Assembly (NCBI RefSeq): GCF_024363565.1
Contig: NZ_JAJEKE010000021.1
Span: 1-64,000, forward strand
Length of the DNA stretch: 64,000 bases
Source: Lutispora saccharofermentans
GTDB taxonomy: Bacteria; Bacillota; Clostridia; Lutisporales; Lutisporaceae
Reading direction: 5' to 3'
In this document: in pieces, positions 1 to 64,000 of the stretch
How positions within the stretch are numbered: position 1 is the first letter of the stretch
How the letters are laid out: every line of letters begins with the position of its first letter
Notes under the pieces: model-generated
What the model saw: only the letters and a program-made list of their open reading frames with translations
Databases searched by the model: none
Told to the model about the DNA's origin: nothing
Made by a program: the position numbers and the translations under genes

Positions 1-54
1 ATTTATATTTACAGGTGACAAGACAGGTGTAAATACATTTGAGGAGGTAAAAAA

Positions 55-1089
55 TTGGACAAGAGGTTTTCAATTAAGAGTTATCTTATAGACACATTGG
101 GATCTATGGCTTTGGGTCTCTTTTCATCGCTTATTGTCGGACTTATACTTGATCAAATAGGCTCCAAGCTAGGGATAAGCATACTTGTGGACTTAGGCAG
201 AGTCGCAAAATTTCTCATGGGCCCGGCTATAGGTATTGCTGTGGCGTACGGCAGAAAAGCCCCTGCTTTGGCGGTGTTTTCCTCTGCGGTCACAGGCGCT
301 TTGGGCGCGGGAACAGTATTTTTAAATGCGGCTAATCAATACGGCATAAGGGTAGGAGAGCCTATGGGAGCTTTCATCGCTGCCCTTGTAGGCGTTGAAG
401 TGGGCAAATTGATATCGGGAAAGACCAAGGTGGATATAGTGCTGGTTCCTTCCTCGGTGATCATAGCGGGAGGTATTGCAGGCAAATATATATCGCCTGT
501 AGTATCGGCTATAATGACTGCTCTGGGCAGCATAATAAATACAGCCACTGTAATGAATCCCATACCCATGGGCATATTGGTTTCTGCTATCATGGGCGTT
601 GTATTGACGCTTCCCATAAGCAGTGCGGCATTAGCCATAGCTCTCGGGCTTAAAGGGTTAGCAGCAGGGGCCGCAACCGTGGGCTGCTGCACCCAAATGG
701 TAGGCTTTGCTGTCGCCAGCTACAGGGAAAACAAATTGGGAGGACTCATAGCTCAGGGATTAGGCACGTCCATGCTCCAAATGCCTAATATAATAAGAAA
801 TCCTATGATATGGATTCCTCCAACCTTAGCCAGCGCAATATTAGGGCCGCTGTCCACTACTTTGTTCAAGATGGAAAATGTTCCGGAGGGCGCGGGTATG
901 GGGACCAGCGGACTTGTAGGTCAGTTCGGGACTTTTGCTGCCATGTCCGGTACAAACGGCGGGGCAGTGATATTGCTGAAAATATTGATACTTCAGGTAT
1001 TGCTCCCGGCTGCCCTGACTCTCATCATATCGGAGTTCATGAGAAAGAAAGGATATATCAAAAACGGAGATATGAAGCTGGATCTATAG
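55..1089 (+). CDS. PfoR-like PTS EIIC-type membrane protein
   Basis: The 344-residue protein is almost entirely hydrophobic, with about nine to ten predicted membrane segments rich in Gly, Ala and Ile. Its sequence resembles the PTS_EIIC_2 / PfoR family (COG3641), which is related to the sugar-translocating subunit of phosphotransferase systems but occurs without obvious EIIA or EIIB partners; none is visible here. The start is TTG at 55, chosen because GAGGAGGT lies at 41-48, seven bases upstream. The following gene is about 220 bases away with its own promoter, so it appears monocistronic at the 3' side. Substrate and transport activity are unknown. Family confidence is good, function confidence is low. 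Confidence 0.8.
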   Translation: MDKRFSIKSYLIDTLGSMALGLFSSLIVGLILDQIGSKLGISILVDLGRVAKFLMGPAIGIAVAYGRKAPALAVFSSAVTGALGAGTVFLNAANQYGIRVGEPMGAFIAALVGVEVGKLISGKTKVDIVLVPSSVIIAGGIAGKYISPVVSAIMTALGSIINTATVMNPIPMGILVSAIMGVVLTLPISSAALAIALGLKGLAAGAATVGCCTQMVGFAVASYRENKLGGLIAQGLGTSMLQMPNIIRNPMIWIPPTLASAILGPLSTTLFKMENVPEGAGMGTSGLVGQFGTFAAMSGTNGGAVILLKILILQVLLPAALTLIISEFMRKKGYIKNGDMKLDL

Positions 1090-1091
1090 AG

Positions 1092-1117
1092 CTCAGGATT
1101 CAGAACTCAGAGCTCAG
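1092..1117. repeat. Dispersed 26-bp intergenic repeat, copy 1
   Basis: A 26-base sequence starting ctcaggattcag is identical to 20549-20574, which also sits directly behind a stop codon (proS). Just downstream, 1130-1147 (acacggattttcacagag) resembles the acacgga repeat cluster at 7751-7790. These are non-coding dispersed repeats with no visible gene. Confidence 0.7.
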
Positions 1118-1244
1118 AGATTACAGGGAACACGGATTTTCACAGAGGGTATTATTTTAGAGTTACAGGTGAGACTTATGCTCGTCATTGGGAGGATAAA
1201 CGACCAAGAGTCGTTATCAGTTATGACAACAGCACTAAAACCAT

Positions 1245-1273
1245 TTGAATATTTTGGCTTATGATTGTATAAT
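1245..1273 (+). promoter_or_regulatory. SigmaA-type promoter for the UPF0182 gene
   Basis: TTGAAT at 1245-1250 and TATAAT at 1268-1273 are separated by exactly 17 bases. The start codon at 1314 follows about 35 bases after the expected transcription start. Confidence 0.7.
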
Positions 1274-1313
1274 TTACTTACATAAGCCATATTCTTTTTT
1301 TGGAGGGATAACG

Positions 1314-4124
1314 ATGAAAGGTAAAGGGACTTGGAAGCTCAAGGGCCTTGCAATAATATTAATCTTGTTGGTTATGGTTATTGCCGTATTCGCAACTTTG
1401 TCCGGTTATTTGATCGATTTTCAGTGGTTTGGAGAGCTAGGCTTCAGAGAAGTATTTTTTAAAAAGCTCTTCACTCAGATTAAATTTTTTATACCTTCCT
1501 TGATAGTTAACTTCGCTTTATTTTATGTATTCATGAAATCTATCAACGCACATTCAATAAAGAGGAGCGGGGCAATACTATCGGCTCAGGAAAGCAAAAC
1601 AAGGAACAGGGTATTCATCATTGTTTCAGGCCTGATTTCCGTCATATTTTCCATAGCCTTTGTTACAGAGGTATGGTACGATTTTCTGATATTTATCAAT
1701 AAAACGCCATTTAATATAAAAGATCCGATTTTTGGATACGATATCGGCTTTTATATATTTACGCTGCCTTTCTTGAATAAGCTCTACGGATTTTTGCTGG
1801 GCATTATAGCATTCTTTGCCATAATAACCTTAGTATTCAATGCCATATTGCTGGTTTCTCCGAAACAGCAGGATGTAGGCATAGAAGATGGTTTTAATGT
1901 CCGCCGAATAAAGAGTGTGTCCTATAAGGATGTATTGAGTGCAGCCTGGAAGCAGCTATCCTTCTTGGGAGGGATATTTTTTCTGCTGCTGGCTTTCGGT
2001 TTTTATCTCAGAAGCTTCGAATTATTGTATTCTACCAATGGTATAGCCTTTGGAGCAGGTTATACCGATATTCGTGTGAGATTGCCTTTCTACTATGTAT
2101 ATATTGCTGTTTCAATTATAACCGCAATATCTTTTATGATTTCATATAAAGGTAAGAAGCCTAAGCTGGCCATATTCGGCCCCCTTATCCTTGTTGCGGC
2201 AATATTATTATCCGGAGTTGTATCCACAGCCGTACAGAACCTTATAGTGACTCCAAACGAGTCGGCAAAGGAAGAGAAATATATTCAGCATAATATAGAT
2301 TACACTAATTATGCTTATGGGCTTGACAAGGTGGAGGAAAAAGAGTTTGGGGTAGCTCAAAACCTTGTGAGACAAGACATTGAAGAAAACAGGGTCACGA
2401 TAGATAATATTCCTGTAAATGATTATAAACCGGCAAAGGATATATATAATCAGATTCAGGGCTTGAAGAGCTATTATCAGTTCAATGATATAGATATAGA
2501 CAGGTATATGATCAATGGCACCTATAGACAGGTTTTCATATCCTCCAGAGAGCTGCAAAGCGCCAATATACCGAAGCAGGAGGTAGGAAACACTGCATCC
2601 TGGATTAACAGATATCTAAAATACACCCATGGGTACGGTGTGGCAATGTCACCTGTAAACGAAGTAACTCCTTCGGGTCAGCCAAGGCTCTTTGTCAGAG
2701 ATATGCCGGTGACTTCTGAGGTGAATATAAAGGTTGAGAGACCGCAGATATACTTTGGGGAGCTGACAAAGGATTTTGTGATTGTAAATACGAGAGAAAA
2801 GGAATTTGACTATCCTGCAAGCAATGCCAATGTAGAAACCCTATATGAAGGCACCGGAGGCATAAGGCTTACGCTGCCGAATAGGATCATGCTGGCGCTG
2901 ACTCAGGGCAAGATGAACTTTTTGCTTTCCCAGGACATAAACTCTCAAAGCAAAATTTTGCTCCACAGAGAGATAATCGAAAGAGTAAAAAAGATAGCGC
3001 CTTTTCTGGCTTATGACGAGGACCCATATATAGTAGTAAGCGAAGGCAAGCTATATTGGATTATTGATGCATTTACTCTAAGCAGCAAATATCCTTATTC
3101 TCAATCCATAAACAAAAATACCAGCACCAATTATATAAGGAACTCTGTAAAGGTTATAGTAGATGCTTATAACGGAAGCGTAGAGTTTTACGTTGCTGAT
3201 GAGGATGACCCGATAATAAGCACTTATGCCAAGGTGTTCAGAACCATGTTTAAGCCACTGAGCGGCATGCCCGGTGATTTAAAAGCACATTTGAGATATC
3301 CTCAGACCTTGTTTGATATACAGACGGATATTTACAGCAAATATCATATAAAAGATGCCAGAGAATTCTATAATAAAAGCGATATATGGGATATATCGAC
3401 ACAGATATACGGCCCAAGCAGCGGAAGCAGTGAAAGCCAGCCGGTTGAGTCTTCGTACCTGATCATGAAGCTTCCCGACTCAGATAAGGAAGAATTCATA
3501 CTTATGGTGCCCTATACACCTCAGGGAAAGAATAATATGACAGCTTGGTTTGCCGTGAAAAATGACGGGGAAAGCTACGGGCAGCTTAAGCTCTATACCT
3601 TCCCTTCGGGTAAGATCGTAGAAGGGCCTATGCAGGTGGAAGGCATAATAAGCCAGGATGTAGCCATAGGCAATGCTATTAATTTGCTCCAATCCGGCGG
3701 CAATTCCCAGGTTATCAGGGGCAATATGCTCATCATTCCGATAGAGGATTCAATACTATATGTTGAGCCTGTATATTTGAGGGCCAGCAATGCCAGCGCA
3801 TTGCCCGAGCTCAAGAAGGTTATAGTATTTTACAGAAATCAAGTAGTCATGGAAGATAGTTTGGAAAAATCTCTCGCCCGGATATTCCCGCTGCCAAAGG
3901 AAGAAGAGCCTAACGTACCGGAGAAGCCTCAAACACCGCCGGCAAACCAGCCAACCGCAGAAGCTGATACGGTTGCAGAGCTTATAATCCTGGCCAATGA
4001 TACCTTCAATCAGGCTCAGGAAGCCATGAAGGCAGGCAATTGGGCCCTATACGGCGAGAAGATAAACGAGCTCCAGGGCATACTCCAGAAGCTGAACACC
4101 TTAGGCGCTGCACCAGCCCAGTGA
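1314..4124 (+). CDS. UPF0182 family large membrane protein
   Basis: The protein has 936 residues from ATG 1314, which is preceded by TGGAGGGAT at 1301-1309; a longer frame opens at 1245 but lies over the promoter. The first 300 or so residues contain about seven hydrophobic segments, followed by a long soluble region with no transmembrane stretch and a Pro/Glu-rich tail near the C terminus ending in a short helical segment. Length and arrangement match UPF0182 (COG1615), a conserved family of unknown function found in Firmicutes, Actinobacteria and Cyanobacteria. The soluble part is probably extracytoplasmic. Nothing in the neighbours explains its job. Confidence 0.85.
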   Translation: MKGKGTWKLKGLAIILILLVMVIAVFATLSGYLIDFQWFGELGFREVFFKKLFTQIKFFIPSLIVNFALFYVFMKSINAHSIKRSGAILSAQESKTRNRVFIIVSGLISVIFSIAFVTEVWYDFLIFINKTPFNIKDPIFGYDIGFYIFTLPFLNKLYGFLLGIIAFFAIITLVFNAILLVSPKQQDVGIEDGFNVRRIKSVSYKDVLSAAWKQLSFLGGIFFLLLAFGFYLRSFELLYSTNGIAFGAGYTDIRVRLPFYYVYIAVSIITAISFMISYKGKKPKLAIFGPLILVAAILLSGVVSTAVQNLIVTPNESAKEEKYIQHNIDYTNYAYGLDKVEEKEFGVAQNLVRQDIEENRVTIDNIPVNDYKPAKDIYNQIQGLKSYYQFNDIDIDRYMINGTYRQVFISSRELQSANIPKQEVGNTASWINRYLKYTHGYGVAMSPVNEVTPSGQPRLFVRDMPVTSEVNIKVERPQIYFGELTKDFVIVNTREKEFDYPASNANVETLYEGTGGIRLTLPNRIMLALTQGKMNFLLSQDINSQSKILLHREIIERVKKIAPFLAYDEDPYIVVSEGKLYWIIDAFTLSSKYPYSQSINKNTSTNYIRNSVKVIVDAYNGSVEFYVADEDDPIISTYAKVFRTMFKPLSGMPGDLKAHLRYPQTLFDIQTDIYSKYHIKDAREFYNKSDIWDISTQIYGPSSGSSESQPVESSYLIMKLPDSDKEEFILMVPYTPQGKNNMTAWFAVKNDGESYGQLKLYTFPSGKIVEGPMQVEGIISQDVAIGNAINLLQSGGNSQVIRGNMLIIPIEDSILYVEPVYLRASNASALPELKKVIVFYRNQVVMEDSLEKSLARIFPLPKEEEPNVPEKPQTPPANQPTAEADTVAELIILANDTFNQAQEAMKAGNWALYGEKINELQGILQKLNTLGAAPAQ

Positions 4125-4306
4125 TAAGGCACGGCAGAAGGGGATAAATGGAACAAATAATCGATAAAATCAGTCTAATTGGAAATAGGAATAATTAAAG
4201 TTAACCGGGGACATACTGCAATCACAAATATGCGCATTTTGCAGCTATGGGCCCCTGTTCCTTGAATGGGATTTCATTCAGTGTTAAAAAGGGGGAGTGA
4301 GAGATA

Positions 4307-6100
4307 TTGAAGAGGTTGACGGCAATAATTTTAGCTGCTGTATTATTAACCGGCTGCAGCAAGGGCATAGAAACCGGTCCCGGCAGCAATGAACCGGAAA
4401 ATCCATTAAAGCCCTTCGAGATAGTCATGGCCGTTGGGAACAGAGAAATATCCTTGAAGGAGAAGCAGGAGGGGACTTTTGACAACCCATTTCAGCTTGA
4501 TTTCTGGTTTGACGGCAAGCTGAATATAAAGGACGAGGACCTGGAAAAGTATCTGGTAGTTTCATCCGGGGAGGTGAAGCCTCAGACAAGCATTATACAT
4601 AGCGACAAGATTGATACGACGAGAATAACTGCTGAATTCAATGAGACTGGGAACCTTCCCGATGAGATAAAAATAACTTTGAAAGCAGGAATCATTGATG
4701 ATAAAGGTAAAAAACTCGCTGAGGATATTAGCCTGTCTTTAAAAAGAGAGAAGCAGGTGAATGCATACATAAGGCTGAAAAATGACCCTACCATAAGCTC
4801 TGATTCCGGGTTTGACTTTAACTCCTATACTTTGGATGAGAAGGATAAGGATTTTGAAGTCACCTTCAATTATCCGATGAACAGAAAAAGTGTAGAAGAG
4901 GCTTTTTTAGACGGCTTTAGGTATGTGCCGGAAGAATTCACGGCAAAGGTGTCAATAGCTTGGAAGGATGACAGCAATCTTACAGTTCATTTTTCCGATA
5001 TGCAGGTCGGACAATCCTACCCTATAAGCTTTAATGGTGCAAAGACAGCAACGGGTGAGGAATATAAGGAAATTGAAATGAATAAAGCTTTCGGATTCCT
5101 TGTGCAAGAGGCACAAGAGATATCAAAGATAGATGCCAAAGGCAATATTGCCGGAGATATGCCCATCGGGGATGAAATCCTTGAGCTGGAGGAAGTAGCG
5201 CCGGACGGGAAATATGCTTTTGGATATAGGATTATAGATACTGGGGGAGATTTCTTCCCTGTAAGGCCCGTCTTGCTGGAGCTTTTGAACAACGGTGTCA
5301 AGAAGCATTTTTTGAGAGGCATTGATAATATGGAAAGCATAATATTCGGATGTAAATGGATGCCGGACGGCAAAAGCTTTCTCATATACAACAGCAAAAG
5401 CATATGGCTCTATACCCTTGAAGAAGTGCTGCAAGGCAAGCCGGGCAAGCTTATATTCGGATATGCCGCTGATAAAATGGACTATATAATAGGAGCGGAA
5501 ATATCCCCTGACGGAAGCATGATCGGGGTGTTCAAATCCGAATATAAGGATTTTGAGGATGAGGACAGCAAGCTGGTAGACCTTTATTATATCGATCTGG
5601 AGGGCAAGACTATAGAAAAGCTGGAGGATATTTTCTACCACAACAGCAGCGACGGTTTTCCAATCCCATTGAAATACTCATGGAAGGATAATGATATCAT
5701 TATATCGGAAGGGTACAGCCAGAAAAATGACGAAGCAAATATATACAGTATCAGCTTAAAAGAAAAAAAGACAGCGGTGATAGCTGCTAAAGCTTCCAAT
5801 CCAAGCCTTTTGAATGATGACATCATGATAATAAGAAAGGTAGAATATGATAAAGATAACGGATATATGGCATATGGAGACGGGAATATAATAAATTTGA
5901 AAAATAACAACATAGAGGATGTAATACAAGGGAATCTTACTTATTCTGTCTATGGACTGGGCAACGCTATAATAGCTTATGAATTGTATGAAGATGATTT
6001 CACTATTTATATATATGACAGAGTCCAGCAAAAAGTAATAAAGAAGCACCAGGGAATGATATTTGGTGCAGATTCGGATTATTTTTATATATTGAGATAG
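4307..6100 (+). CDS. Lipoprotein with Ig-like and beta-propeller-type repeats
   Basis: Translation from TTG 4307, behind a GGGGGAGTGAGAG ribosome site, gives 597 residues. The N terminus is a lipoprotein signal with the lipobox LLTGC, so it should be membrane-anchored on the outer face. Residues about 50-140 and 150-260 look like Ig-like domains of the SbsA type. From about residue 290 there are recurring motifs such as PDGKYAF, MPDGKSF and SPDGSMI, typical of WD40/PD40 or TolB-like beta-propeller blades. It probably binds a ligand or wall component rather than catalysing a reaction. It is a single gene followed by a strong terminator. No specific function is recognised. Confidence 0.75.
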   Translation: MKRLTAIILAAVLLTGCSKGIETGPGSNEPENPLKPFEIVMAVGNREISLKEKQEGTFDNPFQLDFWFDGKLNIKDEDLEKYLVVSSGEVKPQTSIIHSDKIDTTRITAEFNETGNLPDEIKITLKAGIIDDKGKKLAEDISLSLKREKQVNAYIRLKNDPTISSDSGFDFNSYTLDEKDKDFEVTFNYPMNRKSVEEAFLDGFRYVPEEFTAKVSIAWKDDSNLTVHFSDMQVGQSYPISFNGAKTATGEEYKEIEMNKAFGFLVQEAQEISKIDAKGNIAGDMPIGDEILELEEVAPDGKYAFGYRIIDTGGDFFPVRPVLLELLNNGVKKHFLRGIDNMESIIFGCKWMPDGKSFLIYNSKSIWLYTLEEVLQGKPGKLIFGYAADKMDYIIGAEISPDGSMIGVFKSEYKDFEDEDSKLVDLYYIDLEGKTIEKLEDIFYHNSSDGFPIPLKYSWKDNDIIISEGYSQKNDEANIYSISLKEKKTAVIAAKASNPSLLNDDIMIIRKVEYDKDNGYMAYGDGNIINLKNNNIEDVIQGNLTYSVYGLGNAIIAYELYEDDFTIYIYDRVQQKVIKKHQGMIFGADSDYFYILR

Positions 6101-6106
6101 GCACGC

Positions 6107-6142
6107 AATAAAAATAGCCCCGGGGGTAGGGCTATTTTTATT
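6107..6142 (+). terminator. Intrinsic terminator after the propeller lipoprotein
   Basis: The sequence aaaaatagcccc pairs with ggggctattttt around a short G-rich loop, followed by a T-rich run. It lies six bases after the stop codon. Confidence 0.85.
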
Positions 6143-6252
6143 GTTTCATCTTTTGTATTTTAGGAGCTTCATCTATCGTGCTAGATAGATTTTACCCATT
6201 AAGCAATGGATTTATTCATCACAATCTTTTTTAAAAATTATCGATTTGCCTA

Positions 6253-6281
6253 TTGCATTTTTAAAAAAGTGAGTGTATAAT
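6253..6281 (+). promoter_or_regulatory. SigmaA promoter of the serine T-box leader
   Basis: TTGCAT at 6253-6258 and TATAAT at 6276-6281 have a 17-base spacer. The leader RNA should begin near 6288. Confidence 0.75.
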
Positions 6282-6287
6282 AATTCG

Positions 6288-6509
6288 AAATAGGTAAAAC
6301 TGGTGACAGGGAAAATGATAAATACTTAGTTGAGAGAGCCTGCGTCTGGTGCAAGCAGGTCTGAGATTTTATCTTATCCACCCTGGAGGGATTGCGAGGA
6401 GCAAAACGGGGGCAGCCGTTACACTGCATAGAGAGGATCACTAGATCAATTTGGGTGGTAACGCGGAAGCAAGTCTTTCGTCCCTTTATGGGATGAAGGG
6501 CTTTTTTTA
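6288..6509 (+). promoter_or_regulatory. Serine T-box riboswitch (first complete module)
   Basis: A tRNA-sensing leader with a stem I region (AGAGAG near 6335 and a purine-rich distal loop), a specifier loop reading TTA-TCC-ACC, the T-box sequence aatttgggtggtaacgcgg at 6448-6466, and a terminator (aagtctttcgtccc pairing with gggatgaagggctt, then seven T, ending near 6508). The specifier UCC followed by A means it should sense uncharged tRNA-Ser, which fits the downstream serine biosynthesis genes. The same positions read UCC-A in the serS leader and CCC-A in the proS leader, which supports the assignment. Confidence 0.85.
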
Positions 6510-6540
6510 ATGTGGGATTTTATGTCCTGGGCCTGTATGT

Positions 6541-6640
6541 ATGTCAAAATACTCAAAAGATCTATTGGTTAATTTGGGTGGCAACACGGAAGAAGAGTCT
6601 TTCGTCCCTTTGTGGATGAAAGACTTTTATTTTTTATTTT
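6541..6640 (+). promoter_or_regulatory. Second T-box antiterminator/terminator module lacking stem I
   Basis: A second T-box sequence (aatttgggtggcaacacgg, 6571-6589) and a second terminator hairpin (gagtctttcgtcc with ggatgaaagactt, then a T-rich tail to about 6640) follow the first module directly. Only about 60 bases separate the first terminator from this motif, too little for a stem I and specifier loop. It looks like a duplication of the 3' half. The T-box sequence carries ACACGG instead of ACCGCGG, so it may be decaying or tuned. Confidence 0.75.
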
Positions 6641-6658
6641 AAAAAGGGAGGCAGAAAA

Positions 6659-7729
6659 ATGCACAAAAAACTATTTATTCCGGGTCCTATTGATGTAAAG
6701 CAGGATGTGCTGGAGCAAATGACAAGGCCTATGATAGGGCACAGGTCAAAGGAGGCTTCTATCCTTCAGAGGAGTATAAGTGAAAAGCTCCAAGAAGTTT
6801 TTTATACAAAGGAGCAAATCCTTCTTTCCACTTCTTCAGGCTCCGGGCTGATGGAAGGGGCAATCAGATCATGTACAAGGAAAAAAGCGGCTGTATTTTC
6901 TGTAGGAGCTTTCGGAGACCGGTGGTACAAGATGGCGGTGTCCAACAATGTGCCGGCAGACAAATTTACCGTTGAACCGGGAGAAGCCACTAAACCGGAG
7001 ATGGTGGATGAAGTTCTTGGAACCGGGAAGTATGATTTGATCACGATTACGCATAATGAAACCTCTACAGGGGTTATGAATCCGGTGGAAGAGATTTCAA
7101 AGGTGATGAAAAAATATCCGGAAGTCATCTGGTGCCTGGATGCGGTGAGTTCTATGGCAGGAACAAAGATTGAGGTAGATAAGCTAGGTGTAGATATATG
7201 CATCACTTCAACTCAAAAATGCTTCGGGATGCCTCCGGGAATGGCCGTAGCATCTATGTCCAAGAAGGCTGTAGAAGCGGCAAAGCAGGTAAAATACAGG
7301 GGTGTATATTTAGATCTTCTGGAGCTTTATGAATACATTCAGAAAAAGGATTATCAATACCCGTCCACACCGGCTATACCTATAATGTATGCCATGGATT
7401 ACCAGCTGGATAAGATTTTGTCTGAGGGACTCGAAAACAGATTTGCCAGGCATTTAGAGATGGCTCAATATGTAAGGGCCTGGGCTAAGAAGAATTTTGA
7501 GATTTTTCCCAGAGAAGAGTATACCTCAAATACACTGACCACCATAAAAAATACTAAAGAAATTGACGTATCCTTATTGAATAAGGAGCTAGGAAAACGG
7601 GGATATGCAATATCCAACGGCTATGGGAATTTAAAGGAGAAGACCTTCAGGATCTCTCATATGGGGGATTACACCTTGGATGATGTAAAGGGCCTGATAC
7701 AAGAGATAGATGATATTTTAGGCAAATAG
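6659..7729 (+). CDS. serC: Class V PLP aminotransferase, probable phosphoserine aminotransferase
   Basis: This 356-residue fold-type I class V aminotransferase carries the PLP-binding lysine in STQKCFG (about K187) and the N-terminal FIPGPIDV motif typical of the serine-glyoxylate / alanine-glyoxylate branch (COG0075) rather than classical SerC. Together with the downstream serA homologue and the Ser-specific T-box leader, it most likely converts 3-phosphohydroxypyruvate and glutamate to phosphoserine and 2-oxoglutarate in the cytoplasm. The start ATG 6659 follows AAAGGGAGGC. The next gene begins about 180 bases downstream across a repeat-rich gap. The function comes from context; by sequence alone it could be a serine-pyruvate or alanine-glyoxylate aminotransferase. 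Confidence 0.8.
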   Translation: MHKKLFIPGPIDVKQDVLEQMTRPMIGHRSKEASILQRSISEKLQEVFYTKEQILLSTSSGSGLMEGAIRSCTRKKAAVFSVGAFGDRWYKMAVSNNVPADKFTVEPGEATKPEMVDEVLGTGKYDLITITHNETSTGVMNPVEEISKVMKKYPEVIWCLDAVSSMAGTKIEVDKLGVDICITSTQKCFGMPPGMAVASMSKKAVEAAKQVKYRGVYLDLLELYEYIQKKDYQYPSTPAIPIMYAMDYQLDKILSEGLENRFARHLEMAQYVRAWAKKNFEIFPREEYTSNTLTTIKNTKEIDVSLLNKELGKRGYAISNGYGNLKEKTFRISHMGDYTLDDVKGLIQEIDDILGK

Positions 7730-7750
7730 GGGAAACGGGGAGGACGGAAA

Positions 7751-7790
7751 ACACGGATTAACACGGAATTATGCACGGATTTTCACGGAG
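7751..7790. repeat. Cluster of acacgga short repeats
   Basis: Four imperfect units (acacggatt, acacggaatt, gcacggatttt, cacggag) lie in the gap between the serC-like gene and serA. A related stretch is at 1130-1147. Such acacgga tracts are non-coding and of unknown role. Confidence 0.5.
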
Positions 7791-7816
7791 GGGGTTAGTT
7801 AAGTTTTAAACTCCAG

Positions 7817-7835
7817 TGAATGAAGTCTCGTTCAA
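7817..7835. repeat. Dispersed 19-bp repeat, copy 1
   Basis: tgaatgaagtctcgttcaa is identical to 43744-43762. In both places it lies in the upstream region of a gene, 95 and 40 bases before the likely start codon respectively. It is part of the non-coding leader of serA, which is why the longer reading frame opening at 7816 is not taken as the protein start. Confidence 0.6.
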
Positions 7836-7911
7836 GGTTACAAAAAAGACCTATGAGGAATCCCCTAATCTAGAGGCTGATCCAAGATTGATAAAGAGAG
7901 GAGAAAGGATA

Positions 7912-8853
7912 ATGTTAAGAATATTGATAGCGGATGGAATGGAAAAAGCAGCTGTAGAAAAGCTGAAAGATATGAAGTTTGAAGTAGTGGAACAATATTA
8001 TGGACAGGAAGAGCTCATGGAAAAAATCAAAGCTTTTGATGTTTTGGTAGTGCGCTCAGCCACCAAGGTCAGAAAGCCTGTGATAGATGCTGCCTGTGAG
8101 ACAGGCAGATTAAGGCTCGTTATCCGCGGCGGAGTGGGGGTTGATAATATAGATGTGGATTATGCAAGGGCTAAGGGCATCATCGTAAGGAACACCCCCA
8201 ATGCAAGCAGCTCATCTGTGGCTGAATTGGTAATAGGGCATATGTTCAACCTGGCCAGATTTATTCACAACTCAAATGTTACCATGAGGCAGGGAAAATG
8301 GAACAAAAAAGCCTATGAAGGGATTGAGATCTTTGGCAAGACAATAGGCGTCATCGGCTTTGGAAGGATAGGCAGAGAAACGGCAAGAAAAGTAAAGGCC
8401 CTGGGAATGAATGTGGTGTATACTGATATTGCAGGAGAAATAAATGGATTCCCCGAATATAAATATCTGCCTATGGACGACTTGCTGGCTGTTTCGGATT
8501 TTATTACCCTTCACGTTCCTTACAGCGGAGAAAGGGCAGTTATAGGCAGAGAAGAGATAGGCAAGATGAAGGATGGAGCATATATAATAAATTGCGCCAG
8601 GGGAGGAGTCGTGGATGAAGGAGCCCTGATAGAAGCTCTCGACTCCGACAAGCTGGCGGGGGCGGCGATGGATGTGTTCGTGGAGGAGCCGGCAAAGAAC
8701 TGCCCGCTGTGCAGCCATGACAAGGTATCCTGCACCCCTCATATAGGTGCATCCACCATGGAAGCTCAGGAGAGGATCGGAGAGGAAATAGTAAATATAA
8801 TTTTGGATTTTGTGCAGGAGGGTGAATTGAATGGCTGCGCTGAAAGCCTTTAG
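7912..8853 (+). CDS. serA: D-3-phosphoglycerate dehydrogenase
   Basis: The short-form SerA has 313 residues and oxidises 3-phosphoglycerate to 3-phosphohydroxypyruvate with NAD+, the first step of serine synthesis. The Rossmann motif is GFGRIGRE (about residues 146-153), and the D-isomer-specific dehydrogenase signature, the catalytic Arg region (NCARGG), the Glu (VFVEEP) and the His (CTPHIGAS) are all visible. There is no C-terminal ACT domain, so allosteric serine feedback through ACT is not expected; control is probably by the T-box upstream. ATG 7912 follows AGAGGAGAAAGG; an in-frame extension to 7816 runs over a dispersed repeat and is rejected. It overlaps the next gene by 23 bases. Confidence 0.9.
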   Translation: MLRILIADGMEKAAVEKLKDMKFEVVEQYYGQEELMEKIKAFDVLVVRSATKVRKPVIDAACETGRLRLVIRGGVGVDNIDVDYARAKGIIVRNTPNASSSSVAELVIGHMFNLARFIHNSNVTMRQGKWNKKAYEGIEIFGKTIGVIGFGRIGRETARKVKALGMNVVYTDIAGEINGFPEYKYLPMDDLLAVSDFITLHVPYSGERAVIGREEIGKMKDGAYIINCARGGVVDEGALIEALDSDKLAGAAMDVFVEEPAKNCPLCSHDKVSCTPHIGASTMEAQERIGEEIVNIILDFVQEGELNGCAESL

Positions 8854-10078
8854 GGCAATAAGGCCGGTACCCGGGCTTGCTTCGAGGGTAGCGGCGCTGC
8901 CCTATGATGTCATGAACAGTGAAGAAGCCCGGAGAATGGTGGAAGGAAACCCTTATTCATTCCTTCATGTAGACAAAGCGGAGGTAGATCTTGATCCATC
9001 CGTAGATATCCATGATAAAAGAGTATATGATAAAGCGAGAGAAAATCTTGAAGCTATGAGGGAAAAGGGCTGGCTGAAAAAAGATGAAAAGGAAAGCTTA
9101 TATATATATAAGCAGGTAATGGATGGTCATGAGCAGGTCGGCCTGGTGGGCTGTGTTTCTGCAGATGATTATATGAATAACAGGATAAAGAAGCATGAAA
9201 ACACGAGAAAAGATAAGGAGCAAGATAGAATAAGCCATGTGAAGCATTGCAATGCAAACACGGGCCCAATATTTCTGATGTATAGGGCTCAAGAAGAAAT
9301 CTCTGAAATGATAGGTAGATGGATGAAGGGAAATGCGCCTATATATGACTTTGTCTCAGAGGACGCCATAGAGCATGCGGTTTGGGTCCTAGATGATTAT
9401 GAGATCATAAAATCCCTAATATCTCTGTTCAGCGGCTTAGACAGCCTTTATATCGCAGACGGCCATCACAGAGCCGCATCCGCCGTGGAAGTGGCCAAGA
9501 TGAAAAGAAGAGAAAACCCCGATTATAAAGGGGATGAAGAGTTCAATTATTTCCTGGCAGTTTTGTTCCCTCACAATGAGCTGAGGATAATGGATTATAA
9601 CAGAGTTGTGAAGGATTTGAACGGGTATACGGCCGAGAACTTCATGGAAAAGGTCAATGAAAAATTTATAGTGGAAAAATTCTCCGGCAAAGGTCAGTAT
9701 AAGCCTGATGAGAAGCATACTTTTGGTATGTATTTTGATAATAAGTGGTATAAGCTGACTGCCAAGAAAGGGACCTATAATCCCCATGATGCAGTAGGCA
9801 GCCTAGATGTGTCCATACTCCAGGATAATCTTTTGAATCCGATACTGGGCATTACAGACCCGAGAACAGATGACAGAATTGATTTTGTAGGCGGAATAAG
9901 AGGATTGGAGGAATTGGAAAAGAGGGCAGCGGAAGGTATGGCTATTGCCTTTTCATTGTATCCGACCTCTATAGAGGACTTGATGGCTATTGCAGACGCA
10001 GGGGAAATCATGCCCCCCAAGTCCACCTGGTTCGAGCCCAAGCTGAGAAGCGGACTTTTCATACATGATTTGGATTAA
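8831..10078 (+). CDS. DUF1015 family protein in the serine operon
   Basis: This 415-residue protein belongs to DUF1015 (COG4198). Conserved family blocks are visible: the N-terminal FRAIRPVPG and LPYDV, a central HENTR..KE.DR..H block, GPIFLMY, and ADGHHR near residue 213. The DGHHR motif resembles that of ParB-like serine kinases such as SerK, which interconvert serine and phosphoserine. The gene overlaps serA by 23 bases, so the two are translationally coupled behind the serine T-box. No serB phosphatase gene is in the window. I infer, without proof, that this protein takes part in the last step between phosphoserine and serine. Confidence 0.8.
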   Translation: MAALKAFRAIRPVPGLASRVAALPYDVMNSEEARRMVEGNPYSFLHVDKAEVDLDPSVDIHDKRVYDKARENLEAMREKGWLKKDEKESLYIYKQVMDGHEQVGLVGCVSADDYMNNRIKKHENTRKDKEQDRISHVKHCNANTGPIFLMYRAQEEISEMIGRWMKGNAPIYDFVSEDAIEHAVWVLDDYEIIKSLISLFSGLDSLYIADGHHRAASAVEVAKMKRRENPDYKGDEEFNYFLAVLFPHNELRIMDYNRVVKDLNGYTAENFMEKVNEKFIVEKFSGKGQYKPDEKHTFGMYFDNKWYKLTAKKGTYNPHDAVGSLDVSILQDNLLNPILGITDPRTDDRIDFVGGIRGLEELEKRAAEGMAIAFSLYPTSIEDLMAIADAGEIMPPKSTWFEPKLRSGLFIHDLD

Positions 10079-10100
10079 AACAGCAGAATACATCAAAATA

Positions 10101-10138
10101 CCCCGAATTATTATAATTGGATTTATAATAATTCGGGG
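10101..10138. terminator. Bidirectional hairpin between convergent genes
   Basis: A perfect 16-bp inverted repeat (ccccgaattattataa / ttataataattcgggg) with a 6-base loop lies between the DUF1015 gene and the convergent tpl gene. U-tracts are weak on both strands, but position and symmetry suit a shared terminator. Confidence 0.6.
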
Positions 10139-10190
10139 TATAATAATTACAACTGCTTTACCATCGTTTTTCCAGCAAGTCAGGCATATA

Positions 10191-11579
<1,389 letters not shown>

Positions 11580-11648
11580 TCAAAGCAATATTCAATGCGT
11601 GATGTGTCAATACTTTATTTACACGCGTCTGCTAAAGATTTAGAAGTC

Positions 11649-11677
11649 TTGACAAAATAGGTTTATTTTTATATGAT
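11649..11677 (+). promoter_or_regulatory. Promoter of the GntR regulator, within the tpl divergent region
   Basis: TTGACA at 11649-11654 and TATGAT at 11672-11677 are 17 bases apart. The 135-base divergent region also carries a TTGACA on the minus strand (around 11607) that could belong to tpl, but its -10 is unclear. Confidence 0.7.
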
Positions 11678-11710
11678 TAAAAAAACGACGGATTAGGGTA
11701 AGTGATTGGA

Positions 11711-12367
11711 ATGGCAGAGATTATAAAAAAATCTTTATCTGAGCAGATTTACGATGTGTTAAAAGAGGAGATACTCAATCATCAAATAGGGTTTGGTAAA
11801 AGGCTTACGAATCGAGAATTGCAAGAGCGTTTTGGGGTCAGCTCCACTCCTGTCCGTGATGCTATCAACAGGCTTTATCAGGATAATCTGATTGAGGAGA
11901 TTACAAAGGTAGGAGCTAAGATTATCGACTTCGGCCTGGAAAATGCGATAGAGATCAACGAGCTGATTGGGCTGCTGTGCCGGGATGCCGTGATTCTTTC
12001 CGCAAAGAATGGTGATATCGATGAAATATCTGCCTTGCTTGAAGAATCCATCATCAATCAAGAAAGATACATTGATGATGACGAGTACTTATATTATGAT
12101 TATCTTTTTCACTTGCTATTTTTTGATCACTCAAACAATAGCAAGCTCAGAGAAATATATATAAGGTATAATACTTTACGTTCTATTTTAGTAAAATGTT
12201 ATTACTCCAATAACACCAGTAAAGCTGAATCGATTATTCAACACAGAAATATACTGGAGCATTATCACGCTGGAAATATAAAAATCGCAGCAGATACGAT
12301 GAGTGCTCATTTTGAGCATGCAGAAATTCTCATAAAGGAAAATTATGATAAGTATTTTGGCATCTAG
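11711..12367 (+). CDS. GntR family transcriptional regulator (FCD type)
   Basis: The protein has 218 residues from ATG 11711; GTG 11702 is an alternative and neither has an ideal ribosome site. Residues about 5-70 form a GntR winged helix, with the recognition region VSSTPVRDAINRL typical of the FadR subfamily. The remaining all-helical part fits an FCD-type effector domain, though metal-binding His and Asp residues are sparse. Its divergence from tpl, separated by only about 130 bases, suggests that it regulates tyrosine phenol-lyase in response to tyrosine or a related compound. That link is inference. A hairpin terminator follows the stop codon. Confidence 0.85.
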   Translation: MAEIIKKSLSEQIYDVLKEEILNHQIGFGKRLTNRELQERFGVSSTPVRDAINRLYQDNLIEEITKVGAKIIDFGLENAIEINELIGLLCRDAVILSAKNGDIDEISALLEESIINQERYIDDDEYLYYDYLFHLLFFDHSNNSKLREIYIRYNTLRSILVKCYYSNNTSKAESIIQHRNILEHYHAGNIKIAADTMSAHFEHAEILIKENYDKYFGI

Positions 12368-12386
12368 TTCAGCATTCATGATAGGG

Positions 12387-12432
12387 AAAAGGCGCTTCAT
12401 TTCTAAATAATTATAGAAATGAAGCGCTTTTA
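12387..12432. terminator. Bidirectional intrinsic terminator
   Basis: gcgcttcatttct pairs perfectly with agaaatgaagcgc, flanked by A4 on the left and T4 on the right. This gives terminators for both the GntR gene (+) and the convergent anti-sigma gene (-). Confidence 0.85.
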
Positions 12433-12466
12433 GTGATGCTGTAATATGATTTCGTATGAGGCTTCC

Positions 12467-13750
12467 TTATTTCTTGATCTGCTGCAATATCTGAAACATC
12501 TCCTCCGATGTGGCACCCTTGACGTTAATTTCCACCAAGGTATCTCCATACAGCACTCCGAAACGCATCCGGCAGCCAGGTTCATCCCCTGCATCCGAAA
12601 CCTCATAGGTTCGGGTGCGCACTACATCCAGAGTGAGATCTTCGCTGTGGAAGATGGGATCATTCACCATCTCCCTCAGTCCATCGGGAACCGAATCGGC
12701 GCGGGGAATGCGATAGAGTGAAAGATCATAGTTTTGCCTGTCGGTCACAGAGGTGATCCTTGCCTTGTCATCCTCTCCCAGAGCAGAAATGCGCCAGTGA
12801 ATACTACCCATGCCCTTTACCCATAGGGCACTGAGGTAATTCTGCTTCTGATTGATAAAACGCATGGCGGACTCGAAGGCAAATCCGGACGGCATACTCG
12901 CAGGCATATACGGCCCGAAGTCAGCGTCGGCACGGGCCTCATTCAAGTCAAGAGCATCTTCGCGCAGCTCAGGTATTGTGGGATTATCAAATGCGCTGAG
13001 GTCGGCTGCGCCTCCTTTAATGAGAAGGCCAATAAGCCCAGAGATTTCCTTTTGAAGCTCTTCCTTTTTCGTTTCTGCTCCGCCAAGCTCCACATAGTAG
13101 TCCAAGTTAGCGATCTTGAAGGAAGCAAAATATATGATGTTTCGTTGGCCCTTGCTATTCGGTTTGGTCTCAAAATACCCTGCAGTGACCGCTGTGCCGA
13201 GGACATCGGAAATTTTAACCCGGCCATTCAGCACATAGTCAAGCAAGACCTTTCCGGGAGCGGCCTGGATATAAGACGCGCAGCCGTTTACTGACACCGC
13301 ATTGGCCTCAATGTTGAGCAGCGTTCCATCGCCCTGAAAATTGGCTGTGGCTGTAACGGCATACGTATCCGTCAAGCCGGGGAAGACCTTTTTAAGTTCA
13401 TCGGAGGTCAGCTCCTGCCAGAAATGACCTGAAATATAGGCACTATCCGCAGAACGCAGGCTGTCGGCTTTATTGAAAATAAGCGCGTATTTGCCGGCTT
13501 CTCCGGGTAATGGTGCGGACACACCGGGTTGTGAAACAGACGGAGTATTCCCCGGTGTATTGCTTTGCATTAGCTGCGGTATTGCCACCGCTCCCAATAA
13601 AATTACGGCGAGGCAGGCAAAGGCCGTGGCATAACGCCTGATCATAGCTGGGCGGCGTGCGGGCCTGGCATTGGCAGTATGTGATATGAGCCTGTGGTGG
13701 AGTGTATCCGAAACTGAGATATTGTCCATATATTGATTATATGCTTTCAT
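12467..13750 (-). CDS. Anti-sigma-like membrane protein
   Basis: The 427-residue protein has a short cytoplasmic N terminus, one transmembrane helix at about residues 43-62 (AFACLAVILLGAVAIP), a Pro/Ser/Gly linker, and a large extracytoplasmic domain. It overlaps the ECF sigma gene by 14 bases, the usual arrangement for a sigma factor and its membrane anti-sigma. No zinc-binding HxxxCxxC motif is present, so it resembles the RsiX/DUF4367-like type rather than the ZAS type. It probably holds the sigma factor inactive until an envelope signal arrives. The gene pair is visibly more GC-rich than its surroundings. Confidence 0.7.
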   Translation of the reverse strand: MKAYNQYMDNISVSDTLHHRLISHTANARPARRPAMIRRYATAFACLAVILLGAVAIPQLMQSNTPGNTPSVSQPGVSAPLPGEAGKYALIFNKADSLRSADSAYISGHFWQELTSDELKKVFPGLTDTYAVTATANFQGDGTLLNIEANAVSVNGCASYIQAAPGKVLLDYVLNGRVKISDVLGTAVTAGYFETKPNSKGQRNIIYFASFKIANLDYYVELGGAETKKEELQKEISGLIGLLIKGGAADLSAFDNPTIPELREDALDLNEARADADFGPYMPASMPSGFAFESAMRFINQKQNYLSALWVKGMGSIHWRISALGEDDKARITSVTDRQNYDLSLYRIPRADSVPDGLREMVNDPIFHSEDLTLDVVRTRTYEVSDAGDEPGCRMRFGVLYGDTLVEINVKGATSEEMFQILQQIKK

Positions 13751-14231
13751 AAATATTGTCCTCCTTTAAGACGGACTTGAGCTTTTGCCGGGCTCGGGTG
13801 AGCAGGCTACGAACAGTGCTTTCCTTTTGCCCGGTCAGCCCGGCAATTTCTTTTACAGAATAACCCTCGTAGTAGAACAGATGGATGACGGCACGATATT
13901 TGGGCGGCAAAGACAGAATGTGCTCCAGCAGCTCATGCTGCTCCGGCTCGGCAGCAGGATAGGAAGCCAGAAGCGGTTCCCTGCGTTTTCGCCAGGGTGA
14001 GCGAAGGCGGCTGTTGCATAGATTTACCGTTACCCTGATGAGCCACGCCTTCTCGTGATTATCTGTCTGAAATTCCGGAGCCTTCTCATAGGCACGCAAA
14101 AACGCCTCCTGCACCACATCTTCGGCATCGGATATATTTCCCATAATAGCGAGCGCCGTGCGGTAGAGCTTATTCTCGTGCTTTATTACAAACGCCTCGA
14201 AGTCCTCCGGCCGACAGGACTTATATGCCAT
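13737..14231 (-). CDS. ECF-type RNA polymerase sigma factor
   Basis: The protein has 164 residues from ATG at 14231, chosen because AAAGGAGG precedes it at the right distance; the GTG at 14240 lies inside that ribosome site. Sigma-70 region 2 (SDAEDVVQEAFLRAY, about residues 35-50) and region 4 (YYEGYSVKEIAGLTGQKESTVRSLLTRAR, split as helix-turn-helix near the C terminus) are clear, with no region 3, as expected for ECF sigma factors. It is translationally coupled to the downstream anti-sigma-like gene. Target promoters were not identified. GC content is higher than that of flanking genes, which hints at acquisition. Confidence 0.9.
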   Translation of the reverse strand: MAYKSCRPEDFEAFVIKHENKLYRTALAIMGNISDAEDVVQEAFLRAYEKAPEFQTDNHEKAWLIRVTVNLCNSRLRSPWRKRREPLLASYPAAEPEQHELLEHILSLPPKYRAVIHLFYYEGYSVKEIAGLTGQKESTVRSLLTRARQKLKSVLKEDNIYESI

Positions 14232-14457
14232 TCGCTCCACCTCCTTTACCTTATATACGCTTTATACGGTGAAAAGGCTGCAAAGTATTCGGAAAAAATT
14301 TATATCATTCGCCCGCCATATCAAAACAAATATTTTTCAAGAATCCTTATCAACGATGGCCGAAGCGGCAGGAAGATTTTTTATGCAGCAATTTGGACAG
14401 CATCGGTGGTATTATATAATTAAGGTAATATTCATAGGGCTCATGCGTAGTTAAAGC

Positions 14458-14513
14458 CTTAAGAAAATCTTAAGAATTTGCGGAAGATTTTATTAAGAAA
14501 TTTAATATATAAT
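14458..14513 (+). promoter_or_regulatory. Autoregulatory promoter of the two-component operon
   Basis: CTTAAGA-AAA-TCTTAAG (14458-14474) is a perfect inverted repeat that also contains two TTAAGA direct repeats 11 bases apart (14459, 14470). Another TTAAGA is at 14493 and a TATAAT -10 at 14508-14513. The same operator architecture recurs at 16971-17020. OmpR/PhoB-type regulators bind 11-bp direct repeats, so this is probably the site of the response regulator encoded next. The rest of the 340-base gap back to the ECF gene holds no convincing gene. Confidence 0.65.
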
Positions 14514-14569
14514 GAAGAGCAATTGTTGTAAAAAATATATTATTGATAGATACGGCGGTGGATAGTATT

Positions 14570-15268
14570 ATGACGGATAAAGAAACTGTGCTCATTGTTG
14601 ACGATGAAAAGGAGATCAGCGATTTAATCGGAATATACCTGAAGAATGAGGGCTATGCTGTTCTGAAAGCCTCTGACGGTCTGGAGGCCCTTGAGGTTTT
14701 GAAGAAAAGTGAAGTTCATCTGATCATCCTTGATATTATGATGCCCAAAATGGATGGAATTCAGGCATGCATGAGGATAAGGGAAGAAAAAAACATGCCT
14801 ATAATCATGCTGTCTGCCAAGAGCCAGGATATGGATAAGATCATGGGGCTCAGTACCGGCGCCGATGATTATGTAACAAAGCCTTTTAACCCTTTGGAGC
14901 TTATCGCCCGCGTCAAATCCCAGCTAAGGCGGTACACAAGGCTTAATATACCCAACGAGAAGAAAAAGGATGAAATTGATATCGGCAATCTCAGCATAAA
15001 TGTTGCTACTCATGAGGTTATCGTAGATGGCAAAGAGGTGAAGCTGACCCCCAGGGAATTTGATATTCTTGAATTGCTTGCCAGAAATAAAGGCATTGTA
15101 TTCAGCATAGAAAAAATATTTGAAAGCGTTTGGAAAGAAGATTATTATGAATCGGATAATACGGTCATGGTTCATATCAGAAAAATAAGAGAAAAGATTG
15201 AAATGAATCCGAGAAAGCCGCAATATATAAAAACGGTATGGGGGGTAGGCTATAAATTTGAAAATTAG
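14570..15268 (+). CDS. OmpR/PhoB-family response regulator
   Basis: The regulator has 232 residues from ATG 14570, preceded by GGTGG; a TTG nine codons upstream lacks a site. The receiver domain has the acidic pair in LIVDDEKE, the phospho-acceptor Asp in LIILDIMMP and the Lys in DDYVTKPF. The C-terminal winged helix carries LTPREFDILELL and TVMVHIRKIREKI. It overlaps the kinase gene by 11 bases. Flanking TTAAGA repeats with 11-bp phasing upstream of both itself and the 17-kb genes suggest autoregulation and a small local regulon. PhoP-, VanR- or CssR-like roles are all possible; the signal is not shown by the sequence. Confidence 0.92.
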   Translation: MTDKETVLIVDDEKEISDLIGIYLKNEGYAVLKASDGLEALEVLKKSEVHLIILDIMMPKMDGIQACMRIREEKNMPIIMLSAKSQDMDKIMGLSTGADDYVTKPFNPLELIARVKSQLRRYTRLNIPNEKKKDEIDIGNLSINVATHEVIVDGKEVKLTPREFDILELLARNKGIVFSIEKIFESVWKEDYYESDNTVMVHIRKIREKIEMNPRKPQYIKTVWGVGYKFEN

Positions 15269-16826
15269 ATTTTCATTGTTTTGGCTGGTAAAACCATTGA
15301 TCTGGTTGATGAAGCCAGTATTTTGGCTGATGAAAAAGCTGTTTTGGCCGATAAAACAATTATCCGGGCCTTTAAAAAAGGCTTCTCGAGCGATTCGCAG
15401 CAGAATAGAGGCCAGCATCCGCATGCAGATGATTCTGACTTTTACTATTTGTCTTTTATTATCTATGCTGATAAGTTCTGTTACGTCTGCTTTTTTAGCC
15501 GACTATACAAAAAAGGCGCGCATAGAATATACTCGGGGCCAATACCAGATCGATGAAGCTGCCAGGTATATTGCGGAGCGGTTGGCTGAAGACCCGTCTC
15601 TCCGGTCGGATGATAAAACTGTTCAGGAAATCATTGATGATACCGTTGGAGAGCATAACTATAAAATAATAATTGCAGATGTGGACGGTAAAGTGCTTTA
15701 CAAATCAAAAAATGCCCAAGAAACTCAGATAGATCTATACAGCCTTATTAAAAAAGTAATGGGCCCTGCGGCTGTGCAGGATAATAGGGGGCAACCATTG
15801 GAGTATTCCAGTTTCTATCCGTCCCAGGTAGATCAAACAGAGGTTTATGTCATAGGCACCGGAGTACCTGAAGCAAATATAGTTTACAGGAGCAATGTAG
15901 ACTTGCTGGTAATGCTGGCAGCTGTTATAGTCTTTGTCGGTGTATTTGGCATTTCATTTCAGATGCTCACAAGGAAAAAGATGAAATATATTGAGGAGCT
16001 TGCGGCCGGGCTTCGGGTCATATCTACCGGCAACCTTGACTTCAGGGTAGTAAGCAAGGGGTCAGATGAACTGGCTTCTTTTGCCGACAATATAAACAGC
16101 ATGGCAGAAGAGCTCAAATGCAAAATAGAGGAAGAACGCAAAGCAGAGAAAACTAAAAATGAACTGATCACCAACATATCACATGATCTGAGAACCCCGC
16201 TTACCTCCATTATGGGGTATTTAAAGCTGGTCGGCGATAAAAAATATGAAGATGACAAGCAGCTGGAGGATTATATCAATATAGCATATGGAAAGTCTGA
16301 AAAGCTTAAGACATTGATCGATGATCTTTTTGAATACACTAAGATATCTAACCAGGGTATAAGGCTGAATATCACTGATGTGAATATCAACGAGTTGATG
16401 GAACAGTTGATTGAGGAGCTGGTTCCCGCCGGCGAAGAAAATGGATTGGAATTTGTAAAGCAAATTCCCCATGAAAAAATGATTGTGCGCGTTGATGCGG
16501 ATTTAATAGCCAGAGTTTTTGAAAACCTTCTGATGAATGCTGTAAGATACTCTTATAAGCCTGGGAAGATATTGGTAAGGATATACCGCCAGCAGGATAA
16601 AGCTTTGTTGTGCATAGAAAATAATGGGGATCCAATACCATTAGAAGAACTGCCCAATCTTTTCAACCGGTTCTACCGGCTGGAGAAGTCCAGATCTTCA
16701 GGCACAGGAGGCTCGGGACTCGGCCTTGCTATTGCTAAAAATATAGTGGATCTTCATCATGGCGATATCTGGGCTGAGTGTGAAGAAAACAGGATAAAAT
16801 TTTTTGTAGGTCTGCCCTTGGGGTAG
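15258..16826 (+). CDS. Membrane sensor histidine kinase with an N-terminal heptad repeat
   Basis: The 522-residue kinase starts at TTG 15258. Residues 8-42 are five imperfect 7-residue units of the form F-W-L-x-K-x-L, then comes a transmembrane helix near residues 58-80, an extracytoplasmic sensor of about 130 residues, a second helix near 215-235, HAMP, the phospho-acceptor His in NISHDLRTPL, the N-box NLLMNAVRYS and the G-boxes of HATPase_c (GTGGSGLGLAIAKN). It is a VanS/PhoR-like partner of the overlapping response regulator. The basic, tryptophan-rich leader is unusual and could lie flat on the inner membrane surface. A terminator follows at 16904. Confidence 0.9.
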   Translation: MKIRFSLFWLVKPLIWLMKPVFWLMKKLFWPIKQLSGPLKKASRAIRSRIEASIRMQMILTFTICLLLSMLISSVTSAFLADYTKKARIEYTRGQYQIDEAARYIAERLAEDPSLRSDDKTVQEIIDDTVGEHNYKIIIADVDGKVLYKSKNAQETQIDLYSLIKKVMGPAAVQDNRGQPLEYSSFYPSQVDQTEVYVIGTGVPEANIVYRSNVDLLVMLAAVIVFVGVFGISFQMLTRKKMKYIEELAAGLRVISTGNLDFRVVSKGSDELASFADNINSMAEELKCKIEEERKAEKTKNELITNISHDLRTPLTSIMGYLKLVGDKKYEDDKQLEDYINIAYGKSEKLKTLIDDLFEYTKISNQGIRLNITDVNINELMEQLIEELVPAGEENGLEFVKQIPHEKMIVRVDADLIARVFENLLMNAVRYSYKPGKILVRIYRQQDKALLCIENNGDPIPLEELPNLFNRFYRLEKSRSSGTGGSGLGLAIAKNIVDLHHGDIWAECEENRIKFFVGLPLG

Positions 16827-16903
16827 ATTTTATATATAACGCATTAAATATTCTACATAGCTGTTATGCTGTAAAATCTTTTTCACGTTATATATAGATA
16901 AGT

Positions 16904-16935
16904 AAAATAAGCCAGTTATATGGCTTATTTTTTAT
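16904..16935 (+). terminator. Intrinsic terminator after the histidine kinase gene
   Basis: aaaataagcca pairs with tggcttatttt around a 6-base loop, followed by T residues. Confidence 0.85.
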
Positions 16936-16970
16936 GCATTAAATGTGCATGTTGGTAAAGAAACAAAATT

Positions 16971-17020
16971 GTAAGACAATGTTAAGATAATCTTAAGATT
17001 TCCTTCAATGATTGTTAAGC
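16971..17020 (+). promoter_or_regulatory. Five 11-bp-phased TTAAGA-type operator repeats
   Basis: GTAAGA 16971, TTAAGA 16982, TTAAGA 16993, TTCAAT 17004 and TTAAGC 17015 are spaced exactly 11 bases apart, one helical turn. The inner pair also forms TTAAGA-N3-TCTTAA, as at 14458. A -10-like cataatg follows near 17030 and the gene starts at 17068. It is the expected form of a PhoB/PhoP-type binding array. Confidence 0.65.
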
Positions 17021-17067
17021 TCCATATTGCATAATGGATTCATCACATAAAAAGGAGCTGCTCGATC

Positions 17068-17652
17068 ATGGACAAAAATCATCTTTATATTGTTCTGACC
17101 AGGACAAATACGGTATTATCAAGGCTCATCAGGCTATTTATGAATGATGAATACACACATGCTTCAATAGCATTGGACAAAGACCTCAACAAAATGTACA
17201 GCTTCGGAAGGAAATACATATACAATCCTTTTATAGGCAGGTTTAAAAGGGAGTATATAGATGATGGGTTTTATAGGCTTCAGAAGGAAGTGCCTTGCAT
17301 AGTATTGGAGGTTAAGGTCTCAAAGCAGCAGTACGAAAAGGCCCAAAGCATAGTTGGCGGATTCATCTCGAATAGTCATCTGTATAAATATAATTACAAA
17401 GGATTGTTCTATAACTTATTTGATGTGGAGAGATATGAAGATAAGCGTTTTGTATGTTCTGAATTTGTATATTATGTTTTGAATCAAAGCGGCATTGCAG
17501 ATTTAAATATGCCCGGCAACCTGGTCAGACCCCAAAGCTTATTGGATATCAAGAGCAATATCATATTCAAGGGTGACTTGAAGCATTTTGGAAAGCGGGA
17601 GAACCATTATATGATAGAGAGAAATTGCATCAGGGGGTTAAGCGCTGTATGA
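17068..17652 (+). CDS. YiiX-like permuted papain-fold hydrolase
   Basis: The protein has 194 residues, with ATG 17068 behind AAAGGAGCTG. Conserved points resemble the YiiX/NlpC-P60-related permuted papain superfamily: an N-terminal His in EYTHASIAL (about residue 33) and a Cys in FVCSEFVYYVL (about residue 131), a pairing that reads as a permuted Cys-His catalytic site. There is no signal peptide, so it should be cytoplasmic. Such enzymes are thought to act on amide or thioester bonds in lipids or peptides; the substrate is unknown. It overlaps the next gene by four bases (ATGA) and lies behind the phased operator array. Confidence 0.65.
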   Translation: MDKNHLYIVLTRTNTVLSRLIRLFMNDEYTHASIALDKDLNKMYSFGRKYIYNPFIGRFKREYIDDGFYRLQKEVPCIVLEVKVSKQQYEKAQSIVGGFISNSHLYKYNYKGLFYNLFDVERYEDKRFVCSEFVYYVLNQSGIADLNMPGNLVRPQSLLDIKSNIIFKGDLKHFGKRENHYMIERNCIRGLSAV

Positions 17653-18320
17653 ATAACAAGGGAGGAAAGCTCAGATATGTTTATTGGCTTTTGGGGATTA
17701 CCGGAGGATTAATTGGGGCGGCTGTATATATAAAAACAAGCGGTATTCTGGATATCATCACCTCGCTGGAAGCATTTAAGGAGTATATCGTTGGGTTCGG
17801 AACAAAGGCGGATTTAGCCTTTTTCATAATTCAGCTTGTATCCGTTATTATTGCTCCTATACCCAGCAATATAAGCTCGGCTGCAGGAGGGATGATATTC
17901 GGCTTGTGGAAGGCATTTTTCATCAGTGCGGCGGCAATAATATGCGGTTCAATTGCGGTATTTGTGCTGGCAAGAAAATTGGGGAAGCCCTTTGCCGATA
18001 GATTTATCAGCCCCAAAATTGCAAATAAGTATGGACGCCTTCTTGCGCGCAAGGGAGATATACTGCTTGCATTGATATTCTTTCTTCCATTCTTTCCGGA
18101 TGATGCGGTTTGTGTTGTAGCAGGACTCAGCAGGATAAAATTCAGCAAATTTTTTATTATTACTTTGCTGACACGGCCTTGGGGGATTCTGGCTGCATCA
18201 GCAGTGGGCTCAGCCGATATAGCGATCCGGTGGTGGGGTTGGGTAATAATTGGGCTGATATTTGCAGCATTGTATCTGTTTGTATCAAATTACCATAGAA
18301 AAGCTGAGAGTCAACTCTGA
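17649..18320 (+). CDS. VTT/DedA-family membrane protein (TVP38/TMEM64 type)
   Basis: The protein has 223 residues from ATG 17649, which overlaps the previous stop codon by four bases and has AGGGGGTT upstream. It has about five hydrophobic segments and the family's central block: IAPIPSNISSAAGGMIFG, then CGSIAVFVLARKLGKPF, and a re-entrant region around FFLPFFPDDAVCVVAGLS. TVP38/TMEM64-type DedA relatives are implicated in membrane lipid scrambling and undecaprenyl-phosphate recycling. Coupling to the YiiX-like hydrolase suggests joint action on an envelope lipid or peptide under control of the neighbouring two-component system. That is inference. Confidence 0.85.
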   Translation: MNNKGGKLRYVYWLLGITGGLIGAAVYIKTSGILDIITSLEAFKEYIVGFGTKADLAFFIIQLVSVIIAPIPSNISSAAGGMIFGLWKAFFISAAAIICGSIAVFVLARKLGKPFADRFISPKIANKYGRLLARKGDILLALIFFLPFFPDDAVCVVAGLSRIKFSKFFIITLLTRPWGILAASAVGSADIAIRWWGWVIIGLIFAALYLFVSNYHRKAESQL

Positions 18321-18393
18321 TAGCAAGTTGCTCTTTGCTGATGTTGCCTTTCCGTTAGGAGCTGTATGATTAAGTAAAGAAGCATATTGATGC

Positions 18394-18413
18394 TTTATCA
18401 TAATTATGATAAA
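18394..18413. promoter_or_regulatory. 20-bp perfect palindrome, probable antitoxin operator
   Basis: tttatcataattatgataaa is a perfect palindrome 30 bases before the Phd-type antitoxin start. Phd/YefM proteins repress their own promoters through palindromes of this kind. Confidence 0.6.
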
Positions 18414-18443
18414 ATTAAGATAAAACAGTGGAAGGGTGATTTT

Positions 18444-18731
18444 ATGCCACAGATTAGACCCGTTTCCGATTTAAGAAATAATTTTTCAGATATTTCCAGA
18501 ATTGTGCATGAAACAGGGGAACCGGTGTTTTTGACAAAAAACGGTTATGGGGATATGGTTGTTATGAGCATTGAAGCCTATGAACGCAAGCTGTATGCAA
18601 GTGAAATATATTTTAGCCTTAAAGAAGCAGAATTAGAAGCTAAATCTACCGGAATAAGATATTCTCATGAGGAAGTATTTTCGGACTTGAGAAGAAATCT
18701 TATTGATAAGGTAGGCGAGGATGAACCTTGA
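18444..18731 (+). CDS. Phd/YefM-type antitoxin without partner toxin
   Basis: The protein has 95 residues from ATG 18444 behind GAAGGGTGAT; a longer frame to 18387 crosses the palindromic operator. The N terminus (IRPVSDLRNNFSDIS and GEPVFLTKNGYGDMVVMS) is the Phd/YefM DNA-binding fold; the C-terminal part is the disordered toxin-binding segment. No RelE, Doc or PIN-type toxin reading frame follows: the next 360 bases hold only the proS promoter and T-box. It is therefore a solitary antitoxin, possibly a remnant of a lost module or an anti-addiction protein acting on a toxin elsewhere. Confidence 0.85.
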   Translation: MPQIRPVSDLRNNFSDISRIVHETGEPVFLTKNGYGDMVVMSIEAYERKLYASEIYFSLKEAELEAKSTGIRYSHEEVFSDLRRNLIDKVGEDEP

Positions 18732-18785
18732 AAAGCTTATTAAATAGTTATTTATGATGCTTGAATTGATGAATCTAATAATATG

Positions 18786-18814
18786 TTGACGATATCGACA
18801 CAATAATATATAAT
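18786..18814 (+). promoter_or_regulatory. Promoter of the proS T-box leader
   Basis: TTGACG at 18786-18791 and TATAAT at 18809-18814 have a 17-base spacer. Confidence 0.8.
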
Positions 18815-18829
18815 AAGCCTAAAATGATA

Positions 18830-19059
18830 TTAAGCAATGAAGAGGAAAAAAGAGCAAGCAATCCGAAAGAGAGAAAGACTCATAGGCTGAGAGGTCTTTC
18901 AGGTAAAGGCTGCTTCAACCCACCTCAGAGCTGCTGGCGAAGAGCCAGGCCGGTGAGCCGCCGATAAGGGCTTTGAGATAGCATGATATTCATGCTAAAT
19001 TGGGTGGTACCGCGAGCACAACCTTCGTCCCATTATGGGGATGAAGGTTTATTTTTTTC
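18830..19059 (+). promoter_or_regulatory. Proline T-box riboswitch
   Basis: A stem I with purine-rich AGAGAG, the specifier loop CAA-CCC-ACC (Pro codon CCC followed by A), the consensus T-box aaattgggtggtaccgcg (18997-19014), and a terminator (accttcgtccc with ggggatgaaggt and a T-run, 19020-19059). It should antiterminate proS when tRNA-Pro is uncharged. Confidence 0.88.
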
Positions 19060-19096
19060 AAATATATATATCTTATCGATTAAGGAGTGATTTTTT

Positions 19097-20542
19097 ATGG
19101 GAAACAAGAAGGAACAGGATTTTGTAAAAGAGATTACACCTATGGAAGAGGATTTTTCTCAATGGTACACAGATGTAATACTAAAAACTGATATGGTGGA
19201 TTACGCTCCCGTTAAAGGGTGCATGGTCATAAAACCCTACGGTTATGGAGTATGGGAAGGCATACAAAGGGTGGCAGACAGAAGATTTAAAGAAACAGGG
19301 CACAAAAACGCCTATTTTCCTTTGCTCATACCGGAAAGCTTTTTAAAGAAGGAAGCGGACCACTTCGAAGGCTTCGCACCGGAGGTTTTATGGGTCACTC
19401 ACGGCGGCAACGAAAGATTGGCAGAAAAGCTGTTTATAAGGCCTACATCAGAGACTATAATTTGTACCATGTATTCAAAATGGGTTCAATCCTATAGGGA
19501 TTTACCGGTTCTTATCAATCAGTGGTGCAATGTTATAAGGTGGGAAAAGACTACCAGGCCATTTTTGAGAACTGCTGAATTCCTGTGGCAGGAAGGACAC
19601 ACAGTTCATGCAACTGAAGAGGAAGCACAGGAAGAAACCTTGAGGATGCTTGAGGTTTACAGACAGGTAGCAGAGGACGAATTGGCTATGCCTGTTATAT
19701 TGGGAGAAAAGAGTGAGAAGGAAAGGTTTGCGGGAGCCAACAAGACCTATACCATGGAAGCCATGATGCATGACGGCAAGGCTTTGCAGGCAGGAACTTC
19801 TCATAATCTGGGTCAGAATTTTGCCAAAATGTTTGATATACAATTCCTTGATAAGGACGGGATAAGAAAATACGGCTGGAGCACCTCCTGGGGCATATCC
19901 ACCAGATTGATAGGCGGCATCATAATGGTACATGGAGATAACAGAGGGCTCATGATGCCTCCGAGAGTTGCACCTGTTCAGGTTGTTATCCTGCCTATAG
20001 CATTCCATAAGGAAGGCGTATTGGATAAGGCTTATGAAATAAAGAGCGAATTGGCAAAGAACTTCAGAGTTGAAATGGATGACAGGGATACCTACAGCCC
20101 GGGCTGGAAGTTTAACTATTGGGAAATGAAGGGCGTGCCCCTCAGACTGGAGATAGGTCCTAAGGATATTGAAAATAACCAGGTTACTGCAGTAAGAAGG
20201 GACACTCTTGAGAAATTTACGATATCTATGGAAGGCTTGACCGAAAAGATTGGGGAAATATTGGATGACATCCATCAAAACATGTTTAACATGGCATTGA
20301 AGAATAGAGAAGAAAAGACTTACACTACCACCGACTATGAGGAAATAAAGAGAATAATGAAAGAAACTCCGGGCTTTGTAAAAACCATGTGGTGCGGAAG
20401 CAGGGAATGCGAAGATAAGCTGAAGGAAGAGACATCAGCCACCATAAGATGCTTGCCATTTGAACAGGAGCAACTGGGAGATACATGCCCCTTCTGCGGC
20501 AAAAAAGCTGAGCATATGATCTATGTAGCGAAAGCGTATTAA
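19097..20542 (+). CDS. proS: Prolyl-tRNA synthetase (archaeal/eukaryotic-like short form)
   Basis: The class II synthetase has 481 residues and charges tRNA-Pro. It is the shorter ProRS type 3 lacking the bacterial INS editing insertion. Motif 2 and motif 3 regions are visible: IRWEKTTRPFLRTAEFLWQEGHT (as two blocks) with the TXE loop RPTSET, and the ATP-binding GISTRLIGG. The C-terminal zinc-binding region has cysteines in MWCGSRECEDK and CPFCGKK and ends in the family-typical aromatic YVAKAY tail. The start ATG 19097 follows AAGGAGTG. Expression is controlled by the Pro T-box directly upstream. Confidence 0.95.
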   Translation: MGNKKEQDFVKEITPMEEDFSQWYTDVILKTDMVDYAPVKGCMVIKPYGYGVWEGIQRVADRRFKETGHKNAYFPLLIPESFLKKEADHFEGFAPEVLWVTHGGNERLAEKLFIRPTSETIICTMYSKWVQSYRDLPVLINQWCNVIRWEKTTRPFLRTAEFLWQEGHTVHATEEEAQEETLRMLEVYRQVAEDELAMPVILGEKSEKERFAGANKTYTMEAMMHDGKALQAGTSHNLGQNFAKMFDIQFLDKDGIRKYGWSTSWGISTRLIGGIIMVHGDNRGLMMPPRVAPVQVVILPIAFHKEGVLDKAYEIKSELAKNFRVEMDDRDTYSPGWKFNYWEMKGVPLRLEIGPKDIENNQVTAVRRDTLEKFTISMEGLTEKIGEILDDIHQNMFNMALKNREEKTYTTTDYEEIKRIMKETPGFVKTMWCGSRECEDKLKEETSATIRCLPFEQEQLGDTCPFCGKKAEHMIYVAKAY

Positions 20543-20548
20543 TAGGAC

Positions 20549-20574
20549 TCAGGATTCAGAACTCAGAGCTCAGG
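20549..20574. repeat. Dispersed 26-bp intergenic repeat, copy 2
   Basis: It is identical over 26 bases to 1092-1117 and begins six bases after the proS stop codon. No hairpin strong enough for a terminator is seen here. Confidence 0.7.
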
Positions 20575-20629
20575 AGTAGAGCAGGGATCTGAGTAATACA
20601 TTGGCTTTCGAAACTTTTGCATAAACTGC

Positions 20630-20658
20630 TTGAAAAATTTAATAATAAGTAGTAAAAT
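20630..20658 (+). promoter_or_regulatory. Promoter of the serS T-box leader
   Basis: TTGAAA at 20630-20635 and TAAAAT at 20653-20658 have a 17-base spacer. Confidence 0.65.
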
Positions 20659-20689
20659 AAAAAAAACTATATAGTAAAATGCATTGATG

Positions 20690-20902
20690 GGAAAAAGTAG
20701 ATGAAACTGCTATAAAGAGAGTCGGCGGATGGTGAAAGCCGGTGTGCAAGACATTGAATTCCATCCCGGAGCAGCCTGTGATGAGCAGGAGCGGTGAAGC
20801 CGTTATATCTTTGAGAGAGCAGCATATGCTGGTGCTGTTAACTAGGGTGGCAACGCGGATTACCTTTCGTCCCTTTTATGGGGACGGAAGGTTTATTTTT
20901 TT
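20690..20902 (+). promoter_or_regulatory. Serine T-box riboswitch of serS
   Basis: Stem I includes AGAGAG near 20717, the specifier loop reads GAAT-TCC-ATC (Ser codon UCC followed by A), the T-box is aactagggtggcaacgcgg (20840-20858), and the terminator pairs acctttcgtccc with gggacggaaggt and ends in a T-run. The sequence upstream to the proS stop contains only the repeat and the promoter. Confidence 0.88.
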
Positions 20903-20928
20903 ACCAAAAATTTTAAGGAGGTAATTTT

Positions 20929-22200
20929 ATGCTTGACATTAAAGAAATAAGAGCTAATGCAGAAGAAGTAATAAGAAAGCTGAAAAGAAGAGGCGGAGAA
21001 TACAGGGTCGGGAAGATACTTGAATTGGATGAAAGAAGAAGGGCGTTCTTGGCTGCCGTTGAAGATTTGAAGGCTCAAAGGAATAAAGTATCCGAAGAAA
21101 TAGCCAAGATCAAGAAGTCAAGAGGAAATGCGGATGGGCTGATTGCTGAGATGAAGGCAGTTTCCGATAAAATAAAGGAAGATGATGACAAGGTAAGGGA
21201 GATAGAGGATGAAATCAATCAAGAGCTCCTGACCATCCCCAATACTCCCAATGACAGCATTCCTGACGGCAAATCCGATGCGGACAACAAGGAAATAAGG
21301 AGATGGGGAGAACCTACTAAATTCCCCTATGAACCCAAGGCTCATTGGGATATCGGAGAGGACTTGGGCATATTGGATTTCGCCACCGCAGGAAAGGTCA
21401 CAGGTGCCAGGTTCACATTCTACAGAGGCTTAGGCGCCAGGCTTGAAAGATCATTGATAAACTTCATGCTGGATACTCATACGGCAAATGGATATACCGA
21501 GATACTGCCTCCCTATATGGCCAACAGCAGGAGCATGCAGGGAACAGGCCAGCTTCCTAAATTTGAGGAAGATATGTTTAAAGTAAACAATACGGACTAT
21601 TATCTCATACCTACCGCAGAGGTTCCTGTGACCAATATACACAGAGAAGAAATATTGGAAGGCGTGCAATTTCCTATAAAATATACTGCCTACAGCGCTT
21701 GCTTCAGAGCAGAAGCCGGCTCTGCAGGAAGAGATACCAGAGGGCTCATAAGGCAGCATCAGTTTAACAAGGTAGAGCTTGTGAAATTCGCTCATCCGGA
21801 TAATTCCTACGAAGAGCTTGAGACACTCACGAATGATGCAGAAAGGATTCTGCAGCTTTTGGGCTTGCCCTATAGAGTAGTATGCCTGAGTGCAGGGGAT
21901 ATAGGATTTTCATCTGCCAAGACCTATGATTTGGAAGTGTGGATGCCCAGCTATAACAGGTATGTAGAAATATCAAGCTGCAGCAACTTTGAAGATTTCC
22001 AGGCAAGAAGGGCTGATATAAAGTTTAAGGAAAACCCGAAGGCCAAGGCCAGGTTTGTTCACACCCTGAATGGCTCAGGAGTGGCTATAGGAAGAACAGT
22101 AGCCGCCATATTGGAAAACTTCCAGCAGGAGGACGGCAGCGTATTGGTGCCCGAGGTCCTCAGATCTTATATGGGCGGTGTAGACAGAATAAAGAAGTAG
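20929..22200 (+). CDS. serS: Seryl-tRNA synthetase
   Basis: The class II synthetase has 423 residues and charges tRNA-Ser. The N-terminal long coiled-coil arm that grips the tRNA-Ser variable arm spans about residues 25-100. Motif 2 appears as [21 protein letters not shown], here read as separate FRAEAGSAG and RQHQFNKVE blocks, and motif 3 as [20 protein letters not shown] 20929 follows AAGGAGGTAATTTT. Regulation is by the serine T-box. It serves the two tRNA-Ser genes seen near 28.6-29.0 kb. A terminator follows immediately. Confidence 0.97.
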
Positions 22201-22205
22201 CAGGA

Positions 22206-22243
22206 TGGCGCTGAAACCGGTAATCAGGTTTCGGCGCTTTTTC
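22206..22243 (+). terminator. Intrinsic terminator after serS
   Basis: gcgctgaaacc pairs with ggtttcggcgc (8-base loop), then TTTTTCTTT. Confidence 0.9.
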
Positions 22244-22340
22244 TTTATTCTAGACAGCGGCTTTAAAGAAGGATATAATTTTCTAAAAGGTCAATGTAAT
22301 ACATTGGCATGTATGCCAATAAATGAAGGAGAAATTTTGT

Positions 22341-22916
22341 ATGAAGCGATGTAATTGGTGCGGTGAGGATCAGCTGTACATAAAATACCATGATGAAGAA
22401 TGGGGCGTCCCTTCCTTTGATGACAAAAAGCAATTTGAATTTCTTGTATTGGAATCTGCCCAGGCAGGGCTGAGCTGGATCACCATTTTAAGAAAAAGGG
22501 AGAACTACAGAAAGGCTTATGATGATTTTAATCCTGTGTCGGTAGCAGGCTTTGGTGAGGATAAAGTCCAAGAGCTGATGAAAAATGAAGGAATCATAAG
22601 AAACGAAAGGAAAATAAGAGCTTCAATAAACAATGCAAAAAGATTTCTGGAGGTTCAAAAAGAATTCGGAAGCTTTTGTGATTATATATGGGGATTTGTA
22701 GATCACAAGCCTATAATAAACTGCTGGACAAGTGAATCGGAGAATCCTGCGAAGACGGAACTGTCCGAGAGAATAAGCGCGGATATGAAGAAGAGAGGGT
22801 TTAAGTTTCTGGGACCTGTAATAATATACTCCCATATGCAGGCTACAGGCCTGATCAATGATCATATAAAGGACTGCTTCAGGCATAGTGAGCTGGCGAA
22901 GGATAGCGGGATATAG
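22341..22916 (+). CDS. tag: DNA-3-methyladenine glycosylase I
   Basis: The protein has 191 residues from ATG 22341 (AAGGAG upstream; an earlier ATG 22323 has no site). It removes 3-methyladenine from alkylated DNA. Family hallmarks are present: the zinc-binding start KRCNWCGEDQLY, the catalytic-pocket motif YHDEEWGVP, LVLESAQAGLSWITIL, and the C-terminal zinc ligands in YSHMQATGLINDHIKDCFRH. It heads a group of closely spaced same-strand genes of varied function, with 30-base gaps. Confidence 0.95.
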   Translation: MKRCNWCGEDQLYIKYHDEEWGVPSFDDKKQFEFLVLESAQAGLSWITILRKRENYRKAYDDFNPVSVAGFGEDKVQELMKNEGIIRNERKIRASINNAKRFLEVQKEFGSFCDYIWGFVDHKPIINCWTSESENPAKTELSERISADMKKRGFKFLGPVIIYSHMQATGLINDHIKDCFRHSELAKDSGI

Positions 22917-22946
22917 GACGGAGACTAACAGTTGGAGGGATTGACA

Positions 22947-23420
22947 ATGAATTATAGAAGGATTGAACTTAACGGCAGCAATAACGACAAGAAAACAGAT
23001 ATGCTTTTGATGCAGATCGCCAGATGGCATAACCTCACACCGAAGCTGTGGATACCGGATTACAAAGCTTCAGCAGCCGATATAGATGAAACGATACAAA
23101 GGATTAAGAATACAAAGAGGGAAGACTTATTTATTGCGGTTGCAGAGGATGATCAGGGCCAAGCTCAGGGATTCATATGGGCGTGCAAGCAAGAAAAGCC
23201 CAAAGAAAGCGTTATGATTTTATCTTTATATACTGCAGAAGGCTGCAGGAGACATGGCGCAGCAACAAATCTGAAAGCATTGCTGGAAGAATGGTGCCGG
23301 CTTGAGGGTATAAAGACCATACAAACAACGGTTCATTACAATAATAGCAATATGATGGCGTTAAATCAGAAGCTTGGATATATTCCCGGAATGGTGAATA
23401 TGACCAAAACCTTGCTTTAA
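22947..23420 (+). CDS. GNAT family N-acetyltransferase
   Basis: The protein has 157 residues from ATG 22947 behind TTGGAGGGA. The acetyl-CoA-binding region follows a beta strand (SVMILSLYTAEGCRRHGAATNLKALLEE, seen as strand plus loop), although the usual Q/RxxGxG/A reads RRHGAA. The substrate is unknown. It lies 30 bases after tag and 37 bases before a DUF4180 gene, so it is probably part of a co-transcribed accessory gene run. Confidence 0.8.
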   Translation: MNYRRIELNGSNNDKKTDMLLMQIARWHNLTPKLWIPDYKASAADIDETIQRIKNTKREDLFIAVAEDDQGQAQGFIWACKQEKPKESVMILSLYTAEGCRRHGAATNLKALLEEWCRLEGIKTIQTTVHYNNSNMMALNQKLGYIPGMVNMTKTLL

Positions 23421-23457
23421 AGTGCATGGCTGTCATTGATTGGATTGGAGGATTATT

Positions 23458-23823
23458 ATGGAAATAAGGACTATAAAAGAAAATAATACAGAAATTGCTG
23501 TTATAAGCAGCAGCGAAATATTGATAACAGATGTTCAGTCGGCATTGGATTTAATAGCAACGGTAAACTATGAAACAGGCTGTGATCGTATGATTTTGAA
23601 CAAAGCAGCCCTATGTGAGGATTTTTTTCAGTTGAGAACGAAGCTTGCGGGTGAAATACTGCAAAAGTTTATCAATTATCATATGAAGATAGCCATTGTA
23701 GGCGATTTTTCCGGCTATACAAGTAAAAGCTTGAAAGATTTCATTTATGAAAGCAACAAGGGAAATGATATATTTTTCTTGCCAGGCGAAAAAGAGGCTG
23801 TCGAAAAATTGAGCGCAGTTTAG
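23458..23823 (+). CDS. DUF4180 domain protein
   Basis: The protein has 121 residues from ATG 23458 (TTGGAGGATT upstream). The whole length fits DUF4180: an N-terminal strand EIAVISSSEILITDV, the central ILNKAALCEDFFQLRTKLAGEILQKFINY block, MKIAIVGDF and a C-terminal FIYESNKGNDIFFLP. Members occur beside stress or transcription-regulator genes, but the biochemical role is not established. No signal peptide or membrane segment is present. Confidence 0.75.
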   Translation: MEIRTIKENNTEIAVISSSEILITDVQSALDLIATVNYETGCDRMILNKAALCEDFFQLRTKLAGEILQKFINYHMKIAIVGDFSGYTSKSLKDFIYESNKGNDIFFLPGEKEAVEKLSAV

Positions 23824-23862
23824 CTTTAATGGTTCAATAAATGAGGATAGGAGTGTTTTTAC

Positions 23863-24411
23863 ATGTATTATGGAGACAAAGTAAAATTGAGAGCCTATAA
23901 AAAGGAAGACATAAAATTGGCTTATGAGTATATGAATGACAGCGAAATGAAAAGATTGCTGGTAGCTCAAATCCCTTACCCTATGATCCTGGAGCAGGAA
24001 GAAAAATGGTTTGAAAGCCTGTTGACCGCGAAAGATACTTATAGCTTTGCTATAGAGGATTTAGAAACGGGAAAATATATCGGCGGCTGCGGAATAAATA
24101 GTATCAACTGGCTCAACAGGATTGCTACGATAGGCATATTTATTGGGGATAAGGAATATTGGAGCAAGGGATACGGCACAGATGCGCTCAATGTTCTCAT
24201 CAAATTCATTTTCCAGCAGATGAACATAAATAAGATAAAGTTGAATGTTTTTTCTTTTAACAAAAGGGCTATCAGATGCTACGAAAAGTGCGGCTTTAAA
24301 GTGGAGGGAGTTTTTAAGCAAGAGCTTTTCAGAGATGGGCAATACTATGATGATCACGCCATGGCCATTTTCTTCGAGGATTGGCAGAAAGCAAATTTCG
24401 CTTTATGTTAG
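23863..24411 (+). CDS. GNAT acetyltransferase, RimJ/RimL type
   Basis: The protein has 182 residues with the RimL/RimJ-like layout: an N-terminal VKLRAYKKEDIKLAYEYMND, the strand YIGGCGINSINW, the CoA-binding GIFIGDKEYWSKGYGTDALNVLI and the C-terminal NKRAIRCYEKCGFKVEGV. It may acetylate a protein N terminus, a ribosomal protein or a small amine; the sequence does not decide. It is transcribed with its neighbours. Confidence 0.88.
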   Translation: MYYGDKVKLRAYKKEDIKLAYEYMNDSEMKRLLVAQIPYPMILEQEEKWFESLLTAKDTYSFAIEDLETGKYIGGCGINSINWLNRIATIGIFIGDKEYWSKGYGTDALNVLIKFIFQQMNINKIKLNVFSFNKRAIRCYEKCGFKVEGVFKQELFRDGQYYDDHAMAIFFEDWQKANFALC

Positions 24412-24451
24412 CAGATCTGAGAATAATATAGAAAAGAAAGAGGGGGTTAAT

Positions 24452-25123
24452 ATGGATATAGAGAAAGTGGGAAGCAGGGGGACCCTATTCAAATTTAATG
24501 AAAAGGATTCATCCTTTCCTCAAGATACATATGTATATTTAATAGATGCAGGGGAAAAGCTATTCCTCTGCGATACTCATGTGGGGCCAAAATCCATGGA
24601 GACTGTAAAAGAGTATATAGATGCTCAAGGGCTTGGAAGCAAAGAAATCATAGTGTTCAATTCCCATGGGGACTGGGATCATATCTGGGGAAACTGCGCT
24701 TTCCCGGATGCGGTAATTATAGCCCATGAAAGCTGCAGACAGAGGATCATGGAGAGCGGAGAAAGGGATCTGGAGAAATTTAAAGGCAAGTATCATGACG
24801 GTTCCTTTAAGCTGAAGCTGCCCAATTTGACCTTTGACAGCAGATTGAGCTATGATGATTATGGTATAGAGTTCATATATGCCCCGGGTCATACGGCAGA
24901 TTCCGCTATTTGCTATGATAAAAGGGATTATGTTCTGTTTGTCGGGGATTTGGTGGAGCATCCATATCCGTATTTGAGCTATGATGATTTGGAAGCATAT
25001 ATTAAATCGCTGGAATACATAAAGGGCATCGGAGCCCGGACCGTTTTATGCGGCCACTCAGGCAAAGCGGATGAAAAGCTGATAAATGAAAACATTGCTT
25101 ATATTGAAGAGCAGATGAAATAG
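24452..25123 (+). CDS. MBL-fold metallohydrolase
   Basis: The protein has 223 residues from ATG 24452, behind AAGAGGGGG. The metallo-beta-lactamase fold motif is SHGDWDHIWG (the H-x-D-x-D-H variant with Ser-His at the front), with later ligands in APGHTADS, FVGDLVEHP and CGHSGKA. It most resembles small cytosolic MBL hydrolases with unknown thioester, ester or phosphodiester substrates. It starts 40 bases after the RimL-like gene and ends 10 bases before the next, consistent with a single transcript. Confidence 0.85.
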   Translation: MDIEKVGSRGTLFKFNEKDSSFPQDTYVYLIDAGEKLFLCDTHVGPKSMETVKEYIDAQGLGSKEIIVFNSHGDWDHIWGNCAFPDAVIIAHESCRQRIMESGERDLEKFKGKYHDGSFKLKLPNLTFDSRLSYDDYGIEFIYAPGHTADSAICYDKRDYVLFVGDLVEHPYPYLSYDDLEAYIKSLEYIKGIGARTVLCGHSGKADEKLINENIAYIEEQMK

Positions 25124-25133
25124 GGGGGCCGCT

Positions 25134-26006
25134 ATGTACATTAAGTCACTTAACAATTTAGATTCAGCTGTGGAGAAAGAGATAAGAGAGGTATACTCAT
25201 GCTGCAAGAAGCATGATAGCCTGAAAGCCAAGCTGCTTCTTGATGGAGCAGTAAACTTTAATCAGGAAATCAATTATTTGTTTTTGCTATATGAAGAAAA
25301 TAGACTTATAAGCTTCTTATATATGTTTATACCCACAGCCCGGGGAGCTGAAATATCAGCATATACATTGCCTGAATACAGAAGAAAAGGATGCTTCAAA
25401 AGGCTGCTGCTAGAGGCAGTGGAAGAGTTAAAAAGATATGATGTAAAAGACATGCTGTTTGTTTGTGAAAGTCAATGCTTATCAGGGCAGGAAAGCATCA
25501 AAAGACTGGGCGGAAGCTATGACTTCACTGAATATTTTATGAGATTTGATATATTCGCCAATGTATTTGATAAGAGCTATGAATATAAAACTAAACTATA
25601 TATGCCTGGCATATCAGATATAGAAAAACTATGCCATGTCAGCATGCTGGCATTTGACGAAAGCCGTAAAGAGGCTGAAAGCTTTATTATAAATTGTTTT
25701 AATTCAAAGAATCGGAAGGCATATGCAACTTTTTGGGAAGACAGGATGATAGGCATAGGAAATGGATATCTCGGAGATAAAGAAGCAATAATATATGGCT
25801 TGGGCGTGCTTCCGGAGTTTCAGGGCAGAGGCTTCGGCAAGGAGCTATTGCTTTTGATAATGAGGGACTTGCTGAAAAATGGCTACGAAAACATAACTCT
25901 TGAAGTAGACAGCAATAATTTGAGGGCCTTTGACCTGTATAAAAGAAACGGTTTTGGGGTAGAGGTTGCGTTTGATTATTATAAGAAAGGCGTGTCATTG
26001 GGATAA
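25134..26006 (+). CDS. Tandem-GNAT acetyltransferase
   Basis: The protein has 290 residues from ATG 25134. Two GNAT-like halves can be seen: residues about 60-110 (ISAYTLPEYRRKGCFKRLLLEAVEEL) and 200-285 (IYGLGVLPEFQGRGFGKELLLLIM, NLRAFDLYKRNGFGVE). The second half has the fuller acetyl-CoA motif QGRGFG; the first reads RRKGCF and may be structural. The substrate is unknown. It is close to genes on both sides. Confidence 0.82.
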   Translation: MYIKSLNNLDSAVEKEIREVYSCCKKHDSLKAKLLLDGAVNFNQEINYLFLLYEENRLISFLYMFIPTARGAEISAYTLPEYRRKGCFKRLLLEAVEELKRYDVKDMLFVCESQCLSGQESIKRLGGSYDFTEYFMRFDIFANVFDKSYEYKTKLYMPGISDIEKLCHVSMLAFDESRKEAESFIINCFNSKNRKAYATFWEDRMIGIGNGYLGDKEAIIYGLGVLPEFQGRGFGKELLLLIMRDLLKNGYENITLEVDSNNLRAFDLYKRNGFGVEVAFDYYKKGVSLG

Positions 26007-26021
26007 ATAAGGAGGCTGACA

Positions 26022-26795
26022 TTGATTATGCAAACGAAGGATATATTAAGGATATCAGAGGTGGAGCTTGGAGGCATACCTTGCTTGTATGTTAAACCAA
26101 GCTTTGTCAGTGATGAAAGACCGGCAGTGATCTATTATCACGGATGGGAGTCAAATAAAGAAAATAATCTTTTCCTTGGAAAGGTATTGGCCTTTAACGG
26201 CTTTGAGGTGATCTTGCCCGATGCTCTTCATCACGGCCGGAGGGATGCGTTGAAGAGCTATAATACAGAATCATTGAAATCCTATTTCTGGAAGGTGATA
26301 TTGAATTCGGTGACGGAATATAAAGCATTAAAAGAAGCTGCCGTAGAAAAGCTTGAAATAAACCCTGACAGGCTTGCCGTTATGGGAAGCTCCATGGGAG
26401 GCTTCATAGCCGGCGGAGTGTTTGCATCAAACCCGGAAATAAAATGCCTCATCAATATGAATGGAGCTTGCGCCTGGGAGAAGGCAGAGATGAAGTTTAA
26501 GGAAATTGACCGGAAAAGACATGGCCTGGCAGGTGAAGTTCAGCTTGAGCAGATAAGGCAATACGACCCTTGGTCGAAGAAGGATGAATTATATCCCAGG
26601 CCTATGCTTTTGCTGCATGGGGACAGTGATACCTCCATATCCATAGATATCCAGAAGTATTTTTTTGAAGGATTAAAGGAAGTATATAAGGATAAGCCTG
26701 AAAGATTAGAATTTATTGTAACACCCAGGCTGAATCATTATAAGACCATCGGTATGGTGGAGGAGTCTGTAGCCTGGCTTGATAAATATTTGTAA
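26022..26795 (+). CDS. Alpha/beta hydrolase (prolyl-oligopeptidase-like esterase)
   Basis: The protein has 257 residues with a probable TTG start at 26022, since AGGAGGC ends seven bases upstream; ATG 26028 is possible. The oxyanion region is YYHGWESNK, the nucleophile elbow is GSSMGG (about residue 123), the acid is in LLLHGDSDTSI and the catalytic His in RLNHYKT. The layout is like YitV/YtaP-type esterases. No signal peptide is present. The substrate is unknown. Confidence 0.85.
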   Translation: MIMQTKDILRISEVELGGIPCLYVKPSFVSDERPAVIYYHGWESNKENNLFLGKVLAFNGFEVILPDALHHGRRDALKSYNTESLKSYFWKVILNSVTEYKALKEAAVEKLEINPDRLAVMGSSMGGFIAGGVFASNPEIKCLINMNGACAWEKAEMKFKEIDRKRHGLAGEVQLEQIRQYDPWSKKDELYPRPMLLLHGDSDTSISIDIQKYFFEGLKEVYKDKPERLEFIVTPRLNHYKTIGMVEESVAWLDKYL

Positions 26796-26797
26796 CA

Positions 26798-26926
26798 AAT
26801 CCTGCAAAAATTGAGTCTAAAGAGATAGCACCTATAGATGGAGAAAAATGGGCAGGTATGATTTTAGCTGTTCTAATACTGGCAGTAGCCAACCTATGGG
26901 AGGCATATATGATAATAAATCGTTAA
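26798..26926 (+). pseudogene. Residual reading frame with a hydrophobic segment
   Basis: The 140-base gap before the signal peptidase gene is open in one frame for 42 codons and ends at TAA 26924. It encodes a Lys/Glu-rich stretch followed by a membrane-like helix (MILAVLILAVANLW). There is no good start: an ATG at 26858 would give only about 22 residues with a poor site. It looks like the 3' tail of a lost small membrane protein gene, or a very small gene. Confidence 0.35.
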
Positions 26927-26944
26927 ATACGGAGAGTGATGCGC

Positions 26945-27526
26945 ATGAAAAAAATTTTTGAGCTTCTTGGAACTGTTGTTATAGCATTTGCAATCGCAAT
27001 GTTTTTAAAATCTACTGTATTTGCTATTCCGGAGATAAGGATGAATTCTATGGAAAACACACTTATCCAGGGTGAGAGGGTGTTGGAGATCAAGTTCATC
27101 TATGAGCTTACCGCACCAAAAAGAGGAGATGTGATCATTCTCGACAAGGACAATGCAAGCAAGGGGTTCTTTCTCGATTACGCTGATGAGGTAAAGGAGA
27201 CCATTGATATTATCAGAGGTAAAGCCGGTAAGAATCATCTGATAAAAAGGGTCATAGGGCTTCCCGGAGATGAAATAAAAATCGAGGAAGGCCAGGTATA
27301 TATAAATGACGAATTGCTTGAGGAGACCTATGTAAAGGGAGAGACCTATGCCGATGCTCTGGAATTTCCGCTGATAGTGCCTGAAGGCAAGGTTTTCGTC
27401 ATGGGGGACAACAGAGAGGTCAGCTTAGACAGCAGGCAGCTGGGCTTTATAGACTACAAGCAGATCGAAGGCAAGGCTGTGGCCAGGATATGGCCCTTAG
27501 ATAAATTTAAAATAATTAAAAAGTGA
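26945..27526 (+). CDS. lepB: Signal peptidase I
   Basis: The protein has 193 residues from ATG 26945. A single N-terminal membrane helix (VVIAFAIAMFL) is followed by the catalytic Ser in RMNSMENTL (about S35), the general-base Lys in HLIKRVIGLPGD (about K101) and box E GDNREVSLDSRQLG. The SM-E-NTL sequence replaces the common SMxPTL, a mild deviation. It cleaves signal peptides from exported proteins at the outer membrane face. The downstream lipoprotein gene begins ten bases after its stop, so the two are probably co-transcribed. Confidence 0.93.
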   Translation: MKKIFELLGTVVIAFAIAMFLKSTVFAIPEIRMNSMENTLIQGERVLEIKFIYELTAPKRGDVIILDKDNASKGFFLDYADEVKETIDIIRGKAGKNHLIKRVIGLPGDEIKIEEGQVYINDELLEETYVKGETYADALEFPLIVPEGKVFVMGDNREVSLDSRQLGFIDYKQIEGKAVARIWPLDKFKIIKK

Positions 27527-27536
27527 GATGAAAATC

Positions 27537-28463
27537 ATGAAAAGAAAATTTTTTATTTTAATGCTTGTAATCTGTTCCATGCTTCTTGCAAGCTGCACAA
27601 GCCAAGCACTGAAAATTGGAGAAGAAGTGTCGGCGGATGCAAAGGATGGCTCGTACAAGCTTGGGGATTATGAAAAAGCAGTGGCTCTTTTAGACAAGCA
27701 TCTGAAGGAAGCTTCACCAGAGAAAACCATGGTCGCAAAAAATGATGAAATCCAAATAATGAAGCTTGAAAGGCTAAATGAAAATTATTATCTGGCTTCC
27801 TATCAGATTTCTCCCATTTATCCTCTGACAAATTTGAATTATGCTCTTGTGGGTTTTCGGGAAAACAGCTGCAGGACGATAAACCTTGATACTGTAGATT
27901 ATATTTCCGATACATCCTATGATAATGGCGTAATTTCTTTTTACAGTGAAGGAAATAATATAGTAAACGCTTTCAGAGAGTTTCCTCATAATATAAATTA
28001 TGATATAAAAAATGGGGAACTTTCAATAGAGCAATTATACCATAGCTTAGAATCAGGTTCTCAAGTAAGGCTGGGAAATGGCATAAATAAAGCAGGCATA
28101 AAAAATATTGCTGAAACTGATAAAGAAATCACTTTTGATTTTGAGGAAGTGGAAGGGACTATACTGGCAGGAGGAGCTTTCTGTCCTGCTATTAAATCCG
28201 GAGTGATGTTTGATAAAGAAGATAAACCAGTATTTTATCTTGATTTTGAAAATCTGATATTATCAAAAGAAAATGAAAAAATGATAATGGATCTGGCAAA
28301 AAAGGAATATATATCCGGTGTAGATATTAAGCATTATGAGGATTTGACGGAAAACAGCCATACAGCTATATATTTTCGCTTCAAAGGTGTATCTGAGTAT
28401 ACCTGCAGCTTTAAAAATGATGACAAAACAGGGTTCGAAAATTTTATTCTTATATTAAGATAG
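27537..28463 (+). CDS. Lipoprotein of unknown function
   Basis: The protein has about 308 residues with a lipoprotein signal (KRKFFILMLVICSMLLASC, lipobox LLASC). Beyond the anchor no domain is recognised; the mature part is mixed alpha/beta, Glu/Lys/Asn-rich and without repeats. ATG 27528 is an equally possible start. It follows signal peptidase I by ten bases and is the last gene before the tRNA-Ser region. The role is unknown. Confidence 0.65.
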   Translation: MKRKFFILMLVICSMLLASCTSQALKIGEEVSADAKDGSYKLGDYEKAVALLDKHLKEASPEKTMVAKNDEIQIMKLERLNENYYLASYQISPIYPLTNLNYALVGFRENSCRTINLDTVDYISDTSYDNGVISFYSEGNNIVNAFREFPHNINYDIKNGELSIEQLYHSLESGSQVRLGNGINKAGIKNIAETDKEITFDFEEVEGTILAGGAFCPAIKSGVMFDKEDKPVFYLDFENLILSKENEKMIMDLAKKEYISGVDIKHYEDLTENSHTAIYFRFKGVSEYTCSFKNDDKTGFENFILILR

Positions 28464-28575
28464 ATCTCATAGCAGAGAAGAATAGAAAAGATCTAAAGTG
28501 AAACTTGCCTGTATTTTAGAGCTTCCCAAGCTAAATAAGGTCCACAAATTGACACCGGAATTTATTATGCTTTTG

Positions 28576-28604
28576 TTGACACTTATGATTTTACCTGATA
28601 TAAT
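28576..28604 (+). promoter_or_regulatory. Consensus promoter of the tRNA-Ser genes
   Basis: TTGACA at 28576-28581 and TATAAT at 28599-28604, spacer exactly 17 bases: a perfect sigmaA consensus about 20 bases before the tRNA 5' end. Confidence 0.9.
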
Positions 28605-28622
28605 TTAATATGTCTTAAATTT

Positions 28623-28712
28623 GGAGAGATGTCCGAGCGGTTGATGGAGCTGGTCTTGAAAACCAGAGATGTTTCACGACATCCGTGGGTTCGAATCCCA
28701 CTCTCTCCTCCA
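28623..28712 (+). tRNA. tRNA-Ser (anticodon TGA)
   Basis: It folds as a class II tRNA with acceptor ggagaga/tctctcc, anticodon arm ctggt-cttgaaa-accag (TGA at 34-36), a long variable arm and T-arm gtggg-ttcgaat-cccac. CCA is encoded. The discriminator base is T, whereas bacterial tRNA-Ser usually has G73. Confidence 0.95.
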
Positions 28713-28769
28713 TAAGAGAATCATAACTTAGTTCTTTGAATAAGAGTATGTATAAGAGGAAAAGTAGAT

Positions 28770-28879
28770 GGGAATTCGAACGGGAGGAACAAGAAGATGC
28801 GCCCTTTGGAAGCATTTTCCCTCCCAGGCGTGATAGTGAGCGAAAGCGAACGGAGCGAATCCCACTCTCTCCTCCATAA
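28770..28879 (+). repeat. tRNA-linked structured repeat, copy 1, plus duplicated tRNA 3' end
   Basis: A 94-base unit (28770-28863) starts gggaattcgaacgggagg and ends gcgaatccc. Internal pairing is extensive: GGGAGG with CCTCCC and the gatgc/gcatt arms. It runs directly into a copy of the upstream tRNA's 3' end: 28856-28879 equals 28692-28715 (T-arm to CCATAA). The remaining bases 28713-28769 contain nothing recognisable. Confidence 0.8.
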
Positions 28880-28898
28880 AGAACTATAGCTTAGACCT

Positions 28899-28990
28899 GG
28901 AGAAGTACTCAAGTAGGTCGAAGAGGCGCCCCTGCTAAGGGCGTAGGTCGGGAAACTGGCGCGAGGGTTCGAATCCCTCCTTCTCCGCCA
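28899..28990 (+). tRNA. tRNA-Ser (anticodon GCT)
   Basis: Acceptor ggagaag/cttctcc, anticodon arm cgccc-ctgctaa-gggcg (GCT at 34-36), long variable arm, T-arm gaggg-ttcgaat-ccctc, discriminator G and encoded CCA. It lies in the same transcription unit as the TGA tRNA. Confidence 0.96.
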
Positions 28991-29000
28991 TCTGAAAACG

Positions 29001-29024
29001 AATCACTCACAAGAGTGATTTTTT
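29001..29024 (+). terminator. Terminator after tRNA-Ser(GCT)
   Basis: aatcactca/caagagtgatt hairpin followed by T6. A second copy is at 29162-29186. Confidence 0.85.
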
Positions 29025-29045
29025 AGTATAAACGAATGAGCAACG

Positions 29046-29186
29046 GGGATTCGAACGGGAGGAACAAGAAAATGCGCCCTTTGGAAGCATTTTCCCTCCC
29101 AGGCGTGAAAGCGAGCCAAAGCGAGCGGAGCGAATCCCTCCTTCTCCGCCATCTGAAAACGAATCACTCATAAGAGTGATTTTTTT
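29046..29186 (+). repeat. tRNA-linked structured repeat, copy 2, plus duplicated tRNA 3' end and terminator
   Basis: The unit at 29046-29138 (gggattcgaacgggagg to cgaatccc) is nearly identical to 28770-28863. Its ends GGGATTCG and CGAATCCC are a perfect inverted repeat; inside, GGGAGG/CCTCCC and AAAATGC/GCATTTT form a second stem. It is followed by 29131-29185, which repeats 28970-29024 (tRNA-Ser(GCT) T-arm, CCA and terminator) with one mismatch. Confidence 0.82.
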
Positions 29187-29217
29187 GCTATATAAATCAC
29201 GATAAAGAATCTATATC

Positions 29218-29460
29218 CTATTTTCCCAAGGCATATATTTCAAGTACTTTATACAGGAATTTAAAAAATACTTTTGCATAGTATTTTTCTTCCTCCATAC
29301 AGTGAACTTTAACGGTCTCATAGTTTAATATTCCAAGCAATTTAACACCATGATACTTTCCATAGGTAGGAATAAGGAATTGCCTACCCTTGGGAAACCA
29401 AGTTCTGATGATTGCTTGATAATCACGGATCATTGATTCATCCTCAAATAGGAAACATAG
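29218..29460 (-). pseudogene. IS630-family transposase fragment
   Basis: Reading leftwards, about 80 codons encode FEDESMIRDYQAI, TWFPKG, IPTYGKYHGVKLLGILNYET and a C-terminal FLYKVLEIYALGK. This matches the middle of IS630-family DDE transposases, where the first catalytic Asp precedes ESM. The N-terminal helix-turn-helix and the C-terminal catalytic part are missing, and no start codon or terminal inverted repeats are seen. The remnant abuts the duplicated tRNA element. Confidence 0.75.
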
Positions 29461-29538
29461 ATTACCTGTAACAAATTATTACAGTTTAATGTTGCAATTT
29501 AAAGGGAAATATATAATAATTTATTTTGGGTGATATTA

Positions 29539-30468
29539 ATGATAAGTAATAGTTTAAGAAATGAATATACGAAAATTGCCTACTACTATTATAAAGCTGG
29601 AATGACTCAGGAAGAGATAGCAAAAAAGATGTCGATGTCCCGTCAGAAGGTTAACAGGGTTTTAAAAAAATGTCTTGAAGATGGTATAGTGAAAATTACT
29701 ATTGAAGGCTACCCATGCGAGGGCATTGAAATGGAGGTCAAGCTGGAATCCCTGCTGGGCCTTAATAGGGTGATTATCGTAGCTGCACCAGAAAAGGAAG
29801 TATTGGGAAATGCATCAGCAGCATATCTTGAAGGCATTATTAAGAACAATGATATTATAGGTTTTTCAGGAGGAAAGGCTTTATCATATATTGTTGATAG
29901 GCTCAAGCCTGTAGAGGCAAAGAATCTTTCTGTTACGCAATTGGTAGGAATTCTTAATACAGATGGCGAATATGGAAGTTCAGACTACATTGTCAGGAAG
30001 GCATCAGACAAATTGCATGCAAAGCCTCACTTTATTTATGCTCCAATGATGCTGAACAGTACATTGCTTCGTGACTCTCTTTTAAAAGAAGAATTTTATA
30101 CTGATGTTTTTGATGCCATGAAGGCCTGTACCATAGCTATGGTTCTTATTGGCGACATGAACCATATATCATCGCTCGTTGAAACAAAATTTATTTCAGC
30201 AGAAGAATTAGAGGATTTGAAAAATAAGTGTACTGTTGGTGAAGTATGTACTCATTTTTATGATATAGATGGCAATCTCATTACCAACACTATAAATGAC
30301 AGGGTGCTGTCAATTGATATTGATAGTTATAAAAATATTCCTTTGCGTGTTGGAATAGGAAAAGGAAAAGAATCTGTACAGTCTATAATAGGTGCTGCAA
30401 AAAGCAGACTGATTAATGTACTGATAACTGATTTTGAAACTGCTGATGTATTATCAAAAACAATTTGA
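29539..30468 (+). CDS. SorC/DeoR-type transcriptional regulator
   Basis: The protein has 309 residues from ATG 29539. The N-terminal helix-turn-helix (AGMTQEEIAKKMSMSRQKVNRVLKKC, about residues 20-45) precedes a SorC sugar-binding domain with GFSGGKALSYIVDRL and the ligand-pocket region near the C terminus (LPLRVGIGKG-like, here IPLRVGIGKG). Proteins of this family sense phosphorylated sugars or related catabolites and control the operon beside them. Here that is the aldolase-Grd operon starting at 30755, behind repeats at 30679-30710. It has its own terminator at 30504. Confidence 0.88.
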   Translation: MISNSLRNEYTKIAYYYYKAGMTQEEIAKKMSMSRQKVNRVLKKCLEDGIVKITIEGYPCEGIEMEVKLESLLGLNRVIIVAAPEKEVLGNASAAYLEGIIKNNDIIGFSGGKALSYIVDRLKPVEAKNLSVTQLVGILNTDGEYGSSDYIVRKASDKLHAKPHFIYAPMMLNSTLLRDSLLKEEFYTDVFDAMKACTIAMVLIGDMNHISSLVETKFISAEELEDLKNKCTVGEVCTHFYDIDGNLITNTINDRVLSIDIDSYKNIPLRVGIGKGKESVQSIIGAAKSRLINVLITDFETADVLSKTI

Positions 30469-30503
30469 CTTTTAATTATAGACCATATAAAGAAGTTTAT
30501 GTT

Positions 30504-30545
30504 AAGAAAAACTCTTTCACTATTAAGTGAAGGAGTTTTTCTTAT
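30504..30545 (+). terminator. Terminator of the SorC regulator gene
   Basis: aagaaaaactc-tttcac pairs with gtgaa-ggagtttttctt around a short loop and ends in TTTTTCTTATTTT. Confidence 0.85.
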
Positions 30546-30639
30546 TTTGTAATGAACTATTCGATACCTCTTCAATATTTTATTCAAATAACCTATTAAC
30601 AATATTGAAAATAGCGATAATTGTATAGTTAAATTTCAC

Positions 30640-30710
30640 TTTACATACAAAGTTCGATATGATATCATAATTAAGACGTTACAAATGTAAATTGACTGAG
30701 CAAATGTAAC
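30640..30710 (+). promoter_or_regulatory. Promoter and operator region of the aldolase-Grd operon
   Basis: TTTACA 30640-30645 and TATCAT 30663-30668 (17-base spacer) form a possible promoter. Downstream lies TTACAAATGTAA (30679-30690), a palindrome, and caaatgtaa occurs twice (30682 and 30701) with 19-base spacing. These fit a binding site for the adjacent SorC regulator. The rest of the gap holds a -10-like TATACT at 30725-30730. Confidence 0.5.
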
Positions 30711-30754
30711 ACAAAATGACGCATTATACTATTATAGAAAAGAGGTGAAGTATA

Positions 30755-31555
30755 ATGGCAAGTAAAACACACCGCTTGAACCATATTTTCAGAGAGGATA
30801 AAAAGACATTCATCATGGCAATGGACCATGGAAGCGTTTTTAATGTTCTTCCTGCTATGAAGCGTATAGGTGATATTGTAAGCGATGTGGCTAGAGCAGG
30901 AGCAGATGCATTTTTGGCTAATGTTGGATTGGTAGAAAAATTTGCAGATGACTTTCATGGGAAGGGAATCATTTTAAGGCTGGATGGCGCATTTACATTC
31001 CTGGGCTCAAAAGATAAAACTGTTGAAACTGTAGCTAACGTTGAAGATGCCATAGGTCTTGGAGCTGATTCTGTAATTGGCATGGGCTTTCCTGGATCTA
31101 AATGGGAGGATAAGGTTCTTAAAAACCTGGCAGCTAATATCAGCGAATGCAATAAGTGGGGTATTCCAATGACTGCGGAAATGCTTCCAAGAGGTTTTGA
31201 AGGTGGAGAGGATTCCCGTACTGCTCAAAATATTACCTTTGCATGCCGACTTGGCGCCGAGATGGGTGCTGATATTATAAAGACAGAATATACAGGAGAT
31301 ACTGAAAGCTTCAGGGAATTATGCGAAAGCGTTTTTGTACCTGTTGTAATTTTAGGAGGAAGTAAGAAGGTGTCTGAAGAGCAGCTGCTTACAGAAATAA
31401 AGGAAGCTCTTGAAGCAGGTGCATCTGGAATTGCCATGGGAAGGAACATATGGGGACATGAGGAGCCAGCTAGATATGCAGGTGCTATAGCTAAGCTAAT
31501 ACATGAAGATTGCAGCGTTGAAGCAGCACTTAAGGAATTAAGCAAGAAATTCTAG
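30755..31555 (+). CDS. Class I aldolase, DhnA/LsrF/FbaB family
   Basis: The protein has 266 residues of the DeoC/LacD/DhnA TIM-barrel family (COG1830). The Schiff-base lysine is in ADIIKTEYTGD (about K176), with the AMDHG start of the barrel near residue 22 and the C-terminal phosphate-binding GASGIAMGRNIWGH. LsrF-type enzymes cleave or thiolyse phosphorylated ketoses; FbaB-type act on fructose-1,6-bisphosphate. It is the first gene of the operon, under SorC control, so it probably cleaves a phosphorylated or hydroxylated carbon-chain intermediate into two short units. It starts after AGAGGTGAAG and ends 11 bases before the next gene. Confidence 0.88.
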   Translation: MASKTHRLNHIFREDKKTFIMAMDHGSVFNVLPAMKRIGDIVSDVARAGADAFLANVGLVEKFADDFHGKGIILRLDGAFTFLGSKDKTVETVANVEDAIGLGADSVIGMGFPGSKWEDKVLKNLAANISECNKWGIPMTAEMLPRGFEGGEDSRTAQNITFACRLGAEMGADIIKTEYTGDTESFRELCESVFVPVVILGGSKKVSEEQLLTEIKEALEAGASGIAMGRNIWGHEEPARYAGAIAKLIHEDCSVEAALKELSKKF

Positions 31556-31566
31556 GAGGAAGCATT

Positions 31567-32601
31567 ATGGGTGAAAAGTATAAAGTAGCCATATTAACTG
31601 GTGTAGGACAGGCAGAAATCACTGAAAAGGAATTGAGACAGCCTCAAGGACATCAGGTGCTTGTAAAGGTTGACAGCTGTGCAATATGCACCCTTGAACA
31701 GAGAATGTACAATGGAGTTATGAAAAGATACCCATTTGCAGGAGGCCATGAAGCATCAGGAACGGTTGTTGCAGTAGGTGAGTTTGTAAAAAGTTTGAGA
31801 AAGGGTGATAAGGTAGCGGCTAGGCTATTGACTAGCTGCGGTGAATGCTACTTCTGCAGAAGCGGTCATGAAAACCAGTGTGTTATATCCTTCATGGCTA
31901 ATGTACATGAAGGAGTTGGAGGACCTGGAGGATTTGCAGAATACATGATGCTGGATGCAAAGAAGCTTTACAAGGTAGCTGATGACCTGGATTTAACTCA
32001 TGCAGCTCTGGCAGAGCCTCTCGCATGCTGTGTGCACAGCATAAATAATGCAAATATTGGGCTGGGTGAGGACGTTGTCGTGATAGGAGTAGGAATAATG
32101 GGAGCCTTCCATATTAAACTTGCTAAGCTGAGAGGAGCTAGAGTTATTGCATGTGAGGTAGAGGAGGAACGCCTAGAGGTTGCAAAAAAAATGGGTGCTG
32201 ACCTCCTGATTAATTCAAAGAAGGTAAATGCTGTCGATAAGGTAAAGGAACTGACCGAAGAAAGAGGAGCAGATGTGGTATTCTGCACTGCAGCTCTTAC
32301 AAAGCTTGCAGAGGAAAGTATACAGATTGTAAGTAAGGCTGGGCGTGTTATAATGTACTCCTCTTTCCATCCAGACAATCCAATTGACCTTAGCGTAAAC
32401 AAGGTACACTCATCGGAAATGAATATAACAGGCGCTGTAAATGCTAACACCAGAGATTTCCTTGCAGCAACAAGGCTTCTTTCAAGCCATATGGTAGATC
32501 CGTCAATACTTATATCAGAGACAGTTCCATTAGAAAAGCTTGATTATGCTTTTAAGCGTGCAATTGACCCCAAAACATATCGTATAGTAATTAAAGCATA
32601 A
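31567..32601 (+). CDS. Zinc-dependent medium-chain alcohol dehydrogenase
   Basis: The protein has 344 residues, with ATG 31567 behind TAGGAGGAAGC. The catalytic-zinc region has Cys in SCAICTLE and GGHEASG; the structural-zinc loop is CGECYFCRSGHENQC. The NAD(P)-binding motif is VIGVGIMGAFH (about residue 180), with an acidic CEVEEERLE after the second strand that favours NAD. It belongs to the sorbitol/threonine dehydrogenase-like branch (Tdh/GutB group). It should interconvert a secondary or primary alcohol and a carbonyl in the island's pathway. Confidence 0.9.
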   Translation: MGEKYKVAILTGVGQAEITEKELRQPQGHQVLVKVDSCAICTLEQRMYNGVMKRYPFAGGHEASGTVVAVGEFVKSLRKGDKVAARLLTSCGECYFCRSGHENQCVISFMANVHEGVGGPGGFAEYMMLDAKKLYKVADDLDLTHAALAEPLACCVHSINNANIGLGEDVVVIGVGIMGAFHIKLAKLRGARVIACEVEEERLEVAKKMGADLLINSKKVNAVDKVKELTEERGADVVFCTAALTKLAEESIQIVSKAGRVIMYSSFHPDNPIDLSVNKVHSSEMNITGAVNANTRDFLAATRLLSSHMVDPSILISETVPLEKLDYAFKRAIDPKTYRIVIKA

Positions 32602-32740
32602 AGGCTTACACCATATAATCCCAAAATGATGATTGCCCCATAGTATGGGTTGCAATATATACACTAATTCTTACAAATTAGCTTCATAGGGAATCAGACA
32701 TAAAGCTGTGAAATCATAAATTAAGAAAAGGAGCAATATT

Positions 32741-34084
32741 ATGTCAAACAAAGAAAACGGTAAGCTTGGTTTACTAGACAGTACAACCATTCTCATAGGT
32801 GGAATGATTGGAAGTGCCATCTTTTCACTTTCAGGAATGACGATTTTATGTGCTGGTCCTGCCTGTATCATCTCATGGATCATTGCAGCTATCATACTGT
32901 ATGCTTATGGTCTTCAGACAGCAGAACTGGCTACAGTTTATCCGTCCTCAGGAGGAGTTTTCGTATTCCCTGCTGAGGCGCTTGGAAAGACTAAAAAACA
33001 GAAGAAGCTTATAGGATGGATTACAGCATGGGCTTATCTTTTTACTTGCATTGGAGGAGCGGCATTCTCAGCAACCTATGTAGGAACCTACCTTGGAGTT
33101 GGCTTCCCAAGCCTAGCCAATGCACAGATTGTTATTGCCATTGGAACAATTGTAGTCTGTGGCATACTGAACCTGTTTAACATATCTGTTACAGGAAAGG
33201 CTAACACTGCATTAACGATACTGCTTGCAGCTACAATGGTTGTATTTGTTGTAGTTGCTTTGTTCAGTGGACAGTGGGATGCAGCGATGCTTACACCTTT
33301 CTTTACTCAGGGGTCTGCTGGATCGTGGGGCTTCATGAGTGCTATTCCTATAGCAATGGTTGCATATGGATCCATAGTAGCTGTTGCGTTCATGGTTGGA
33401 GAAATCAAAGATCCTAACAAGACAGTACCAAAGGCAATGAGCATTGCAATGCTCATTGTTGCAACCCTTTATATTCTTGTTATGATAGCTGTATTAGGCC
33501 TTGTATCATCACAGTACCTTCAGGAGAATAGTGGAATGGCTTATATACCCTTGTATGCTGCAGCCTTCACAAAGCTGGCATCAATACCATGGCTTATAAA
33601 GCTCATATCTATTTCAGCAGTGTTGGCGCTTATAACCACAATACTTGTTCTTATAGCCCTTGCAGGACGTACCCTTCAGGCTGCAGCAGCTGACGGAGTT
33701 CTTCCGATGTCCTTTGCAAAGAATAATGAGAAAACAAAGGTGCCAACGGTATCACTTGAAGTCGTAATAGTAGTTACCGCCATTCTTACAGTATTCCCAA
33801 GCTTTACTAGCATGATTGTAAACCTTGGCGCACTTTGTAGTGTGCTGGTAGTTGCAGTAATATGCATTTCAGTAATTGCAGCTCGTAAGCGGCATCCATA
33901 TGTTGAAGGAAACTTTAGGGCACCTGGAGGAAATGCTATCCCTGTAATAACAATCGTTGCACTGGTTGCATGCTATGTACCTGACATTATCCGTGGAGGA
34001 TGGCAGATTTGGGCATATACAGCAATATATTTAGTAATTGGTTTGATTATATACTTTATTGGAGCAGGAAAAGCTTCTGACTAA
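32741..34084 (+). CDS. APC-superfamily amino acid/amine permease
   Basis: The protein has 447 residues and 12 predicted membrane helices. The APC signature is near the N terminus (GLLDSTTILIGGMIGSAIF with the GGxIGxxIF substrate-binding motif), and PSSGGVFVFPAEALG and VAFMVGEIKDPNKTVPKAM follow. It is probably a proton- or exchange-driven importer of an amino acid or amine, and it is likely the entry point for the substrate of this island. ATG 32741 follows AAAAGGAGC. A stable hairpin without a T-run follows. Confidence 0.9.
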   Translation: MSNKENGKLGLLDSTTILIGGMIGSAIFSLSGMTILCAGPACIISWIIAAIILYAYGLQTAELATVYPSSGGVFVFPAEALGKTKKQKKLIGWITAWAYLFTCIGGAAFSATYVGTYLGVGFPSLANAQIVIAIGTIVVCGILNLFNISVTGKANTALTILLAATMVVFVVVALFSGQWDAAMLTPFFTQGSAGSWGFMSAIPIAMVAYGSIVAVAFMVGEIKDPNKTVPKAMSIAMLIVATLYILVMIAVLGLVSSQYLQENSGMAYIPLYAAAFTKLASIPWLIKLISISAVLALITTILVLIALAGRTLQAAAADGVLPMSFAKNNEKTKVPTVSLEVVIVVTAILTVFPSFTSMIVNLGALCSVLVVAVICISVIAARKRHPYVEGNFRAPGGNAIPVITIVALVACYVPDIIRGGWQIWAYTAIYLVIGLIIYFIGAGKASD

Positions 34085-34117
34085 TTGAGAATTGTTATAC
34101 ATGTATATTATTACCTG

Positions 34118-34152
34118 GTCATTCTGCCATTTAATTAACATGGCAGAATGAC
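34118..34152 (+). other. Intra-operon hairpin without U-tract
   Basis: A perfect 13-bp stem (gtcattctgccat / atggcagaatgac) with a 9-base AT-rich loop lies between the permease and flavin genes. It lacks a T-run and may be an mRNA processing or stability element. Confidence 0.6.
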
Positions 34153-34206
34153 AATATTGAAAAGAGGTAGTTAGCACTGAAGCATATTTATGGAAATCAT
34201 TATGCA

Positions 34207-35067
34207 ATGTCCAATACCTGCATAGCCTTCGGCGTATTTGATGGAGTTCATGAGGGGCACAAGGCTGTAATAAGTAAACTGATGGAAATGTCAGTTAAGG
34301 GATATACTCCTGTAGTTGTAAGCTTTGAATACGACACTGAATTGCTGCAAGATAAAAAAGTACTTTCAACTGAAATGGAAAAAGAGCATTTGATAGGCCG
34401 GCTAGGACCGGAGTTAATGATTTCATATAAAATAGATAAGCATAATAAGGATAGTGACATAAAAAGCTTCATCAGGGATGTGCTGGTTGAAAGCCTTGGC
34501 GCGAAGGTTATTGTGGCTGGAAAAAATGATTGCAACATAATGGCATTGCGTGAATGTGCCAAAAGTCTGAGATATTGCCTTGAAGAATGCGACACGGTTA
34601 CTTCGGATAGCGGTCCTATTACGTCAGAGCGCATAGCAGCTGAGATTGAAAACAATAATTTGGAAAAGGTAAATAAGCTGTTGGGTCATCCATACATCTT
34701 TATAGGAAAAGTAATGCATGGTAAGGCATTTGGAAGAACTGTTGGCATGCCGACTGCCAACCTTGAATTTGGAGAAAGCAAGCTTTTGCCGGCTTATGGA
34801 GTATATGCAACGCTTTCTGAAATAGATGGCAAAAGTGTAAAAGGACTGACCAACATAGGCAAAAGGCCTTCGGTTGATAATTACGATTATGTGACTATTG
34901 AAACCTTTCTCCTGGATTTTTCAGGTGACCTGTATGATAAAATTATAGAGCTTCAAGTACATGCATTCATCAGGAGTGTAAAAAAATTCAACGGACTTGA
35001 TGAGGTAAAAAGCCAGGTGAACAAGGATATACAGTCCATTAGGGAATATCTTGATAAAATTTCTTAA
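34207..35067 (+). CDS. ribF: RibF-like FAD synthetase / flavokinase homologue
   Basis: The protein has 286 residues from ATG 34207. It has the nucleotidyltransferase motif FGVFDGVHEGHKAV of FMN adenylyltransferases at the N terminus, and the flavokinase block GRTVGMPTANLEF, LLPAYGVYAT, GLTNIGKRPSVDN and ETFLLDF at about residues 180-245. The expected products are FMN and FAD. A ribosome site (AGAGGT 34163-34168) sits too far from ATG 34207 but 8 bases before CTG 34177, in frame, so translation may start there and add ten residues. Its place inside a catabolic operon suggests a flavin-demanding step or a local function. Confidence 0.85.
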   Translation: MSNTCIAFGVFDGVHEGHKAVISKLMEMSVKGYTPVVVSFEYDTELLQDKKVLSTEMEKEHLIGRLGPELMISYKIDKHNKDSDIKSFIRDVLVESLGAKVIVAGKNDCNIMALRECAKSLRYCLEECDTVTSDSGPITSERIAAEIENNNLEKVNKLLGHPYIFIGKVMHGKAFGRTVGMPTANLEFGESKLLPAYGVYATLSEIDGKSVKGLTNIGKRPSVDNYDYVTIETFLLDFSGDLYDKIIELQVHAFIRSVKKFNGLDEVKSQVNKDIQSIREYLDKIS

Positions 35068-35102
35068 ATAATTATAAATGTATAAATTTAGGAGGTAATC
35101 AT

Positions 35103-36596
35103 ATGAACCCACTAGACTATGTAAAAAAGGAACCTTACAAATTGTATATTAATGGAGAATTTGTACCGTCTGAATCTGGCAAGACCATGGATATAATCAA
35201 TCCGGTTAACAATGAGCCATTTGCAAAGGCTTATATAGGTGGAAAGGCAGATGTTGAAAAGGCTATACTTGCTGCAAGAAGGGCCTATGATGAGGGAGTA
35301 TGGGGAAGGATGACTGCCAAGGAAAGATCCAAGTTGATTATGAAAGCAGGAAGAATCCTTGAGAAAAGAAAGGAAGAGTTTGCAGTTCTTGAAACTCTTG
35401 AAGCGGGAAAGCTTTTCGGCAGCTGCTATTACTTTGAAGGGGATATGGCTGTTGATGCATTTGAGTATTGGGCTGGCGTAGCAAGAACTGTTGAAGGAAA
35501 GATGGTTCCATGTAACGAACAAGGAGCATGGAACTGCGTATTATGGCAGCCATTAGGCGTTGTAGGCGAGATCATTCCATGGAACGGACCATTCCTAATG
35601 GGATGCCAGAAAATAAATGGCATACTTGCAGCAGGTAATACGGTTATCATAAAGCCGGCTACATGGGCTTGCACAACCATGTCACTTTTAGCTGAGGTAT
35701 ATCATGAAGCAGGCTTCCCTGAGGGTGTTGTAAACGTTGTAATGGGTCCTGGAGGGGAGTGCGGAAGTGCATTGGCAGAAAGCCCACTGGTAGATATGGT
35801 ATCAATGACAGGCGGTACTGAAACAGGACGCAAGATCATAGAGAAATCTGCGGATACAATAAAGGATATAGCCCTTGAGCTGGGCGGAAAGAGCCCTAAC
35901 ATATTCTTTGAGGACGTAGACATAGATAGGGCAGTTGAATGGGCAAGATATGGCTTCACTCTACATGCTGGGCAGGTATGTGTATCGGGCTCGAGACTGA
36001 TAGTTCATAAGAGCATATATGAGGAATTTATCACGAAGCTGAAGGCAGAGGTTGAAAAATTCGTTCCTGGTGATGGCTTTGATCCGAAGACTACTCTTAA
36101 TACACTTATTTCCAGGCAACACTGCAATAGCGTATGGAATTACATTGAAAAAGGCAAAGCTGAGGGAGCAAGGCTTGTCACAGGAGGAGTGCCATATACA
36201 GATCCAAAGCTTGAGAAAGGAAATTTCGTTCCTCCAACAATATTTGCTGACGTTACTCCAGATATGACCATTTTTCAGGAGGAGATATTCGGACCAGTTG
36301 TTACAGTTACATCCTTTGAAACTGAAGAGGAAGCAATAGCATTGGCTAATAGCACTATTTACGGCCTTGCGGGTGGTATAAATACAAACGATGTAAAGAG
36401 AGCCTTGAGAGCTGTTAATAAGATCCATGGAGGACAGATATATGTCAACTCCTATTTCAGCAAGGCGATGGTTGAGTCACCAGGAACAGGTTGGAAGCAG
36501 AGTGGACTTGGCGTAGCAGGAATACACAAATATATGATATCCAAGACTGTATTCTTTGATACAGTTGAAGGAAGTCAACCACCAATAAGACTTTAG
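35103..36596 (+). CDS. NAD(P)-dependent aldehyde dehydrogenase
   Basis: The protein has 497 residues with the full ALDH fold: the N-terminal YINGEFVPS, the cofactor site PWNGPFLMG and IIKPATW, the general-base Glu in LELGGKSPN (about E259), the nucleophile Cys in HAGQVCVSGSRL (C293) and the C-terminal EEIFGPVVTV. It belongs to the betaine-aldehyde/phenylacetaldehyde-like group (ALDH family 1/2). ATG 35103 follows AGGAGGTAAT. With the two alcohol dehydrogenases it could oxidise an alcohol through an aldehyde to an acid for the Grd-type reductase, as in choline to betaine. That route is inference. Confidence 0.92.
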   Translation: MNPLDYVKKEPYKLYINGEFVPSESGKTMDIINPVNNEPFAKAYIGGKADVEKAILAARRAYDEGVWGRMTAKERSKLIMKAGRILEKRKEEFAVLETLEAGKLFGSCYYFEGDMAVDAFEYWAGVARTVEGKMVPCNEQGAWNCVLWQPLGVVGEIIPWNGPFLMGCQKINGILAAGNTVIIKPATWACTTMSLLAEVYHEAGFPEGVVNVVMGPGGECGSALAESPLVDMVSMTGGTETGRKIIEKSADTIKDIALELGGKSPNIFFEDVDIDRAVEWARYGFTLHAGQVCVSGSRLIVHKSIYEEFITKLKAEVEKFVPGDGFDPKTTLNTLISRQHCNSVWNYIEKGKAEGARLVTGGVPYTDPKLEKGNFVPPTIFADVTPDMTIFQEEIFGPVVTVTSFETEEEAIALANSTIYGLAGGINTNDVKRALRAVNKIHGGQIYVNSYFSKAMVESPGTGWKQSGLGVAGIHKYMISKTVFFDTVEGSQPPIRL

Positions 36597-36611
36597 AGAG
36601 GAGAGATATAC

Positions 36612-37946
36612 TTGGCGGCATTAAAAGCAATACACTATATAAACCAGTTCTATGCAGGCATTGGCGGAGAGACCATGGCAGATATAGGCCTTCAGGTTTT
36701 TACTGGTACAAAAGGGCCCGGTATGGGACTGGAAAAGCTGTGGAAGGGAGAAATGGAGGTTATAAAGACCATCGCCTGTGGCGATAACTTCATTAATAAG
36801 GACGAAAACTTCGAGAGCGTGGCACCAGAGATTGCAAAAATAATAAAGCAGGAAAAACCAGATGTATTCATAGCTGGACCGGCATTTAATGCTGGACGTT
36901 ATGGAGTAGCATGTGCTAAGATGGCAGATTACGTAAGAAGGGAACTTGGGGTTCCAAGCGTCACAGGCATGTGGCATGAAAATCCTGCTATAAGCATGTA
37001 TGTAAAGGATAATTATATAATATCCACAACTGAGACAGCTACAGGAATGACTAAGTCACTGCCTGCAATGGCAAGTCTTGCTTTAAAACTGGCTAAGAAG
37101 GAAGAAATAGGTCCGGCGCGTTTGGAAGGTTATATTAGGACCGGGCACAGATATAACCAGTACAATAAAAAAACAGGTGCTGAAAGGGTTGTTGATATAC
37201 TGCTTAAAAAGCTGAACAATGAACCTTATGTGACAGAGGTGCCTCTGAGAGGCTTTGAGGTTGTTCCACCAGCACCTAAGGTAGTAAAACTGAAGAATGC
37301 GACTATTGCCCTGCTTACTACAGGCGGACTTGTTCCAATGGGGAATCCTGATAAAATAAGACAGGCATTTGCTACAAGCTATGGAAGGTATGACATGGGA
37401 GGGAAGGACTCTCTTGACCAGGGAGTATACGAATCCATACATGGAGGCTATGACACTACCTATGCTACCGCCGATCCCCACAGACTGGTTCCCTTGGATG
37501 CAATGAGGGCATTAGAGAAGGAAGGAATAATCGGAGGAACATATAGATACTTCTTTACTACCTGCGGTGTTGGGACAAACATTGAAAGCAGTAAGGAGAT
37601 GGGAAGGAGAATAGCTGACGAGTTGTCAAAGGCTGGAGTCGGCGCAGCTTTAATGACTACCACGTGAGGAACCTGCACACGTTGCGGTGCAACGATTACA
37701 AAGGAATTAGACAGGGTTGGAATACCTACTGCTCATATAACTGGCTTTACATCTATAGCACAAAATGTTGGAGCTAACAGAATAATATTCGGCGGTAACT
37801 TTACATCACCTGCAGGAAATCCAAGCCTTCCTCTTGAACGTGAAAAGGCATACAGAAGAAAGATAGTTGAAAAGGCTCTGGCTGTGATTTCACAGGATGT
37901 TCATGAACCGACCATATTCACTGTTGATGAGAGCAAGGAGGGATAA
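36612..37946 (+). CDS. Selenocysteine-containing Grd-type protein B subunit (GrdB/GrdF/GrdH family)
   Basis: The full product is 444 residues, with an in-frame UGA at 37665-37667 read as selenocysteine (codon 352). The frame continues to TAA at 37944. Sec sits in the family motif U-G-T-C-T-R-C, and the following C-terminal 92 residues (GANRIIFGGNFTSPAGNPSLPLEREKAYR, in blocks) match the conserved tail of glycine, sarcosine and betaine reductase B proteins. The N terminus reads HYINQFYAGIGGE, as in GrdB. A hairpin follows the UGA. The start is TTG 36612 behind AGAGGAGAG. Protein B activates the amine substrate and passes a carboxymethyl-selenoether to protein A. Conventional callers will truncate it at 37667. 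The substrate is unassigned; an unprocessed partner subunit favours a sarcosine/betaine-like type. Confidence 0.93.
37665..37694 (+). promoter_or_regulatory. Sec UGA codon with candidate bacterial SECIS hairpin
   Basis: UGA at 37665-37667 is followed, 12 bases on, by the stem CGTTGC (37680-37685) and GCAACG (37689-37694) with a GGU loop. Distance, apical stem and G/U-containing loop fit a bacterial SECIS element recognised by SelB. Confidence 0.75.
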
Positions 37947-37948
37947 AG

Positions 37949-39259
37949 GTGAAGCTGACAAGACAGTATTTTGATATAAAGGACGTAGTATTTGGTAAAA
38001 GATGCTCTCTTTCAGAGGGAGTACTCACTATAAACAAGGAAGAGCTTAAAAGCCAGGTTAGTGATCTGTTCAAGGCCATTGAAGATATAGACTTTGAAAT
38101 AGTAAAGCCCGGAGAGAATGCGCGTATCATACACCTGCTTGATACCATTCAGCCTATGTTTAAGATAGCAGGAAATGGAATGCAGTATTCCGGATTTTTT
38201 GGAACACCTTTTACAGTAGGAGATGGGACAACCAATCTTCTGAAGGGCTTTACAGTTATGGAAAGCGCTGCGCTTCCATGGGATGAATCCAGTGCCAGCA
38301 GCGGACTGCTTTATCCGAGGGATGCAATAATGGACATGACTGGCCCCATTGCTGGATTTACCCCATTCAGCCAGACAATAAACCTTGTGATATTATATAA
38401 GCTGGCCGAAGGCAAATCCTCTATTGAATATGATGAGAACATACGTATGATAGGAGTCAAGGTTTCCACATACCTTGCCCAGCTTACAAAGGACGTAGAG
38501 CCGGATGACAAAGAGCTTTTCAGTATTGACGATATCAATCCTGAACTGCCTAATGTGGTGCTTGTTTGGCAATGCCAGAACCAGGGCCCGTATTCAAACA
38601 CATATCTGTATGGAGAAAGCATAGACAACCTTGTTCCAACTTTGCTTAATCCTAATGAGATGCTGGACGGATGCGTGGTAAGCGGCAATTATGTATGGCC
38701 TGCATTCAAGGTACCAACTTACCTTCATGTTAACCATCCAATCCTTCTTGAACTGTATAAAAACCATGGAAAGACAATTAATTTCAGGGGAGTTATATTC
38801 TGCAGGAGCCACCAGCCTACCAACTGGCATAAGCAGAGATGTGCAAGTTTTAATGTGAAGCTGGCACAGTATCTTGGTGCCAACGGCCTTGTTATGGCAT
38901 GGGAAGGCGGCGGAAATGCTTGCGTTGATGGAATGCTTACCATACAGACAGCTGAGAAGAACGGTATAAAGGCATCCACAATAACCTTTGAATTCGGAGG
39001 CGAGGATGGTACGGAAGGTATACTTCTTGTTGATGATGTGCCAGAAGCAGATGCTATCATTAGCGGAGGCTCCATAGAAAAGCACTACCTGCTGCCCGAT
39101 GTAGATAGGGTTGTTGGAGGAGATTCCCTTAGGCTTAACAAGGAATCGGGAGGCTTCTTCCCACCATCTGATAAGGCTATAGAGTTTGATACCACTACCC
39201 AGCTGTATCTTGGCGGAAACCAAGCAGGAGCAGGCAAAAATTTTGCTGAATCCTATTAA
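37949..39259 (+). CDS. Grd-type protein B partner subunit (GrdE/GrdG/GrdI family)
   Basis: The protein has 436 residues from GTG 37949, two bases after the selenoprotein stop and behind AAGGAGGG. Family blocks are MDMTGPIAGFTPFSQT, QNQGPYSNTYLYG, PNEMLDGCVVSGN, VNHPILLELYKNHGKTINFRGVIF and YLGANGLVMAWEGGGN. In GrdE, as I recall, autocleavage occurs at an SGN-Cys bond to make the pyruvoyl group; here position 248 is Tyr (SGNYVW). It should therefore stay uncleaved, like reported betaine- and sarcosine-type subunits. With the selenoprotein it would form the substrate-specific protein B. A terminator follows at 39298. Confidence 0.88.
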   Translation: MKLTRQYFDIKDVVFGKRCSLSEGVLTINKEELKSQVSDLFKAIEDIDFEIVKPGENARIIHLLDTIQPMFKIAGNGMQYSGFFGTPFTVGDGTTNLLKGFTVMESAALPWDESSASSGLLYPRDAIMDMTGPIAGFTPFSQTINLVILYKLAEGKSSIEYDENIRMIGVKVSTYLAQLTKDVEPDDKELFSIDDINPELPNVVLVWQCQNQGPYSNTYLYGESIDNLVPTLLNPNEMLDGCVVSGNYVWPAFKVPTYLHVNHPILLELYKNHGKTINFRGVIFCRSHQPTNWHKQRCASFNVKLAQYLGANGLVMAWEGGGNACVDGMLTIQTAEKNGIKASTITFEFGGEDGTEGILLVDDVPEADAIISGGSIEKHYLLPDVDRVVGGDSLRLNKESGGFFPPSDKAIEFDTTTQLYLGGNQAGAGKNFAESY

Positions 39260-39297
39260 TGTAATAGAATGTGCATAGTATTCTTGCACTGAAAGAG

Positions 39298-39356
39298 TAT
39301 ACACCGGCAGCCTTGTTGGTTTTTCAGCTCGCAGGATTGTCGGTGTATATTTTTTT
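39298..39356 (+). terminator. Terminator after the Grd-type B subunit genes
   Basis: tatacaccggca pairs with tgtcggtgtata (one G-U pair) around a 28-base loop, followed by TTTTTTT. It separates the B-subunit genes from the short grdA-like gene. Confidence 0.8.
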
Positions 39357-39431
39357 CACAGTCATTTTAAAATTACCTATGGATAGTAGTAAGTATATGG
39401 ATAAAATATCTGGTAAGTAGGAGGTATAGCA

Positions 39432-39713
39432 ATGATATTAAAAGGAAGAAAGGTTATTGCCATTGGCGATAGGGATGGAGTACCAGGACTAGATATTAAA
39501 GCATGTGCAGGAGACCCTACATTTGCAGGTCCTCTGGCAGGTGTGGAGCTTGGCTTAAGAGTTTACCACATTGTAGAGCCTGAGATGAAGAAAGAATTCG
39601 ATTCAGCTGTATATGATGAGCAGTGCGGTATGATGGAAATGGTTCTTGATGTTGACGAGATTATAAAGGAAGTCAACACAATCAGAGCGCAGCATACAAA
39701 GTTTGATGACTAA
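39432..39713 (+). CDS. GrdA derivative lacking the selenocysteine segment
   Basis: The protein has 93 residues, with ATG 39432 behind TAGGAGGTATAG. It opens with [12 protein letters not shown], the N-terminal motif of glycine reductase selenoprotein A. It then jumps directly to [26 protein letters not shown] and [13 protein letters not shown], the C-terminal half of GrdA. About 65 residues are missing compared with the usual ~158, including the CxxU redox motif and the region after it. The frame is intact, the ribosome site is strong and the codons look normal. It cannot carry the selenoether intermediate as GrdA does. It may be a docking or regulatory remnant; a full grdA would have to be elsewhere. 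Confidence 0.85.
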
Positions 39714-39770
39714 TAAGAATATAAGGAAGAATTAGGTGATATATTTAATTTAGTAGGGGAGGATTTTAAA

Positions 39771-40964
39771 ATGGTAAAAGCTTATACACAGCTTTTAATG
39801 AAAAAATATATAACCGGGCGAGGAGCCATTTCTTCTCTTGGGAATATGGGTAGAAAGCGTGCAGCCATAGTGCTTGACAGGGGAGTAGTTTCACCTGAAA
39901 ATCTGGATAAAATTACTGGCTATCTTAAGGATGGAGGAACGGAATATCAGGTGGTAGCTGATATCCGCACAGAACCTTACTTTAAGGATATTTTAAAAGC
40001 GAGACAGACAGTAAATGAATTTCAACCTGACATGATAGTAGCTATAGGTGGCGGATCTGTTATGGATACGGCTAAGGCACTTTGGCTTTTTTATGAGCAT
40101 CCGGAGATGCCCTTCGAGGATGCATTTAAGCCGTTTCAGCTTCCGCCAACCACAGGAAAGGCAATCATAGTTGCTGTTCCTACCACCAGCGGTACAGGCT
40201 CAGAGACAACTTCCTGCGCTGTATTTACTAACCAGGATACAAATCAGAAGTCACTGATGCTGGGAAACAACCTTATTCCTGAGTATGCCATTCTGGATGC
40301 TGATTTTACTGATACTCTTCCTGACCATATAGCAGCACAGACAGGCATGGATGCGCTTACTCATGCAATGGAGGCATCTGTAAGTGCAAATACGAGCCCT
40401 ATGGTAGTCACATTAGCCATTTCAGCAGCACTGGACATGTTTGAATATCTTCCTATTTCTGCAGGAACCGGAGCAGAGGGAACAAGTAAATACGAGGCAA
40501 GGGAGAGATGCCACAATGCTGCATCACTTGCAGGAGTGGCCATTACCAATTCCTTCTGTGGCCTTGCACATGCATGCGACCAGCCAGGTTCGTTCTTTAA
40601 GCTTCCTCATGGACTGGTTTGTGGAATGTTCCTTCCATATACTACTGCTCTGGCTTCTCCTCATCCTACATATGCAGCTGTTGCAAGAAGGCTGGGTTGC
40701 AATGGAAAAACCGAAGCCGAGCTATGCAGCCAGCTGGTAGATCATTTATGGAGCTTTACTGAAAAAATGGGGCTTTGCCACAGCTTTAAGGAACTGAATA
40801 TAGATGAAACTGCATACATGGAACAGCTTCCGCTGTTTGTAAAAGCTGCATGTGAATCTATGTCATCCAAACTTTCACCTCATCCTTTGGATGAAGTTTC
40901 AGCTACTAGGCTTTTCAAAGACATATATTATGGCATTAAGCCAGAAGTAGAAAAAAATAGATAG
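39771..40964 (+). CDS. Iron-containing alcohol dehydrogenase
   Basis: The protein has 397 residues of the Fe-ADH family. Visible are the NAD-binding GGGSVMDTAKAL, the motif TTSGTGSETT, and the metal ligands Asp and His in GMDALTHAMEA, His in GLAHACDQPG and His in KLPHGLVCG. It should reduce an aldehyde to an alcohol or the reverse. It follows the grdA-like gene by about 57 bases behind GGGGAGGATT and is probably co-transcribed with it. It could recycle NADH or handle the aldehyde that also serves the aldehyde dehydrogenase. Confidence 0.93.
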   Translation: MVKAYTQLLMKKYITGRGAISSLGNMGRKRAAIVLDRGVVSPENLDKITGYLKDGGTEYQVVADIRTEPYFKDILKARQTVNEFQPDMIVAIGGGSVMDTAKALWLFYEHPEMPFEDAFKPFQLPPTTGKAIIVAVPTTSGTGSETTSCAVFTNQDTNQKSLMLGNNLIPEYAILDADFTDTLPDHIAAQTGMDALTHAMEASVSANTSPMVVTLAISAALDMFEYLPISAGTGAEGTSKYEARERCHNAASLAGVAITNSFCGLAHACDQPGSFFKLPHGLVCGMFLPYTTALASPHPTYAAVARRLGCNGKTEAELCSQLVDHLWSFTEKMGLCHSFKELNIDETAYMEQLPLFVKAACESMSSKLSPHPLDEVSATRLFKDIYYGIKPEVEKNR

Positions 40965-41400
40965 TCTGTCTATAAAGATATATTAAAAATTATCTAGGTG
41001 TTTATCATTCAGATGATAAAATTTTAAAATTTTGCGATATTATTTTTCTAGGGTATTTAAAAGATAGTTGAAACTCCGCCTAGTGATTTTCGTATAAGTA
41101 ATTATTAATATGGACCAGGTGTTCGTACCTTTTTGGGCGCACTAAGCAGATAAATCTATTTTTTAACTTAGCTCAAGGTATTGTTGCTTATTGTGTTTTA
41201 GTGATAACTTTAAATTTTACAGAAAAAGGGGGCATCGTAAACTACTTATTCAGTAGTTTTGGATGCCCCCTTTGCGTATTTTGTTTATAGTCAGCGGATA
41301 TGATAAGAATATAATTGAGCCAAAAGCCTAAGTATTATGGTAATATAAAGATGCAGCTGCAGGGATAGTGAACGATACTTAATTTTTAAATATATACAGT
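40965..41400. other. Gene-free degraded intergenic region
   Basis: About 430 AT-rich bases with no supported gene. The only structure is the strong hairpin at 41225-41275. It forms the right edge of the catabolic island. Confidence 0.6.
41225..41277. terminator. Strong hairpin, possible terminator or element end
   Basis: aaagggggcatc pairs with gatgccccctt, and the inner gtaaactac with gtagttttg, giving a stem of about 20 bp. The T-run is short (TTTGCG). It could be the terminator of the Fe-ADH transcript or the end of a lost insertion element. Confidence 0.6.
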
Positions 41401-41533
41401 GATGGTCTTTTCGCTGATGTGGCTTACAAAACTGACATAAGCATGAAGAACGGCTTGGGTAAAATAGCTCACTATCTAAAAGGATTTGAAGAGATACCAT
41501 AACTTAAGCCTATGACGATGAGGATGGAATCAC
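41401..41533 (+). pseudogene. Fragment of a YegS/DgkB-type lipid kinase gene
   Basis: 44 codons read DGLFADVAYKTDISMKNGLG, then KIAHYLKGFEEIP, a TAA stop, then LKPMTMRMES. This closely parallels residues about 142-185 of the intact lipid kinase at 42779 (LADVPYKTDIGMKNSLGK, YYLKGFEEIP, LKPIAMRME). It has no start and carries an internal stop, so it is a remnant of a duplicate, only about 1.2 kb from its parent. Confidence 0.85.
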
Positions 41534-41555
41534 TTAGAATTTGGAGATGAATTAT

Positions 41556-42605
41556 ATGAATAGAAAAAATACAAGAAAAATAAAGGTAGGAGATATATAC
41601 ATAGGCGGAGATTCAAGTATATCCGTGCAATCCATGACAAATACTGATACTAAAGATGTGGCTGCTACTGTAAACCAAATCCTTGATTTGGAGAAAGCAG
41701 GGTGCGACATAATAAGATGTGCCGTTCCCGATATGGCAGCAGCGGAGGCTTTAAAGGATATAATAAAGCAAATTCATATACCTTTGGTTGCAGATATACA
41801 TTTTGATTACAGGCTTGCACTTAAATCCATAGAAAATGGAGTCGCCGCTTTAAGAATAAACCCGGGCAATATTGGAAGCCAGGACAGAATAAAGCTGGTA
41901 GTTGAGGCGGCTAAGAAAAAAGACATTCCTATCAGGATCGGGGTCAATTCCGGTTCTCTGGGAAAAGACATATTGGGAAAGTACGGGAAGGTTTGTCCTG
42001 AAGCACTGGTAGAAAGCGCTCTGAGACATGTAGGCATACTTGAAAGCTTAGGCTTTTACAATATTGTTATTTCTTTAAAATCCTCCGATGTAATGCAAAC
42101 CATAGAGAGCTATAGATTGATATCGGGAAAAGTGGACTATCCTCTTCATATAGGAGTTACGGAAGCGGGAACTTTGTTCAGCGGCACCGTGAAATCCTGT
42201 GTAGGCATCGGGACTCTTCTGGCCGAAGGAATAGGAGATACTATAAGGGTTTCTCTCACCGGTGATGTATTGGATGAAGTTAAGGTGGGCCGTGAAATAC
42301 TGAAAGCTTTGGGACATATAAATGAGGGCGTCAAATTTGTATCCTGTCCCACTTGCGGAAGGACCCAGATCAACCTTATTGACATAGCGAAAGAAGTTGA
42401 AAGAAGACTGGCCCAATGCGATAAGAACATCAAGGTGGCTGTGATGGGCTGTGCAGTAAATGGACCAGGTGAAGCGAGGGAAGCGGATATAGGCATCGCC
42501 GGCGGGAAGGGCGAAGGACTGATTTTCAAAAAAGGTGAGATAGTGAAAAAGGTAAAGGAAGAGTATCTGATAGAAGAACTGATAAAAGAAATCGAAAAGA
42601 TGTAA
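41556..42605 (+). CDS. ispG: (E)-4-hydroxy-3-methylbut-2-enyl-diphosphate synthase
   Basis: The protein has about 349 residues from ATG 41556 (TTGGAGATG upstream). It is the penultimate MEP-pathway enzyme, reductively opening MEcPP to HMBPP. The TIM-barrel motifs SVQSMTNTDTKD and PLVADIHFDYRLAL are followed by the iron-sulphur region with cysteines in SCPTCGRTQ and MGCAVNGPGE, which also provides the Glu ligand. It is the bacterial short form. It appears to be a single gene followed by a terminator. Confidence 0.96.
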   Translation: MNRKNTRKIKVGDIYIGGDSSISVQSMTNTDTKDVAATVNQILDLEKAGCDIIRCAVPDMAAAEALKDIIKQIHIPLVADIHFDYRLALKSIENGVAALRINPGNIGSQDRIKLVVEAAKKKDIPIRIGVNSGSLGKDILGKYGKVCPEALVESALRHVGILESLGFYNIVISLKSSDVMQTIESYRLISGKVDYPLHIGVTEAGTLFSGTVKSCVGIGTLLAEGIGDTIRVSLTGDVLDEVKVGREILKALGHINEGVKFVSCPTCGRTQINLIDIAKEVERRLAQCDKNIKVAVMGCAVNGPGEAREADIGIAGGKGEGLIFKKGEIVKKVKEEYLIEELIKEIEKM

Positions 42606-42610
42606 GAGCA

Positions 42611-42668
42611 GATTAGAGATAAAGCTTCGGGGAAGGATACCCTGGAGCTTTATCCTTAATCTTTTATT
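42611..42668 (+). terminator. Terminator after ispG
   Basis: gattagagataaagcttc pairs imperfectly with ggagctttatccttaatc, followed by TTTTATTTTATT. Confidence 0.75.
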
Positions 42669-42778
42669 TTATTGCTCATAAATCATAATAATATATTTTG
42701 AAGTGAAAAATATAAGCAATATGATAAAATGAAGGTAAGGATTATAGAGTGACTACGAAAAGGGATGGTTGAGAATAT

Positions 42779-43666
42779 ATGAGAAAAGTGAGACTGATCT
42801 ATAACCCGGTGGCAGGGGATGCAAGGTTTAAGAACAGACTGGACACAGTTATAAAAAATTTTCAAAAATCGGGATACATAGTTTCACCTTACAGGCTTAT
42901 GAAAGCCAATGACATGGATAACGCCCTGTGTGATTTAGATGATAAATATTCCGCTATAGCCATATCCGGCGGAGACGGCACCATAAACAATCTCATCAAT
43001 GCCATGAGGAGAAAGGCTGTGGATCTGCCTATAGGCATCTTTCCCTTCGGGACTTCAAACGATTTTGCAGCTCATATAGGGATACCCAAGAATATTTCTC
43101 AATGCTGTGATATGATAACGGACGGCGAAATAATAAATGTAGACGCAGGCACAGTAAACGGTACCTATTTTGTGAATGTGTGCAGCGCAGGTCTTTTAGC
43201 CGACGTACCCTATAAGACGGATATAGGCATGAAGAACAGCCTGGGCAAGATGGCTTATTATTTAAAAGGCTTTGAAGAAATACCGAAGCTCAAACCTATA
43301 GCGATGAGGATGGAGTACGATGATAAAGTCATCGATGACAACTTTTATCTTTTCCTGGTTTTAAACGGCAGGTCTGCCGGAGGCTTCTTAAGGCTGGCTC
43401 CTTATGCTTCTGTTTGCGATGGGCTTTTGGATGTGATCGCCATAAAAGCAGCAAACATCACAAATGTGATAAATCTTGTTTTAAAGGTGCTGAAGGGAGA
43501 GCATACAAGTGATCCCAATATATATCATTTCCAGACGGATAATCTTAAGATATCCTCCAATCAAATTTTTGAAAGCGATATAGACGGAGAGAGAGGCCCT
43601 GTTTTTCCCCTTTCGATAGGCGTGAAAAAAGGGGACATAAAAGTGTTCATCCCCAGCCATGGATAA
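42779..43666 (+). CDS. YegS/DgkB-type lipid kinase
   Basis: The protein has 295 residues of the diacylglycerol-kinase catalytic family. The ATP-binding motif is AISGGDGTINNLINAM (about residue 62), with PIGIFPFGTSNDFA following, and the C-terminal GFLRLAPYASVCDGLLDV is the second conserved block. It probably phosphorylates diacylglycerol or a related lipid in lipid recycling at the membrane. A truncated duplicate lies at 41401-41533. ATG 42779 follows a weak GGGATGGTTGAG site. Confidence 0.9.
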   Translation: MRKVRLIYNPVAGDARFKNRLDTVIKNFQKSGYIVSPYRLMKANDMDNALCDLDDKYSAIAISGGDGTINNLINAMRRKAVDLPIGIFPFGTSNDFAAHIGIPKNISQCCDMITDGEIINVDAGTVNGTYFVNVCSAGLLADVPYKTDIGMKNSLGKMAYYLKGFEEIPKLKPIAMRMEYDDKVIDDNFYLFLVLNGRSAGGFLRLAPYASVCDGLLDVIAIKAANITNVINLVLKVLKGEHTSDPNIYHFQTDNLKISSNQIFESDIDGERGPVFPLSIGVKKGDIKVFIPSHG

Positions 43667-43743
43667 TGATGGATGTTAATATAGATATTTAATTGTGATA
43701 GTATATTATTAAGGCTCATGAATAATATATAATAATTTAACGC

Positions 43744-43762
43744 TGAATGAAGTCTCGTTCAA
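43744..43762. repeat. Dispersed 19-bp repeat, copy 2
   Basis: tgaatgaagtctcgttcaa is identical to 7817-7835, again just before a gene start. Confidence 0.6.
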
Positions 43763-43783
43763 CTTTGTTAATAAAGAGGGGGA

Positions 43784-45292
43784 ATGATCACCGTGAAATT
43801 CAAACTAAAGCTGCTTCCTTTATTCCTTATACTTATGATCATGATATCGGGCTGCTCCATGGAAAAAGAAGCAGCACCTGCGCTGCAGCTGGATGAGGTC
43901 GATGCCAGAAGCTTTTACAATATCGATGCAGAACTGAATGCTGAGGAAAAGACCCTTACGGCGGTTCAGGAAGTGAATTATTATAACAATGATGATATGG
44001 AGATGAAGGAATTATATTTCCATGTATATCCCAACGCGTTCAAAACTAAGGAAACAGCTCCCTTCCTGTTTGATGATTTTGATAATGCGTATAAGAGAGG
44101 CTTTGAGCCGGGATACGGAGAAGTAACTTCCGTCACTCAAAAGGACAGGAACGGCGAGAAACTTTTAAAACATTCCCTGTCAGGAGAAGGAGCAACTATA
44201 TTGAAGGTGGAACTGGCGGCTCCATTAAAGCCCTATGAGAGAGTGAATCTCAAGATTGAGTTCATACTGCAGATACCTCCTGCTGGAGAGCGGTTTGGAT
44301 ATGGAGAAAACAATTTCAATATGGGCAACTGGTACCCCATAGCCGCAGTCTATGATGAAAAAGACGGCTGGAATCTGGATAAATATTTCGCTATCGGAGA
44401 CCCTTTTTACAGCGATGCCGCAGATTATAGAGTCAGCATAAAAATTCCGGATAACTATACTGTTGCAGCTTCAGGCCGGCTCATTGAGGAAAAGAAAGAA
44501 GACAGCAGGGTACAGCGCATTTACGAAGGAAAGGCTCTCAGAGATTTTGCATTTGTTGCCAACAGCAATTTTACAGTGCTTGAGGAAGAAGTAGACGGGA
44601 TTAAGGTCATGTCATATTACTATCCCGAAGACAGGATAAGGGGGGAAGAAGCTCTGGAATATGGAGTTCAATCCATAAAGCTTTTTAACAAATTATATGG
44701 CAAATATCCCTATCCTGTTTATTCCGTAGTCCAAACCGAATTCCCCAGCGGCATGGAATATCCTGCTTTGGTATATATAAGCGACAAATACTACAAGCCC
44801 GACTATTCCAGCGATCCTTTGATTATAACCGTAGCCCATGAAACAGCTCATCAATGGTTTTATGGCATCGTAGGCAATGATCAAGTCGACGAGGCTTGGC
44901 TCGATGAAGGCTTTGCCGCCTATTCGGAAACGGTATTTGCGGAGAAAACTTACGGAAAGAAAACGGCACAGGATTATTACAGAAGAACTGTGGAAGATAG
45001 TGTGAAGGAAGCTATGTCCTCTCGAACCATAGATGGAAGCGTGGTCAAATCCCTGTCAGAATTTAAAAACTGGGATGATTACGGCCCTACTGCTTATGAC
45101 AGAGGGGCTCAAGTCCATAATGAGCTTAGGAATATGCTCGGAGACGATACCTTCTTGAAGATTGTAAGAACCTATGTAGATAGATATAAATTCAAAATTG
45201 CAACTACCGATGATTATATAAAAGTATGCGAAGAGGTAAGCGGAAAGGATCTGACGGAATTTTTCAGGCCATGGATCGGAGACAGCAAATAA
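43784..45292 (+). CDS. M1-family zinc metallopeptidase lipoprotein
   Basis: The protein has 502 residues with a lipoprotein signal (lipobox MISGC). The gluzincin motif HETAH is at 352-356 with the third zinc ligand Glu375 in WLDEGFAAY, and the exopeptidase motif appears as GMEYPALVY, a variant of GAMEN (about residue 325). The N-terminal beta domain is of aminopeptidase-N type; the C-terminal helical domain of long M1 enzymes is missing, as in short secreted clostridial members. It probably trims extracellular peptides. It is a single gene; a GTG at 43793 is an alternative start. Confidence 0.92.
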   Translation: MITVKFKLKLLPLFLILMIMISGCSMEKEAAPALQLDEVDARSFYNIDAELNAEEKTLTAVQEVNYYNNDDMEMKELYFHVYPNAFKTKETAPFLFDDFDNAYKRGFEPGYGEVTSVTQKDRNGEKLLKHSLSGEGATILKVELAAPLKPYERVNLKIEFILQIPPAGERFGYGENNFNMGNWYPIAAVYDEKDGWNLDKYFAIGDPFYSDAADYRVSIKIPDNYTVAASGRLIEEKKEDSRVQRIYEGKALRDFAFVANSNFTVLEEEVDGIKVMSYYYPEDRIRGEEALEYGVQSIKLFNKLYGKYPYPVYSVVQTEFPSGMEYPALVYISDKYYKPDYSSDPLIITVAHETAHQWFYGIVGNDQVDEAWLDEGFAAYSETVFAEKTYGKKTAQDYYRRTVEDSVKEAMSSRTIDGSVVKSLSEFKNWDDYGPTAYDRGAQVHNELRNMLGDDTFLKIVRTYVDRYKFKIATTDDYIKVCEEVSGKDLTEFFRPWIGDSK

Positions 45293-45402
45293 TTTCCGGC
45301 TGTAGATTTGTTCTACGGCTTTTTTTTGCTTCATACTTTTTTCGTATTTCCTCGTATATAACTATGAATCACAATTAGCTTGATGAATTGGAGGAATTTT
45401 AT

Positions 45403-46578
45403 ATGGTTAAGAAAAAGGTAGGCACTATAACCTTAGCTATTGGCCTGATTACAGCGGGTGCAGTGCTCTTTGCCCAAAATTTTACTGATCTTCCTATAAA
45501 GGATATATATAAGTATTGGCCTTTGCTGCTCATAGGACTGGGGCTGGAGATAGTTATATATATGTCTGTTTACGGGAGAGATAATGCAAATGTGAAGTTG
45601 AGCATAGACGGCTTATGCATAATTTTTATTATCCTGGCTGCAATAATCGGCAGCGGAAACTTCATAGGCTTCAGACATATGCGTATACAGGGAATAGGAG
45701 ATATACCCTTTATCGGAGGCTTGGGATACCGGGGTCAGATAGAGGAAAACATAAACCGGTCGGGTATATCCAAGGACTATGACATAAAGGAACTGAAACT
45801 TACCAACAGCTTTGGGGATATTGAAATAAGAAAAGGCAAATCTGATGAAATCAGATTGGAAGCTGTGGCAACAGTTCAGTATAATGATGAGAGGAAAGCT
45901 AAAAATTATGTAAAAAATGCTTTAAAGATTGAAGAAGGCGAAGTTACAAATATTTATATTGAGGACTTATCAAATCTTGCCAACAGAGATTATAATAAAG
46001 CCATGGTGGACTTTATAGTATATATTCCCGAGGGAATAACCTTAGATATAAAGAACAGCTTCGGCAAGATTGAAATAGAAGGTGGAGGAAAGACCACAGT
46101 AAAAAACGGCAATGGAGATATTAAGCTCATAAATTGCTCCGAAGATGCAGAAATAAAGAATTCCTTCGGGAAAATAGAAATTGAGAATATAAAGGGAAGC
46201 ATAGATGCCTCAAACAGCAATGGAAGCATAGATATAAGAAAAGCTGCCGGAAATATTGATGCCGATACCTCCTTCGGCAATGTAAGGCTTGAAGAAGTCG
46301 GAGGAAACATAGAAGCTGAGAGCAGCAACGGCAATATAGAAATATTTAAAGCAAAGGGCAATATAGAAGCAAAAACTTCCTTTGGAAATGTGAGATTGGA
46401 TAAAGAAAGCATAGATAACGGAAAGGTTTCTGCCGAAACCAGCTTTGGAAGCATCAAAGGCTTCGATGATGCAAGTGTTCGGGACTCCGGACAGAAGAAG
46501 AGCCTGGAAGCCGCTTACGGCAACGGCAACAGGGATATAAAATTGAAAACCAGCAATGGCAACATAGAAGCAAGATAG
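45403..46578 (+). CDS. Membrane-anchored beta-helix repeat protein (DUF4097/toast-rack type)
   Basis: The protein has 391 residues from ATG 45403 behind TTGGAGGA. About three hydrophobic segments fill the first 100 residues, in an arrangement like LiaF/YvqF. From residue about 150 the sequence is built of short repeats alternating between NSFGKIEIE / TSFGNVRLE and NSNGSIDI / SSNGNIEIF, which predicts a right-handed beta-helix. Such proteins are typical partners of envelope stress systems; an ECF sigma pair follows within 100 bases. Exact function is unknown. Confidence 0.8.
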   Translation: MVKKKVGTITLAIGLITAGAVLFAQNFTDLPIKDIYKYWPLLLIGLGLEIVIYMSVYGRDNANVKLSIDGLCIIFIILAAIIGSGNFIGFRHMRIQGIGDIPFIGGLGYRGQIEENINRSGISKDYDIKELKLTNSFGDIEIRKGKSDEIRLEAVATVQYNDERKAKNYVKNALKIEEGEVTNIYIEDLSNLANRDYNKAMVDFIVYIPEGITLDIKNSFGKIEIEGGGKTTVKNGNGDIKLINCSEDAEIKNSFGKIEIENIKGSIDASNSNGSIDIRKAAGNIDADTSFGNVRLEEVGGNIEAESSNGNIEIFKAKGNIEAKTSFGNVRLDKESIDNGKVSAETSFGSIKGFDDASVRDSGQKKSLEAAYGNGNRDIKLKTSNGNIEAR

Positions 46579-46674
46579 GAAAGAAATTGGGGGATATTCC
46601 CCTTTCCTCATTTTTTTGAAGAATAATCAAAAAAAATTCGTCAAAACACATAAGTCGGAGGGCGGTGGGTAAAT

Positions 46675-47271
46675 TTGAAAGATGAGGAGCTCATTGAGCT
46701 TATAATAAATGGAAATACGGAACTGTATGCTGAACTGATAGAGAGATATAAAAACAAGGTATATTCTACAGCTTACAGCTATACGAGGGATTATGAGGAA
46801 GCCAAGGACTTGACTCAAGAGATATTCATAAAGGTGTATAACAATCTGTCCGGCTTTCAAAATAAAGCCCAGTTCTCTACATATCTTTACAGAGTAGCAG
46901 TAAACAGGTGCATAGATTGGACCAGAAGAAAGCGGCCCAAGACCATTTCCATTCTGACCTGCCAGGATGATGAAAATGTAGATATATATGATTTTATAGC
47001 CGATTATGACAGCAATCCGGAGGAAATACTACTGAGGCAGGAGAATATGGATTTCATAAGGCGGGAGGTAAATAATCTGCCTGAGATATATAGCACAGTG
47101 ATGATCATGTATTACTTTCAGGAGTTCAGCCCACAAGAGATTTCAGACATATTGGGGGTTCCGAGGAAAACTATTGACACCAGGCTTTTCAGAGCAAGAA
47201 ATCTTATCAAGGAAAGAATAAAAAGGAAGCTGGATTTTGGGGGTGGGAAAGTTGCTATGCAGCCGAGTTAG
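46675..47271 (+). CDS. ECF-type RNA polymerase sigma factor
   Basis: The protein has 198 residues from TTG 46675 (GGAGGGCGGTGGG upstream). Region 2 is YTRDYEEAKDLTQEIFIKVYNNL with the core FSTYLYRVAVNRCIDWTRR; region 4 is FSPQEISDILGVPRKTIDTRLFRAR. It belongs to the SigW-like ECF group and is overlapped by the anti-sigma gene. The -35/-10 of its own promoter could include CGTC at about 46638, but this is weak. The preceding repeat protein is a plausible regulon member. Confidence 0.93.
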   Translation: MKDEELIELIINGNTELYAELIERYKNKVYSTAYSYTRDYEEAKDLTQEIFIKVYNNLSGFQNKAQFSTYLYRVAVNRCIDWTRRKRPKTISILTCQDDENVDIYDFIADYDSNPEEILLRQENMDFIRREVNNLPEIYSTVMIMYYFQEFSPQEISDILGVPRKTIDTRLFRARNLIKERIKRKLDFGGGKVAMQPS

Positions 47272-47731
47272 AAAGAGCTTACACAGCTATGCGGCAGGCG
47301 AGACAGAAGGATTGGAGCATTTCCTTATAAAGGAGCATCTAGACAACTGTCCTTCCTGTAAAGCGGAATATGAAAGGATACTGGAGATAAAATCCATATT
47401 GTCGAATATGGGAAGAAATATTGCGGTTCCTTGCAGTCTCGTGGTAAATATTATGGAGGCTATTGACCTGGAAAAATATAAAGCTATAGGGATTCATGCT
47501 CTCAATAACCTGAGAAACTTTGGGATCAGCTTTATAGCAGCAGGGCTGATCATATCCCTATTCAGCGTAGCCCCTGGTATGGGATGCTCCAATAAAAGAT
47601 TCATCGGGAGGAGCATGGCAAAGGTCCAGGAAAGCATACTAAAGCCCTTTGAGGTGCTAAACAATAGCGTTATCAGCATTTCAGATAAGATATCAAATTT
47701 AAATGAAGCAATGAGTGCAAACAATGAGTAA
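47252..47731 (+). CDS. Zinc-finger anti-sigma factor
   Basis: The protein has about 159 residues from TTG 47252 (GGGGGTGGG upstream; GTG 47243 possible), overlapping the sigma gene. The N terminus has the ZAS/zf-HC2 pattern with His in EHLDNCPSC and the two cysteines C-x-x-C; the first Cys is in LLCSRVRK. A transmembrane helix lies near residues 90-107 (FGISFIAAGLIISLF). It should bind and silence the upstream ECF sigma factor at the membrane. The next gene starts 19 bases on. Confidence 0.82.
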   Translation: MLCSRVRKSLHSYAAGETEGLEHFLIKEHLDNCPSCKAEYERILEIKSILSNMGRNIAVPCSLVVNIMEAIDLEKYKAIGIHALNNLRNFGISFIAAGLIISLFSVAPGMGCSNKRFIGRSMAKVQESILKPFEVLNNSVISISDKISNLNEAMSANNE

Positions 47732-47749
47732 TTAATAGGGGGGACCAGA

Positions 47750-48217
47750 ATGATCCGGGATATTTTATTCTTTTGTTTTTCTTTGATACCGGGTGCTGCT
47801 CATATGTCTATGGGTTTTTTCAAGCGGGGAGTTCAATTGATGGTAACGACCATCGGGGCTTTTTCCCTTTTGATCAGTTTTAATACGGAGCAATTGGTTG
47901 CTGTGGTATGCTTGCCATTATGGTTTTTTAGTTTTTTCGACGGGTATAATATAAGAAAGCAGATAGCCGCAGGCAATACCGTAAAAGATGAAGAAGTATA
48001 CAGCTATGATATATTTTTTAATAACAAAAAATATTTGGGGCTTGGGCTTTTGCTGCTCGGACTTATAGGCCTCATCAATTCCCTTCCTAACAGCCTGATA
48101 ATATCCTTATTCGGCGTCAGCTCACAGAATATTTATTGGATGCTGAGAAGAAGCATCGTGCCATTATTTTTAATAATAATCGGTTCATACTTGCTTATGA
48201 AAAGCAGGAAAAAATAA
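47750..48217 (+). CDS. Small polytopic membrane protein
   Basis: The protein has 155 residues with about five hydrophobic segments: an N-terminal pair with SLIPGAAHMSMGFFKRG, a hydrophilic loop near residues 68-90, and a C-terminal pair. The first segments resemble the SLIPGxGHxYxG motif seen in TM2- or DUF6677-like membrane proteins. It follows the anti-sigma gene at 19 bases and is probably the third gene of that operon. No enzymatic residues are recognised. Confidence 0.7.
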   Translation: MIRDILFFCFSLIPGAAHMSMGFFKRGVQLMVTTIGAFSLLISFNTEQLVAVVCLPLWFFSFFDGYNIRKQIAAGNTVKDEEVYSYDIFFNNKKYLGLGLLLLGLIGLINSLPNSLIISLFGVSSQNIYWMLRRSIVPLFLIIIGSYLLMKSRKK

Positions 48218-48284
48218 ATCGCCATAATTTTGCAGTTTGATTTTAAAATGCTTTTGTGATAATATATAATGTGTTTAAAAAATT

Positions 48285-48361
48285 GCGCTCGTAGCTCAGT
48301 TGGATAGAGTACTTGACTACGAATCAAGGGGTCGCATGTTCGAATCATGTCGGGCGCACCA
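48285..48361 (+). tRNA. tRNA-Arg (anticodon ACG)
   Basis: Acceptor gcgctcg/cgggcgc, D-arm gctcagttggatagagt, anticodon arm cttga-ctacgaa-tcaag (ACG at 34-36), T-arm gcatg-ttcgaat-catgt and encoded CCA. A34 would be deaminated to inosine by TadA. Confidence 0.96.
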
Positions 48362-48376
48362 TATGTGTGAATTATA

Positions 48377-48404
48377 AAACCTTGAAAATCCAAGGTTTTT
48401 TGTT
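48377..48404 (+). terminator. Terminator after tRNA-Arg
   Basis: aaaaccttg pairs with caaggtttt (7-base loop), followed by TTGTTTTTTT. Confidence 0.88.
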
Positions 48405-48448
48405 TTTTTGATTTAGTAGAACAGCGCTGCTGTATTTATCGGAATAGT

Positions 48449-48544
48449 GAGAAAAATGAGAATAATAAGAAATAAATGAGAAAAACAAGATAAAAATGAG
48501 AAAAAGTAAAAGATCCTTTTTTAGTATTATATAATACTAAAAAA
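48449..48544. promoter_or_regulatory. AT-rich repeat block and 28-bp perfect palindrome upstream of the poly-glutamate locus
   Basis: Several copies of gagaaaaa / atgagaaaaa occur between 48449 and 48506, spaced irregularly. A perfect 28-bp palindrome spans 48517-48544 with half-site ttttttagtattat. No T-rich release signal or gene fits, so these are more likely regulator binding sites than a terminator. The response regulator at the end of the operon is a candidate binder. Confidence 0.5.
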
Positions 48545-48560
48545 GAGCACTTAATTCCAG

Positions 48561-48589
48561 TTTCTACTCTTGCTAATAGGTGGTATAAT
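48561..48589 (+). promoter_or_regulatory. Promoter of the poly-glutamate locus
   Basis: TTTCTA (48561) and TATAAT (48584-48589) are 17 bases apart. The -10 is extended (TGG before TATAAT), which compensates for the poor -35 and suggests activator dependence. Confidence 0.6.
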
Positions 48590-48681
48590 TAAAATTTTGA
48601 ACAAATATTTCTCAAAAAAGAGTGACAAGCTGTAGAATAGAGGTGTTCTGGCTTAAGATACTATTTTAAGGAGGTCTCACT

Positions 48682-50469
48682 ATGTTAAATAACAGTCGTA
48701 TGAAAAGGATCTGGATAATTCTTTTAGTAGTTGTTATGGTAGTTACTATGTTGACTGCGTGCTCACAGCAAGCTGCGCCCAATTCACCGGCTTCTTCGGG
48801 TGAGTCCGAAACGCCAGTTTTACCTACAAAAATGGAAGGTGACGAGTTTAATAATGGTGCTATTGGACTGCATGGCGGCGTATCCAGTTGCAGCGAATAT
48901 TCCTCTCAGATAGGCATCGATGTTCTAAAAGCAGGTGGCAATGCTGTAGATGCAGCAGTTGCGACAGCTTTTGCCATAGGGGTAGTTGAACCGAACCTTA
49001 GCGGTGTAGGCGGCTGCGGTATGATGAACATTTATCTTAAGGATACTAACGAGTACATAATCTTAGAATACATGGAAACTGTCCCCAAAGCTGTCACTCC
49101 CGGATGGTTTAATAAGGATGAAGATTCGTACACTGCCAAGAACGCAGCTGTTCCCAGCCAAGTAAACGGTTTGCTTACAGCTTTGGAAAAGTACGGGACA
49201 ATGAGTCGTCAGGAAGTTATGGCTCCTGCAATCAAACTAGCAAAAGAAGGCTTTAAGATGGATTCAAGGCTTGCCGGAGCTATAGCTGATAATTTCGATC
49301 TCTTTTCTGAACCAGGGAAAGAATATCTGCTTGAACTGTATACTAATGGGGGCATTCCTTATTCTGAAGGAGATTTGTTTAAGAATGAGGATCTTGCAAA
49401 TACTCTTCAGGCAATAGCTGATGGTGGTATAGATGAGTTCTACAAGGGCGATCTTGCTAAGAAGATAGTAGACGGACTCCGTGCAGGCGGCAGCCTTATC
49501 ACAATGGAAGATATGAAAGATTATGAGGCTGCAATTCGCGAACCTATCAAAACAACATATCATGGATATGAAGTAATCGCTCCTCCAGCTCCGTCCAACG
49601 GCGGTGACTGGCTGCTGGAAACTCTCAACATTCTTGAGAGCTACGATCTTAAAGCAATGGGATTCAATACACCGGAATATATCTTCACATTTAATGAAGC
49701 ATCTCGCTTGGGCCTCGCAGATTCCTATGCTTTTATAGGAGACCCTGCTTTCTATGATTTGCCTATCGACAAAATGGTATCAAAAGAATATGCAACCGAA
49801 CGTGTTAAGCAGATGCCTAAAGATAAGGTCCTTGAGAATCCACCTGCAGGAGACCTGCCTGTTAAACGCTTGGATCCTACTGGTGAAGAAAGCAAGCACA
49901 CGAGCCATATTGCCGTTATCGACGAAATGGGCAATATTGTTTCCACAACTAATACACTTGGATTAGGTTGGGGCTGCAAATTTGCCGTTCCCGGAACAGG
50001 CTTTTTCTATAACAGCCATATATCCAATCTGGAACACGATCCTGCCAAGTCGGATAGTCCTGACTATGTAATGCCTGGCAAACGCGTGCGAAGCACAATC
50101 ACACCTTCACTGGTGCTTAAGGATGGAGAGCCTATAATGGCTATCGGTTCCCCAGGTTCACTAGCTATTCCTCCGGCGGTCGCAATGGTTATAAACAATG
50201 TCTTGTTGTTTGATATGAATATACAGCAAGCTATAAACGCTCCCCGGGCTATGGCTATAGACCGTTTCGGCCCTACTATGACTATTGAACAAGGACGCTT
50301 TGATGAGGCTACTGTCAAGGCTTTGGAAGCATATGGCTATAAGATCAAGGCTGTTAAGGATTATGATTCTGCAGTTGGCGGTATTGCAGCTATCTATTTG
50401 GATAAAAAGGCCGGTATCTTCTATGCCGGCGGTGACCCAAGAAGAAACTATAAAGCTCTTGCTTATTAA
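48682..50469 (+). CDS. ggt: Gamma-glutamyltranspeptidase lipoprotein
   Basis: The protein has 595 residues with a lipoprotein signal (lipobox LTAC). It is a member of the GGT Ntn-hydrolase family (as CapD/PgsS and YwrD): GGNAVDAAVATAFAIGVVEP and GVGGCGMM form the N-terminal part, and autoprocessing should occur before Thr407 in K-H-T-S-H, followed by GNIVSTTNTLGLG and GSPGSLAIP. It cleaves or transfers gamma-glutamyl groups outside the cell. As first gene before pgsBCW it should trim, release or attach poly-gamma-glutamate, like CapD. ATG 48682 follows AAGGAGG. A 13-bp hairpin without T-run follows. Confidence 0.92.
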   Translation: MLNNSRMKRIWIILLVVVMVVTMLTACSQQAAPNSPASSGESETPVLPTKMEGDEFNNGAIGLHGGVSSCSEYSSQIGIDVLKAGGNAVDAAVATAFAIGVVEPNLSGVGGCGMMNIYLKDTNEYIILEYMETVPKAVTPGWFNKDEDSYTAKNAAVPSQVNGLLTALEKYGTMSRQEVMAPAIKLAKEGFKMDSRLAGAIADNFDLFSEPGKEYLLELYTNGGIPYSEGDLFKNEDLANTLQAIADGGIDEFYKGDLAKKIVDGLRAGGSLITMEDMKDYEAAIREPIKTTYHGYEVIAPPAPSNGGDWLLETLNILESYDLKAMGFNTPEYIFTFNEASRLGLADSYAFIGDPAFYDLPIDKMVSKEYATERVKQMPKDKVLENPPAGDLPVKRLDPTGEESKHTSHIAVIDEMGNIVSTTNTLGLGWGCKFAVPGTGFFYNSHISNLEHDPAKSDSPDYVMPGKRVRSTITPSLVLKDGEPIMAIGSPGSLAIPPAVAMVINNVLLFDMNIQQAINAPRAMAIDRFGPTMTIEQGRFDEATVKALEAYGYKIKAVKDYDSAVGGIAAIYLDKKAGIFYAGGDPRRNYKALAY

Positions 50470-50506
50470 AATAATAATTATTCTTAAACATTACGTAGGG
50501 TATATA

Positions 50507-50543
50507 CAATAATGCAGATTCTTTTATGAGTCTGCATTATTGT
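50507..50543 (+). other. Hairpin between ggt and the first transporter gene
   Basis: acaataatgcaga pairs perfectly with tctgcattattgt around an 11-base loop, without a T-run. Candidate attenuation or mRNA processing site. Confidence 0.6.
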
Positions 50544-50631
50544 ACACATGGCTGAAAGATAAAAATGAGAAAATCATAAAACAAATCTAAATACGAGAGG
50601 TAAATCCTCCCTGTAGCAAGGAGTGATATTT

Positions 50632-51918
50632 GTGACAGAAACCTTTTTAGTTTTGTTTATTGTGTTAGGTATAGTTGCTGCAGCAAGTTTCGTCTTTAAA
50701 AACGATGAAGCAAAACTAGCGCCGATAATTTTTGCTGCCGCTGCAGCCGGAGCGCTGGCAGCAGGCATGGGCCTGCGTATACGTGAACTTGTGGAAGGCC
50801 CATTTGCTTATCTTGATTCAGTATTGGCTGTGATGGCCGGAATGTTATTCGTTATGATACTTATGTATAACGGCACCTTTGAGCTTCTCTTTGAAAATAT
50901 AATCATAAAAAAGCGCAGTGCTTTTCTTCAAGCCTTGCTGCTGATCCTTTTAGTAGCGCTGCCTGGTATATTTACAGGTACAGCTGCAGCCTGCGTCTTT
51001 ACAACAGGAACAATGGTTGGCATATATCTCATCAAAAAAGGTGTGGAAAAATACAGAGCAGTACAGTTTGTGTCTGTCGGAGCTCTGTTTGGTTTACTTT
51101 TGCCGCCCATCTGTCTTCCTGCTATGATAACTGTAGTTTCGCGAAGCGGAAGTTTTCCCGCATCCTTTGAGGGTTATACGATACCTTTGCTGATTATTGT
51201 ACTGCCTGCATTGCTTGTATATTCGGGCATGTCGGCAAAATGGATAGGAGAGCTGGAGGCAGAGCCGGCTACATTAAATTCAATGCCGTCCCGATGCATT
51301 ATACCGATTGCAGTAGTAGCGGTATTGCTTTTCAACCACAACTTCCTGTTTAAATTAATGCCATTCCTTGGATATCCTCTTATATTTTTTATAGGTACAA
51401 TTCTGGCAGTCTTGCTGCCTGCTAAGAAAGCAAATGTTATTGAGAGTTCAGGAAAGGCAGTCGGCCTCATAGCTCCTGTGATAGCCGTTGCTTTTACAGT
51501 CGCTTCAGCGCTGGAGATATTGACCCTTACAGGTGTTACAGGAAAGCTGGCCACAATATGGTATACGGTCAATCCTGCTGTGTTTACTGCGGTGTCTATG
51601 GCAATAGTCGTACTATGCGGAGTATTTTTTGGGGGGCCTTTTGCTGCCATAGCAGCAGTGATTTCCTCCTATGTGATAGGTGCAATAGCTTATGAAGGCA
51701 ATGAGATGCTTTTAACTGCTCTTTCTGCCGCTCTTTGTACAGCAATTTTTATGCCTATTCGCGGCGGCCTTATTGCGAGTACGGCAGCTGCTATTGGTGC
51801 TGATAGTATAGATGTCAAGAAGATAATTTCAGGAGCTGCTTTTCCTGTAGCACTTATTCTTATAATAGGTGTAATTTATGCCTTAGCATATAAAAATCTT
51901 GTGTTCTTGATAGTGTAA
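50632..51918 (+). CDS. DctM-like multi-spanning transporter, cassette A
   Basis: The protein has about 428 residues from GTG 50632 (AAGGAGTG upstream), with 11-12 hydrophobic segments. The overall pattern, with LPGIFTGTAAACVFTTG and LFGLLLPPICLPAMI as re-entrant-type loops, resembles the ion-transporter superfamily that includes TRAP large permeases. It is paralogous to the protein at 54128 (the same GxxTGxxxAxV and PPxxxPAM blocks). No periplasmic-binding TRAP component is encoded, though a ~50-residue membrane protein follows immediately. Inferred role: moving gamma-glutamyl oligomers, glutamate or a related anion. Confidence 0.75.
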   Translation: MTETFLVLFIVLGIVAAASFVFKNDEAKLAPIIFAAAAAGALAAGMGLRIRELVEGPFAYLDSVLAVMAGMLFVMILMYNGTFELLFENIIIKKRSAFLQALLLILLVALPGIFTGTAAACVFTTGTMVGIYLIKKGVEKYRAVQFVSVGALFGLLLPPICLPAMITVVSRSGSFPASFEGYTIPLLIIVLPALLVYSGMSAKWIGELEAEPATLNSMPSRCIIPIAVVAVLLFNHNFLFKLMPFLGYPLIFFIGTILAVLLPAKKANVIESSGKAVGLIAPVIAVAFTVASALEILTLTGVTGKLATIWYTVNPAVFTAVSMAIVVLCGVFFGGPFAAIAAVISSYVIGAIAYEGNEMLLTALSAALCTAIFMPIRGGLIASTAAAIGADSIDVKKIISGAAFPVALILIIGVIYALAYKNLVFLIV

Positions 51919-51930
51919 GGAGGATTGTAT

Positions 51931-52083
51931 ATGGGGGCTTTATATTTCATTTATCAAGGCTTAGCAGCAATTATATGCTTGCTGACTTTATGGGAGTTAC
52001 TCAAGGAAAAATCTTTTTCCCGGGCGCTTAGTTTAGGACTGGTCAGCATTCCGCTGATTCTCAGAACCCTTATGATTAAGTGA
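51931..52083 (+). CDS. 50-aa membrane microprotein, cassette A
   Basis: The small gene has 50 codons, with ATG 51931 behind TAAGGAGGATTG, 12 bases after the transporter stop. The protein has two hydrophobic segments around an acidic/basic loop (WELLKEKSF) and ends in IPLILRTLMIK. It is related to the 47-residue product at 55412 (LYIYLG start, VPLVLRLLLIK end), which occupies the same position in cassette B. Conservation of place and sequence argues that it is real and a partner subunit of the transporter, analogous in position to a TRAP small subunit but far shorter. Confidence 0.75.
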   Translation: MGALYFIYQGLAAIICLLTLWELLKEKSFSRALSLGLVSIPLILRTLMIK

Positions 52084-52110
52084 TATACTGGAAGAATGTG
52101 AGGAATGACT

Positions 52111-53256
52111 ATGAAAAAACAGTTTATTATGAATATTGCCGTTCTCATAGCGGTTGCTGCCATATGCATATTGTCGGGAAATGATTTTCTGCGTATGCAC
52201 GAACCCGATTTGATCGCTGTGACTAACCAAAATCTTACTGAGGTTAAGATGCTCAGCGAATACAGCCCTGGACTGAAAGGAACAGCTGGAGATACGGAGG
52301 TTTATGTTATTAAAGGGAAGAAAGCCGGTGCCAGCATGCTCATACTTGGCGGTACTCATCCAAATGAGATTGCAGGGATGTTAAGCGCCGTTACCTATAT
52401 AGAAAATGCCAGGGCAGAATCAGGCACACTGTATATAATACCTCGGGCCAACAACAGCGGTTACACTCATACCGCACCGCTTTGGGGCATGATGGATATT
52501 GTAGATTTTAAGCTGCCCGACGGTTCTGTACGGGAATTTCGTATAGGAACGCGTCTTACCAATCCAGTGCATCAGTGGCCGGATCCCAATTACTATAATG
52601 GGAATTCAGGCCGCGAGCTTAAGCATGAGGAAGTTGCAGAAATCCGAAATCTTAATCGAAACCATCCTGGCAATGAAAAAGGTACGCTTACTGAAAAGGT
52701 CAACTATGGGATTGCAAACCTCATCCGCACGGAAAAGATAGATATAACTTATGATGGCCACGAAGCGGGGCCGGAGTTTTTACGAGTAAACTATCTAATA
52801 GCCCATGAGCGGGCAATGCCTGTTGGTTCTATGGCAGTCATGAATGCCAATATTGAGGGACTGCCGTTTGCGATAGACCTTTCAGGCAAAACATCCTATG
52901 GCCTTTCGCATCGTGCTCTGGGAGATAACACAGAAACCTTGGCGACACTTTTTGAAACTTTAAACCCTGCACAAGGCTGTAGACGTGGTAAAATGAGCAA
53001 GGAGCTTGTTCTCGGCGGAATAGACCAAAACTATGTAGATATAACCAACAGAGGGCTGCTGAGTTCTGGCGAACTTAGCGCTGAAGGCAGCAGCATCAAC
53101 CAGCGTACTGCTAATCATGCGGTTATGTGCAGAGAACTTATGATAGCATTTAGCGAATCCAATCCTGATAAACCGATAGAAGTTTCTGGTATGCCAAGTT
53201 ATGACGATTATATTAACAAAGGTCTGGAAAACATTTTGCTTTCTATTAATAAATAA
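52111..53256 (+). CDS. AstE/AspA-like zinc hydrolase, cassette A
   Basis: The protein has 381 residues with an N-terminal membrane anchor or signal (FIMNIAVLIAVAAICILSG). It belongs to the succinylglutamate desuccinylase / aspartoacylase branch of M14 metallopeptidases: zinc ligands H and E in GGTHPNE, the binding motif NLNRNHPG, a His ligand in YDGHEAGPE, and a catalytic-type Glu in LFETLNP. Similar to the protein at 55573. Acting outside the cytoplasm, it plausibly hydrolyses gamma-glutamyl amide bonds or a blocked end of the polymer. The start ATG 52111 follows GTGAGGAA. Confidence 0.8.
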   Translation: MKKQFIMNIAVLIAVAAICILSGNDFLRMHEPDLIAVTNQNLTEVKMLSEYSPGLKGTAGDTEVYVIKGKKAGASMLILGGTHPNEIAGMLSAVTYIENARAESGTLYIIPRANNSGYTHTAPLWGMMDIVDFKLPDGSVREFRIGTRLTNPVHQWPDPNYYNGNSGRELKHEEVAEIRNLNRNHPGNEKGTLTEKVNYGIANLIRTEKIDITYDGHEAGPEFLRVNYLIAHERAMPVGSMAVMNANIEGLPFAIDLSGKTSYGLSHRALGDNTETLATLFETLNPAQGCRRGKMSKELVLGGIDQNYVDITNRGLLSSGELSAEGSSINQRTANHAVMCRELMIAFSESNPDKPIEVSGMPSYDDYINKGLENILLSINK

Positions 53257-53279
53257 ATTTCTTTAGGAGGAAAACAACA

Positions 53280-53981
53280 ATGAAGAATTCAAAAATTTTT
53301 ACTGTCGTATTGCTATTACTTTTAGCAGTCTCCATGCTGGTCACAGCTTGCAGCGGCGGTCAAGCTCCTGCATCTTCTTCCGAGCCGGCTTCTTCTGCAC
53401 CCGCGGGCATTGAACCTTCAGGCACTGAACCTGCGGAAGCCGGGAAGGTTGAACGTCACACCAGTGACGATAACAAGGTAGTCACTTTAAACGGCGAGCT
53501 CAAGGCTATGGAGACTCCAGTGCTTCTTACGTCTGTAGGCCAGTCCGCCGATGTTTCTATGCTGGATGCTTTATTAAAGAAGATAGGTGCTGAATATACC
53601 TTCAATACGACTGCTAAGGCTGACGATATGGGTGGTGCAAAAACCATAATTATCGCTACAGGTGCAAGCTCAAAGGGATTAGGTGCCGCGGGCATATCTG
53701 CCGATGAAGAAAAGGCAAGGGGAAAAGAGCTGCTTCAGGCTTGCAAAGATAACGAAGTAACGGTTATTATGGCCCATCTTGGAGGTACTTCAAGGCGCGG
53801 TAAGCTCTCCGATGAGTTTTCAGATATGGTGCTGGAGTATGCTTCAGGTATCATAATGGTTGAAGACGGTAACGATGATGGTAAATTCAGCGATTTTGCC
53901 AAGGAGAAGAATATTCCTATTACATTGGTAAATAAAATTGCAGATTGCATAGATCCGCTTAAGACAATGTTTGGGAAATAA
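53280..53981 (+). CDS. DUF6305-type lipoprotein
   Basis: The protein has 233 residues: a lipoprotein signal (lipobox VTAC), a Ser/Ala/Glu/Pro-rich linker to residue about 55, then one globular domain. The domain has LLTSVGQSADVSMLDALLKK, TIIIATGASSKGLGAAGI, VIMAHLGGTSRRG and a conserved end ITLVNKIADCIDPLKTMF, which fits the DUF6305 family. The fold looks like a nucleotide- or ligand-binding alpha/beta sandwich. It lies between the two transporter cassettes and is probably an extracytoplasmic binding component of this system. ATG 53280 follows TTAGGAGG. Confidence 0.75.
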   Translation: MKNSKIFTVVLLLLLAVSMLVTACSGGQAPASSSEPASSAPAGIEPSGTEPAEAGKVERHTSDDNKVVTLNGELKAMETPVLLTSVGQSADVSMLDALLKKIGAEYTFNTTAKADDMGGAKTIIIATGASSKGLGAAGISADEEKARGKELLQACKDNEVTVIMAHLGGTSRRGKLSDEFSDMVLEYASGIIMVEDGNDDGKFSDFAKEKNIPITLVNKIADCIDPLKTMFGK

Positions 53982-54007
53982 CACGAGCTCCATTGGGTGA
54001 ATTTTAA

Positions 54008-54051
54008 GCCCGCATCCCTTACATTTTAATAACATGGGTAGGGATGCGGGC
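54008..54051 (+). other. GC-rich hairpin between the two cassettes
   Basis: gcccgcatccc pairs perfectly with gggatgcgggc around a 22-base loop. No T-run follows, so it may be a partial attenuator or processing site rather than a full terminator. Confidence 0.6.
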
Positions 54052-54127
54052 ATAGTAAAACTTGCTGTATCGGATCTTCTTCCAACTCTACCCATAATAC
54101 TGAATAAACTCAACGGAGGGATAAAAC

Positions 54128-55396
54128 TTGCAAATAGAACTATTAGTTTTTATTGTAATGCTGGGCGCATTTTTGCTTGGTAATTTTCTGCTAAAGTTGC
54201 CTGTGAGCATTTCTATGATCATGGGGGCAGTGCTTGGTGCTTTGGTTGCTGGAGAAGGTTTTCCGCTCCGTCATCTATTTGAGGGTACCTTTGTATACAT
54301 AGATACTATACTTATTATTTCTACAGCAATGATCTTTATGAAGGTTATAGAAAAATCCGGAGCTATGGAGGCTCTTAATGTCACTATTGTAAAACGGTTT
54401 CATAAGATACCGGCTGTAATGCTTATTATGCTTATGCTCATGATCATGTTTCCGGGCATGATCACCGGGTCCTCAACAGCTGCGGTACTTAGTGCAGGGT
54501 CTATTGTGGCACCGGTTTTGCTGCTTATGGGTATTCCTGCTCCGCAGACAGGAGCTATACTTGCTATAGGCTCCATTATGGGTATGGCGGCCCCGCCGGT
54601 AAATATTCCTGCAATGTTGATTGCAGGCGGTGTAGATATGCCTTATATCGGGTTTGAAGGGCCCCTGCTTTTCCTTACCATTCCAGGAGCAATCTTTACG
54701 GTGTTATTCATAGGTATGAGATACTGCAAAAACTTAAATTATGATGAGATAATCAAAAACCTTAACTTCAATATGAACGCCAAACATGGCTTTAAGTTAT
54801 ACCTTCCTATTCTGACAGTACTGACGCTTATGGTTTTAACGCGTGTGCTTCCAACCGCTATACCAAACCTCGGCATGCCGCTTATCTTTATGCTAGGTAG
54901 TATTGTGGGAATGTTTACAGGAGAAAAACTGGATTTCATAAGCACTGTAAAGGATGCAATGAACACGACGGTACCAGTGCTGGGCAAACTGATGGGGGTG
55001 GGCATGTTTATACAAATCATGACCCTTACGGGAGTCAGGGGATATATAGTAATAAGCTGCCTTGGTCTTAGCACAGTGCTTCTTTATGTAGCAATTGCTA
55101 CGGTTATGCCCGCCTTCGGAGCAGTTTCTTCCTATGGAGCCGCATCTGTGTTGGGGGTGCCTTTCTTGCTGGCACTTCTTTCTGGGAATCAAATAATCGT
55201 TGCAGCAGCGCTTTCATTCATATGCTCTTTAGGTGACTTGATGCCTCCTACTGCTTTGGCCGGTAACTATGCCGCCCAGATAGTAAACGAAAGATATTTC
55301 AAGGTATTGCGCTATTGCTTAATACCGTTTACAGCATGCATTATATTCGGTATAATTTGTCTGATTTACTCTAAAAACCTTAGTTTTTTAGTGTAA
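54128..55396 (+). CDS. DctM-like multi-spanning transporter, cassette B
   Basis: The protein has 422 residues from TTG 54128 behind CGGAGGG, with 11-12 hydrophobic segments. Shared blocks with the cassette A transporter include FPGMITGSSTAAVLSAG (there LPGIFTGTAAACVFTTG) and GMAAPPVNIPAMLIAGG (there LLLPPICLPAMI), as well as a C-terminal tail NLSFLV versus NLVFLIV. It is a paralogue from tandem duplication. It is followed 16 bases later by the 47-aa microprotein. The substrate is unknown but is expected to be tied to gamma-glutamyl compounds. Confidence 0.75.
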   Translation: MQIELLVFIVMLGAFLLGNFLLKLPVSISMIMGAVLGALVAGEGFPLRHLFEGTFVYIDTILIISTAMIFMKVIEKSGAMEALNVTIVKRFHKIPAVMLIMLMLMIMFPGMITGSSTAAVLSAGSIVAPVLLLMGIPAPQTGAILAIGSIMGMAAPPVNIPAMLIAGGVDMPYIGFEGPLLFLTIPGAIFTVLFIGMRYCKNLNYDEIIKNLNFNMNAKHGFKLYLPILTVLTLMVLTRVLPTAIPNLGMPLIFMLGSIVGMFTGEKLDFISTVKDAMNTTVPVLGKLMGVGMFIQIMTLTGVRGYIVISCLGLSTVLLYVAIATVMPAFGAVSSYGAASVLGVPFLLALLSGNQIIVAAALSFICSLGDLMPPTALAGNYAAQIVNERYFKVLRYCLIPFTACIIFGIICLIYSKNLSFLV

Positions 55397-55411
55397 CGGG
55401 AGGTGTTTTGC

Positions 55412-55555
55412 GTGTTATATATTTATCTTGGAATAATATTGTTCTTAATAATATTTATATTATGGAATATGTTTGAAGAAAAGGACATCCTTGCTCAAAT
55501 CGATGCGGCATTGGTGCTTGTCCCTCTGGTGCTTCGGCTGCTGCTTATCAAGTAA
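55412..55555 (+). CDS. 47-aa membrane microprotein, cassette B
   Basis: GTG 55412 to TAA 55555 behind CGGGAGGTG. The product has two hydrophobic segments joined by EEKDILAQID and ends VPLVLRLLLIK, paralleling the 50-aa protein at 51931 in length, topology, charge pattern and C-terminal motif. It lies between the transporter and the hydrolase, exactly as in cassette A. Too short for most gene callers. Confidence 0.75.
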   Translation: MLYIYLGIILFLIIFILWNMFEEKDILAQIDAALVLVPLVLRLLLIK

Positions 55556-55572
55556 TAAGGTGGTGATTAAAG

Positions 55573-56715
55573 ATGACGATAAAAAAAATAAAAGCCTCTA
55601 AGACTACCGCTGCTTTGTTGCAGTTTTGTGCAGTTTTGTGCATATTTCTGTTGTCACAGCAATTCCTTTCCATGAGAGAACCCGAAATGATCTACAAAGG
55701 TCCCGGTGTAACTGCGGTAAAGATGCTCAGCGAATACTATTCAGATATAGCAGGTACTGCCGCTGACACTGAGGTTTATGTGCTTAAGGGAGAAAAGCCG
55801 GGCCCATCTATGTTGGTACTTGGTGGGACTCATCCCAACGAGCCTTCGGGTTTTCTGGCAGCCATATTGCTTATTGAGAATGTAAAGCCCAAAGAGGGAA
55901 CTCTTTATGTTGTGCCACGCACCAATAACAGTGCGTTTACTTGCACCGATCCGCAGGAAGGTGAACCAATGCGTTTTACTATTGAGACCGATAACGGGCC
56001 ACGATGGTTCCGGTTTGGTTCACGTGCGACAAATCCAGTGCATCAGTGGCCCGATCCGGAGATCTACATACATGCTTCTTCAGGACAGAGACTTTCAGGG
56101 AGTGAAACCCGCAATATCAACCGGTCATATCCCGGCAGAACAGACGGAACCTTTACGGAAAAGATAAGTTTTGGAGTGAGCGAGATGATTCGAAAAGAGG
56201 GGATAAATATTACAGTGGACCTTCACGAAGCCTCACCGGAATATCCCACAATTAATGCAATCGTAGCTCACGAGGATGCAATGGAGCTTGCTTCACAGGC
56301 TCTTATAAATATGCAGATAGAAGGCATGGATATAAGTCTTGAGCCTTCGCCCAAGAATCTTCATGGGCTTACCCATCGTGAGCTGGGCGACTATACTGAT
56401 ACATTGGCTGTCCTTATGGAAACCTCAAATCCGTCTCAGGGTCGTTTGCGCGGACGGACAGATGAAAGCCTTGTTGTAAATGGAATCGATAAATTTTATG
56501 AAATGGCAGATGAATATGGGAGGCTCTATGTACCGTTTGATGAAAAGGGTCATCCTATTCAGGAGCGTGTGGCCCGCCATATTACCGGCATAGCGCAGCT
56601 TGCTTCAGCTTATAGTGAATTAGGCCTAGGCGGCAGTTTGGTGATCGACGGTATACCTACGTATATGGATATTGCAGAAGGTGGACTGGGTTCCTATTTG
56701 GCACACAAACAATAA
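55573..56715 (+). CDS. AstE/AspA-like zinc hydrolase, cassette B
   Basis: The protein has 380 residues with an N-terminal hydrophobic anchor (LLQFCAVLCIFLLS). Zinc motif GGTHPNEPSG, NINRSYPG, His ligand VDLHEASPE and Glu in LMETSNPSQG mirror the cassette A enzyme; the segment KMLSEYYSDIAGTAADTEVYVLKG is nearly shared (read in two blocks). It is probably an outward-facing amidohydrolase on gamma-glutamyl bonds. ATG 55573 follows GGTGGTGATT. Confidence 0.8.
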   Translation: MTIKKIKASKTTAALLQFCAVLCIFLLSQQFLSMREPEMIYKGPGVTAVKMLSEYYSDIAGTAADTEVYVLKGEKPGPSMLVLGGTHPNEPSGFLAAILLIENVKPKEGTLYVVPRTNNSAFTCTDPQEGEPMRFTIETDNGPRWFRFGSRATNPVHQWPDPEIYIHASSGQRLSGSETRNINRSYPGRTDGTFTEKISFGVSEMIRKEGINITVDLHEASPEYPTINAIVAHEDAMELASQALINMQIEGMDISLEPSPKNLHGLTHRELGDYTDTLAVLMETSNPSQGRLRGRTDESLVVNGIDKFYEMADEYGRLYVPFDEKGHPIQERVARHITGIAQLASAYSELGLGGSLVIDGIPTYMDIAEGGLGSYLAHKQ

Positions 56716-56741
56716 TAGGCTTATGAAGAAAGGATAATGCT

Positions 56742-57629
56742 ATGAAGCAAAATTATAAACAACTTGCGCTATGTCTTTTCATCTCGCTGTTTTTGGCTGG
56801 CTGCACACCGGCTGCTGATTTTGCACAAAAGCCACCTGACTCTGCAAAGGAAGCATCTTCTGGATCAAATTCGCAAATCCCCGGCTCAACTGTTGCTGAC
56901 GGCTCTATTACAGATGCTTGGGAGACTAAAGGGCTCTTCGCTCCAGAAAAAGCGGCAACCACTATAATTGAAACCTATAAAATCTGTGAGGGAACTGAGG
57001 CTGAAAATGAGATAACCGTGTTGACAGCTATGGAGGAAGGCCCTACAATTTTTATTGTAGCAGGACAGCATGCCGACGAGGTGGCTGGATACACAGCTAT
57101 TAATAAACTTAAGAGTATAGAGCTGAAAAAAGGTAAGGTATATATACTTTCTCCGGCAAATATGCCGGGCTTTAAAGCCGAGCCCAAAACGCGCTATGTC
57201 AACGCTGAGGAAGATCTTAACCGTTCATTCCCCGGCAATAAGGACGGCACAAAAGCCGAGCAGCTGGCAGCGGCCATATATGCTGAAATAGAAAAAATAA
57301 AGCCTGTCTTGATACTGGATCATCATGAGGCTAGGATGATCAAAGCTGATAGGGATTTTTTGGGGAGTTCACTTATATATACTACTTTGAACGGTATGGA
57401 GGATCTTTTCCTGAATATGCATCAAGCAACCCAGGACGGAGAGCTCTGCTCAGGCCCCTTCAATTTTTTCGGCCCGGGGCCTATTGGCAGCATGAATAAT
57501 GTTGTGGCCAACAACCTTAAGATTCCCGTAATAACGGTTGAAACCTATCGTGCATATATGTTGGAACGTCGCATAGAAGAACATATGGCAATTGCCGGCT
57601 ATGTACTTCGTTACTACGGAATGGTGTGA
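56742..57629 (+). CDS. AstE/AspA-like zinc hydrolase lipoprotein
   Basis: The protein has 295 residues with a lipoprotein signal (lipobox FLAGC) and a Ser/Gly-rich linker. The hydrolase domain has zinc motif GQHADEVAG, DLNRSFPG, His ligand ILDHHEARM and Glu in ITVETYRAY. It is a third, more distant member of the hydrolase group. Position directly before pgsB suggests a role in processing nascent or secreted polymer. It ends four bases before the likely pgsB start. Confidence 0.82.
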   Translation: MKQNYKQLALCLFISLFLAGCTPAADFAQKPPDSAKEASSGSNSQIPGSTVADGSITDAWETKGLFAPEKAATTIIETYKICEGTEAENEITVLTAMEEGPTIFIVAGQHADEVAGYTAINKLKSIELKKGKVYILSPANMPGFKAEPKTRYVNAEEDLNRSFPGNKDGTKAEQLAAAIYAEIEKIKPVLILDHHEARMIKADRDFLGSSLIYTTLNGMEDLFLNMHQATQDGELCSGPFNFFGPGPIGSMNNVVANNLKIPVITVETYRAYMLERRIEEHMAIAGYVLRYYGMV

Positions 57630-57633
57630 TATT

Positions 57634-58764
57634 TTGTTAGATATAATATTGTTCTTACTCTTTGGATCATATTTTGCTTACCTTGCTGCAGAAGCACTTT
57701 CAGCAGCAAGGTATCGTTGTATCATCCCACATGTCATATATATTAACGGCACACGCGGAAAGACTTCTGTAACACGGCTGATTGATGCCGGCTTGCGGCA
57801 AGGAGGATGGAGGACATATGCCAAAACTACCGGGACCTTGCCAATGGTCATCGATACCGTAGGACGGGAGAAGCTTATACATCGGAGGGGAAGGGCGAAT
57901 ATTAAGGAGCAGCTTCGTATAGTCAGGGCTGCAGCTCAAGAAAATGCTCAAATATTGATTATAGAATGTATGGCGATAGATCCGCAGCTTCAATATATAT
58001 CCCAGCATCGCATGGTAAAGGCGGATATAGGGGTTATAACCAATGTGCGCCCAGACCATCTTGATGTTATGGGACATACTTTGGATGAAATAGGGCAAAG
58101 CTTGTGCAATACAATACCTAAAGGCGGAATATGTTTCACTGCTGATGAGAAGTTTTTTCCTGCTTTTTCAGCAAGGTGCAAAAATGTGGGTACTGAACCC
58201 CGTCTTATATTGCCGGATGGTACTGAGCCGGAAATTGATTTCGCTGAAAATATAGCACTTGCTATTGCAGTATGCAGGCAGCTTGGCGTAGAGTCCCAGA
58301 CAGCGTTGGAAGGCATGAGACATTACTGCAGAGATCCCTATGCACTCAGCTTTTACAGGCTTAGAAGCGGAGCAGTTTTTATTGGAGGGCTTTCCATAAA
58401 CGATCCTGTCTCAATACAAATTGTTTATAATCAATTCGTAGAGCGCATGAATTTTGGACAGCGCAGGCTTATATTGCTTATCACCAACCGGTCAGACCGC
58501 GGTTATAGGACATTGCAGCATCAGGAGCTTGCAGTAGTGCTGAAGCCTGCTGCTATATGGATCATGGGGGGGAGCAGCTGTGCCATGGCGAGGGCTTTTT
58601 TCAAAAAAATGCCGGATTGTCCTGTGACAATATTGAAAAATGCTGTAGAAGTACCGCTTCGTACCCTTGATTCCAATGATATGATATTTGCCGTAGGCAA
58701 TATAGGTGAAGGAGGAAAGGCGATCATGGAACGTATAGAAAAGGAGGGCGTACCATATGTATAG
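57634..58764 (+). CDS. pgsB: Poly-gamma-glutamate synthase ligase subunit PgsB/CapB
   Basis: The protein has about 376 residues from TTG 57634; earlier in-frame starts overlap the preceding gene. An N-terminal membrane helix (LDIILFLLFGSYFAYLAA) is followed by the ATP-binding loop INGTRGKTSVTRLI of Mur-ligase-like amide ligases, ECMAIDPQLQ, ITNVRPDHLDVMG and FAVGNIGEGG near the end, all PgsB/CapB hallmarks. It activates glutamate as acyl phosphate and extends the gamma-linked chain at the membrane. It overlaps pgsC by eight bases. Confidence 0.95.
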   Translation: MLDIILFLLFGSYFAYLAAEALSAARYRCIIPHVIYINGTRGKTSVTRLIDAGLRQGGWRTYAKTTGTLPMVIDTVGREKLIHRRGRANIKEQLRIVRAAAQENAQILIIECMAIDPQLQYISQHRMVKADIGVITNVRPDHLDVMGHTLDEIGQSLCNTIPKGGICFTADEKFFPAFSARCKNVGTEPRLILPDGTEPEIDFAENIALAIAVCRQLGVESQTALEGMRHYCRDPYALSFYRLRSGAVFIGGLSINDPVSIQIVYNQFVERMNFGQRRLILLITNRSDRGYRTLQHQELAVVLKPAAIWIMGGSSCAMARAFFKKMPDCPVTILKNAVEVPLRTLDSNDMIFAVGNIGEGGKAIMERIEKEGVPYV

Positions 58765-59191
58765 CAAAATAATAGTGTTGGGAGTAGTGGTAAGCATCCT
58801 TTTCACCGAGTTTATCGGCCTTTCGCCTGCCGGGATTATTGTGCCGTCATACATAACCCTTTGCCTGCGAACTCCTCAAAGAGTTGTCTATACCTTGCTG
58901 GTAGCTTTGCTTGCATGGGGGATAAGTCGGTTATTGAGCAATTTTATCATACTTTATGGAAGACGCCGATTTGCTGTTATGATAATTCTTTCATTTTCCA
59001 TCGATCTGCTTATAGGAGGTATTATGACAGAGATTACGATGCCTGGCTTGATCGGTATATTGGTGCCGGGCATTATGGCATCGGAATTCGAAAGACAGGG
59101 TGTAATACGCTCATTGTTCTCTTTGGGAATAGTGGTAGGCATTATATCCATGATTATGCTGATTTGTGGTATCCCTGTATTAACGATATAA
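58757..59191 (+). CDS. pgsC: Poly-gamma-glutamate synthesis membrane protein PgsC/CapC
   Basis: The protein has 144 residues with four to five membrane helices. Typical PgsC motifs are LFTEFIGLSPAGIIVPSYI at the N terminus and EITMPGLIGILVPGIMASEFERQG in the second half. It forms the synthase complex with PgsB and may help to move the chain outward. It overlaps pgsB and precedes pgsW by about 20 bases. Confidence 0.95.
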   Translation: MYSKIIVLGVVVSILFTEFIGLSPAGIIVPSYITLCLRTPQRVVYTLLVALLAWGISRLLSNFIILYGRRRFAVMIILSFSIDLLIGGIMTEITMPGLIGILVPGIMASEFERQGVIRSLFSLGIVVGIISMIMLICGIPVLTI

Positions 59192-59211
59192 TATAATGGA
59201 GGTGATCTGGC

Positions 59212-60282
59212 ATGCGTAAGGCTTATACCTGCAGTGATGCTCTTCTGGGATTGATTTGCATGATGTTGCTTTGTGGGATAGGCATTATCAGCAATACTGC
59301 GGAAATAAGTCAAGATCCCCTTTATGAAACTAAAATGAAAGCCTATGAATATATGGATGAATGCATGGCAGCAGTGTGCAGTTTTAAAAAGGAATTGGAC
59401 ATTTCCATGACAAAAGAGGATATACATAAGACAGGAATGATAGGTCAGGCTTACTCACCCATAACCACCAGCCTAGGAAGCATTGAAGCTAAGCGGACAA
59501 GCGCTAATCCAGATATGGCAGCCCTTATGGTGGAGCTTTTAAACAAAGCGGGAGTTAGAGAAGGAGATATAATAGGAGCAAACTTTTCCGGCTCTTTTCC
59601 TTCCCTCAATCTTGCTGTGCTTTCAGCGTGCAAGGCTATGGATGTAAAATGCGTATATATTTCATCTGTAGGGTCCTCTAATTACGGTGCAAATGATCCG
59701 GAGCTCACTTTTCCGGATATGGCGTTGAAACTTGCAGCTAAGGGGTTAATTGATAGTCCTGGAGCGGCTTTTTCGATAGGAGGCTCCGGTGATACGGGAA
59801 AAGAAATGGAACAAGAAGTCATATCTCGTATAGCGGGACGTATTGAAAGCCAAGGCCTTCCACAAATTACTGCAAGGGGCTATCAAAACAACCTGATGAT
59901 ACGCCGGAAGCTTTTGGAGAGAAGCGGGAAACTCTCTTGCTTTGTGAATGTAGGAGGAAATGTCACTTCTCTAGGAAAAGGAGAGAATTCTATTTACTTT
60001 GGCCAGGGACTGATTGTAGATAAAATAATACCTGTGACAGAAGACAGTGGACTTATAGAAATCTATCGAAACCAAGGCGTACCGGTTATACATTTGCTCA
60101 ATCTGCGCAAGCTTACCGTTGACTACGGCATTGCTTATGACCCTGTTATATTGCCTTCGAAAGGTACTTCAGCCCTATATATTAAGCCGTCCTATAACTG
60201 TATTGCGGCTATAAGCATCTTTGCGGCAGCAGTGATGGGATTACTGCTGTATAGAAAAAAGCAAGGATGCAGGACTAAATAA
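59212..60282 (+). CDS. pgsW: Poly-gamma-glutamate system protein PgsW
   Basis: The protein has 356 residues: an N-terminal membrane helix (LLGLICMMLLCGIGII), a large domain, and a C-terminal helix (CIAAISIFAAAVMGLLLY). Central motifs IGANFSGSFPSLNLAVLSACKA, SSVGSSNYGANDPELTFPDM and FVNVGGNVTSLG fit the PgsW family that accompanies pgsBC in Fusobacteria, Spirochaetes and Clostridia lacking classical PgsA. The biochemical role is unknown. ATG 59212 follows AATGGAGGTG. Confidence 0.88.
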   Translation: MRKAYTCSDALLGLICMMLLCGIGIISNTAEISQDPLYETKMKAYEYMDECMAAVCSFKKELDISMTKEDIHKTGMIGQAYSPITTSLGSIEAKRTSANPDMAALMVELLNKAGVREGDIIGANFSGSFPSLNLAVLSACKAMDVKCVYISSVGSSNYGANDPELTFPDMALKLAAKGLIDSPGAAFSIGGSGDTGKEMEQEVISRIAGRIESQGLPQITARGYQNNLMIRRKLLERSGKLSCFVNVGGNVTSLGKGENSIYFGQGLIVDKIIPVTEDSGLIEIYRNQGVPVIHLLNLRKLTVDYGIAYDPVILPSKGTSALYIKPSYNCIAAISIFAAAVMGLLLYRKKQGCRTK

Positions 60283-60305
60283 TCAAGATGGAGGGGAGCG
60301 GTAGC

Positions 60306-61700
60306 TTGAGTCAATTTTTCGATAAGATTGTAATAGATAAAAGAGAAATGGCCATAGGTATATGCCTAGTGCTTTTAGGTATAGTAATGCCTTCTTTTCT
60401 TCATGTGGGGAATATGGGAATTTATACGGATTTGAAGCAGGCTCTTGGAATGGGAGAGAAGTTGTATGTCATACTAGCCGCATCTAAATTGGTGCTGCTC
60501 AACGGTATCAGGAGCTTTCCTCATTATTTAGGTGCCTTTTTTATAGGAGAAGCAGTATCATTATATCGTGGCGGGAAAGAAATCAGATTTATGAAAACTA
60601 TTATGGTGTGTGGCGTTATTCCCATTGTATATGTCATTATTGAAAGGATTTATCATATCCGCTATGATTTCGGCATACCTGCGATTCTTGTAATTACACT
60701 GCTGGTGATCTTGGAGAAGATTGATTTCAACATGGTGAATATAGGAAAGAAATCTCTTATGGTGGCAATGACAGTTATGGCCTTTCAATGGCTGGATGTG
60801 ATGCCATCCCTTTCCGGGCTAGCCTTTGGAAGAGGTGAAACTTCAAACGATATTAAAAATGCCGCATTATTGCTGGATGGAGAGTTTTTCCTCCAATCTA
60901 CCGCGCTGCTCTTTTTCTTTTTACTCTTTTTTAATGATATATTGTTATGCAAGCTGATATTGGATGAAAACAATCTCAGGCTTATGAGCGAGGAAAACCA
61001 CCGCAGCCAACAGGCATTGATGGAATCCAACATGCGTGCGATGGAAAACCGTACCTATATGGAGCTTCGGCATCTGGTACATGATCTCAAATCTCCTCTT
61101 ACCTCAATGCAGGGGCTGGTAGGAGTTATAAAGTTGAGCAGCAAGGATGAAAGACAGATGACCTATCTTACGAAGATAGAGGCTTCGGTAGAACGTATGA
61201 GCAGCATGATTTCTGAGATCCTATATGAAAGCCGAAAAAGTCCCATTACTACTTATGATATGATTACGGAGATACTTTCTCAGATATCCAGCAGCGAATA
61301 TGTCAATCTTGTGGAGTGCAGCAACAGTGCTCCCAAATTATGTATAAACGTGAATAAAATACGCTTTTCCAGAACTATAATCAACCTGCTGGAAAATGCA
61401 TATTATTCCATAGAACTGGATAAGGGCAAGATAGTGCTCAATGTACAGGAGGAAATAAAGAAGGATGCATTATATGCTTCTATAAAAGTTAAAGACAATG
61501 GTATGGGCATCTCTCCCGAGAAAATGAAAAATATATGGGACAGCGGCTATTCTACCAGAGGCTCATTAGGCTTGGGACTCGGCTTTGTGAGAAAGGTCAT
61601 TGAAGATAACAATGGATCTGTAGAGATAGAGAGCATCGAAGGCAGTGGTACCATGGTAACTATATGCATTCCTGCTGAATATCCGGATGCTGAAATATAA
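60306..61700 (+). CDS. Histidine kinase of the poly-glutamate locus
   Basis: The protein has 464 residues from TTG 60306 (GGAGGGGAGCGG upstream). The N-terminal ~220 residues hold about six hydrophobic segments, a membrane-embedded sensor without a large outer loop. Then come a coiled coil, the phospho-acceptor His in LRHLVHDLKSPLTSM, N-box NLLENAYYSIEL and G-boxes DNGMGISPEKM and GLGLGFVRKVIE. It pairs with the response regulator 36 bases downstream and sits in the pgs operon, so the system seems to sense an envelope or polymer state. Confidence 0.92.
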   Translation: MSQFFDKIVIDKREMAIGICLVLLGIVMPSFLHVGNMGIYTDLKQALGMGEKLYVILAASKLVLLNGIRSFPHYLGAFFIGEAVSLYRGGKEIRFMKTIMVCGVIPIVYVIIERIYHIRYDFGIPAILVITLLVILEKIDFNMVNIGKKSLMVAMTVMAFQWLDVMPSLSGLAFGRGETSNDIKNAALLLDGEFFLQSTALLFFFLLFFNDILLCKLILDENNLRLMSEENHRSQQALMESNMRAMENRTYMELRHLVHDLKSPLTSMQGLVGVIKLSSKDERQMTYLTKIEASVERMSSMISEILYESRKSPITTYDMITEILSQISSSEYVNLVECSNSAPKLCINVNKIRFSRTIINLLENAYYSIELDKGKIVLNVQEEIKKDALYASIKVKDNGMGISPEKMKNIWDSGYSTRGSLGLGLGFVRKVIEDNNGSVEIESIEGSGTMVTICIPAEYPDAEI

Positions 61701-61736
61701 AAAATTATGTCTGAATAATCACACAAGGAGGCTAAT

Positions 61737-62420
61737 ATGAAACAACCGATCACTATATTATCTATCGATGATGATAAGGATATACTCTATGCCCTTCAGG
61801 CTATTTTTGACTTCCAAGGCTGGCGTTCTGTGACGGCTTGTGATGTAGAAAGCGGATTAAAGGCATTCTGGCAATACAACCCTGATATTATACTGATTGA
61901 TTATCACTTGCCGCGTATAAACGGTATTGAAGGCGTAAGGATGCTTCGGCAGTTTTCGCCTCATGTGCCGATCATAGTATTCACCATAGATGAGAATCAG
62001 GAGGTTGCTGACCGTTTTCTGGAAGTCGGCGCCAGTGATTTCGCATTGAAGCCTATAAAGGCCCCTGACCTTATATCACGCATACATCTTCACATAAGAC
62101 TTATGAAACAGCAAGCCAACAATTTAAATCAAGCGGATATGACCCAAACTCAAGCAGATAACAAGACTGCGGAGGAGAGAGTGGTAAAAGGCATCAGCCC
62201 GGCAACCCTCGAGCTTATGAAACAATCTATGGCGGAAGCCAGCAAATTTTTGACTGCAGAAGATATTGCCGATGCTACCGGACTTGCTTATCAGACTACA
62301 TACCGCTATCTGCAGTATATGGAAGCGGAAAATTTAGTAGAGGTGCACGTTACTTACGGAAAGGTTGGAAGGCCTAAAAATTCCTATCGTCTTGCTTATA
62401 CAGGGGTGAGAAAGAAATGA
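61737..62420 (+). CDS. CitB/DcuR-like response regulator
   Basis: The protein has 227 residues. The receiver has the acidic pair in LSIDDDKD, the phospho-acceptor Asp in IILIDYHLP and the Lys in FALKPIKA. A Gln/Asn/Thr-rich linker leads to a C-terminal helix-turn-helix (FLTAEDIADATGLAYQTTYRYLQYMEAENLV, in parts) like that of CitB/DcuR/DpiA regulators, with GRPKNSYRL at the end. It probably activates the ggt-pgs transcription unit through the repeats or palindrome near 48.5 kb. It overlaps the next gene by four bases. Confidence 0.9.
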   Translation: MKQPITILSIDDDKDILYALQAIFDFQGWRSVTACDVESGLKAFWQYNPDIILIDYHLPRINGIEGVRMLRQFSPHVPIIVFTIDENQEVADRFLEVGASDFALKPIKAPDLISRIHLHIRLMKQQANNLNQADMTQTQADNKTAEERVVKGISPATLELMKQSMAEASKFLTAEDIADATGLAYQTTYRYLQYMEAENLVEVHVTYGKVGRPKNSYRLAYTGVRKK

Positions 62421-63079
62421 AAGAAAAGCTAGCGTTATTTCCCAATATTACAATAGAGAAAGCTTGTAAGCTTTGGGGCATTAAATTTATAGGGAAGCGG
62501 ACTCATGTATCTGAAGCCTGTGAGGAGCTTAGCACTCTGGCTGTACGGGAATATCAGGATGATGGCGAAGAAAAAGCTGTTATTCGCCAGTTGGAGGTGT
62601 TGCGCTGTCATCTTATGCTGGCAGCATATATTGCAGGGTATGATCCTTTTATGAGCTGTAGAATGATAATACTAAGCCATGAGGGGGATGAACCTGCAGA
62701 TGCTCATGGAAATACAGTGCCTTTGAGCACGCTGGCGGCTTATTTGCCTGAGGAACTTGAAGATAGTAGCCGGACAGTATGCTGGTTTGTACATTATATG
62801 GAACAGCCTCGGGAGGATGAACGCGGAAGAGTCTTCAGGCTTTATAATGCGCTTGGTACTTTGCCGGGAGGCTTTGACGGAATATCGTCACTCTCTTCAG
62901 GAAAGAAAGATGTAAATATTCTCACAATGCTTCTTAAACGCGTTGAAGATTTTCATGCGCAAGACAAGGAGGAGGAGAATTATATACATAAAACCAATCC
63001 TTTATCCGAAGAAGAAATAAAAGATGTGGAAGCTTGTTATCTTAAACTCTTATCGAAATTTTATCCTCAGCTTGGATAG
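62417..63079 (+). CDS. Unknown 220-aa protein coupled to the response regulator
   Basis: I do not recognise this protein. It has 220 residues, is soluble, rich in Glu/Asp/Leu, and has no signal peptide. Predicted helices predominate, with CRMIILSHEGDEPADAHG and VCWFVHYMEQPREDERGRVFRLYNALG as the most distinctive stretches. ATG 62417 overlaps the regulator stop codon by four bases (ATGA), so translation is coupled. It closes the pgs operon and may modulate the two-component system or act in glutamate polymer metabolism. Confidence 0.7.
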   Translation: MKEKLALFPNITIEKACKLWGIKFIGKRTHVSEACEELSTLAVREYQDDGEEKAVIRQLEVLRCHLMLAAYIAGYDPFMSCRMIILSHEGDEPADAHGNTVPLSTLAAYLPEELEDSSRTVCWFVHYMEQPREDERGRVFRLYNALGTLPGGFDGISSLSSGKKDVNILTMLLKRVEDFHAQDKEEENYIHKTNPLSEEEIKDVEACYLKLLSKFYPQLG

Positions 63080-63177
63080 CGTTTGTCACATAAGTTATAG
63101 CACTTGTTATATGGTACACTGTAAATCAATGGTACAATATATTTATGATGAAAAATGGATTAGATGAGGTGAAGGGC

Positions 63178-64000
63178 ATGGAATGCAATAAACTCAATAT
63201 ATGCCTGGTGGGCTTCGGTAATGCAGGGAAGGAATTCTGCAGGATGCTTGTGGAAAAAGGTGAAGAGATCAAGAATACATATGGCCGGAGCGCAGTTGTC
63301 ACTGCCATATCGACACGGTCTAAGGGCAGCTTGCTGGATCTGTCGGGTGTGGACCTGAAAAGAGCGTTGGATGAGGTGGAGGCAGAAGGCAGGTTCTCTC
63401 ATGACAACCCTCAGAAAGTTGGCCACAGCACAATGGATATGATAAAAAAATCAGGAGCAGATGTATTGATCGAGCTGAGCACATTGTCTATCAAGGATGG
63501 GCAGCCGGCCATAAGCCATATAGAAGAGGCCTTTGCCAATCATATGCATGTGATTACGGCCAATAAGGGGCCTATTGCATGGGATTATAAAAGATTGAAG
63601 GCATTGGCTGATGAAAAAGGCTTGTCTCTCCTTCATGAGACGACTGTTATGGATGGAGCTCCCATATTCAATCTGGTGGAAAAGACGCTGCCGGGCTGCA
63701 GAGTGCTGCACTTCAAGGGCATTTTAAACTCCACTACAAATTTCATAATGGAAGAGATGGAAGCAGGAGCGAGTTATGAAGCGGCTTTAAAAGAAGCTCA
63801 AATCAGAGGCTTTGCGGAGGCCGATCCCTCTATGGATATAGATGGCTGGGATGCAGCGGCAAAAACTGCCGCTCTTATCAACGTACTGACGGATGGAAAT
63901 GCCACTCCTATGACCATTGACAGAACGGGGATCGGAGGCATCACTCTCAAAGATATGGAAGAGGCAAGGTCCAGGGGAGGAAAGCTCAAGTTGCTCTGCG
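63178..64000 (+). CDS. hom: Homoserine dehydrogenase (3' end outside the window)
   Basis: The reading frame from ATG 63178 (GAGGTGAAGGGC upstream) runs open to the window edge, 274 codons so far; in-frame ATG 63145 and 63148 are alternatives. The NAD(P)-binding motif LVGFGNAGKEF lies at the N terminus, followed by VITANKGPIA, the catalytic region HFKGILNSTTNFIMEEM and FAEADPSMDIDGWDAAAK. These are the conserved blocks of homoserine dehydrogenase, which reduces aspartate semialdehyde to homoserine. The spacing GILNSTTNFI and the long insert before it fit the short Hom form without ACT. The 98-base gap before it holds no clear promoter. Confidence 0.93.
   Translation, partial: MECNKLNICLVGFGNAGKEFCRMLVEKGEEIKNTYGRSAVVTAISTRSKGSLLDLSGVDLKRALDEVEAEGRFSHDNPQKVGHSTMDMIKKSGADVLIELSTLSIKDGQPAISHIEEAFANHMHVITANKGPIAWDYKRLKALADEKGLSLLHETTVMDGAPIFNLVEKTLPGCRVLHFKGILNSTTNFIMEEMEAGASYEAALKEAQIRGFAEADPSMDIDGWDAAAKTAALINVLTDGNATPMTIDRTGIGGITLKDMEEARSRGGKLKLLC

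Follow-up and report, generated by a model that had tools for sequence, protein, structure and literature searches.

Two tRNA-Ser genes lie on the plus strand of the window (the whole 64-kb stretch of DNA that was analysed). Each is followed by a leader, by one copy of a structured unit (named U) and by a second copy of its own 3′ end. The leader and U together are called the element. The features, in window positions, are:

28576–28604, plus strand: promoter of the tRNA-Ser operon, consensus sigma-70 (TTGACA-17-TATAAT)
28623–28712, plus strand: tRNA-Ser(TGA), target of element 1 (ARAGORN; Rfam)
28692–28712, plus strand: left duplication copy of element 1, the last 21 nt of tRNA-Ser(TGA), from T-loop C56 to CCA
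28713–28770, plus strand: spacer/leader of element 1, from the tRNA end to U
28771–28863, plus strand: U copy 1, a three-way junction (P1–P4) with P1 5′ arm GGAATTCG and 3′ arm CGAATCCC
28856–28876, plus strand: right copy of the tRNA-Ser(TGA) 3′ end, 21 nt (24 nt with the shared TAA)
28899–28990, plus strand: tRNA-Ser(GCT), target of element 2 (ARAGORN; Rfam)
28970–28990, plus strand: left duplication copy of element 2, the last 21 nt of tRNA-Ser(GCT)
28991–29045, plus strand: terminator (stem 29000–29021) and leader of element 2, AGTATAAACGAATGAGCAACG
29046–29138, plus strand: U copy 2, with perfect P1 GGGATTCG/CGAATCCC
29131–29151, plus strand: right copy of the tRNA-Ser(GCT) 3′ end, 21 nt
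29152–29185, plus strand: continuation of this duplication through a second terminator (stem 29161–29182), giving a 55-nt copy in all

The initial annotation had described near-identical units of about 93 nt behind the two genes, each followed by a copy of that tRNA's own 3′ end, and both observations were borne out. The two copies of U are 94% identical over 93 nt, and the 108-nt repeat pair is 91% identical. The end of tRNA-Ser(TGA) is duplicated over 24 nt (CGAATCCCACTCTCTCCTCCATAA) and that of tRNA-Ser(GCT) over 55 nt at 98% identity, terminator included. The ends of the unit match the T-arm and its complement, as had also been proposed, and in copy 1 the right copy of the tRNA end doubles as the 3′ strand of P1. 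The usual duplicated tRNA end is 21–25 nt, which the 55-nt copy exceeds. Because tandem arrays ending in partial units are common among relatives, this longer copy is probably the leftover of a truncated array or of a further unit. The first ~22 nt of the element 1 leader are similar to the ancestral tRNA–tRNA spacer; after them comes a −10-like GTATAAG that is common to other copies. Judged by the position of the sigma-70 promoter, copy 1 would be co-transcribed with both tRNA-Ser genes.

Other RNA features were seen elsewhere in the window. T-box leaders are located at 6294–6488 and 20675–20877, the second directly 5′ of an open reading frame (20929–22200) that looks like a seryl-tRNA synthetase. 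A SECIS_4 element (37668–37705) lies directly 3′ of the open reading frame at 36612–37667, which may encode a selenoprotein subunit of the glycine/sarcosine/betaine reductase type; this arrangement suggests readthrough at selenocysteine.

U is a three-way junction made of P1 (its two ends), P2/P3 and P4, the last of which is variable and at times long. The RNA fold of U had a z value of −3.2, better than all 200 shuffles. A covariance analysis had been suggested as a check for RNA structure. In an alignment of 63 distinct U sequences, 92% of cells pair, and two-sided compensatory changes were found in 205 cells, compared with 48 after shuffling and at most 26 when the partners were slid. This covariation proves that a strand of U folds. 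Tandem G·A pairs swap with Watson–Crick pairs in P2 and P4. On the tRNA-sense (plus) strand, 66 G–U pairs were counted against 21 A–C pairs (the outermost P1 pair excluded for A–C), in an alignment of related sequences that had been fitted to a plus-strand model. The excess of G–U over A–C is moderate evidence that the tRNA-sense strand would be the one that folds, and an integron-like bottom-strand site was rejected on this bias. No family of Rfam 15 matched U, either at the gathering threshold or at E values up to 5.

A third copy in the same genome lies behind tRNA-Leu(TAG), duplicates the Leu 3′ end (CAAGTCCCTTATCCCGCACCA) and has the arms GGACTTG/CAAGTCC. Pattern and covariance-model searches gave more than 100 distinct copies in Clostridia and their relatives. 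The pattern scan of species genomes returned at least 114 stretches, and those confirmed by the covariance model were nearly all from Clostridia; pattern matches in Vibrio, Streptomyces, Mesorhizobium and other non-clostridial genomes had no covariance-model match and were taken as chance. In other Lutispora genomes and in a neighbouring genus, units follow Ser(tga, gct, gga, cga), Leu(tag), Arg(tcg, cct), Ala(cgc) and Tyr(gta). Among the relatives is L. thermophila DSM 19022 (L114). Further carriers are small-genome gut Clostridia (family f6) and the single-contig genomes G631, G607, G785, G552 and G803. Some carrier genomes are presumably of the Dehalobacter, Syntrophobotulus and Desulfitobacterium types. 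Presence is patchy: 11 of 391 genomes of the class and 11 of 398 of the phylum had units, and none were found in the congeners G003 and G005. Most listed carriers had one to seven matches, and one (G766) had eight. The elements are about 105–170 bp long, non-coding and multi-copy, and no cargo genes were recognised within arrays at the loci read.

In a termite-gut Clostridiales (L064, 1400–2200), a triple tandem array follows a tRNA gene; CCA is missing from the tRNA and the inner copies (CCGTTA) but present in the last one (CCGCCA), and the terminators between units differ by compensatory changes. At L051 (5340–6000), variant units have ~100 nt of extra sequence that separates the tRNA block from the 3′ strand of P1.

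Linkage to tRNA genes was analysed with 106 distinct units having at least 150 nt of upstream sequence, and a same-strand tRNA gene within 600 nt was counted as linked. Such a gene was found upstream of 89 of the 106 units, and 24 isoacceptors were represented. At 66 of these 89 loci, the ten bases after the T-arm were identical to the acceptor end of the unit's own tRNA in all ten positions, whereas 6208 comparisons with tRNAs of other amino-acid specificity gave no full match. Most units thus follow a tRNA, and most of these copy its 3′ end exactly, which was the check that the initial annotation had suggested. The 17 copies without an intact upstream tRNA gene were in arrays, beside tRNA fragments or at decayed loci. 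Matches unlinked to tRNA genes and a constant downstream sequence, either of which would speak against a mobile element, were both looked at, and that reading stands. On a tree of 80 units, which came from a short alignment and was poorly resolved, the amino-acid identity of the neighbouring tRNA changed at least 33 times (shuffled mean 43.5, minimum 39). Units therefore appear to switch tRNA often, with some fidelity to the locus.

Several loci contained other sequences at tRNA genes. Behind tRNA-Ser(tga) on the minus strand of L168 (G018:C57, same family), there are at least two tandem units of ~165 bp with unrelated sequence. Each ends with GCCGGCCATCCGGC followed by TTCGAATCCCTCTCTCTCCTCCA, a copy of the 3′ end of the same tRNA; this is a different type of element with the same target. 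At L033 and L036 (family f6), broken copies of the tRNA 5′ half, interrupted in the D-arm region by short hairpin-like inserts, lie upstream of tRNA-Leu(taa), as if other small elements also strike tRNAs in these small genomes. In a Lutispora-related MAG (UBA7994; L118, 4300–4700), an island has apparently integrated in the anticodon region of a tRNA-Arg gene directly 5′ of an intact unit, and part of the tRNA-Arg 3′ half is re-created at its edge. At L166 (G007), an isolated CGGATTCGAACCCGG, the reverse T-arm motif expected at a unit start, is located after the tRNA-Ser(gct) terminator and is possibly the scar of a lost element.

Filled and empty sites were compared between congeners. At tRNA-Leu(gag), G631 is filled and G607 is empty. 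A 23-bp duplication (CAAGTCCCGCCTTCCGCACCAAT) flanks the insert in G631, and the right-hand flank (ATCAGTAGTTTAC, whose AT is part of the duplication) is identical to the empty site of G607. At tRNA-Ser(tga), G631 has a 25-bp duplication (CGAATCCCACCCCCTCCGCCATGCA), and the site is empty in G607 and G678. It is also empty in the more distant G785, G765 and G803, so insertion is the simpler direction; in principle, empty sites could also arise by exact deletion between the 21–25-bp repeats. The target-site duplication starts at T-loop C56/R57 and ends 0–4 bp beyond the tRNA, and in the two G631 insertions it passes CCA by 2 and 4 bp. Older loci are consistent with identity having been worn back to the functional tRNA end, with drift outside it.

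The sequence between the tRNA end and U was compared among units behind different tRNAs. In G004, the units behind Ser(gga) and Arg(tcg) have a terminator and leader that agree at more than 90% of positions, beginning with the base that directly follows CCA. The tRNA-end-to-U stretch is homologous between Ser(gga) and Leu(aag) in G311 (z = 13.5), and it is likewise common to different tRNAs in BRZ_CQ__bin29 (z = 11.3). Because loci at different tRNAs have homologous leaders and units but always a local duplicated block, the leader and U move jointly, and it is the target that supplies the block. A circle/ICE model, which was favoured at first as identity stops exactly at the tRNA end, was dropped because of this homology. 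U as the right end of a large island was also rejected, as no unit was found at an island edge with a distant tRNA, save for tRNA fragments beside other insertions.

The same data bear on the att-site layout to which the initial annotation had likened the repeats. A phage- or ICE-type tyrosine integrase could use the T-loop as attB, as exemplified by phage Ms6 (PMC1762012), and act on a circle of leader, U and tRNA 3′ end, in which case the element would be a minimal satellite or an integron-like cassette. T-loop attB sites typically show tandem arrays and a block of identity that reaches from the T-loop to the end of the tRNA, and a folded site with core-matching arms recalls attC. However, the block belongs to each target and is not carried by the element, since near-identical leaders and units occur with different local blocks. 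In addition, G141, with six matches to covariance model R2, has a single tyrosine recombinase (347 aa). The same kind is present in all f6 genomes searched, and by its motifs it looks Xer-like. No match to U was found in the phages, plasmids and viral contigs searched. The integrase explanation was thus considered highly improbable, and an att-site duplication made by an integrase was not supported.

Other enzymes were sought by their presence in carrier genomes, and this search found neither a mobilising enzyme nor an autonomous relative. Reverse transcriptase was absent from G064, G141, G281, G295 and G311, which are complete or near-complete carriers of one family, and from G011. Cas1 was absent from six of the nine carriers searched (G141, G064, G281, G295, G004 and G011). 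Y1 transposase was absent from 7 of the 12 genomes searched, and all seven are carriers (G141, G064, G281, G311, G631, G785 and G011). Retro-copying, Cas1 and Y1 transposase were rejected as movers because the enzymes are missing in several carriers, and the retro-copied tRNA-like RNA suggested earlier was not supported. An enzyme missing from a genome now could still have been supplied in the past by an element that was lost or was there only for a time.

Movement might also need no enzyme of its own. Illegitimate exchange between tRNA genes, by gene conversion or template switching at short stretches common to them (the CCA end and GTTCRANNCCC), would carry the leader and U along and leave the local block on both sides. 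Both breakpoints are located exactly at sequences that every tRNA has, stems are known to be perfected by template switching within hairpins (PMC8794818), and no recombinase accounts for all carriers. On the other hand, equally precise results in many genera, at 24 isoacceptors in all, and repeated intact insertions look like an efficient process, and the fresh duplications extend past CCA into positions where donor and target have no common tRNA sequence. We regard this explanation as improbable.

The two strands of P1 differ in origin: the duplicated tRNA block supplies the 3′ strand, and an arm belonging to the element supplies the 5′ strand. The arm is complementary to the T-loop of the preceding tRNA, a match that covers eight T-loop sequences at 69 loci. 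At 20 of 119 loci (1.35 expected), chiefly of the Peptococcaceae type, it runs 4–9 bp (mostly 7) further into the T-stem/acceptor. Direct reading of L241 showed an arm complementary to the entire tRNA-Gly end, CCA included. Arms are 8–11 nt long where they match the T-loop; in some lineages they also match the acceptor and reach 15 nt, and up to 24 nt. An acceptor-stem tRNA mimic was considered for the Peptococcaceae-type arms and rejected, as most members end at 8 bp. The inverted arms vary with the target tRNA. Conservation is confined to the U side; the left end of the element is unconserved between groups, and no terminal inverted repeat is conserved at the element ends.

A functional small RNA was considered as well. 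U and the tRNA 3′ end would be transcribed as a tRNA-tailed RNA serving tRNA processing, charging or regulation, and duplication near tRNA genes would be only the route of gene birth. In its favour, the folded strand is the plus strand, terminators after units are kept by compensatory changes (L064), copy 1 in the window sits within a tRNA operon, and right copies are nearly perfect. Against it, the units are patchy, with none found in the congeners G003 and G005, are variable or decayed, and have been newly inserted at unrelated tRNAs. Furthermore, most members have no intact acceptor stem: in Lutispora and the majority of the others, pairing of the arm is limited to 8 nt. A small RNA was judged an unlikely explanation. 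That the right copy is nearly perfect even where U has diverged also counts against a mobile element, and it could mean that the copy has a function.

Taking as observed the structure, the tRNA linkage, the target-derived duplication, the empty sites, the joint movement of leader and U and the target-matched arm, we consider it probable that these are non-coding, non-autonomous mobile elements that insert at tRNA 3′ ends and duplicate ~21–25 bp of the target. The minimal mobile element that the initial annotation had listed among its options is in line with the empty sites, the 23- and 25-bp duplications, the patchy distribution and the 24 isoacceptors. The family of protein-free elements, roughly 110–170 bases long and found across Clostridia at many different tRNAs, is apparently undescribed; no published description was found in the literature open to search.

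For such a mobile element, the following mechanism is proposed. The element consists of a leader, usually with its own terminator, plus the folded U. A trans-acting enzyme may recognise the folded strand, which has the same sense as the tRNA, and make a staggered cut of about 21–25 bp in the T-arm/acceptor DNA, followed by insertion. The left copy would keep the tRNA whole, and the terminator of the element would often replace that of the tRNA, which should make insertion almost harmless. The right copy would become the 3′ strand of the basal helix P1. The arm may match because it guides the element to the target, or because, once insertion has taken place, the right copy serves as the template on which the arm is rewritten by hairpin template switching, a process known to perfect stems (PMC8794818). 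A bolder possibility is nucleic-acid-guided homing, in which a folded single strand (RNA or DNA) would find a tRNA gene with its 11–24-nt arm. The arm would be re-written from each target, so that a protein-free element would re-program its own target. We put this forward tentatively and with more doubt than belief.

Mobile elements of this kind point to a novel mobilising enzyme or an unusual DNA-repair route, and sequenced congeners offer clean filled/empty pairs. The family would also explain tRNA 3′-end fragments and tandem repeats behind clostridial tRNAs. Phages and genomic islands classically integrate at tRNA genes; they encode integrases and bring the tRNA end along. In contrast, a protein-free element of roughly 110–170 bp was found here at 24 isoacceptors in many clostridial genera.

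Among known systems, tRNA-integrating phages and ICEs with T-loop attB sites and integron attC sites are similar in the tRNA 3′-end duplication from the T-loop, the tandem arrays and the folded site. They differ in that here the block is not element-borne, an integrase is missing and the insert is about 110–170 bp; an own attP block together with an integrase, which defines tRNA-targeting integrative elements, was not found. Rfam sRNA families also have conserved structure, but U itself has no match among them. REP/REPIN sequences moved by RAYT, a Y1 transposase, are likewise small folded single-strand elements in intergenic DNA, whereas the elements described here are tRNA-specific and duplicate their target, and seven carriers lack a Y1 transposase.

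Casposons, which carry genes for Cas1 and PolB and are bounded by TIRs of their own, target the extreme 3′ end of tRNA genes and duplicate 14–15 bp there, and the repeats of Cas1-type integration at CRISPR are 25–50 bp (PMC6977970). A target at the tRNA 3′ end and a target duplication are seen here as well; the duplication measures 21–25 bp, its length not being exactly constant, and that of casposons 14–15 bp (PMC6977970). However, the tRNA-end elements encode nothing, and cas1 was found neither in the element nor in six of the nine carriers searched.

MITEs and other small non-autonomous mobile sequences (reviewed in PMC10969869 and PMC2229807) are likewise short, non-coding and folded, have copies genome-wide, duplicate their target and are presumed to be moved in trans. 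Of the features by which MITEs are recognised, the terminal inverted repeats common with a parent transposon were not found. The "inverted repeat" here is the target tRNA sequence against its matched arm rather than one derived from a transposon, no parent transposon was found, and the sites are tRNA 3′ ends. The target-site duplications (23 and 25 bp), the lack of coding capacity, a length under a few hundred bp and the multiple copies are all present, and the elements appear to work like a MITE or the end of a site-specific transposon.

Follow-up and report, generated by a model that had tools for sequence, protein, structure and literature searches.

A fin operon in Lutispora saccharofermentans and a proposed oxygen-independent route of riboflavin side-chain breakdown through a Grd-type selenoenzyme

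Conversion of riboflavin to lumichrome by Clostridium scindens is accompanied by induction of the genes of the flavin-induced neighbourhood (fin; finA–K; PMC12934955, Feb 2026). The mechanism was left unexplained, and no chemistry was proposed for the Grd genes of the set. Lumichrome was reported as the product of Grd-positive C. scindens and hydroxyethylflavin as that of Grd-negative F. fissicatena, and genomes were scored as fin+ when orthologues of finB, finC and finG lay in one neighbourhood (PMC12934955). RcaE of Microbacterium and Devosia also converts riboflavin to lumichrome, as an O2-dependent monooxygenase that releases ribose (PMC12934955), whereas the operon described here holds no monooxygenase. 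For Grd-type enzymes, a dedicated protein B feeding a common GrdA/GrdC has been described in FarB/FarE, the fluoroacetate reductase of Cloacibacillus porcorum MFA1; FarE, like GrdI of betaine reductase, lacks the pyruvoyl cysteine, and the substrates of both cannot form a Schiff base (PMC10838667).

The fin operon of L. saccharofermentans

The window analysed here is a 64,000-nucleotide stretch of L. saccharofermentans DNA. Ten genes, all on the + strand, were confirmed in the block 29539–40964, each where an initial annotation had placed it. The features are as follows.

29530–30468, +, SorC/LsrR/DeoR-family regulator (PF04198, 198.6 bits; alternative ATG start at 29539 possible)
30503–30544, +, intrinsic terminator 3′ of the regulator gene (19-pair stem, then U-run; −24.6 kcal/mol, z −8.5)
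30640–30668, +, predicted sigma-70 promoter of the catabolic genes (TTTACA-17-TATCAT with TG; consensus match only)
30678–30710, +, predicted SorC operator, an inverted repeat just 3′ of the −10 box (GTTACAAATG-N13-CAAATGTAAC)
30755–31555, +, class I aldolase of the DhnA/archaeal FBP-aldolase type, FinC orthologue (PF01791)
31567–32601, +, Zn-dependent medium-chain alcohol dehydrogenase (ADH), FinD orthologue (PF08240/PF00107)
32741–34084, +, APC-superfamily permease, FinA/FinF type (PF13520)
34207–35067, +, RibF paralogue, FinB orthologue (PF01687, 130.6 bits; PF06574, 65.8 bits)
35103–36596, +, betaine-aldehyde-dehydrogenase (BADH)-like aldehyde dehydrogenase (ALDH), FinG orthologue (best NCBIfam TIGR01804 BADH, 490 bits, under cut-off)
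36612–37946, +, Grd-type protein B beta subunit, selenoprotein, FinH orthologue (TIGR01918, 509 bits, above cut-off)
37668–37705, +, SECIS element for the FinH Sec codon (Rfam RF01990 SECIS_4, 40.3 bits)
37949–39259, +, Grd-type protein B alpha subunit, FinI orthologue (PF09338, 436 bits)
39285–39370, +, terminator-like strong hairpin and U-run between finI and the grdA remnant (−35.7 kcal/mol, z −7.2)
39432–39713, +, grdA remnant (PF04723 in two stretches, best 25–85)
39771–40964, +, Fe-containing ADH (PF00465/PF25137)

A search for the gene order in other Clostridia, which the initial annotation had proposed, returned four further loci with SorC-Ald-ZnADH-APC-RibF-ALDH-GrdB-GrdE in the same order (55–82% identity). 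The block also recurs in another class (G524) and in a large family presumed to be Lachnospiraceae; an aldolase scan of genome contigs returned only five loci, and the presumed Lachnospiraceae loci came from a family search. Judged from gene order and sequence, this recurrence across loci and classes is more than chance. An island inserted at tRNA-Ser genes was considered and rejected, as no repeat of the tRNA region lies downstream of the cluster and the GC content of the cluster (41.3%) matches that of its surroundings (41.7%).

The cluster is almost certainly a fin operon, orthologous gene by gene to that of C. scindens, and what had been annotated as a candidate new catabolic system unlike the known Grd operons thus has a riboflavin-induced counterpart (PMC12934955). 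Orthologues of finB, finC and finG lie close together in the window, and the set as a whole matches finB (RibF), finC (class I aldolase), finD (ADH), finG (ALDH) and finHI (Grd). The Grd-type pair is of the C. scindens-like variant: identity to the L099 copies is 69% for GrdB and 77% for GrdE, and it is 63% for the Zn-ADH and 68% for the ALDH. Genome G1088, which is probably C. scindens ATCC 35704, carries finB/C/D/G/HI in exactly the published lettered order. Common to the C. scindens and window loci are the RibF paralogue, class I aldolase, Zn-ADH, SorC regulator, APC permease, BADH-like ALDH, and the Sec-GrdB and GrdE subunits, at 43–77% identity, with GrdA encoded elsewhere in the genome. 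The window differs in gene order, in having one APC gene instead of two and in its additional Fe-ADH and grdA remnant; its host lies outside the presumed Lachnospiraceae and has ribD besides RibU. By sequence, a fin set outside Lachnospiraceae is new here.

The regulator is 36–59% identical to SorC genes of other fin loci, and APC genes of those loci are 50–70% identical to the window permease. The inverted repeat at 30678–30710 has no second match in the window, where shuffled sequences lead one to expect 0, and the same repeat stands 5′ of the aldolase, or of the gene that opens the operon, in L012, L013, L014, L015, L016, L081, L101 and L102; it was not found in related clusters without the aldolase. 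This shared operator-like repeat supports common control of fin loci, and a conserved putative operator 5′ of the aldolase is an addition to the described system. The SorC protein would repress the operon at this site until flavin or a phosphorylated intermediate appears. Control by an FMN riboswitch was also considered; there is none within the window, and the genome's two precede RibU and ribD. The window regulator was mapped to finE, its counterpart sitting between finD and finF in L099.

The Grd-type subunits and their partner proteins

The GrdB-type reading frame contains one in-frame TGA (37665–37667) in the motif TTT-U-GTCTRC, and the SECIS_4 match directly 3′ of it scores above the Rfam gathering threshold (40.3 vs 38 bits). 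Sec occupies the same place in the GrdB-type subunit of all fin loci. With PF07355 and PF09338 subunits, Sec in UxxCxxC and a SECIS element, the pair belongs to the Grd protein B superfamily, and its original annotation as a Sec-containing GrdB-type and a GrdE-type subunit holds. In an alignment of 51 sequences, GNY in the window GrdE-type subunit replaces the GNC processing site of glycine GrdE.

None of the three classical reductases fits the pair. For glycine reductase, TIGR01917 gave 471 bits vs a cut-off of 602, and GNC is replaced as above; for sarcosine reductase, NF040794 and NF040793 gave 497.7 and 270.6 bits vs cut-offs of 800 and 780; for betaine reductase, NF040795 gave 442 bits vs 775. 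The B-subunit phylogeny, in which the initial annotation had looked to a place inside one of these clades as the result that would count against it, agrees: between the core fin clade, which includes the window (support 98/96), and the sarcosine reference L154 runs a 100/100 branch, and GrdH is likewise placed in a separate clade. A Grd clade outside the glycine, sarcosine and betaine types and without the pyruvoyl cysteine is, at the sequence level, new here. Placing every fin B subunit in one strict clade was disfavoured (p-AU 0.042), with fin-like clusters interleaving and FinHI of G524 placed outside the core. Clusters that have neither aldolase nor RibF (L059, L060 and L062) likewise carry GrdB-type genes close to those of fin, so the fin-type Grd clade is not flavin-specific.

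Betaine reductase shares with the window pair a Sec subunit, an unprocessed alpha subunit and grdACD in trans, and acts, as in the route proposed below, on a substrate of the N-CH2-COOH type with no free NH; it differs in its separate clade and in the BCCT transporter, which the window operon lacks. FarB/FarE shares the missing pyruvoyl cysteine, but the FarE model gave 154.7 bits vs a cut-off of 675, and the CxxC retained in fin GrdB is missing from FarB. A PDB sequence search for GrdB/E gave no match.

The annotated truncated GrdA proved to be an in-frame internal loss. Aligned with the full GrdA copy of the genome (G000:C1:453947-454381), the 93-residue remnant keeps both ends and has lost the middle with the C-F-V-U motif, and hence the Sec in CxxU that marks a functional GrdA; it is probably non-functional. 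It was also considered as a conserved Sec-less GrdA, a new protein, but was found only in the window locus, and G597 has full-length GrdA in the corresponding position after GrdE. GrdC and GrdD are absent from the operon, as annotated, yet present in the genome, where contig C1 carries a complete trxB-trxA-grdE-grdA-grdB-grdC-grdD operon; Sec-GrdA was present in 14 of the 15 genomes searched. The absence of grdCD and trxAB from the locus, which had been taken as a distinguishing trait, is therefore ordinary: proteins A and C act in trans, as they do for the genome's betaine reductase.

A proposed route from riboflavin to lumichrome

The RibF homologue is probably the key to the substrate and points to the ribityl side chain of riboflavin or FMN, not to choline or a free aminopolyol. 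A RibF paralogue is found in every complete fin locus. All share a 7-residue deletion in the GxxFxFGxxxxG loop and have lost SSxxIR, while the kinase motifs are kept; the housekeeping RibF (G000:C1:17808) has neither change. The window protein thus lacks the FMN adenylyltransferase (FMNAT) loop and SSxxIR of bifunctional RibF, and FinB is predicted, for the first time here, to be a kinase that has lost the FAD-synthetase site. FMN as the working substrate fits this pattern.

All fin aldolases, including the window copy, form one clade (support 99/98). Compared with TptFBPA (1ojx), the window aldolase keeps the Schiff-base Lys176 and the GG-S/G-K and GRN motifs, features of DHAP-releasing aldolases that argue for DHAP release here. 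A point against the route proposed below is that Leu stands in the fin subfamily where TptFBPA has the catalytic Tyr146, so that the acid/base chemistry differs. Zn-ADH homologues adjoin the aldolase in sorbose-type PTS operons, and the nearest non-fin aldolase and Zn-ADH pairs lie mostly in PTS operons and therefore act on phosphorylated sugars. In sorbose/mannose-type PTS operons a homologous DhnA-type aldolase neighbours a homologous Zn-ADH, and some of these operons include SorC; they differ in that phosphorylation is by the PTS and not by RibF, and most lack Grd.

In the route that we propose, FinB would phosphorylate riboflavin to FMN, and the Zn-ADH (FinD) would oxidise the ribityl C4′-OH to a ketone (4′-dehydro-FMN). 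Retro-aldol cleavage at C2′–C3′ by the class I aldolase (FinC) would give DHAP and 10-formylmethylflavin, which the ALDH (FinG) would oxidise; the product, 10-carboxymethylflavin, is an N-substituted glycine. Its carboxymethyl carbon would then be attacked by the Sec of the GrdB-type subunit, with N10 leaving as lumichrome, and the carboxymethyl group would be handed on to the full-length GrdA from elsewhere in the genome and, by way of GrdCD, end as acetyl phosphate. Without the ALDH and Grd part, the pathway would stop at formylmethylflavin, which would be reduced to hydroxyethylflavin. We put the probability of this oxygen-independent side-chain catabolism via Grd cleavage at roughly two in three; each step and the step order are inferred from the genes. 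We retain the general scheme of the initial annotation, in which a polyol compound undergoes oxidation and aldolase cleavage, an acid is formed by further oxidation, and a Grd-type protein B reduces the C-N bond; the substrate named there, choline or an aminopolyol, is replaced.

The carbon balance closes (17 = 12 + 3 + 2), and the route would give each main fin enzyme a role and predicts named intermediates. The ALDH is closest to BADH, whose substrate is also of the N-CH2-CHO type, and this speaks for oxidation to carboxymethylflavin. The pyruvoyl cysteine missing from fin GrdE counts in the same direction, since GrdI and FarE share its absence. The route also draws support from G597, where a PTS, a Zn-ADH, an aldolase, an aldehyde oxidoreductase, GrdB/E/A and GrdCD occur together in an independent cluster. 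The reported products also favour the route, which would explain lumichrome in the Grd-positive and hydroxyethylflavin in the Grd-negative bacterium.

Alternative readings and wider occurrence

The same route could lead to formylmethylflavin, which would then decay by itself to lumichrome, the ALDH and Grd serving a side product. Free formylmethylflavin does give lumichrome in basic solution in the dark with no enzyme (PMC8991990); we regard this as improbable for fin, given that the organism reported without Grd genes accumulates hydroxyethylflavin and not lumichrome, and that ALDH and GrdBE stay beside the aldolase genes across classes. About as improbable is degradation of another N-linked polyol, such as an N-alkylglucamine or Amadori-type compound, by the window operon. 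This was also the initial reading, PTS-linked aldolase-Grd clusters (L061 and L064) probably do so, and the riboflavin route leaves the APC permease unaccounted for because RibU is encoded elsewhere in the genome, outside the operon; against it stand the conserved RibF paralogue with its riboflavin-kinase motifs, and the operator-like repeat and gene set common to Lachnospiraceae-type loci.

Flavin overflow or repair, in which FinB runs in reverse as a FADH2 pyrophosphorylase, lumichrome arises from metabolic damage and the Grd pair is separate, was proposed in the discussion of PMC12934955, where it is noted that some bifunctional FAD synthetases run in reverse. It is unlikely for fin, where every RibF, including the probable C. 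scindens one, lacks the FMNAT loop and SSxxIR needed in either direction and no joint role is left for aldolase, ADH, ALDH and Grd. A choline/betaine pathway, an option of the initial annotation in which the Fe-ADH and BADH make betaine for the Grd pair, can be dismissed despite the BADH-like ALDH, the weak likeness of the Fe-ADH to GbsB and the GrdI-like lack of the pyruvoyl cysteine, as a true betaine reductase already lies on contig C29 (GrdH 833 bits, above the betaine cut-off, beside a BCCT transporter), fin B subunits form a separate clade, and aldolase, RibF and SorC would have no role.

Returning to the riboflavin route, we lean slightly towards fin protein B being the first Grd selenoenzyme to act on a vitamin, reductively cutting N10–C1′ of 10-carboxymethylflavin, and part of a wider unrecognised class of pathways. 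A likely new substrate class would be added to the Grd selenoenzymes, and vitamin B2 would then supply the bacterium with acetyl phosphate as well as an electron sink. The wider class would combine a kinase or PTS, dehydrogenase, aldolase, aldehyde oxidation (ALDH/AOR) and Grd cleavage on substrates with a polyol chain on nitrogen; the parallel PTS-aldolase-Grd clusters, recognised here by their gene content, are new. Both lumichrome and formylmethylflavin are ligands of MR1, and the former inhibits MAIT cells (PMC12650265); the route would thereby link gut selenium metabolism, vitamin B2 and immunity. The Fe-ADH has a 47% identical homologue inside the G524 fin cluster; it may reduce formylmethylflavin to hydroxyethylflavin or serve to dispose of NADH.

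Gene content and orthology to the fin neighbourhood

The ten genes at 29539–40964 that the initial annotation had placed on one strand were re-examined, which bore out their coordinates, their common + strand and their families: a SorC regulator, class I aldolase, Zn-ADH, APC permease, RibF homologue, ALDH, GrdB- and GrdE-type subunits, a truncated GrdA and an Fe-ADH. The GrdB-type gene contains a single in-frame TGA (37665–37667, context T-U-GTCTRC), with a SECIS_4 match directly 3′ of it.

Clostridium scindens converts riboflavin to lumichrome anaerobically, with induction of the fin neighbourhood, which includes finB (RibF), finC (class I aldolase), finD (ADH), finG (ALDH) and the glycine-reductase-like pair finHI (PMC12934955). 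Faecalicatena fissicatena, a hydroxyethylflavin producer, has the neighbourhood without the finHI pair (PMC12934955). Genome G1088 (one contig, 3,658,040 bp) carries, in order, APC, RibF, a HAD gene on the opposite strand, aldolase, Zn-ADH, SorC, APC, ALDH, GrdB and GrdE. We take this genome to be C. scindens ATCC 35704, and its gene order fits the lettering finA to finI exactly, with finA and finF mapped by us to APC and finE to SorC. Window proteins were 43% (SorC) to 77% (GrdE) identical to their G1088 counterparts. The window operon is real and conserved, and we put the probability that it is orthologous to fin at about 0.95.

The order SorC–aldolase–Zn-ADH–APC–RibF–ALDH–GrdB–GrdE, for which a search in other Clostridia had been suggested, recurs at four loci (L012–L015; 55–82% identity) with a divergent SorC gene; L012 and L015 (G012:C84 and G019:C333) are taken as belonging to two genomes of the window's family. 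A genome of another class, G524, holds the whole set including Fe-ADH, regrouped (L058, L081). Distribution is patchy, as fin-type GrdE was found at the threshold used in 0 of 5 other genomes of the window's genus. A search of family f26 (348 genomes, >300 genera; to judge by this size, presumably Lachnospiraceae) returned five fin-type aldolases. At L103 (G1061), APC, RibF, aldolase and Zn-ADH are present and neither ALDH nor Grd was found within reach; this would be a minimal form of the pathway.

Grd proteins in trans and the grdA remnant

The lack of grdC and grdD, which had been considered unusual, holds for the operon itself but is normal, because several substrate-specific proteins B serve one common A/C system (PMC10838667). 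In the genome (4.3 Mb, 37 contigs), the full operon trxB-trxA-grdE-grdA(Sec)-grdB-grdC-grdD is encoded on contig C1. Contig C29 has grdI and grdH of the betaine type next to a BCCT transporter, likewise without grdA, C or D; the trx, grdC/D and BCCT names are our reading of the translations. C1 GrdB clears the glycine cut-off (755 versus 602) and C29 GrdH the betaine cut-off (833 versus 775). Sec-type GrdA was found in 14 of 15 related genomes searched, the exception being a MAG (G1113). Elsewhere in the genome (L011, G000:C33:92001–110000), PF09338 matches correspond to D-proline-reductase-like genes, one with two TAA codons inside the match.

The truncated GrdA (39432–39713) indeed retains both family ends and has lost its Sec-bearing middle in frame, DIKAC being fused to AGDPTFAG, to leave 93 amino acids versus 156 in C1 GrdA. 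It follows grdE, the position of full-length grdA in genome G597, and so the cluster probably once possessed its own grdA. We treat the remnant as vestigial, with assembly error as the alternative. Short GCAGG-type repeats lie at the corresponding places of full-length C1 grdA, compatible with an origin by deletion between them.

A proposed route from riboflavin to lumichrome

The fin neighbourhood was already known; the new interest lies in a mechanism proposal that makes an open question directly testable. FinB would phosphorylate riboflavin to FMN, and FinD would oxidize the 4′-hydroxyl to a ketone. FinC could then cleave C2′/C3′ by retro-aldol reaction to 10-formylmethylflavin and DHAP; aldol chemistry demands a C4′ ketone for this break, and given the 5′-phosphate the fragment would be DHAP. 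Oxidation by FinG would yield 10-carboxymethylflavin. Sec of FinHI would attack the CH2, N10 departing as lumichrome and the carboxymethyl group passing to GrdA, from which GrdCD would form acetyl phosphate, the A/CD machinery acting in trans. Carbon balances (17 = 12 + 3 + 2). Presence or absence of Grd would predict lumichrome versus formylmethylflavin/hydroxyethylflavin, matching observation. Orthology and motifs were computed and the reaction steps we infer; the full chemistry is a well-supported proposal that we hold to be fairly probable.

Every fin RibF has a 7-residue deletion in the FMN-adenylyltransferase loop (AGYNFSFGQKKYGN in housekeeping RibF versus AGKNDC-------NIMAL in the window) and has lost SSxxIR, while the kinase GRTVGMPTAN and VTIE regions are retained. 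To judge from these motifs, FMN is the predicted product of FinB and FAD is not; this speaks against its suggested role as an FADH2 pyrophosphorylase (PMC12934955).

The fin aldolases form a single clade (99/98), whose neighbours in the tree lie mostly in sorbose-type PTS operons, also with an adjacent Zn-ADH. Compared with TptFBPA (1ojx), the fin enzymes retain the Schiff-base lysine as well as the GG(S/G)K and GRN loops, which bind phosphate in this family, and Tyr146 is not conserved. The ALDH is closest to betaine aldehyde dehydrogenase.

In the phylogeny that had been proposed for the B subunits, fin and fin-like proteins formed a clade (100/100) apart from the glycine, sarcosine and betaine types, with a core fin group at 98/96; all retain Sec. 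Their alpha subunits read GNY (GNL at L102) versus GNC in all glycine GrdE. The pyruvoyl group made from this cysteine binds the amine of the substrate through a Schiff base. Flavin N10 carries no hydrogen, so no Schiff base is possible. GrdI and FarE likewise lack the cysteine (PMC10838667).

Related clusters, control and uptake

In G597, L061 (G597:C8:66001–85000) and L090 carry on one strand SorC, class I aldolase, Zn-ADH, sorbose-type PTS, full-length GrdA, fin-like GrdE and GrdB, a ThiS/MoaD protein and, in place of ALDH, aldehyde ferredoxin oxidoreductase, with trxAB and grdDC further on. Such a gene set suggests that an N-linked polyol imported by the PTS is degraded by a Grd route. L064 (G469:C76:25001–44000) combines a sorbose-type PTS with EI and HPr-like genes, Zn-ADH, class II aldolase, an XRE-cupin regulator and a flavodoxin-fold protein. 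Its GrdB/E pair is divergent, with UATGTRC as the Sec motif, and its BADH-like ALDH shares 68% identity with that of the window. The step order proposed for fin is supported by these G597 and G469 clusters, since they show the same activity sequence with different kinases, aldolases and aldehyde oxidizers. At L059 (G736), L060 (G538) and L062 (G469), fin-like GrdBE is accompanied by a BADH-like ALDH and an APC permease, and L059 and L062 also have an Fe-ADH. Neither RibF nor fin aldolase was seen at these three loci, whose enzymes may process N-(2-hydroxyethyl) compounds by way of N-carboxymethyl acids.

Downstream of a promoter-like site and ahead of the aldolase gene stands an inverted repeat, GTTACAAATG-N13-CAAATGTAAC (30678–30710), which has no other match in the window and 0 in 100 shuffles. 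The same repeat precedes the aldolase or first operon gene at eight loci (L012–L016, L081, L101, L102), degenerate forms occur at L099 and L100, and it was not found in related clusters without aldolase. We read it as a predicted SorC operator. Riboflavin probably enters through a RibU-like protein, whose gene on C12 follows an FMN riboswitch; a second such riboswitch lies ahead of ribD on C24. We named RibU and RibD from their translations.

Other regulatory features in the window
30503–30544, strong terminator at the end of the regulator gene
6294–6488, + strand, T-box leader
20675–20877, + strand, T-box leader

Two tRNA-Ser genes (TGA, GCT) and their flanks (~28623–29190) include a 108-bp segment repeated at 91% (~28770–28877 and ~29045–29152); the terminator-like hairpins at 29000 and 29161 are almost identical in sequence.

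Follow-up and report, generated by a model that had tools for sequence, protein, structure and literature searches.

A short GrdA-like open reading frame (ORF) in Lutispora saccharofermentans, located at 39432–39713 on the plus strand of the analysed stretch of 64,000 nucleotides (hereafter the window, contig C14), is most likely a non-catalytic remnant, formed by an in-frame deletion inside a spare and probably acquired grdA, and its loss would be tolerated via the intact grdA on contig C1. The known chemistry requires the selenocysteine (Sec) of GrdA and features a CxxU motif and a division of labour among proteins A, B, and C (PMC13188914). Because of this requirement, and because the farEB operon described below offers a precedent for a shared GrdA, the short gene was judged to be a non-catalytic remnant.

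The short grdA gene and its in-frame deletion

The ORF encodes 93 amino acids from an ATG start codon to an intact stop codon, and a ribosome-binding site AGGAGG (39419..39424, plus strand) lies 7 nt upstream of the ATG, in agreement with the initial annotation, which had described the frame, ribosome site, and C terminus as intact. Its full product joins the first 25 residues of GrdA to the last 68. When aligned with 146 full-length GrdA sequences, codons 1–25 (39432..39506) fall at the N terminus and correspond to beta-1 and helix alpha-1 up to its end in the native model, and residues 26–93 (39507..39713, ending in KFDD and the stop codon) correspond to the C-terminal half at positions 87–147 of the Pfam GRDA profile (PF04723). 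The junction at 39506..39507 was defined by residue spacing and by the structural elements of the native model. The GDRDG-to-GDPTF distance is 16 residues in the short protein versus 80–81 in about 100 other GrdA genes, and therefore 64 codons (192 bp), the CxxU included, are missing from the short gene. The proposed in-frame loss of the selenocysteine segment is thus borne out by the ORF, the spacing, and the Pfam match, with the estimate of about 65 missing residues corrected to 64.

The Pfam GRDA profile matched the short protein in two stretches (2.6e-33, the best at profile positions 87–147) with 115.3 bits, above the cut-off of 22, while the NCBIfam GrdA equivalog model (NF040748) gave 120.7 bits, under its 130-bit cut-off. 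Like the GrdA of both models, the short protein retains the conserved GDRDGxPG and the conserved 11-residue motif of the C-terminal half; unlike them, it lacks Sec and the 64 residues that hold CxxU, beta-2, alpha-2, beta-3, and alpha-3, and no CxxU active site with an in-frame UGA is present in the short gene. Of 36 highly conserved columns retained, 35 are unchanged, and every column of the C-terminal half that is at least 95% conserved is preserved. Since the frame, start, ribosome-binding site, and stop are intact as well, the short gene may have been under purifying selection after the deletion. Three atypical residues, L, D, and K in place of the usual P, A, and E, are grouped at the junction, one of them in a column that is invariant in other GrdA, and these changes could reflect either decay or adaptation.

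Predicted structures

The predicted model of native GrdA (pLDDT 93) contains four strands, and the segment missing from the short protein comprises the end of alpha-1, beta-2 with the CxxU loop, alpha-2, beta-3, and alpha-3. Searches of solved structures with native GrdA revealed no relative, and Foldseek against the PDB gave no significant match. The AlphaFold model of the short protein contains no strands, and its residues 16–30 have pLDDT values below 50; only the C-terminal helices are confidently modelled, with residues 41–90 at block pLDDT values of 87–94. The beta sheet and the active-site loop are gone in this model, which departs from the full-length alpha/beta fold of about 155 amino acids.

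The confidently predicted C-terminal helices, together with the intact ribosome-binding site and frame, the 35 unchanged columns, and the nearby protein B genes, could be read as signs of a functional protein without Sec, namely a non-catalytic adaptor or regulator that has kept the ability to dock to protein B or C through its C-terminal helices. This is unlikely given the loss of the predicted beta sheet, and conservation of the C-terminal half is equally expected after a recent deletion. Somewhat less likely again is the specific version in which the 93-residue protein is translated and, without Sec, docks to or regulates either protein C or a protein B of the GrdF/GrdG type, having arisen in one step by losing the catalytic middle of GrdA; if true, a selenoprotein would have been converted to a non-catalytic partner in one event.

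Origin of the short gene

The C-terminal half of the short protein is closest to GrdA of Clostridiaceae/Tissierellia, sharing 53 of 68 residues (45/68 with the native copy), and the N-terminal part is closest to Caloramator with up to 20 of 25 residues (13/25 with the native copy). Because the native copy is less similar to either half than Clostridiaceae/Tissierellia GrdA is, we infer that the short gene is one acquired foreign-type grdA carrying one deletion, and its source probably lies outside the order of the host. The alternative of a hybrid, with the native grdA as recombination partner, was dismissed, as both halves match the same foreign type. Across 145 full-length genes, the longest words common to the two break regions measure just 4–9 nt, which would fit a microhomology deletion.

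The break regions also bear on whether a full-length grdA exists here in the true genome and 192 bp were dropped in assembly. The junction is seen in one genome only, and with a reported contamination of about 6% the assembly is possibly derived from a metagenome. However, the shared words are far shorter than usual assembly k-mers, both flanks differ from the native grdA and thus speak against a chimera with it, the grouped residue changes at the junction are not expected from a collapse, and the assembly contains no further GrdA match besides the native gene. Assembly collapse, one of the readings offered in the initial annotation, is therefore improbable, since no long repeat exists at the breakpoints.

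Search for the same junction and other decayed grdA copies

Family searches covered about 950 distinct genomes, an estimate from overlapping sets with incomplete sampling, and returned no homologue with the junction of the short gene. A search for other short GrdA proteins had been proposed at the outset, with the lack of such a homologue in any other genome named as an outcome that would speak against the original reading of the deletion. A scan of the collection with the junction peptide among its patterns likewise gave no other such gene among the matches listed. The absence of this architecture from about 950 genomes also argues against a working adaptor. Gap-spanning tblastn matches to query residues 8–92 (L023, L026, L049, and others) were dismissed as short homologues, all being full-length GrdA with TGA.

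The only other internal deletion encountered was an in-frame, independent, and more decayed remnant in genome G586 (contig C2; L187:1060-1200, minus strand), located between grdE and grdB and reported with a stretch of 26 residues. It resembles the short gene in that its N-terminal start is joined in frame to a (G) plus ten-residue segment, and in that an intact grdA is found elsewhere in its genome (C92), but it differs in its junction, in the additional loss of the C terminus, and in its location between grdE and grdB. A further grdA remnant with a broken frame was found on G577:C15, and spare grdA copies thus do decay. As in a gene remnant, the essential residues of the short gene are lost while an intact copy exists elsewhere, and the altered form was not met again in the about 950 genomes searched.

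Gene neighbourhood in the window

The short gene lies downstream of a conserved cluster on the plus strand. Its upstream part, which is syntenic in L127 and L128, encodes a Zn-alcohol dehydrogenase (Zn-ADH), an APC permease, and a RibF-like protein (31567..35067; PF08240, PF13520, and PF01687, respectively), followed by an aldehyde dehydrogenase (ALDH; 35103..36596, PF00171) that is conserved beside GrdF/GrdG in other genomes. Next come a GrdF-like protein B beta subunit (36612..37946; PF07355, 2.8e-139) with an in-frame UGA at 37665–37667 (motif UGTCTRC) and a GrdG-like protein B alpha subunit (37949..39259; PF09338, 1.2e-130). The Sec-containing B subunit that had been described as the neighbour of the short gene is thus present one gene further upstream, and the adjoining gene is the alpha subunit GrdG.

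GrdG of the window (at 38666–38725 within the gene) and its orthologues in L127, L128, L217, and L218 carry SGNY, while the native GrdE carries SGNC, the Cys of which is the supposed pyruvoyl-forming cysteine. Since SGNY occurs in GrdG and since ALDH and alcohol dehydrogenases are encoded nearby, the GrdF/GrdG cluster may act on an X-acetate formed from an alcohol, for which a Schiff base would not be required. In the sister-genus cluster at L127:4918-10369, GrdG is followed by a 432-residue possible regulator without an NCBIfam match, and the cluster also contains an AbgT-family transporter and two amidohydrolase-like genes (M20-type by eye); these genes give a hint of the substrate of the protein-B cluster.

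Between GrdG and the short gene, a strong terminator-like hairpin was found at 39291..39356 on the plus strand (fold −39.7 kcal/mol, z −6.4) with a U-tract at its end, which makes co-transcription of the short gene with the B genes doubtful and weighs against an adaptor of protein B. An iron-containing alcohol dehydrogenase gene (Fe-ADH; 39771..40964, PF00465) follows on the same strand, 57 bp downstream of the short gene. With the hairpin preceding the pair and Fe-ADH close behind, the short gene might be a transcribed remnant kept as the leader of Fe-ADH, its ribosome-binding site and short ORF serving translation coupling only, or nothing; however, promoter-like sites were at chance level in the promoter scan, and this role is very improbable.

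Orthologous clusters without grdA

Clusters orthologous to ALDH-GrdF-GrdG were identified in four genomes (G012, G019, G524, and G736) with GrdF/GrdG identities of 62–79%, and no grdA was found in the stretches examined, although each genome carries grdA elsewhere. The block from Zn-ADH to GrdG recurs in the same order, with 64–79% identity, in two genomes from a related genus, and neither grdA nor a related Fe-ADH was found beside it in the stretches examined. G524 and G736 cluster GrdF, GrdG, ALDH, and an Fe-ADH with 47–49% identity to that of the window. Because the four orthologous clusters lack grdA while each genome has one elsewhere, the ALDH-GrdF-GrdG cluster probably needs no GrdA of its own and the local copy is probably dispensable, with the satellite B component probably served by a shared GrdA. 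Orthologous clusters without any GrdA also weigh against an adaptor.

Selenium and glycine reductase genes of the host

The assembly comprises 4.32 Mb in 37 contigs, with 96.6% completeness and 6.2% contamination. The family search of this genome, one of the checks suggested in the initial annotation, found an intact UGA-bearing grdA at C1:453947-454381, flanked by grdE and grdB in an operon that also contains grdX, trxB, trxA, and the protein C genes; no GrdA match was found in the assembly besides this native gene and the short gene. Three protein-B beta subunits (on C1, C29, and C14) each carry a UGA at the UGTC motif, an additional weaker partial match to this subunit lies on C33, and tRNA-Sec is present above its gathering score. 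Given the UGA-bearing grdA, the glycine reductase operon, the three UGA-bearing B subunits, and the tRNA-Sec, selenium use is intact in the host genome. Among the three readings put forward initially, a trace of a purged selenoprotein A function comes closest: a trace it appears to be, but the function was not purged.

Sec-free and divergent forms of GrdA

A survey in 2006 listed GrdA as having no known Cys-containing homologues (PMC1794560). The Clostridiaceae family search revealed full-length GrdA genes without the stop codon in seven genomes (L221–L227, including L221:7864-8361 and L226:6697-7161, with further genes in L222–L225 and L227), in which CFSC, CFAC, or CFTC stands where CFVU is usual. 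These genes lie behind trxB in all seven, and trxA was detected in five. No GRDB match was found in six of the seven genomes, and the seventh contains only a partial match of 166 residues. The CxxC GrdA is probably functional and may represent the recruitment of GrdA to a redox role that does not depend on Sec. It resembles the short protein as a GrdA family member without Sec, but differs in its full length, its CFxC motif, its position behind trxB, and the lack of GrdB in six of the seven genomes. Since a full-length CxxC GrdA exists, the deleted form looks less like a functional Sec-free design. This side finding may outweigh the short gene in importance. In another locus (L086:3878-4350), a divergent GrdA paralogue (49% to its nearest relative) contains FFVU, in which the Cys of CxxU is replaced and the UGA stays.

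Proposed history of the short gene

These results suggest a path in which an extra grdA would have been acquired from outside the order of the host and placed in a satellite protein-B cluster, between its GrdG terminator and Fe-ADH. Later, 192 bp would have been deleted, possibly through a repeat only a few bases long, and the Sec codon would have been lost together with the CxxU loop and the core of the sheet, leaving a product presumably unable to carry the Se-carboxymethyl intermediate. Because every protein-B component of the cell would obtain its selenoprotein A from the C1 grdA, the loss of the local copy would be tolerated. As Sec is absent, the short protein would be excluded from serving as the Se-carboxymethyl carrier between proteins B and C. 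The deletion, the second, intact grdA, the grdA-free orthologous clusters, and the absence of this junction from the other genomes searched are direct observations, whereas the foreign source of the gene, the use of the intact GrdA by several B components, and the loss of function are inferred.

The sharing of one GrdA has parallels. In the portion of the source consulted, the fluoroacetate-specific B complex encoded by the satellite operon farEB of Cloacibacillus is predicted to use the glycine reductase protein A of the cell, with grdA co-upregulated, and the cysteines from which a pyruvoyl group would form are missing from its alpha subunit (PMC10838667). The farEB genes thus resemble the cluster of the window in being predicted to draw on a shared GrdA and in this feature of the alpha subunit, but differ in substrate and gene content, and that portion mentions no grdA remnant. 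For C. sticklandii, one GrdA is listed alongside two B selenoproteins (PMC3091704). The short gene would thus indicate that a redundant selenoprotein gene can drop its Sec cassette in a single in-frame step. It also lends support to the idea of one GrdA being shared among satellite protein-B operons.

What the first reader, a model, noticed from the sequence alone, without database searches (positions are those of the whole stretch)
48682..63079. Poly-gamma-glutamate synthesis locus fused with two transporter cassettes and its own two-component system
pgsB, pgsC and pgsW are unmistakable, but no PgsA/CapA gene is present. Instead there are an exported GGT, three outward-facing AstE-like zinc hydrolases, a DUF6305 lipoprotein, two DctM-like transporters, two microproteins, a kinase, a CitB-like regulator and an unknown protein, all on one strand over 14 kb. 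This looks like a make-trim-reimport cycle for gamma-glutamyl polymer, or a storage polymer system, rather than a plain capsule.
Basis: partly seen in the sequence, partly recalled or inferred. Interest (0 to 1): 0.8.

Follow-up and report, generated by a model that had tools for sequence, protein, structure and literature searches.

The report
PgsA-less polyglutamate make-and-salvage gene cluster
This stretch of DNA holds a gene cluster, shared in nearly the same order by bacteria of several phyla, that appears to build a polymer of glutamate outside the cell and also to hold it, cut it up and take the pieces back in; parts of it, including a tiny membrane protein, have no known family.

Summary
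In detail: 48682-63079 carries GGT, two DctM-like permeases, two microproteins, three AstE-like zinc hydrolases, a DUF6305 lipoprotein, PgsB, PgsC, PgsW, a kinase, a DpiA/CitB-like regulator and an orphan, all on the + strand; no PgsA in the locus. It is not a local oddity. Around 80 PgsW loci the block DUF6305 - permease - ~50-aa microprotein - AstE hydrolase recurs in strict order beside PgsB-C-W, in Bacillota, Fusobacteriota, Aminicenantes and Gemmatimonadota. In 398 genomes of the phylum the hydrolase family occurs in 24, all of them PgsW genomes (0 of 372 others). The exported Ntn-hydrolase slot holds either GGT (28 loci) or peptidase C69 (28), never both. DUF6305 is naturally fused to an AstE hydrolase (3 loci) and once occurs as a triple repeat on one lipoprotein. 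Substrate, polymer and transport direction are inferred, not shown. DUF6305 alone is not specific: in PgsW-less genomes it sits with kinase-regulator genes. New variant of a known kind; interest 0.62.

The parts
48682..50469 (+). exported gamma-glutamyltranspeptidase (GGT), probable lipoprotein
   Evidence: PF01019, TIGR00066 over cut-off; lipobox-like LTAC
50623..51918 (+). permease A, very divergent member of the DctM-like family of these loci (GTG start)
   Evidence: family profile match and tree with long branch; no Pfam DctM hit of its own
51931..52083 (+). microprotein a, 50 aa, two hydrophobic stretches, C-terminal P-x-x-L-R...K
   Evidence: family of 65 in related loci; no Pfam or NCBIfam family
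52105..53256 (+). AstE-like zinc hydrolase 1, N-terminal membrane anchor
   Evidence: PF24827 24.3 bits; conserved H..E, NxNR, H, E columns in A4
53280..53981 (+). DUF6305 lipoprotein
   Evidence: PF19823; AlphaFold2 mean pLDDT 87
54128..55396 (+). permease B, DctM-like (TTG start)
   Evidence: PF06808; profile match to TRAP DctMQ 9pym, E 9.6e-4
55412..55555 (+). microprotein b, 47 aa (GTG start)
55573..56715 (+). AstE-like zinc hydrolase 2, N-terminal membrane anchor
   Evidence: PF24827 over cut-off; A4
56742..57629 (+). AstE-like zinc hydrolase 3, short type, probable lipoprotein
   Evidence: PF24827 52 bits; lipobox-like LAGC
57592..58764 (+). PgsB, Mur-ligase-like polyglutamate synthase (TTG start at 57592 or, more likely, 57637)
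   Evidence: TIGR04012 over cut-off
58757..59191 (+). PgsC, membrane partner of PgsB
   Evidence: PF14102, TIGR04011 over cut-off
59212..60282 (+). PgsW, two membrane helices flanking an alpha/beta domain
   Evidence: TIGR04332 over cut-off; AlphaFold2 mean pLDDT 94.7
60288..61700 (+). membrane histidine kinase
   Evidence: PF00512, PF02518
61737..62420 (+). response regulator, DpiA/CitB-like helix-turn-helix
   Evidence: PF00072, PF20714
62417..63079 (+). orphan 220-aa protein, overlaps the regulator by 4 bp; not conserved in the system
   Evidence: no family; no match in the other 5 genomes of the genus nor in the related loci

Best explanation
A coupled system that makes a gamma-linked polyglutamate outside the cell and salvages it. 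PgsB (ligase) and PgsC polymerise glutamate and pass the chain out, with PgsW taking the place of PgsA. At the outer face DUF6305 lipoproteins bind and hold the chain; an exported Ntn hydrolase (GGT here, peptidase C69 elsewhere) and membrane-tethered AstE-like zinc hydrolases cut it down to glutamate or short gamma-oligomers; the DctM-like permease with its ~50-aa microprotein (a possible reduced stand-in for TRAP subunit DctQ) takes the pieces back. The kinase-regulator pair probably senses the pieces. Shown: the genes, their order, co-occurrence, exclusivity of GGT/C69, fusions. Inferred: polymer identity, binding by DUF6305, cleavage products, import, sensing. The window carries this system plus a second, divergent permease-microprotein-hydrolase set.
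For: Gene content. Conserved order: 42 of 55 permeases in the 80 loci have DUF6305 before and microprotein then hydrolase after; 7 more have the same order with no DUF6305 found upstream, some of them at contig starts. Of 35 loci with at least 8 kb on both sides: PgsB 33, PgsC 33, hydrolase 31, permease 30, DUF6305 30, microprotein 28, GGT 17, kinase 13, regulator 13. Hydrolase family in 24 of 26 PgsW genomes and 0 of 372 others, Fisher p 1.6e-36, genomes not independent. GGT only 28, C69 only 28, both 0, neither 8 of 64 loci; C69 proteins listed carry a signal-like N-terminus running into Ala-Cys-Thr in most cases. DUF6305+AstE single proteins in L033, L034, L036 and triple DUF6305 lipoprotein in L058. 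Zinc-site columns H87, E90, N183, R184, H218, E283 invariant in 23 of 23 hydrolases; profile matches N-acyl-amino-acid deacylase structures such as 6twl and 3cdx. Permease profile matches a TRAP DctMQ structure. A Cetobacterium locus has the same set with RefSeq names.
Against: No biochemistry. Stand-alone cassettes without pgs genes exist in PgsW genomes such as G505, G564, G588, G469, G441 and G635, so the salvage part may also serve other substrates. DUF6305 is in 23 PgsW-less genomes; in 20 of the 21 I looked at it sits by kinase-regulator genes and in none by the permease, which fits sensing as well as binding. 5 of 35 full-flank PgsW loci have no permease nearby. Ten of 33 PgsB-bearing genomes lack PgsW; seven of these score 492 bits or more and are probably the PgsA type, three (G691, G707, G702) are unexplained. 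DctM-like proteins could export. The 80 loci are the best of 342 and lean to close relatives.
Confidence: 0.58

Rival explanations
1. Capsule or surface-layer synthesis with turnover only: PgsB-C-W makes a polyglutamate coat, GGT/C69 and AstE-like enzymes trim or anchor it, and the permease moves something else (for example exports glutamate or takes up a counter-solute).
For: GGT relatives such as CapD remodel the capsule in Bacillus anthracis (recalled); Fusobacterium nucleatum is reported to make polyglutamate (PMC3815933, passages). Membrane-tethered hydrolases fit trimming.
Against: The permease-microprotein pair sits directly before the hydrolase in nearly every locus, which fits a hydrolyse-then-import unit. 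Stand-alone copies with GGT, permease and kinase but no pgs genes look like uptake loci.
Confidence: 0.2
2. Scavenging of external gamma-glutamyl peptides or polyglutamate is the main job of the cassette, and PgsB-C-W makes a short gamma-Glu chain on another carrier; the two are linked because one product regulates or feeds the other.
For: Stand-alone cassettes in PgsW genomes; DUF6305 with kinase-regulator and, where checked, peptide-transporter genes in PgsW-less genomes. In Francisella the capBCA genes, whose CapA is labelled 'poly-gamma-glutamate system protein' (PMC5362203, passages), were reported not to be needed for capsule (capB, capC) and their function is open (PMC4688374, passages).
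Against: 0 of 372 PgsW-less genomes carry the hydrolase family; pure scavengers should exist without the synthase.
Confidence: 0.15
3. The polymer is not polyglutamate but another N-acyl or gamma-linked polymer, and the AstE-like enzymes are deacylases for it.
For: PgsB of these loci scores 225-396 bits against 492-576 for the probable PgsA-type proteins in the same search, so it is a separate branch; AstE-like enzymes act on several N-acyl amino acids (6twl).
Against: PgsB and PgsC pass the curated polyglutamate cut-offs; GGT, an enzyme of gamma-glutamyl bonds, is in the same operons.
Confidence: 0.07

Closest known systems
PgsBCA / CapBCA polyglutamate synthase of Bacillus (recalled; TIGR04012, TIGR04011 tested)
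   Same: PgsB and PgsC pass the curated cut-offs; operon order B-C then a third membrane protein.
   Different: PgsW instead of PgsA in the locus; PgsB scores form a separate, lower group; coupled permease, microprotein, AstE-like hydrolases and DUF6305.
Fusobacteriaceae pgsB-pgsC-pgsW locus (Cetobacterium somerae NZ_CP143320.1)
   Same: Kinase, regulator, GGT, DUF6305, TRAP-type large permease, 47-aa protein, AstE-like protein, PgsB, PgsC, PgsW.
   Different: One cassette instead of two, one AstE-like protein beside pgs, kinase-regulator upstream.
Francisella capBCA
   Same: CapA is labelled 'poly-gamma-glutamate system protein', the name of the PgsW model (PMC5362203, passages).
   Different: Sequence not compared here; whether it has any salvage genes was not examined; role unknown according to a review (PMC4688374, passages).
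TRAP transporters (DctM/DctQ/DctP)
   Same: Permease B hits PF06808 and a DctMQ structure by profile.
   Different: No DctP-type binding protein and no DctQ gene in the cassette by annotation; a ~50-aa protein follows the permease and a DUF6305 lipoprotein precedes it.
Phage PghP and Bacillus gamma-PGA hydrolases
   Same: Zinc peptidases reported to cut gamma-polyglutamate (PMC4497714, passages).
   Different: These loci use the AstE/AspA-type family (PF24827) instead; no direct comparison was made.

Membership tests
PgsBCA polyglutamate synthase | PgsB over the TIGR04012 cut-off | tested here: met
   320 vs 222.7 bits
PgsBCA polyglutamate synthase | PgsC over the TIGR04011 cut-off | tested here: met
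   106 vs 96.45 bits
PgsBCA polyglutamate synthase | PgsA (PF09587) in the operon | tested here: not met
   No Pfam PF09587 hit among the locus proteins; PF09587 proteins lie elsewhere in 19 of 25 PgsW genomes, own genome included
PgsBCA polyglutamate synthase | product is gamma-polyglutamate | not testable with these tools
   -
PgsW-type polyglutamate system (TIGR04332) | PgsW over the cut-off next to PgsB and PgsC | tested here: met
   326 vs 100 bits; PgsB and PgsC with PgsW in 72 of 76 loci with room upstream
TRAP transporter | DctM-type large permease | tested here: met
   Permease B PF06808 40.5 bits, cut-off 23.8; permease A has no such hit
TRAP transporter | DctQ small subunit | tested here: inconclusive
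   No DctQ annotation; the ~50-aa microprotein matches no Pfam or NCBIfam family and could not be compared by fold
TRAP transporter | DctP substrate-binding protein | tested here: inconclusive
   None among the locus proteins by Pfam; DUF6305 model gives only common alpha/beta arrangements, best Z 9.0
AstE/AspA-type zinc deacylases | H..E, third His and catalytic Glu (roles recalled) | tested here: met
   Invariant columns H87, E90, H218, E283 in 23 of 23 rows of A4, both window copies included; alignment to 2qj8, 3cdx, 6twl covers H..E, NxNR and D.H
AstE/AspA-type zinc deacylases | activity on gamma-glutamyl bonds | not testable with these tools
   -

The most novel reading that the evidence does not exclude
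An undescribed, multi-phylum class of extracellular glutamate store: a PgsA-less PgsB-C-W synthase spins out gamma-polyglutamate, DUF6305 is a polyglutamate-binding module (the counterpart of a carbohydrate-binding module: found single, in tandem triplicate, and fused to the hydrolase), and a new TRAP-like importer, built from a DctM-type permease with a ~50-aa mini-subunit, brings the trimmed units home under control of a dedicated kinase.
Probability: 0.35. Interest if true: 0.85.

Novelty: new variant of a known kind. Interest (0 to 1): 0.62.

Why it matters
Polyglutamate is known mainly as a Bacillus capsule or slime made with PgsA. Here is a common anaerobe version in which synthesis without PgsA is genetically tied to surface hydrolysis and uptake. 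It gives testable roles to PgsW, DUF6305 and a ~50-aa membrane protein, and bears on the open question of what PgsB-C-W makes in organisms (perhaps Francisella capBCA among them) where no polyglutamate capsule has been tied to the genes. If the polymer is re-used, it would be an extracellular nitrogen and carbon store.

Tried and rejected
Single-sequence PgsW scan of genome contigs found nothing; the alignment scan gave 342 relatives, of which 80 were kept.

PgsW fold: very confident model (mean pLDDT 94.7), no match with E <= 0.001 by Foldseek (best 1.4e-3, TM 0.16), best Z 7.7 (rmsd 2.7, 114 aligned) by VIA-align; I claim no fold family and no new fold. DUF6305: Foldseek best 1.7e-4 to a thiazole kinase with TM 0.37, best Z 9.0 (rmsd 3.2, 144 aligned): a common alpha/beta arrangement, no function drawn from it. 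PDB sequence profiles gave nothing for PgsW and only weak, partial hits for DUF6305.

'DUF6305 marks the polyglutamate system' was rejected: 23 of 46 DUF6305 genomes lack PgsW. 'No PgsA anywhere' was rejected: two PF09587 proteins in the own genome. The first profile pass mislabelled short AstE proteins as DUF6305, probably because the fused proteins had been pulled in; redone with the domain alone and a length limit. A first motif count for AstE used a wrong pattern; redone, with 88 of 96 passing, the rest being short, cut or missed by the pattern; I rest on the alignment instead. The 35 full-flank count and the tree may still hold near-identical strains; four loci known to duplicate others (L070, L112, L117, L132) were dropped (microprotein count only), not.

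Promoter and terminator scans gave nothing usable. Literature: pgsW 0 papers, DUF6305 0, 'poly-gamma-glutamate system protein' 1, combinations with TRAP transporter or succinylglutamate desuccinylase 0, storage/reuse combination 0, gamma-PGA with Clostridia/uptake: listing only, 10 of 22 seen, on Bacillus or general reviews. Searches were seen as listings. The library holds open-licence papers only, so absence in print is not shown.
Full report
WHAT IS THERE. The stretch 48682-63079 holds fifteen genes on the + strand: an exported GGT; permease A, microprotein a, AstE-like hydrolase 1; a DUF6305 lipoprotein, permease B, microprotein b, AstE-like hydrolases 2 and 3; PgsB, PgsC, PgsW; a histidine kinase, a DpiA/CitB-like response regulator and an orphan protein, followed by homoserine dehydrogenase. 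Gaps between genes are short (at most 36 bp, several overlaps) except before permease A (153 bp) and before permease B (146 bp). There is no PgsA in the locus, but the genome has two PF09587 proteins elsewhere.

IS IT A SYSTEM. PgsW (TIGR04332) occurs in 26 of 398 genomes drawn from the phylum (25 over the cut-off), 3 of 391 of the class, 3 of 22 of the family: patchy. I fetched the neighbourhoods, a Cetobacterium plasmid locus and the 80 best of 342 loci found by an alignment scan of named genomes, and mapped the genes by iterated profiles. The same block keeps coming back: DUF6305, DctM-like permease, ~50-aa microprotein, AstE-like hydrolase, in that order, next to PgsB-PgsC-PgsW, sometimes divergent from it. 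Of 55 permeases in the 80 loci, 42 show the full order and 7 the order without a DUF6305 found upstream. In 35 loci with 8 kb on both sides: PgsB and PgsC 33, hydrolase 31, DUF6305 30, permease 30, microprotein 28, GGT 17, kinase 13, regulator 13; five have no permease (L100, L104, L110, L118, L129). Full blocks are in records named Bacillota (many, with Lachnospiraceae, Oscillospiraceae, Fusibacter, Clostridium), Aminicenantes (L125), Gemmatimonadota (L127) and Fusobacteriota (L004); partial ones in a Bacteroidales MAG (L120) and a Thermotoga MAG (L130), which may be binning errors.

CO-OCCURRENCE. In the same 398 genomes the AstE-like family (profile A4, E <= 1e-30) is in 24, all PgsW genomes; the two PgsW genomes without it are G569 (PgsW fragment, under the cut-off) and G653 (contig ends in the locus). 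None of 372 PgsW-less genomes has it; Fisher p 1.6e-36. Genomes are related, so p overstates, and A4 was built from PgsW loci, so this tests the close family only. DUF6305 (PF19823) is in 46 genomes, 23 of them with PgsW, p 1.4e-21. For 21 of the 23 PgsW-less DUF6305 genomes I fetched the surroundings: 20 have the related kinase and regulator next to it, none has the permease. One of these (L172) was checked by Pfam and goes on into an oligopeptide ABC transporter; the own genome's second DUF6305 (L186) has an SBP_bac_5 protein beside it. In the others the peptide-transporter reading rests on gene lengths only. PgsB over its cut-off is in 33 of 358 genomes: 23 have PgsW (225-396 bits); of ten without, seven score 492-576 bits, probably the PgsA type, and three are unexplained.

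THE EXPORTED HYDROLASE SLOT. A cluster of unlabelled genes turned out to be Peptidase_C69 (PF03577; one member checked). Of 64 loci with permease and DUF6305, 28 have GGT only, 28 C69 only, none both, 8 neither; directly upstream of a DUF6305-permease pair, within 600 bp, stand GGT 21 and C69 17 times. Most of the C69 proteins listed carry a signal-like sequence running into Ala-Cys-Thr. GGT and C69 are both N-terminal-nucleophile hydrolases (recalled). Two unrelated families sharing one place suggests one needed step, cutting an amide-linked chain. The alternation follows the permease tree in part, so there were fewer independent switches than loci.

DUF6305. Three genomes (L033, L034, L036) have one protein with a DUF6305 and an AstE domain between PgsW and the kinase; one MAG (L058) has three DUF6305 domains on one lipoprotein with Gly/Ala-rich linkers (1 of 117 proteins with more than one domain, duplicates not removed). 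Binding modules fused to hydrolases and repeated in tandem are the pattern of carbohydrate-binding modules (recalled); I infer a polyglutamate- or peptide-binding role. Conserved K132, R147, H166, R172, R173 would suit an acidic ligand. Its place beside kinases in PgsW-less genomes also fits a sensor.

PERMEASE AND MICROPROTEIN. The permease profile finds a TRAP DctMQ structure. The microprotein, 47-69 aa as called, has a C-terminal P-x-x-L-R...[KR] in 65 of 65 (members were picked by profile, so partly by construction) and no Pfam or NCBIfam family. Nearly always behind the permease, it may be its small subunit. The window's permease A is a very long branch (5.62 changes per column; best identity 29%), so the window's second set may serve another substrate. 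A similar extra set, permease fragment plus hydrolase, lies before the main block in L090.

PGSW. AlphaFold2 gives two membrane helices around a compact alpha/beta domain, mean pLDDT 94.7, with strongly conserved KR(T), SGSFP, GxSxxGAN and NxGG motifs. No solved relative stood out. By position and topology it stands where PgsA stands in Bacillus (recalled).

HOW IT WORKS. Most likely: synthesis and export by PgsB-C-W; holding by DUF6305; cutting by GGT or C69 and by tethered AstE-like enzymes; re-uptake by permease plus microprotein; control by kinase and regulator. N-succinyl-glutamate, the substrate of AstE (recalled), resembles gamma-Glu-Glu, which makes the AstE-like enzymes plausible gamma-glutamyl hydrolases. 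Anatomy and linkage are shown; chemistry and direction are not.

WHAT IS KNOWN. RefSeq names pgsW, DUF6305 and the permease in Cetobacterium. F. nucleatum polyglutamate is cited in PMC3815933 (passages; the original paper not read). Francisella CapA carries the PgsW-model name in PMC5362203 (passages), and a review says the capBCA function is open (PMC4688374, passages). No paper on the coupled system turned up in the searches, in an open-licence library only.

VERDICT. Confidence 0.58 in the mechanism, much higher that the genes form one functional system.

Noticed in passing
L006 (G020:C271, same genus) 1-3202: A genome of the same genus has homoserine dehydrogenase next to regulator, kinase and a PgsW end too, but with the pgs genes inverted, no orphan gene, and a PgsW end that looks more like that of L005 than the window's (judged by eye): perhaps a swapped version of the locus at one site.
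   Followed up: partly
G000:C9:50969-51424 (L186): Second DUF6305 gene of the own genome, with kinase, regulator, an SBP_bac_5 protein and a BPD_transp_2-type ABC set with a DUF3798 protein.
   Followed up: partly
L187-L192, L206, L207: Several PgsW genomes carry extra stand-alone cassettes, some in the order AstE, DUF6305, AstE, GGT, permease, microprotein, kinase, regulator, away from the pgs genes; one genome (G505) has nine DUF6305 matches.
   Followed up: partly
62417-63079: Orphan 220-aa protein at the end of the operon, overlapping the regulator by 4 bp, with no relative in the genus or the related loci.
   Followed up: yes
48285-48361: tRNA-Arg (acg) directly upstream of the locus; a possible insertion site, not tested.
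   Followed up: no
45388-48217: A LiaF-like protein with repeated motifs, an ECF-type sigma factor and a zinc-finger anti-sigma-like gene lie just before the locus.
   Followed up: no
G691:C1:1266291-1267427 and G707:C13:75509-76669: PgsB-like genes over the cut-off in genomes with neither PgsW nor the AstE-like family: a possible third kind of setting.
   Followed up: no
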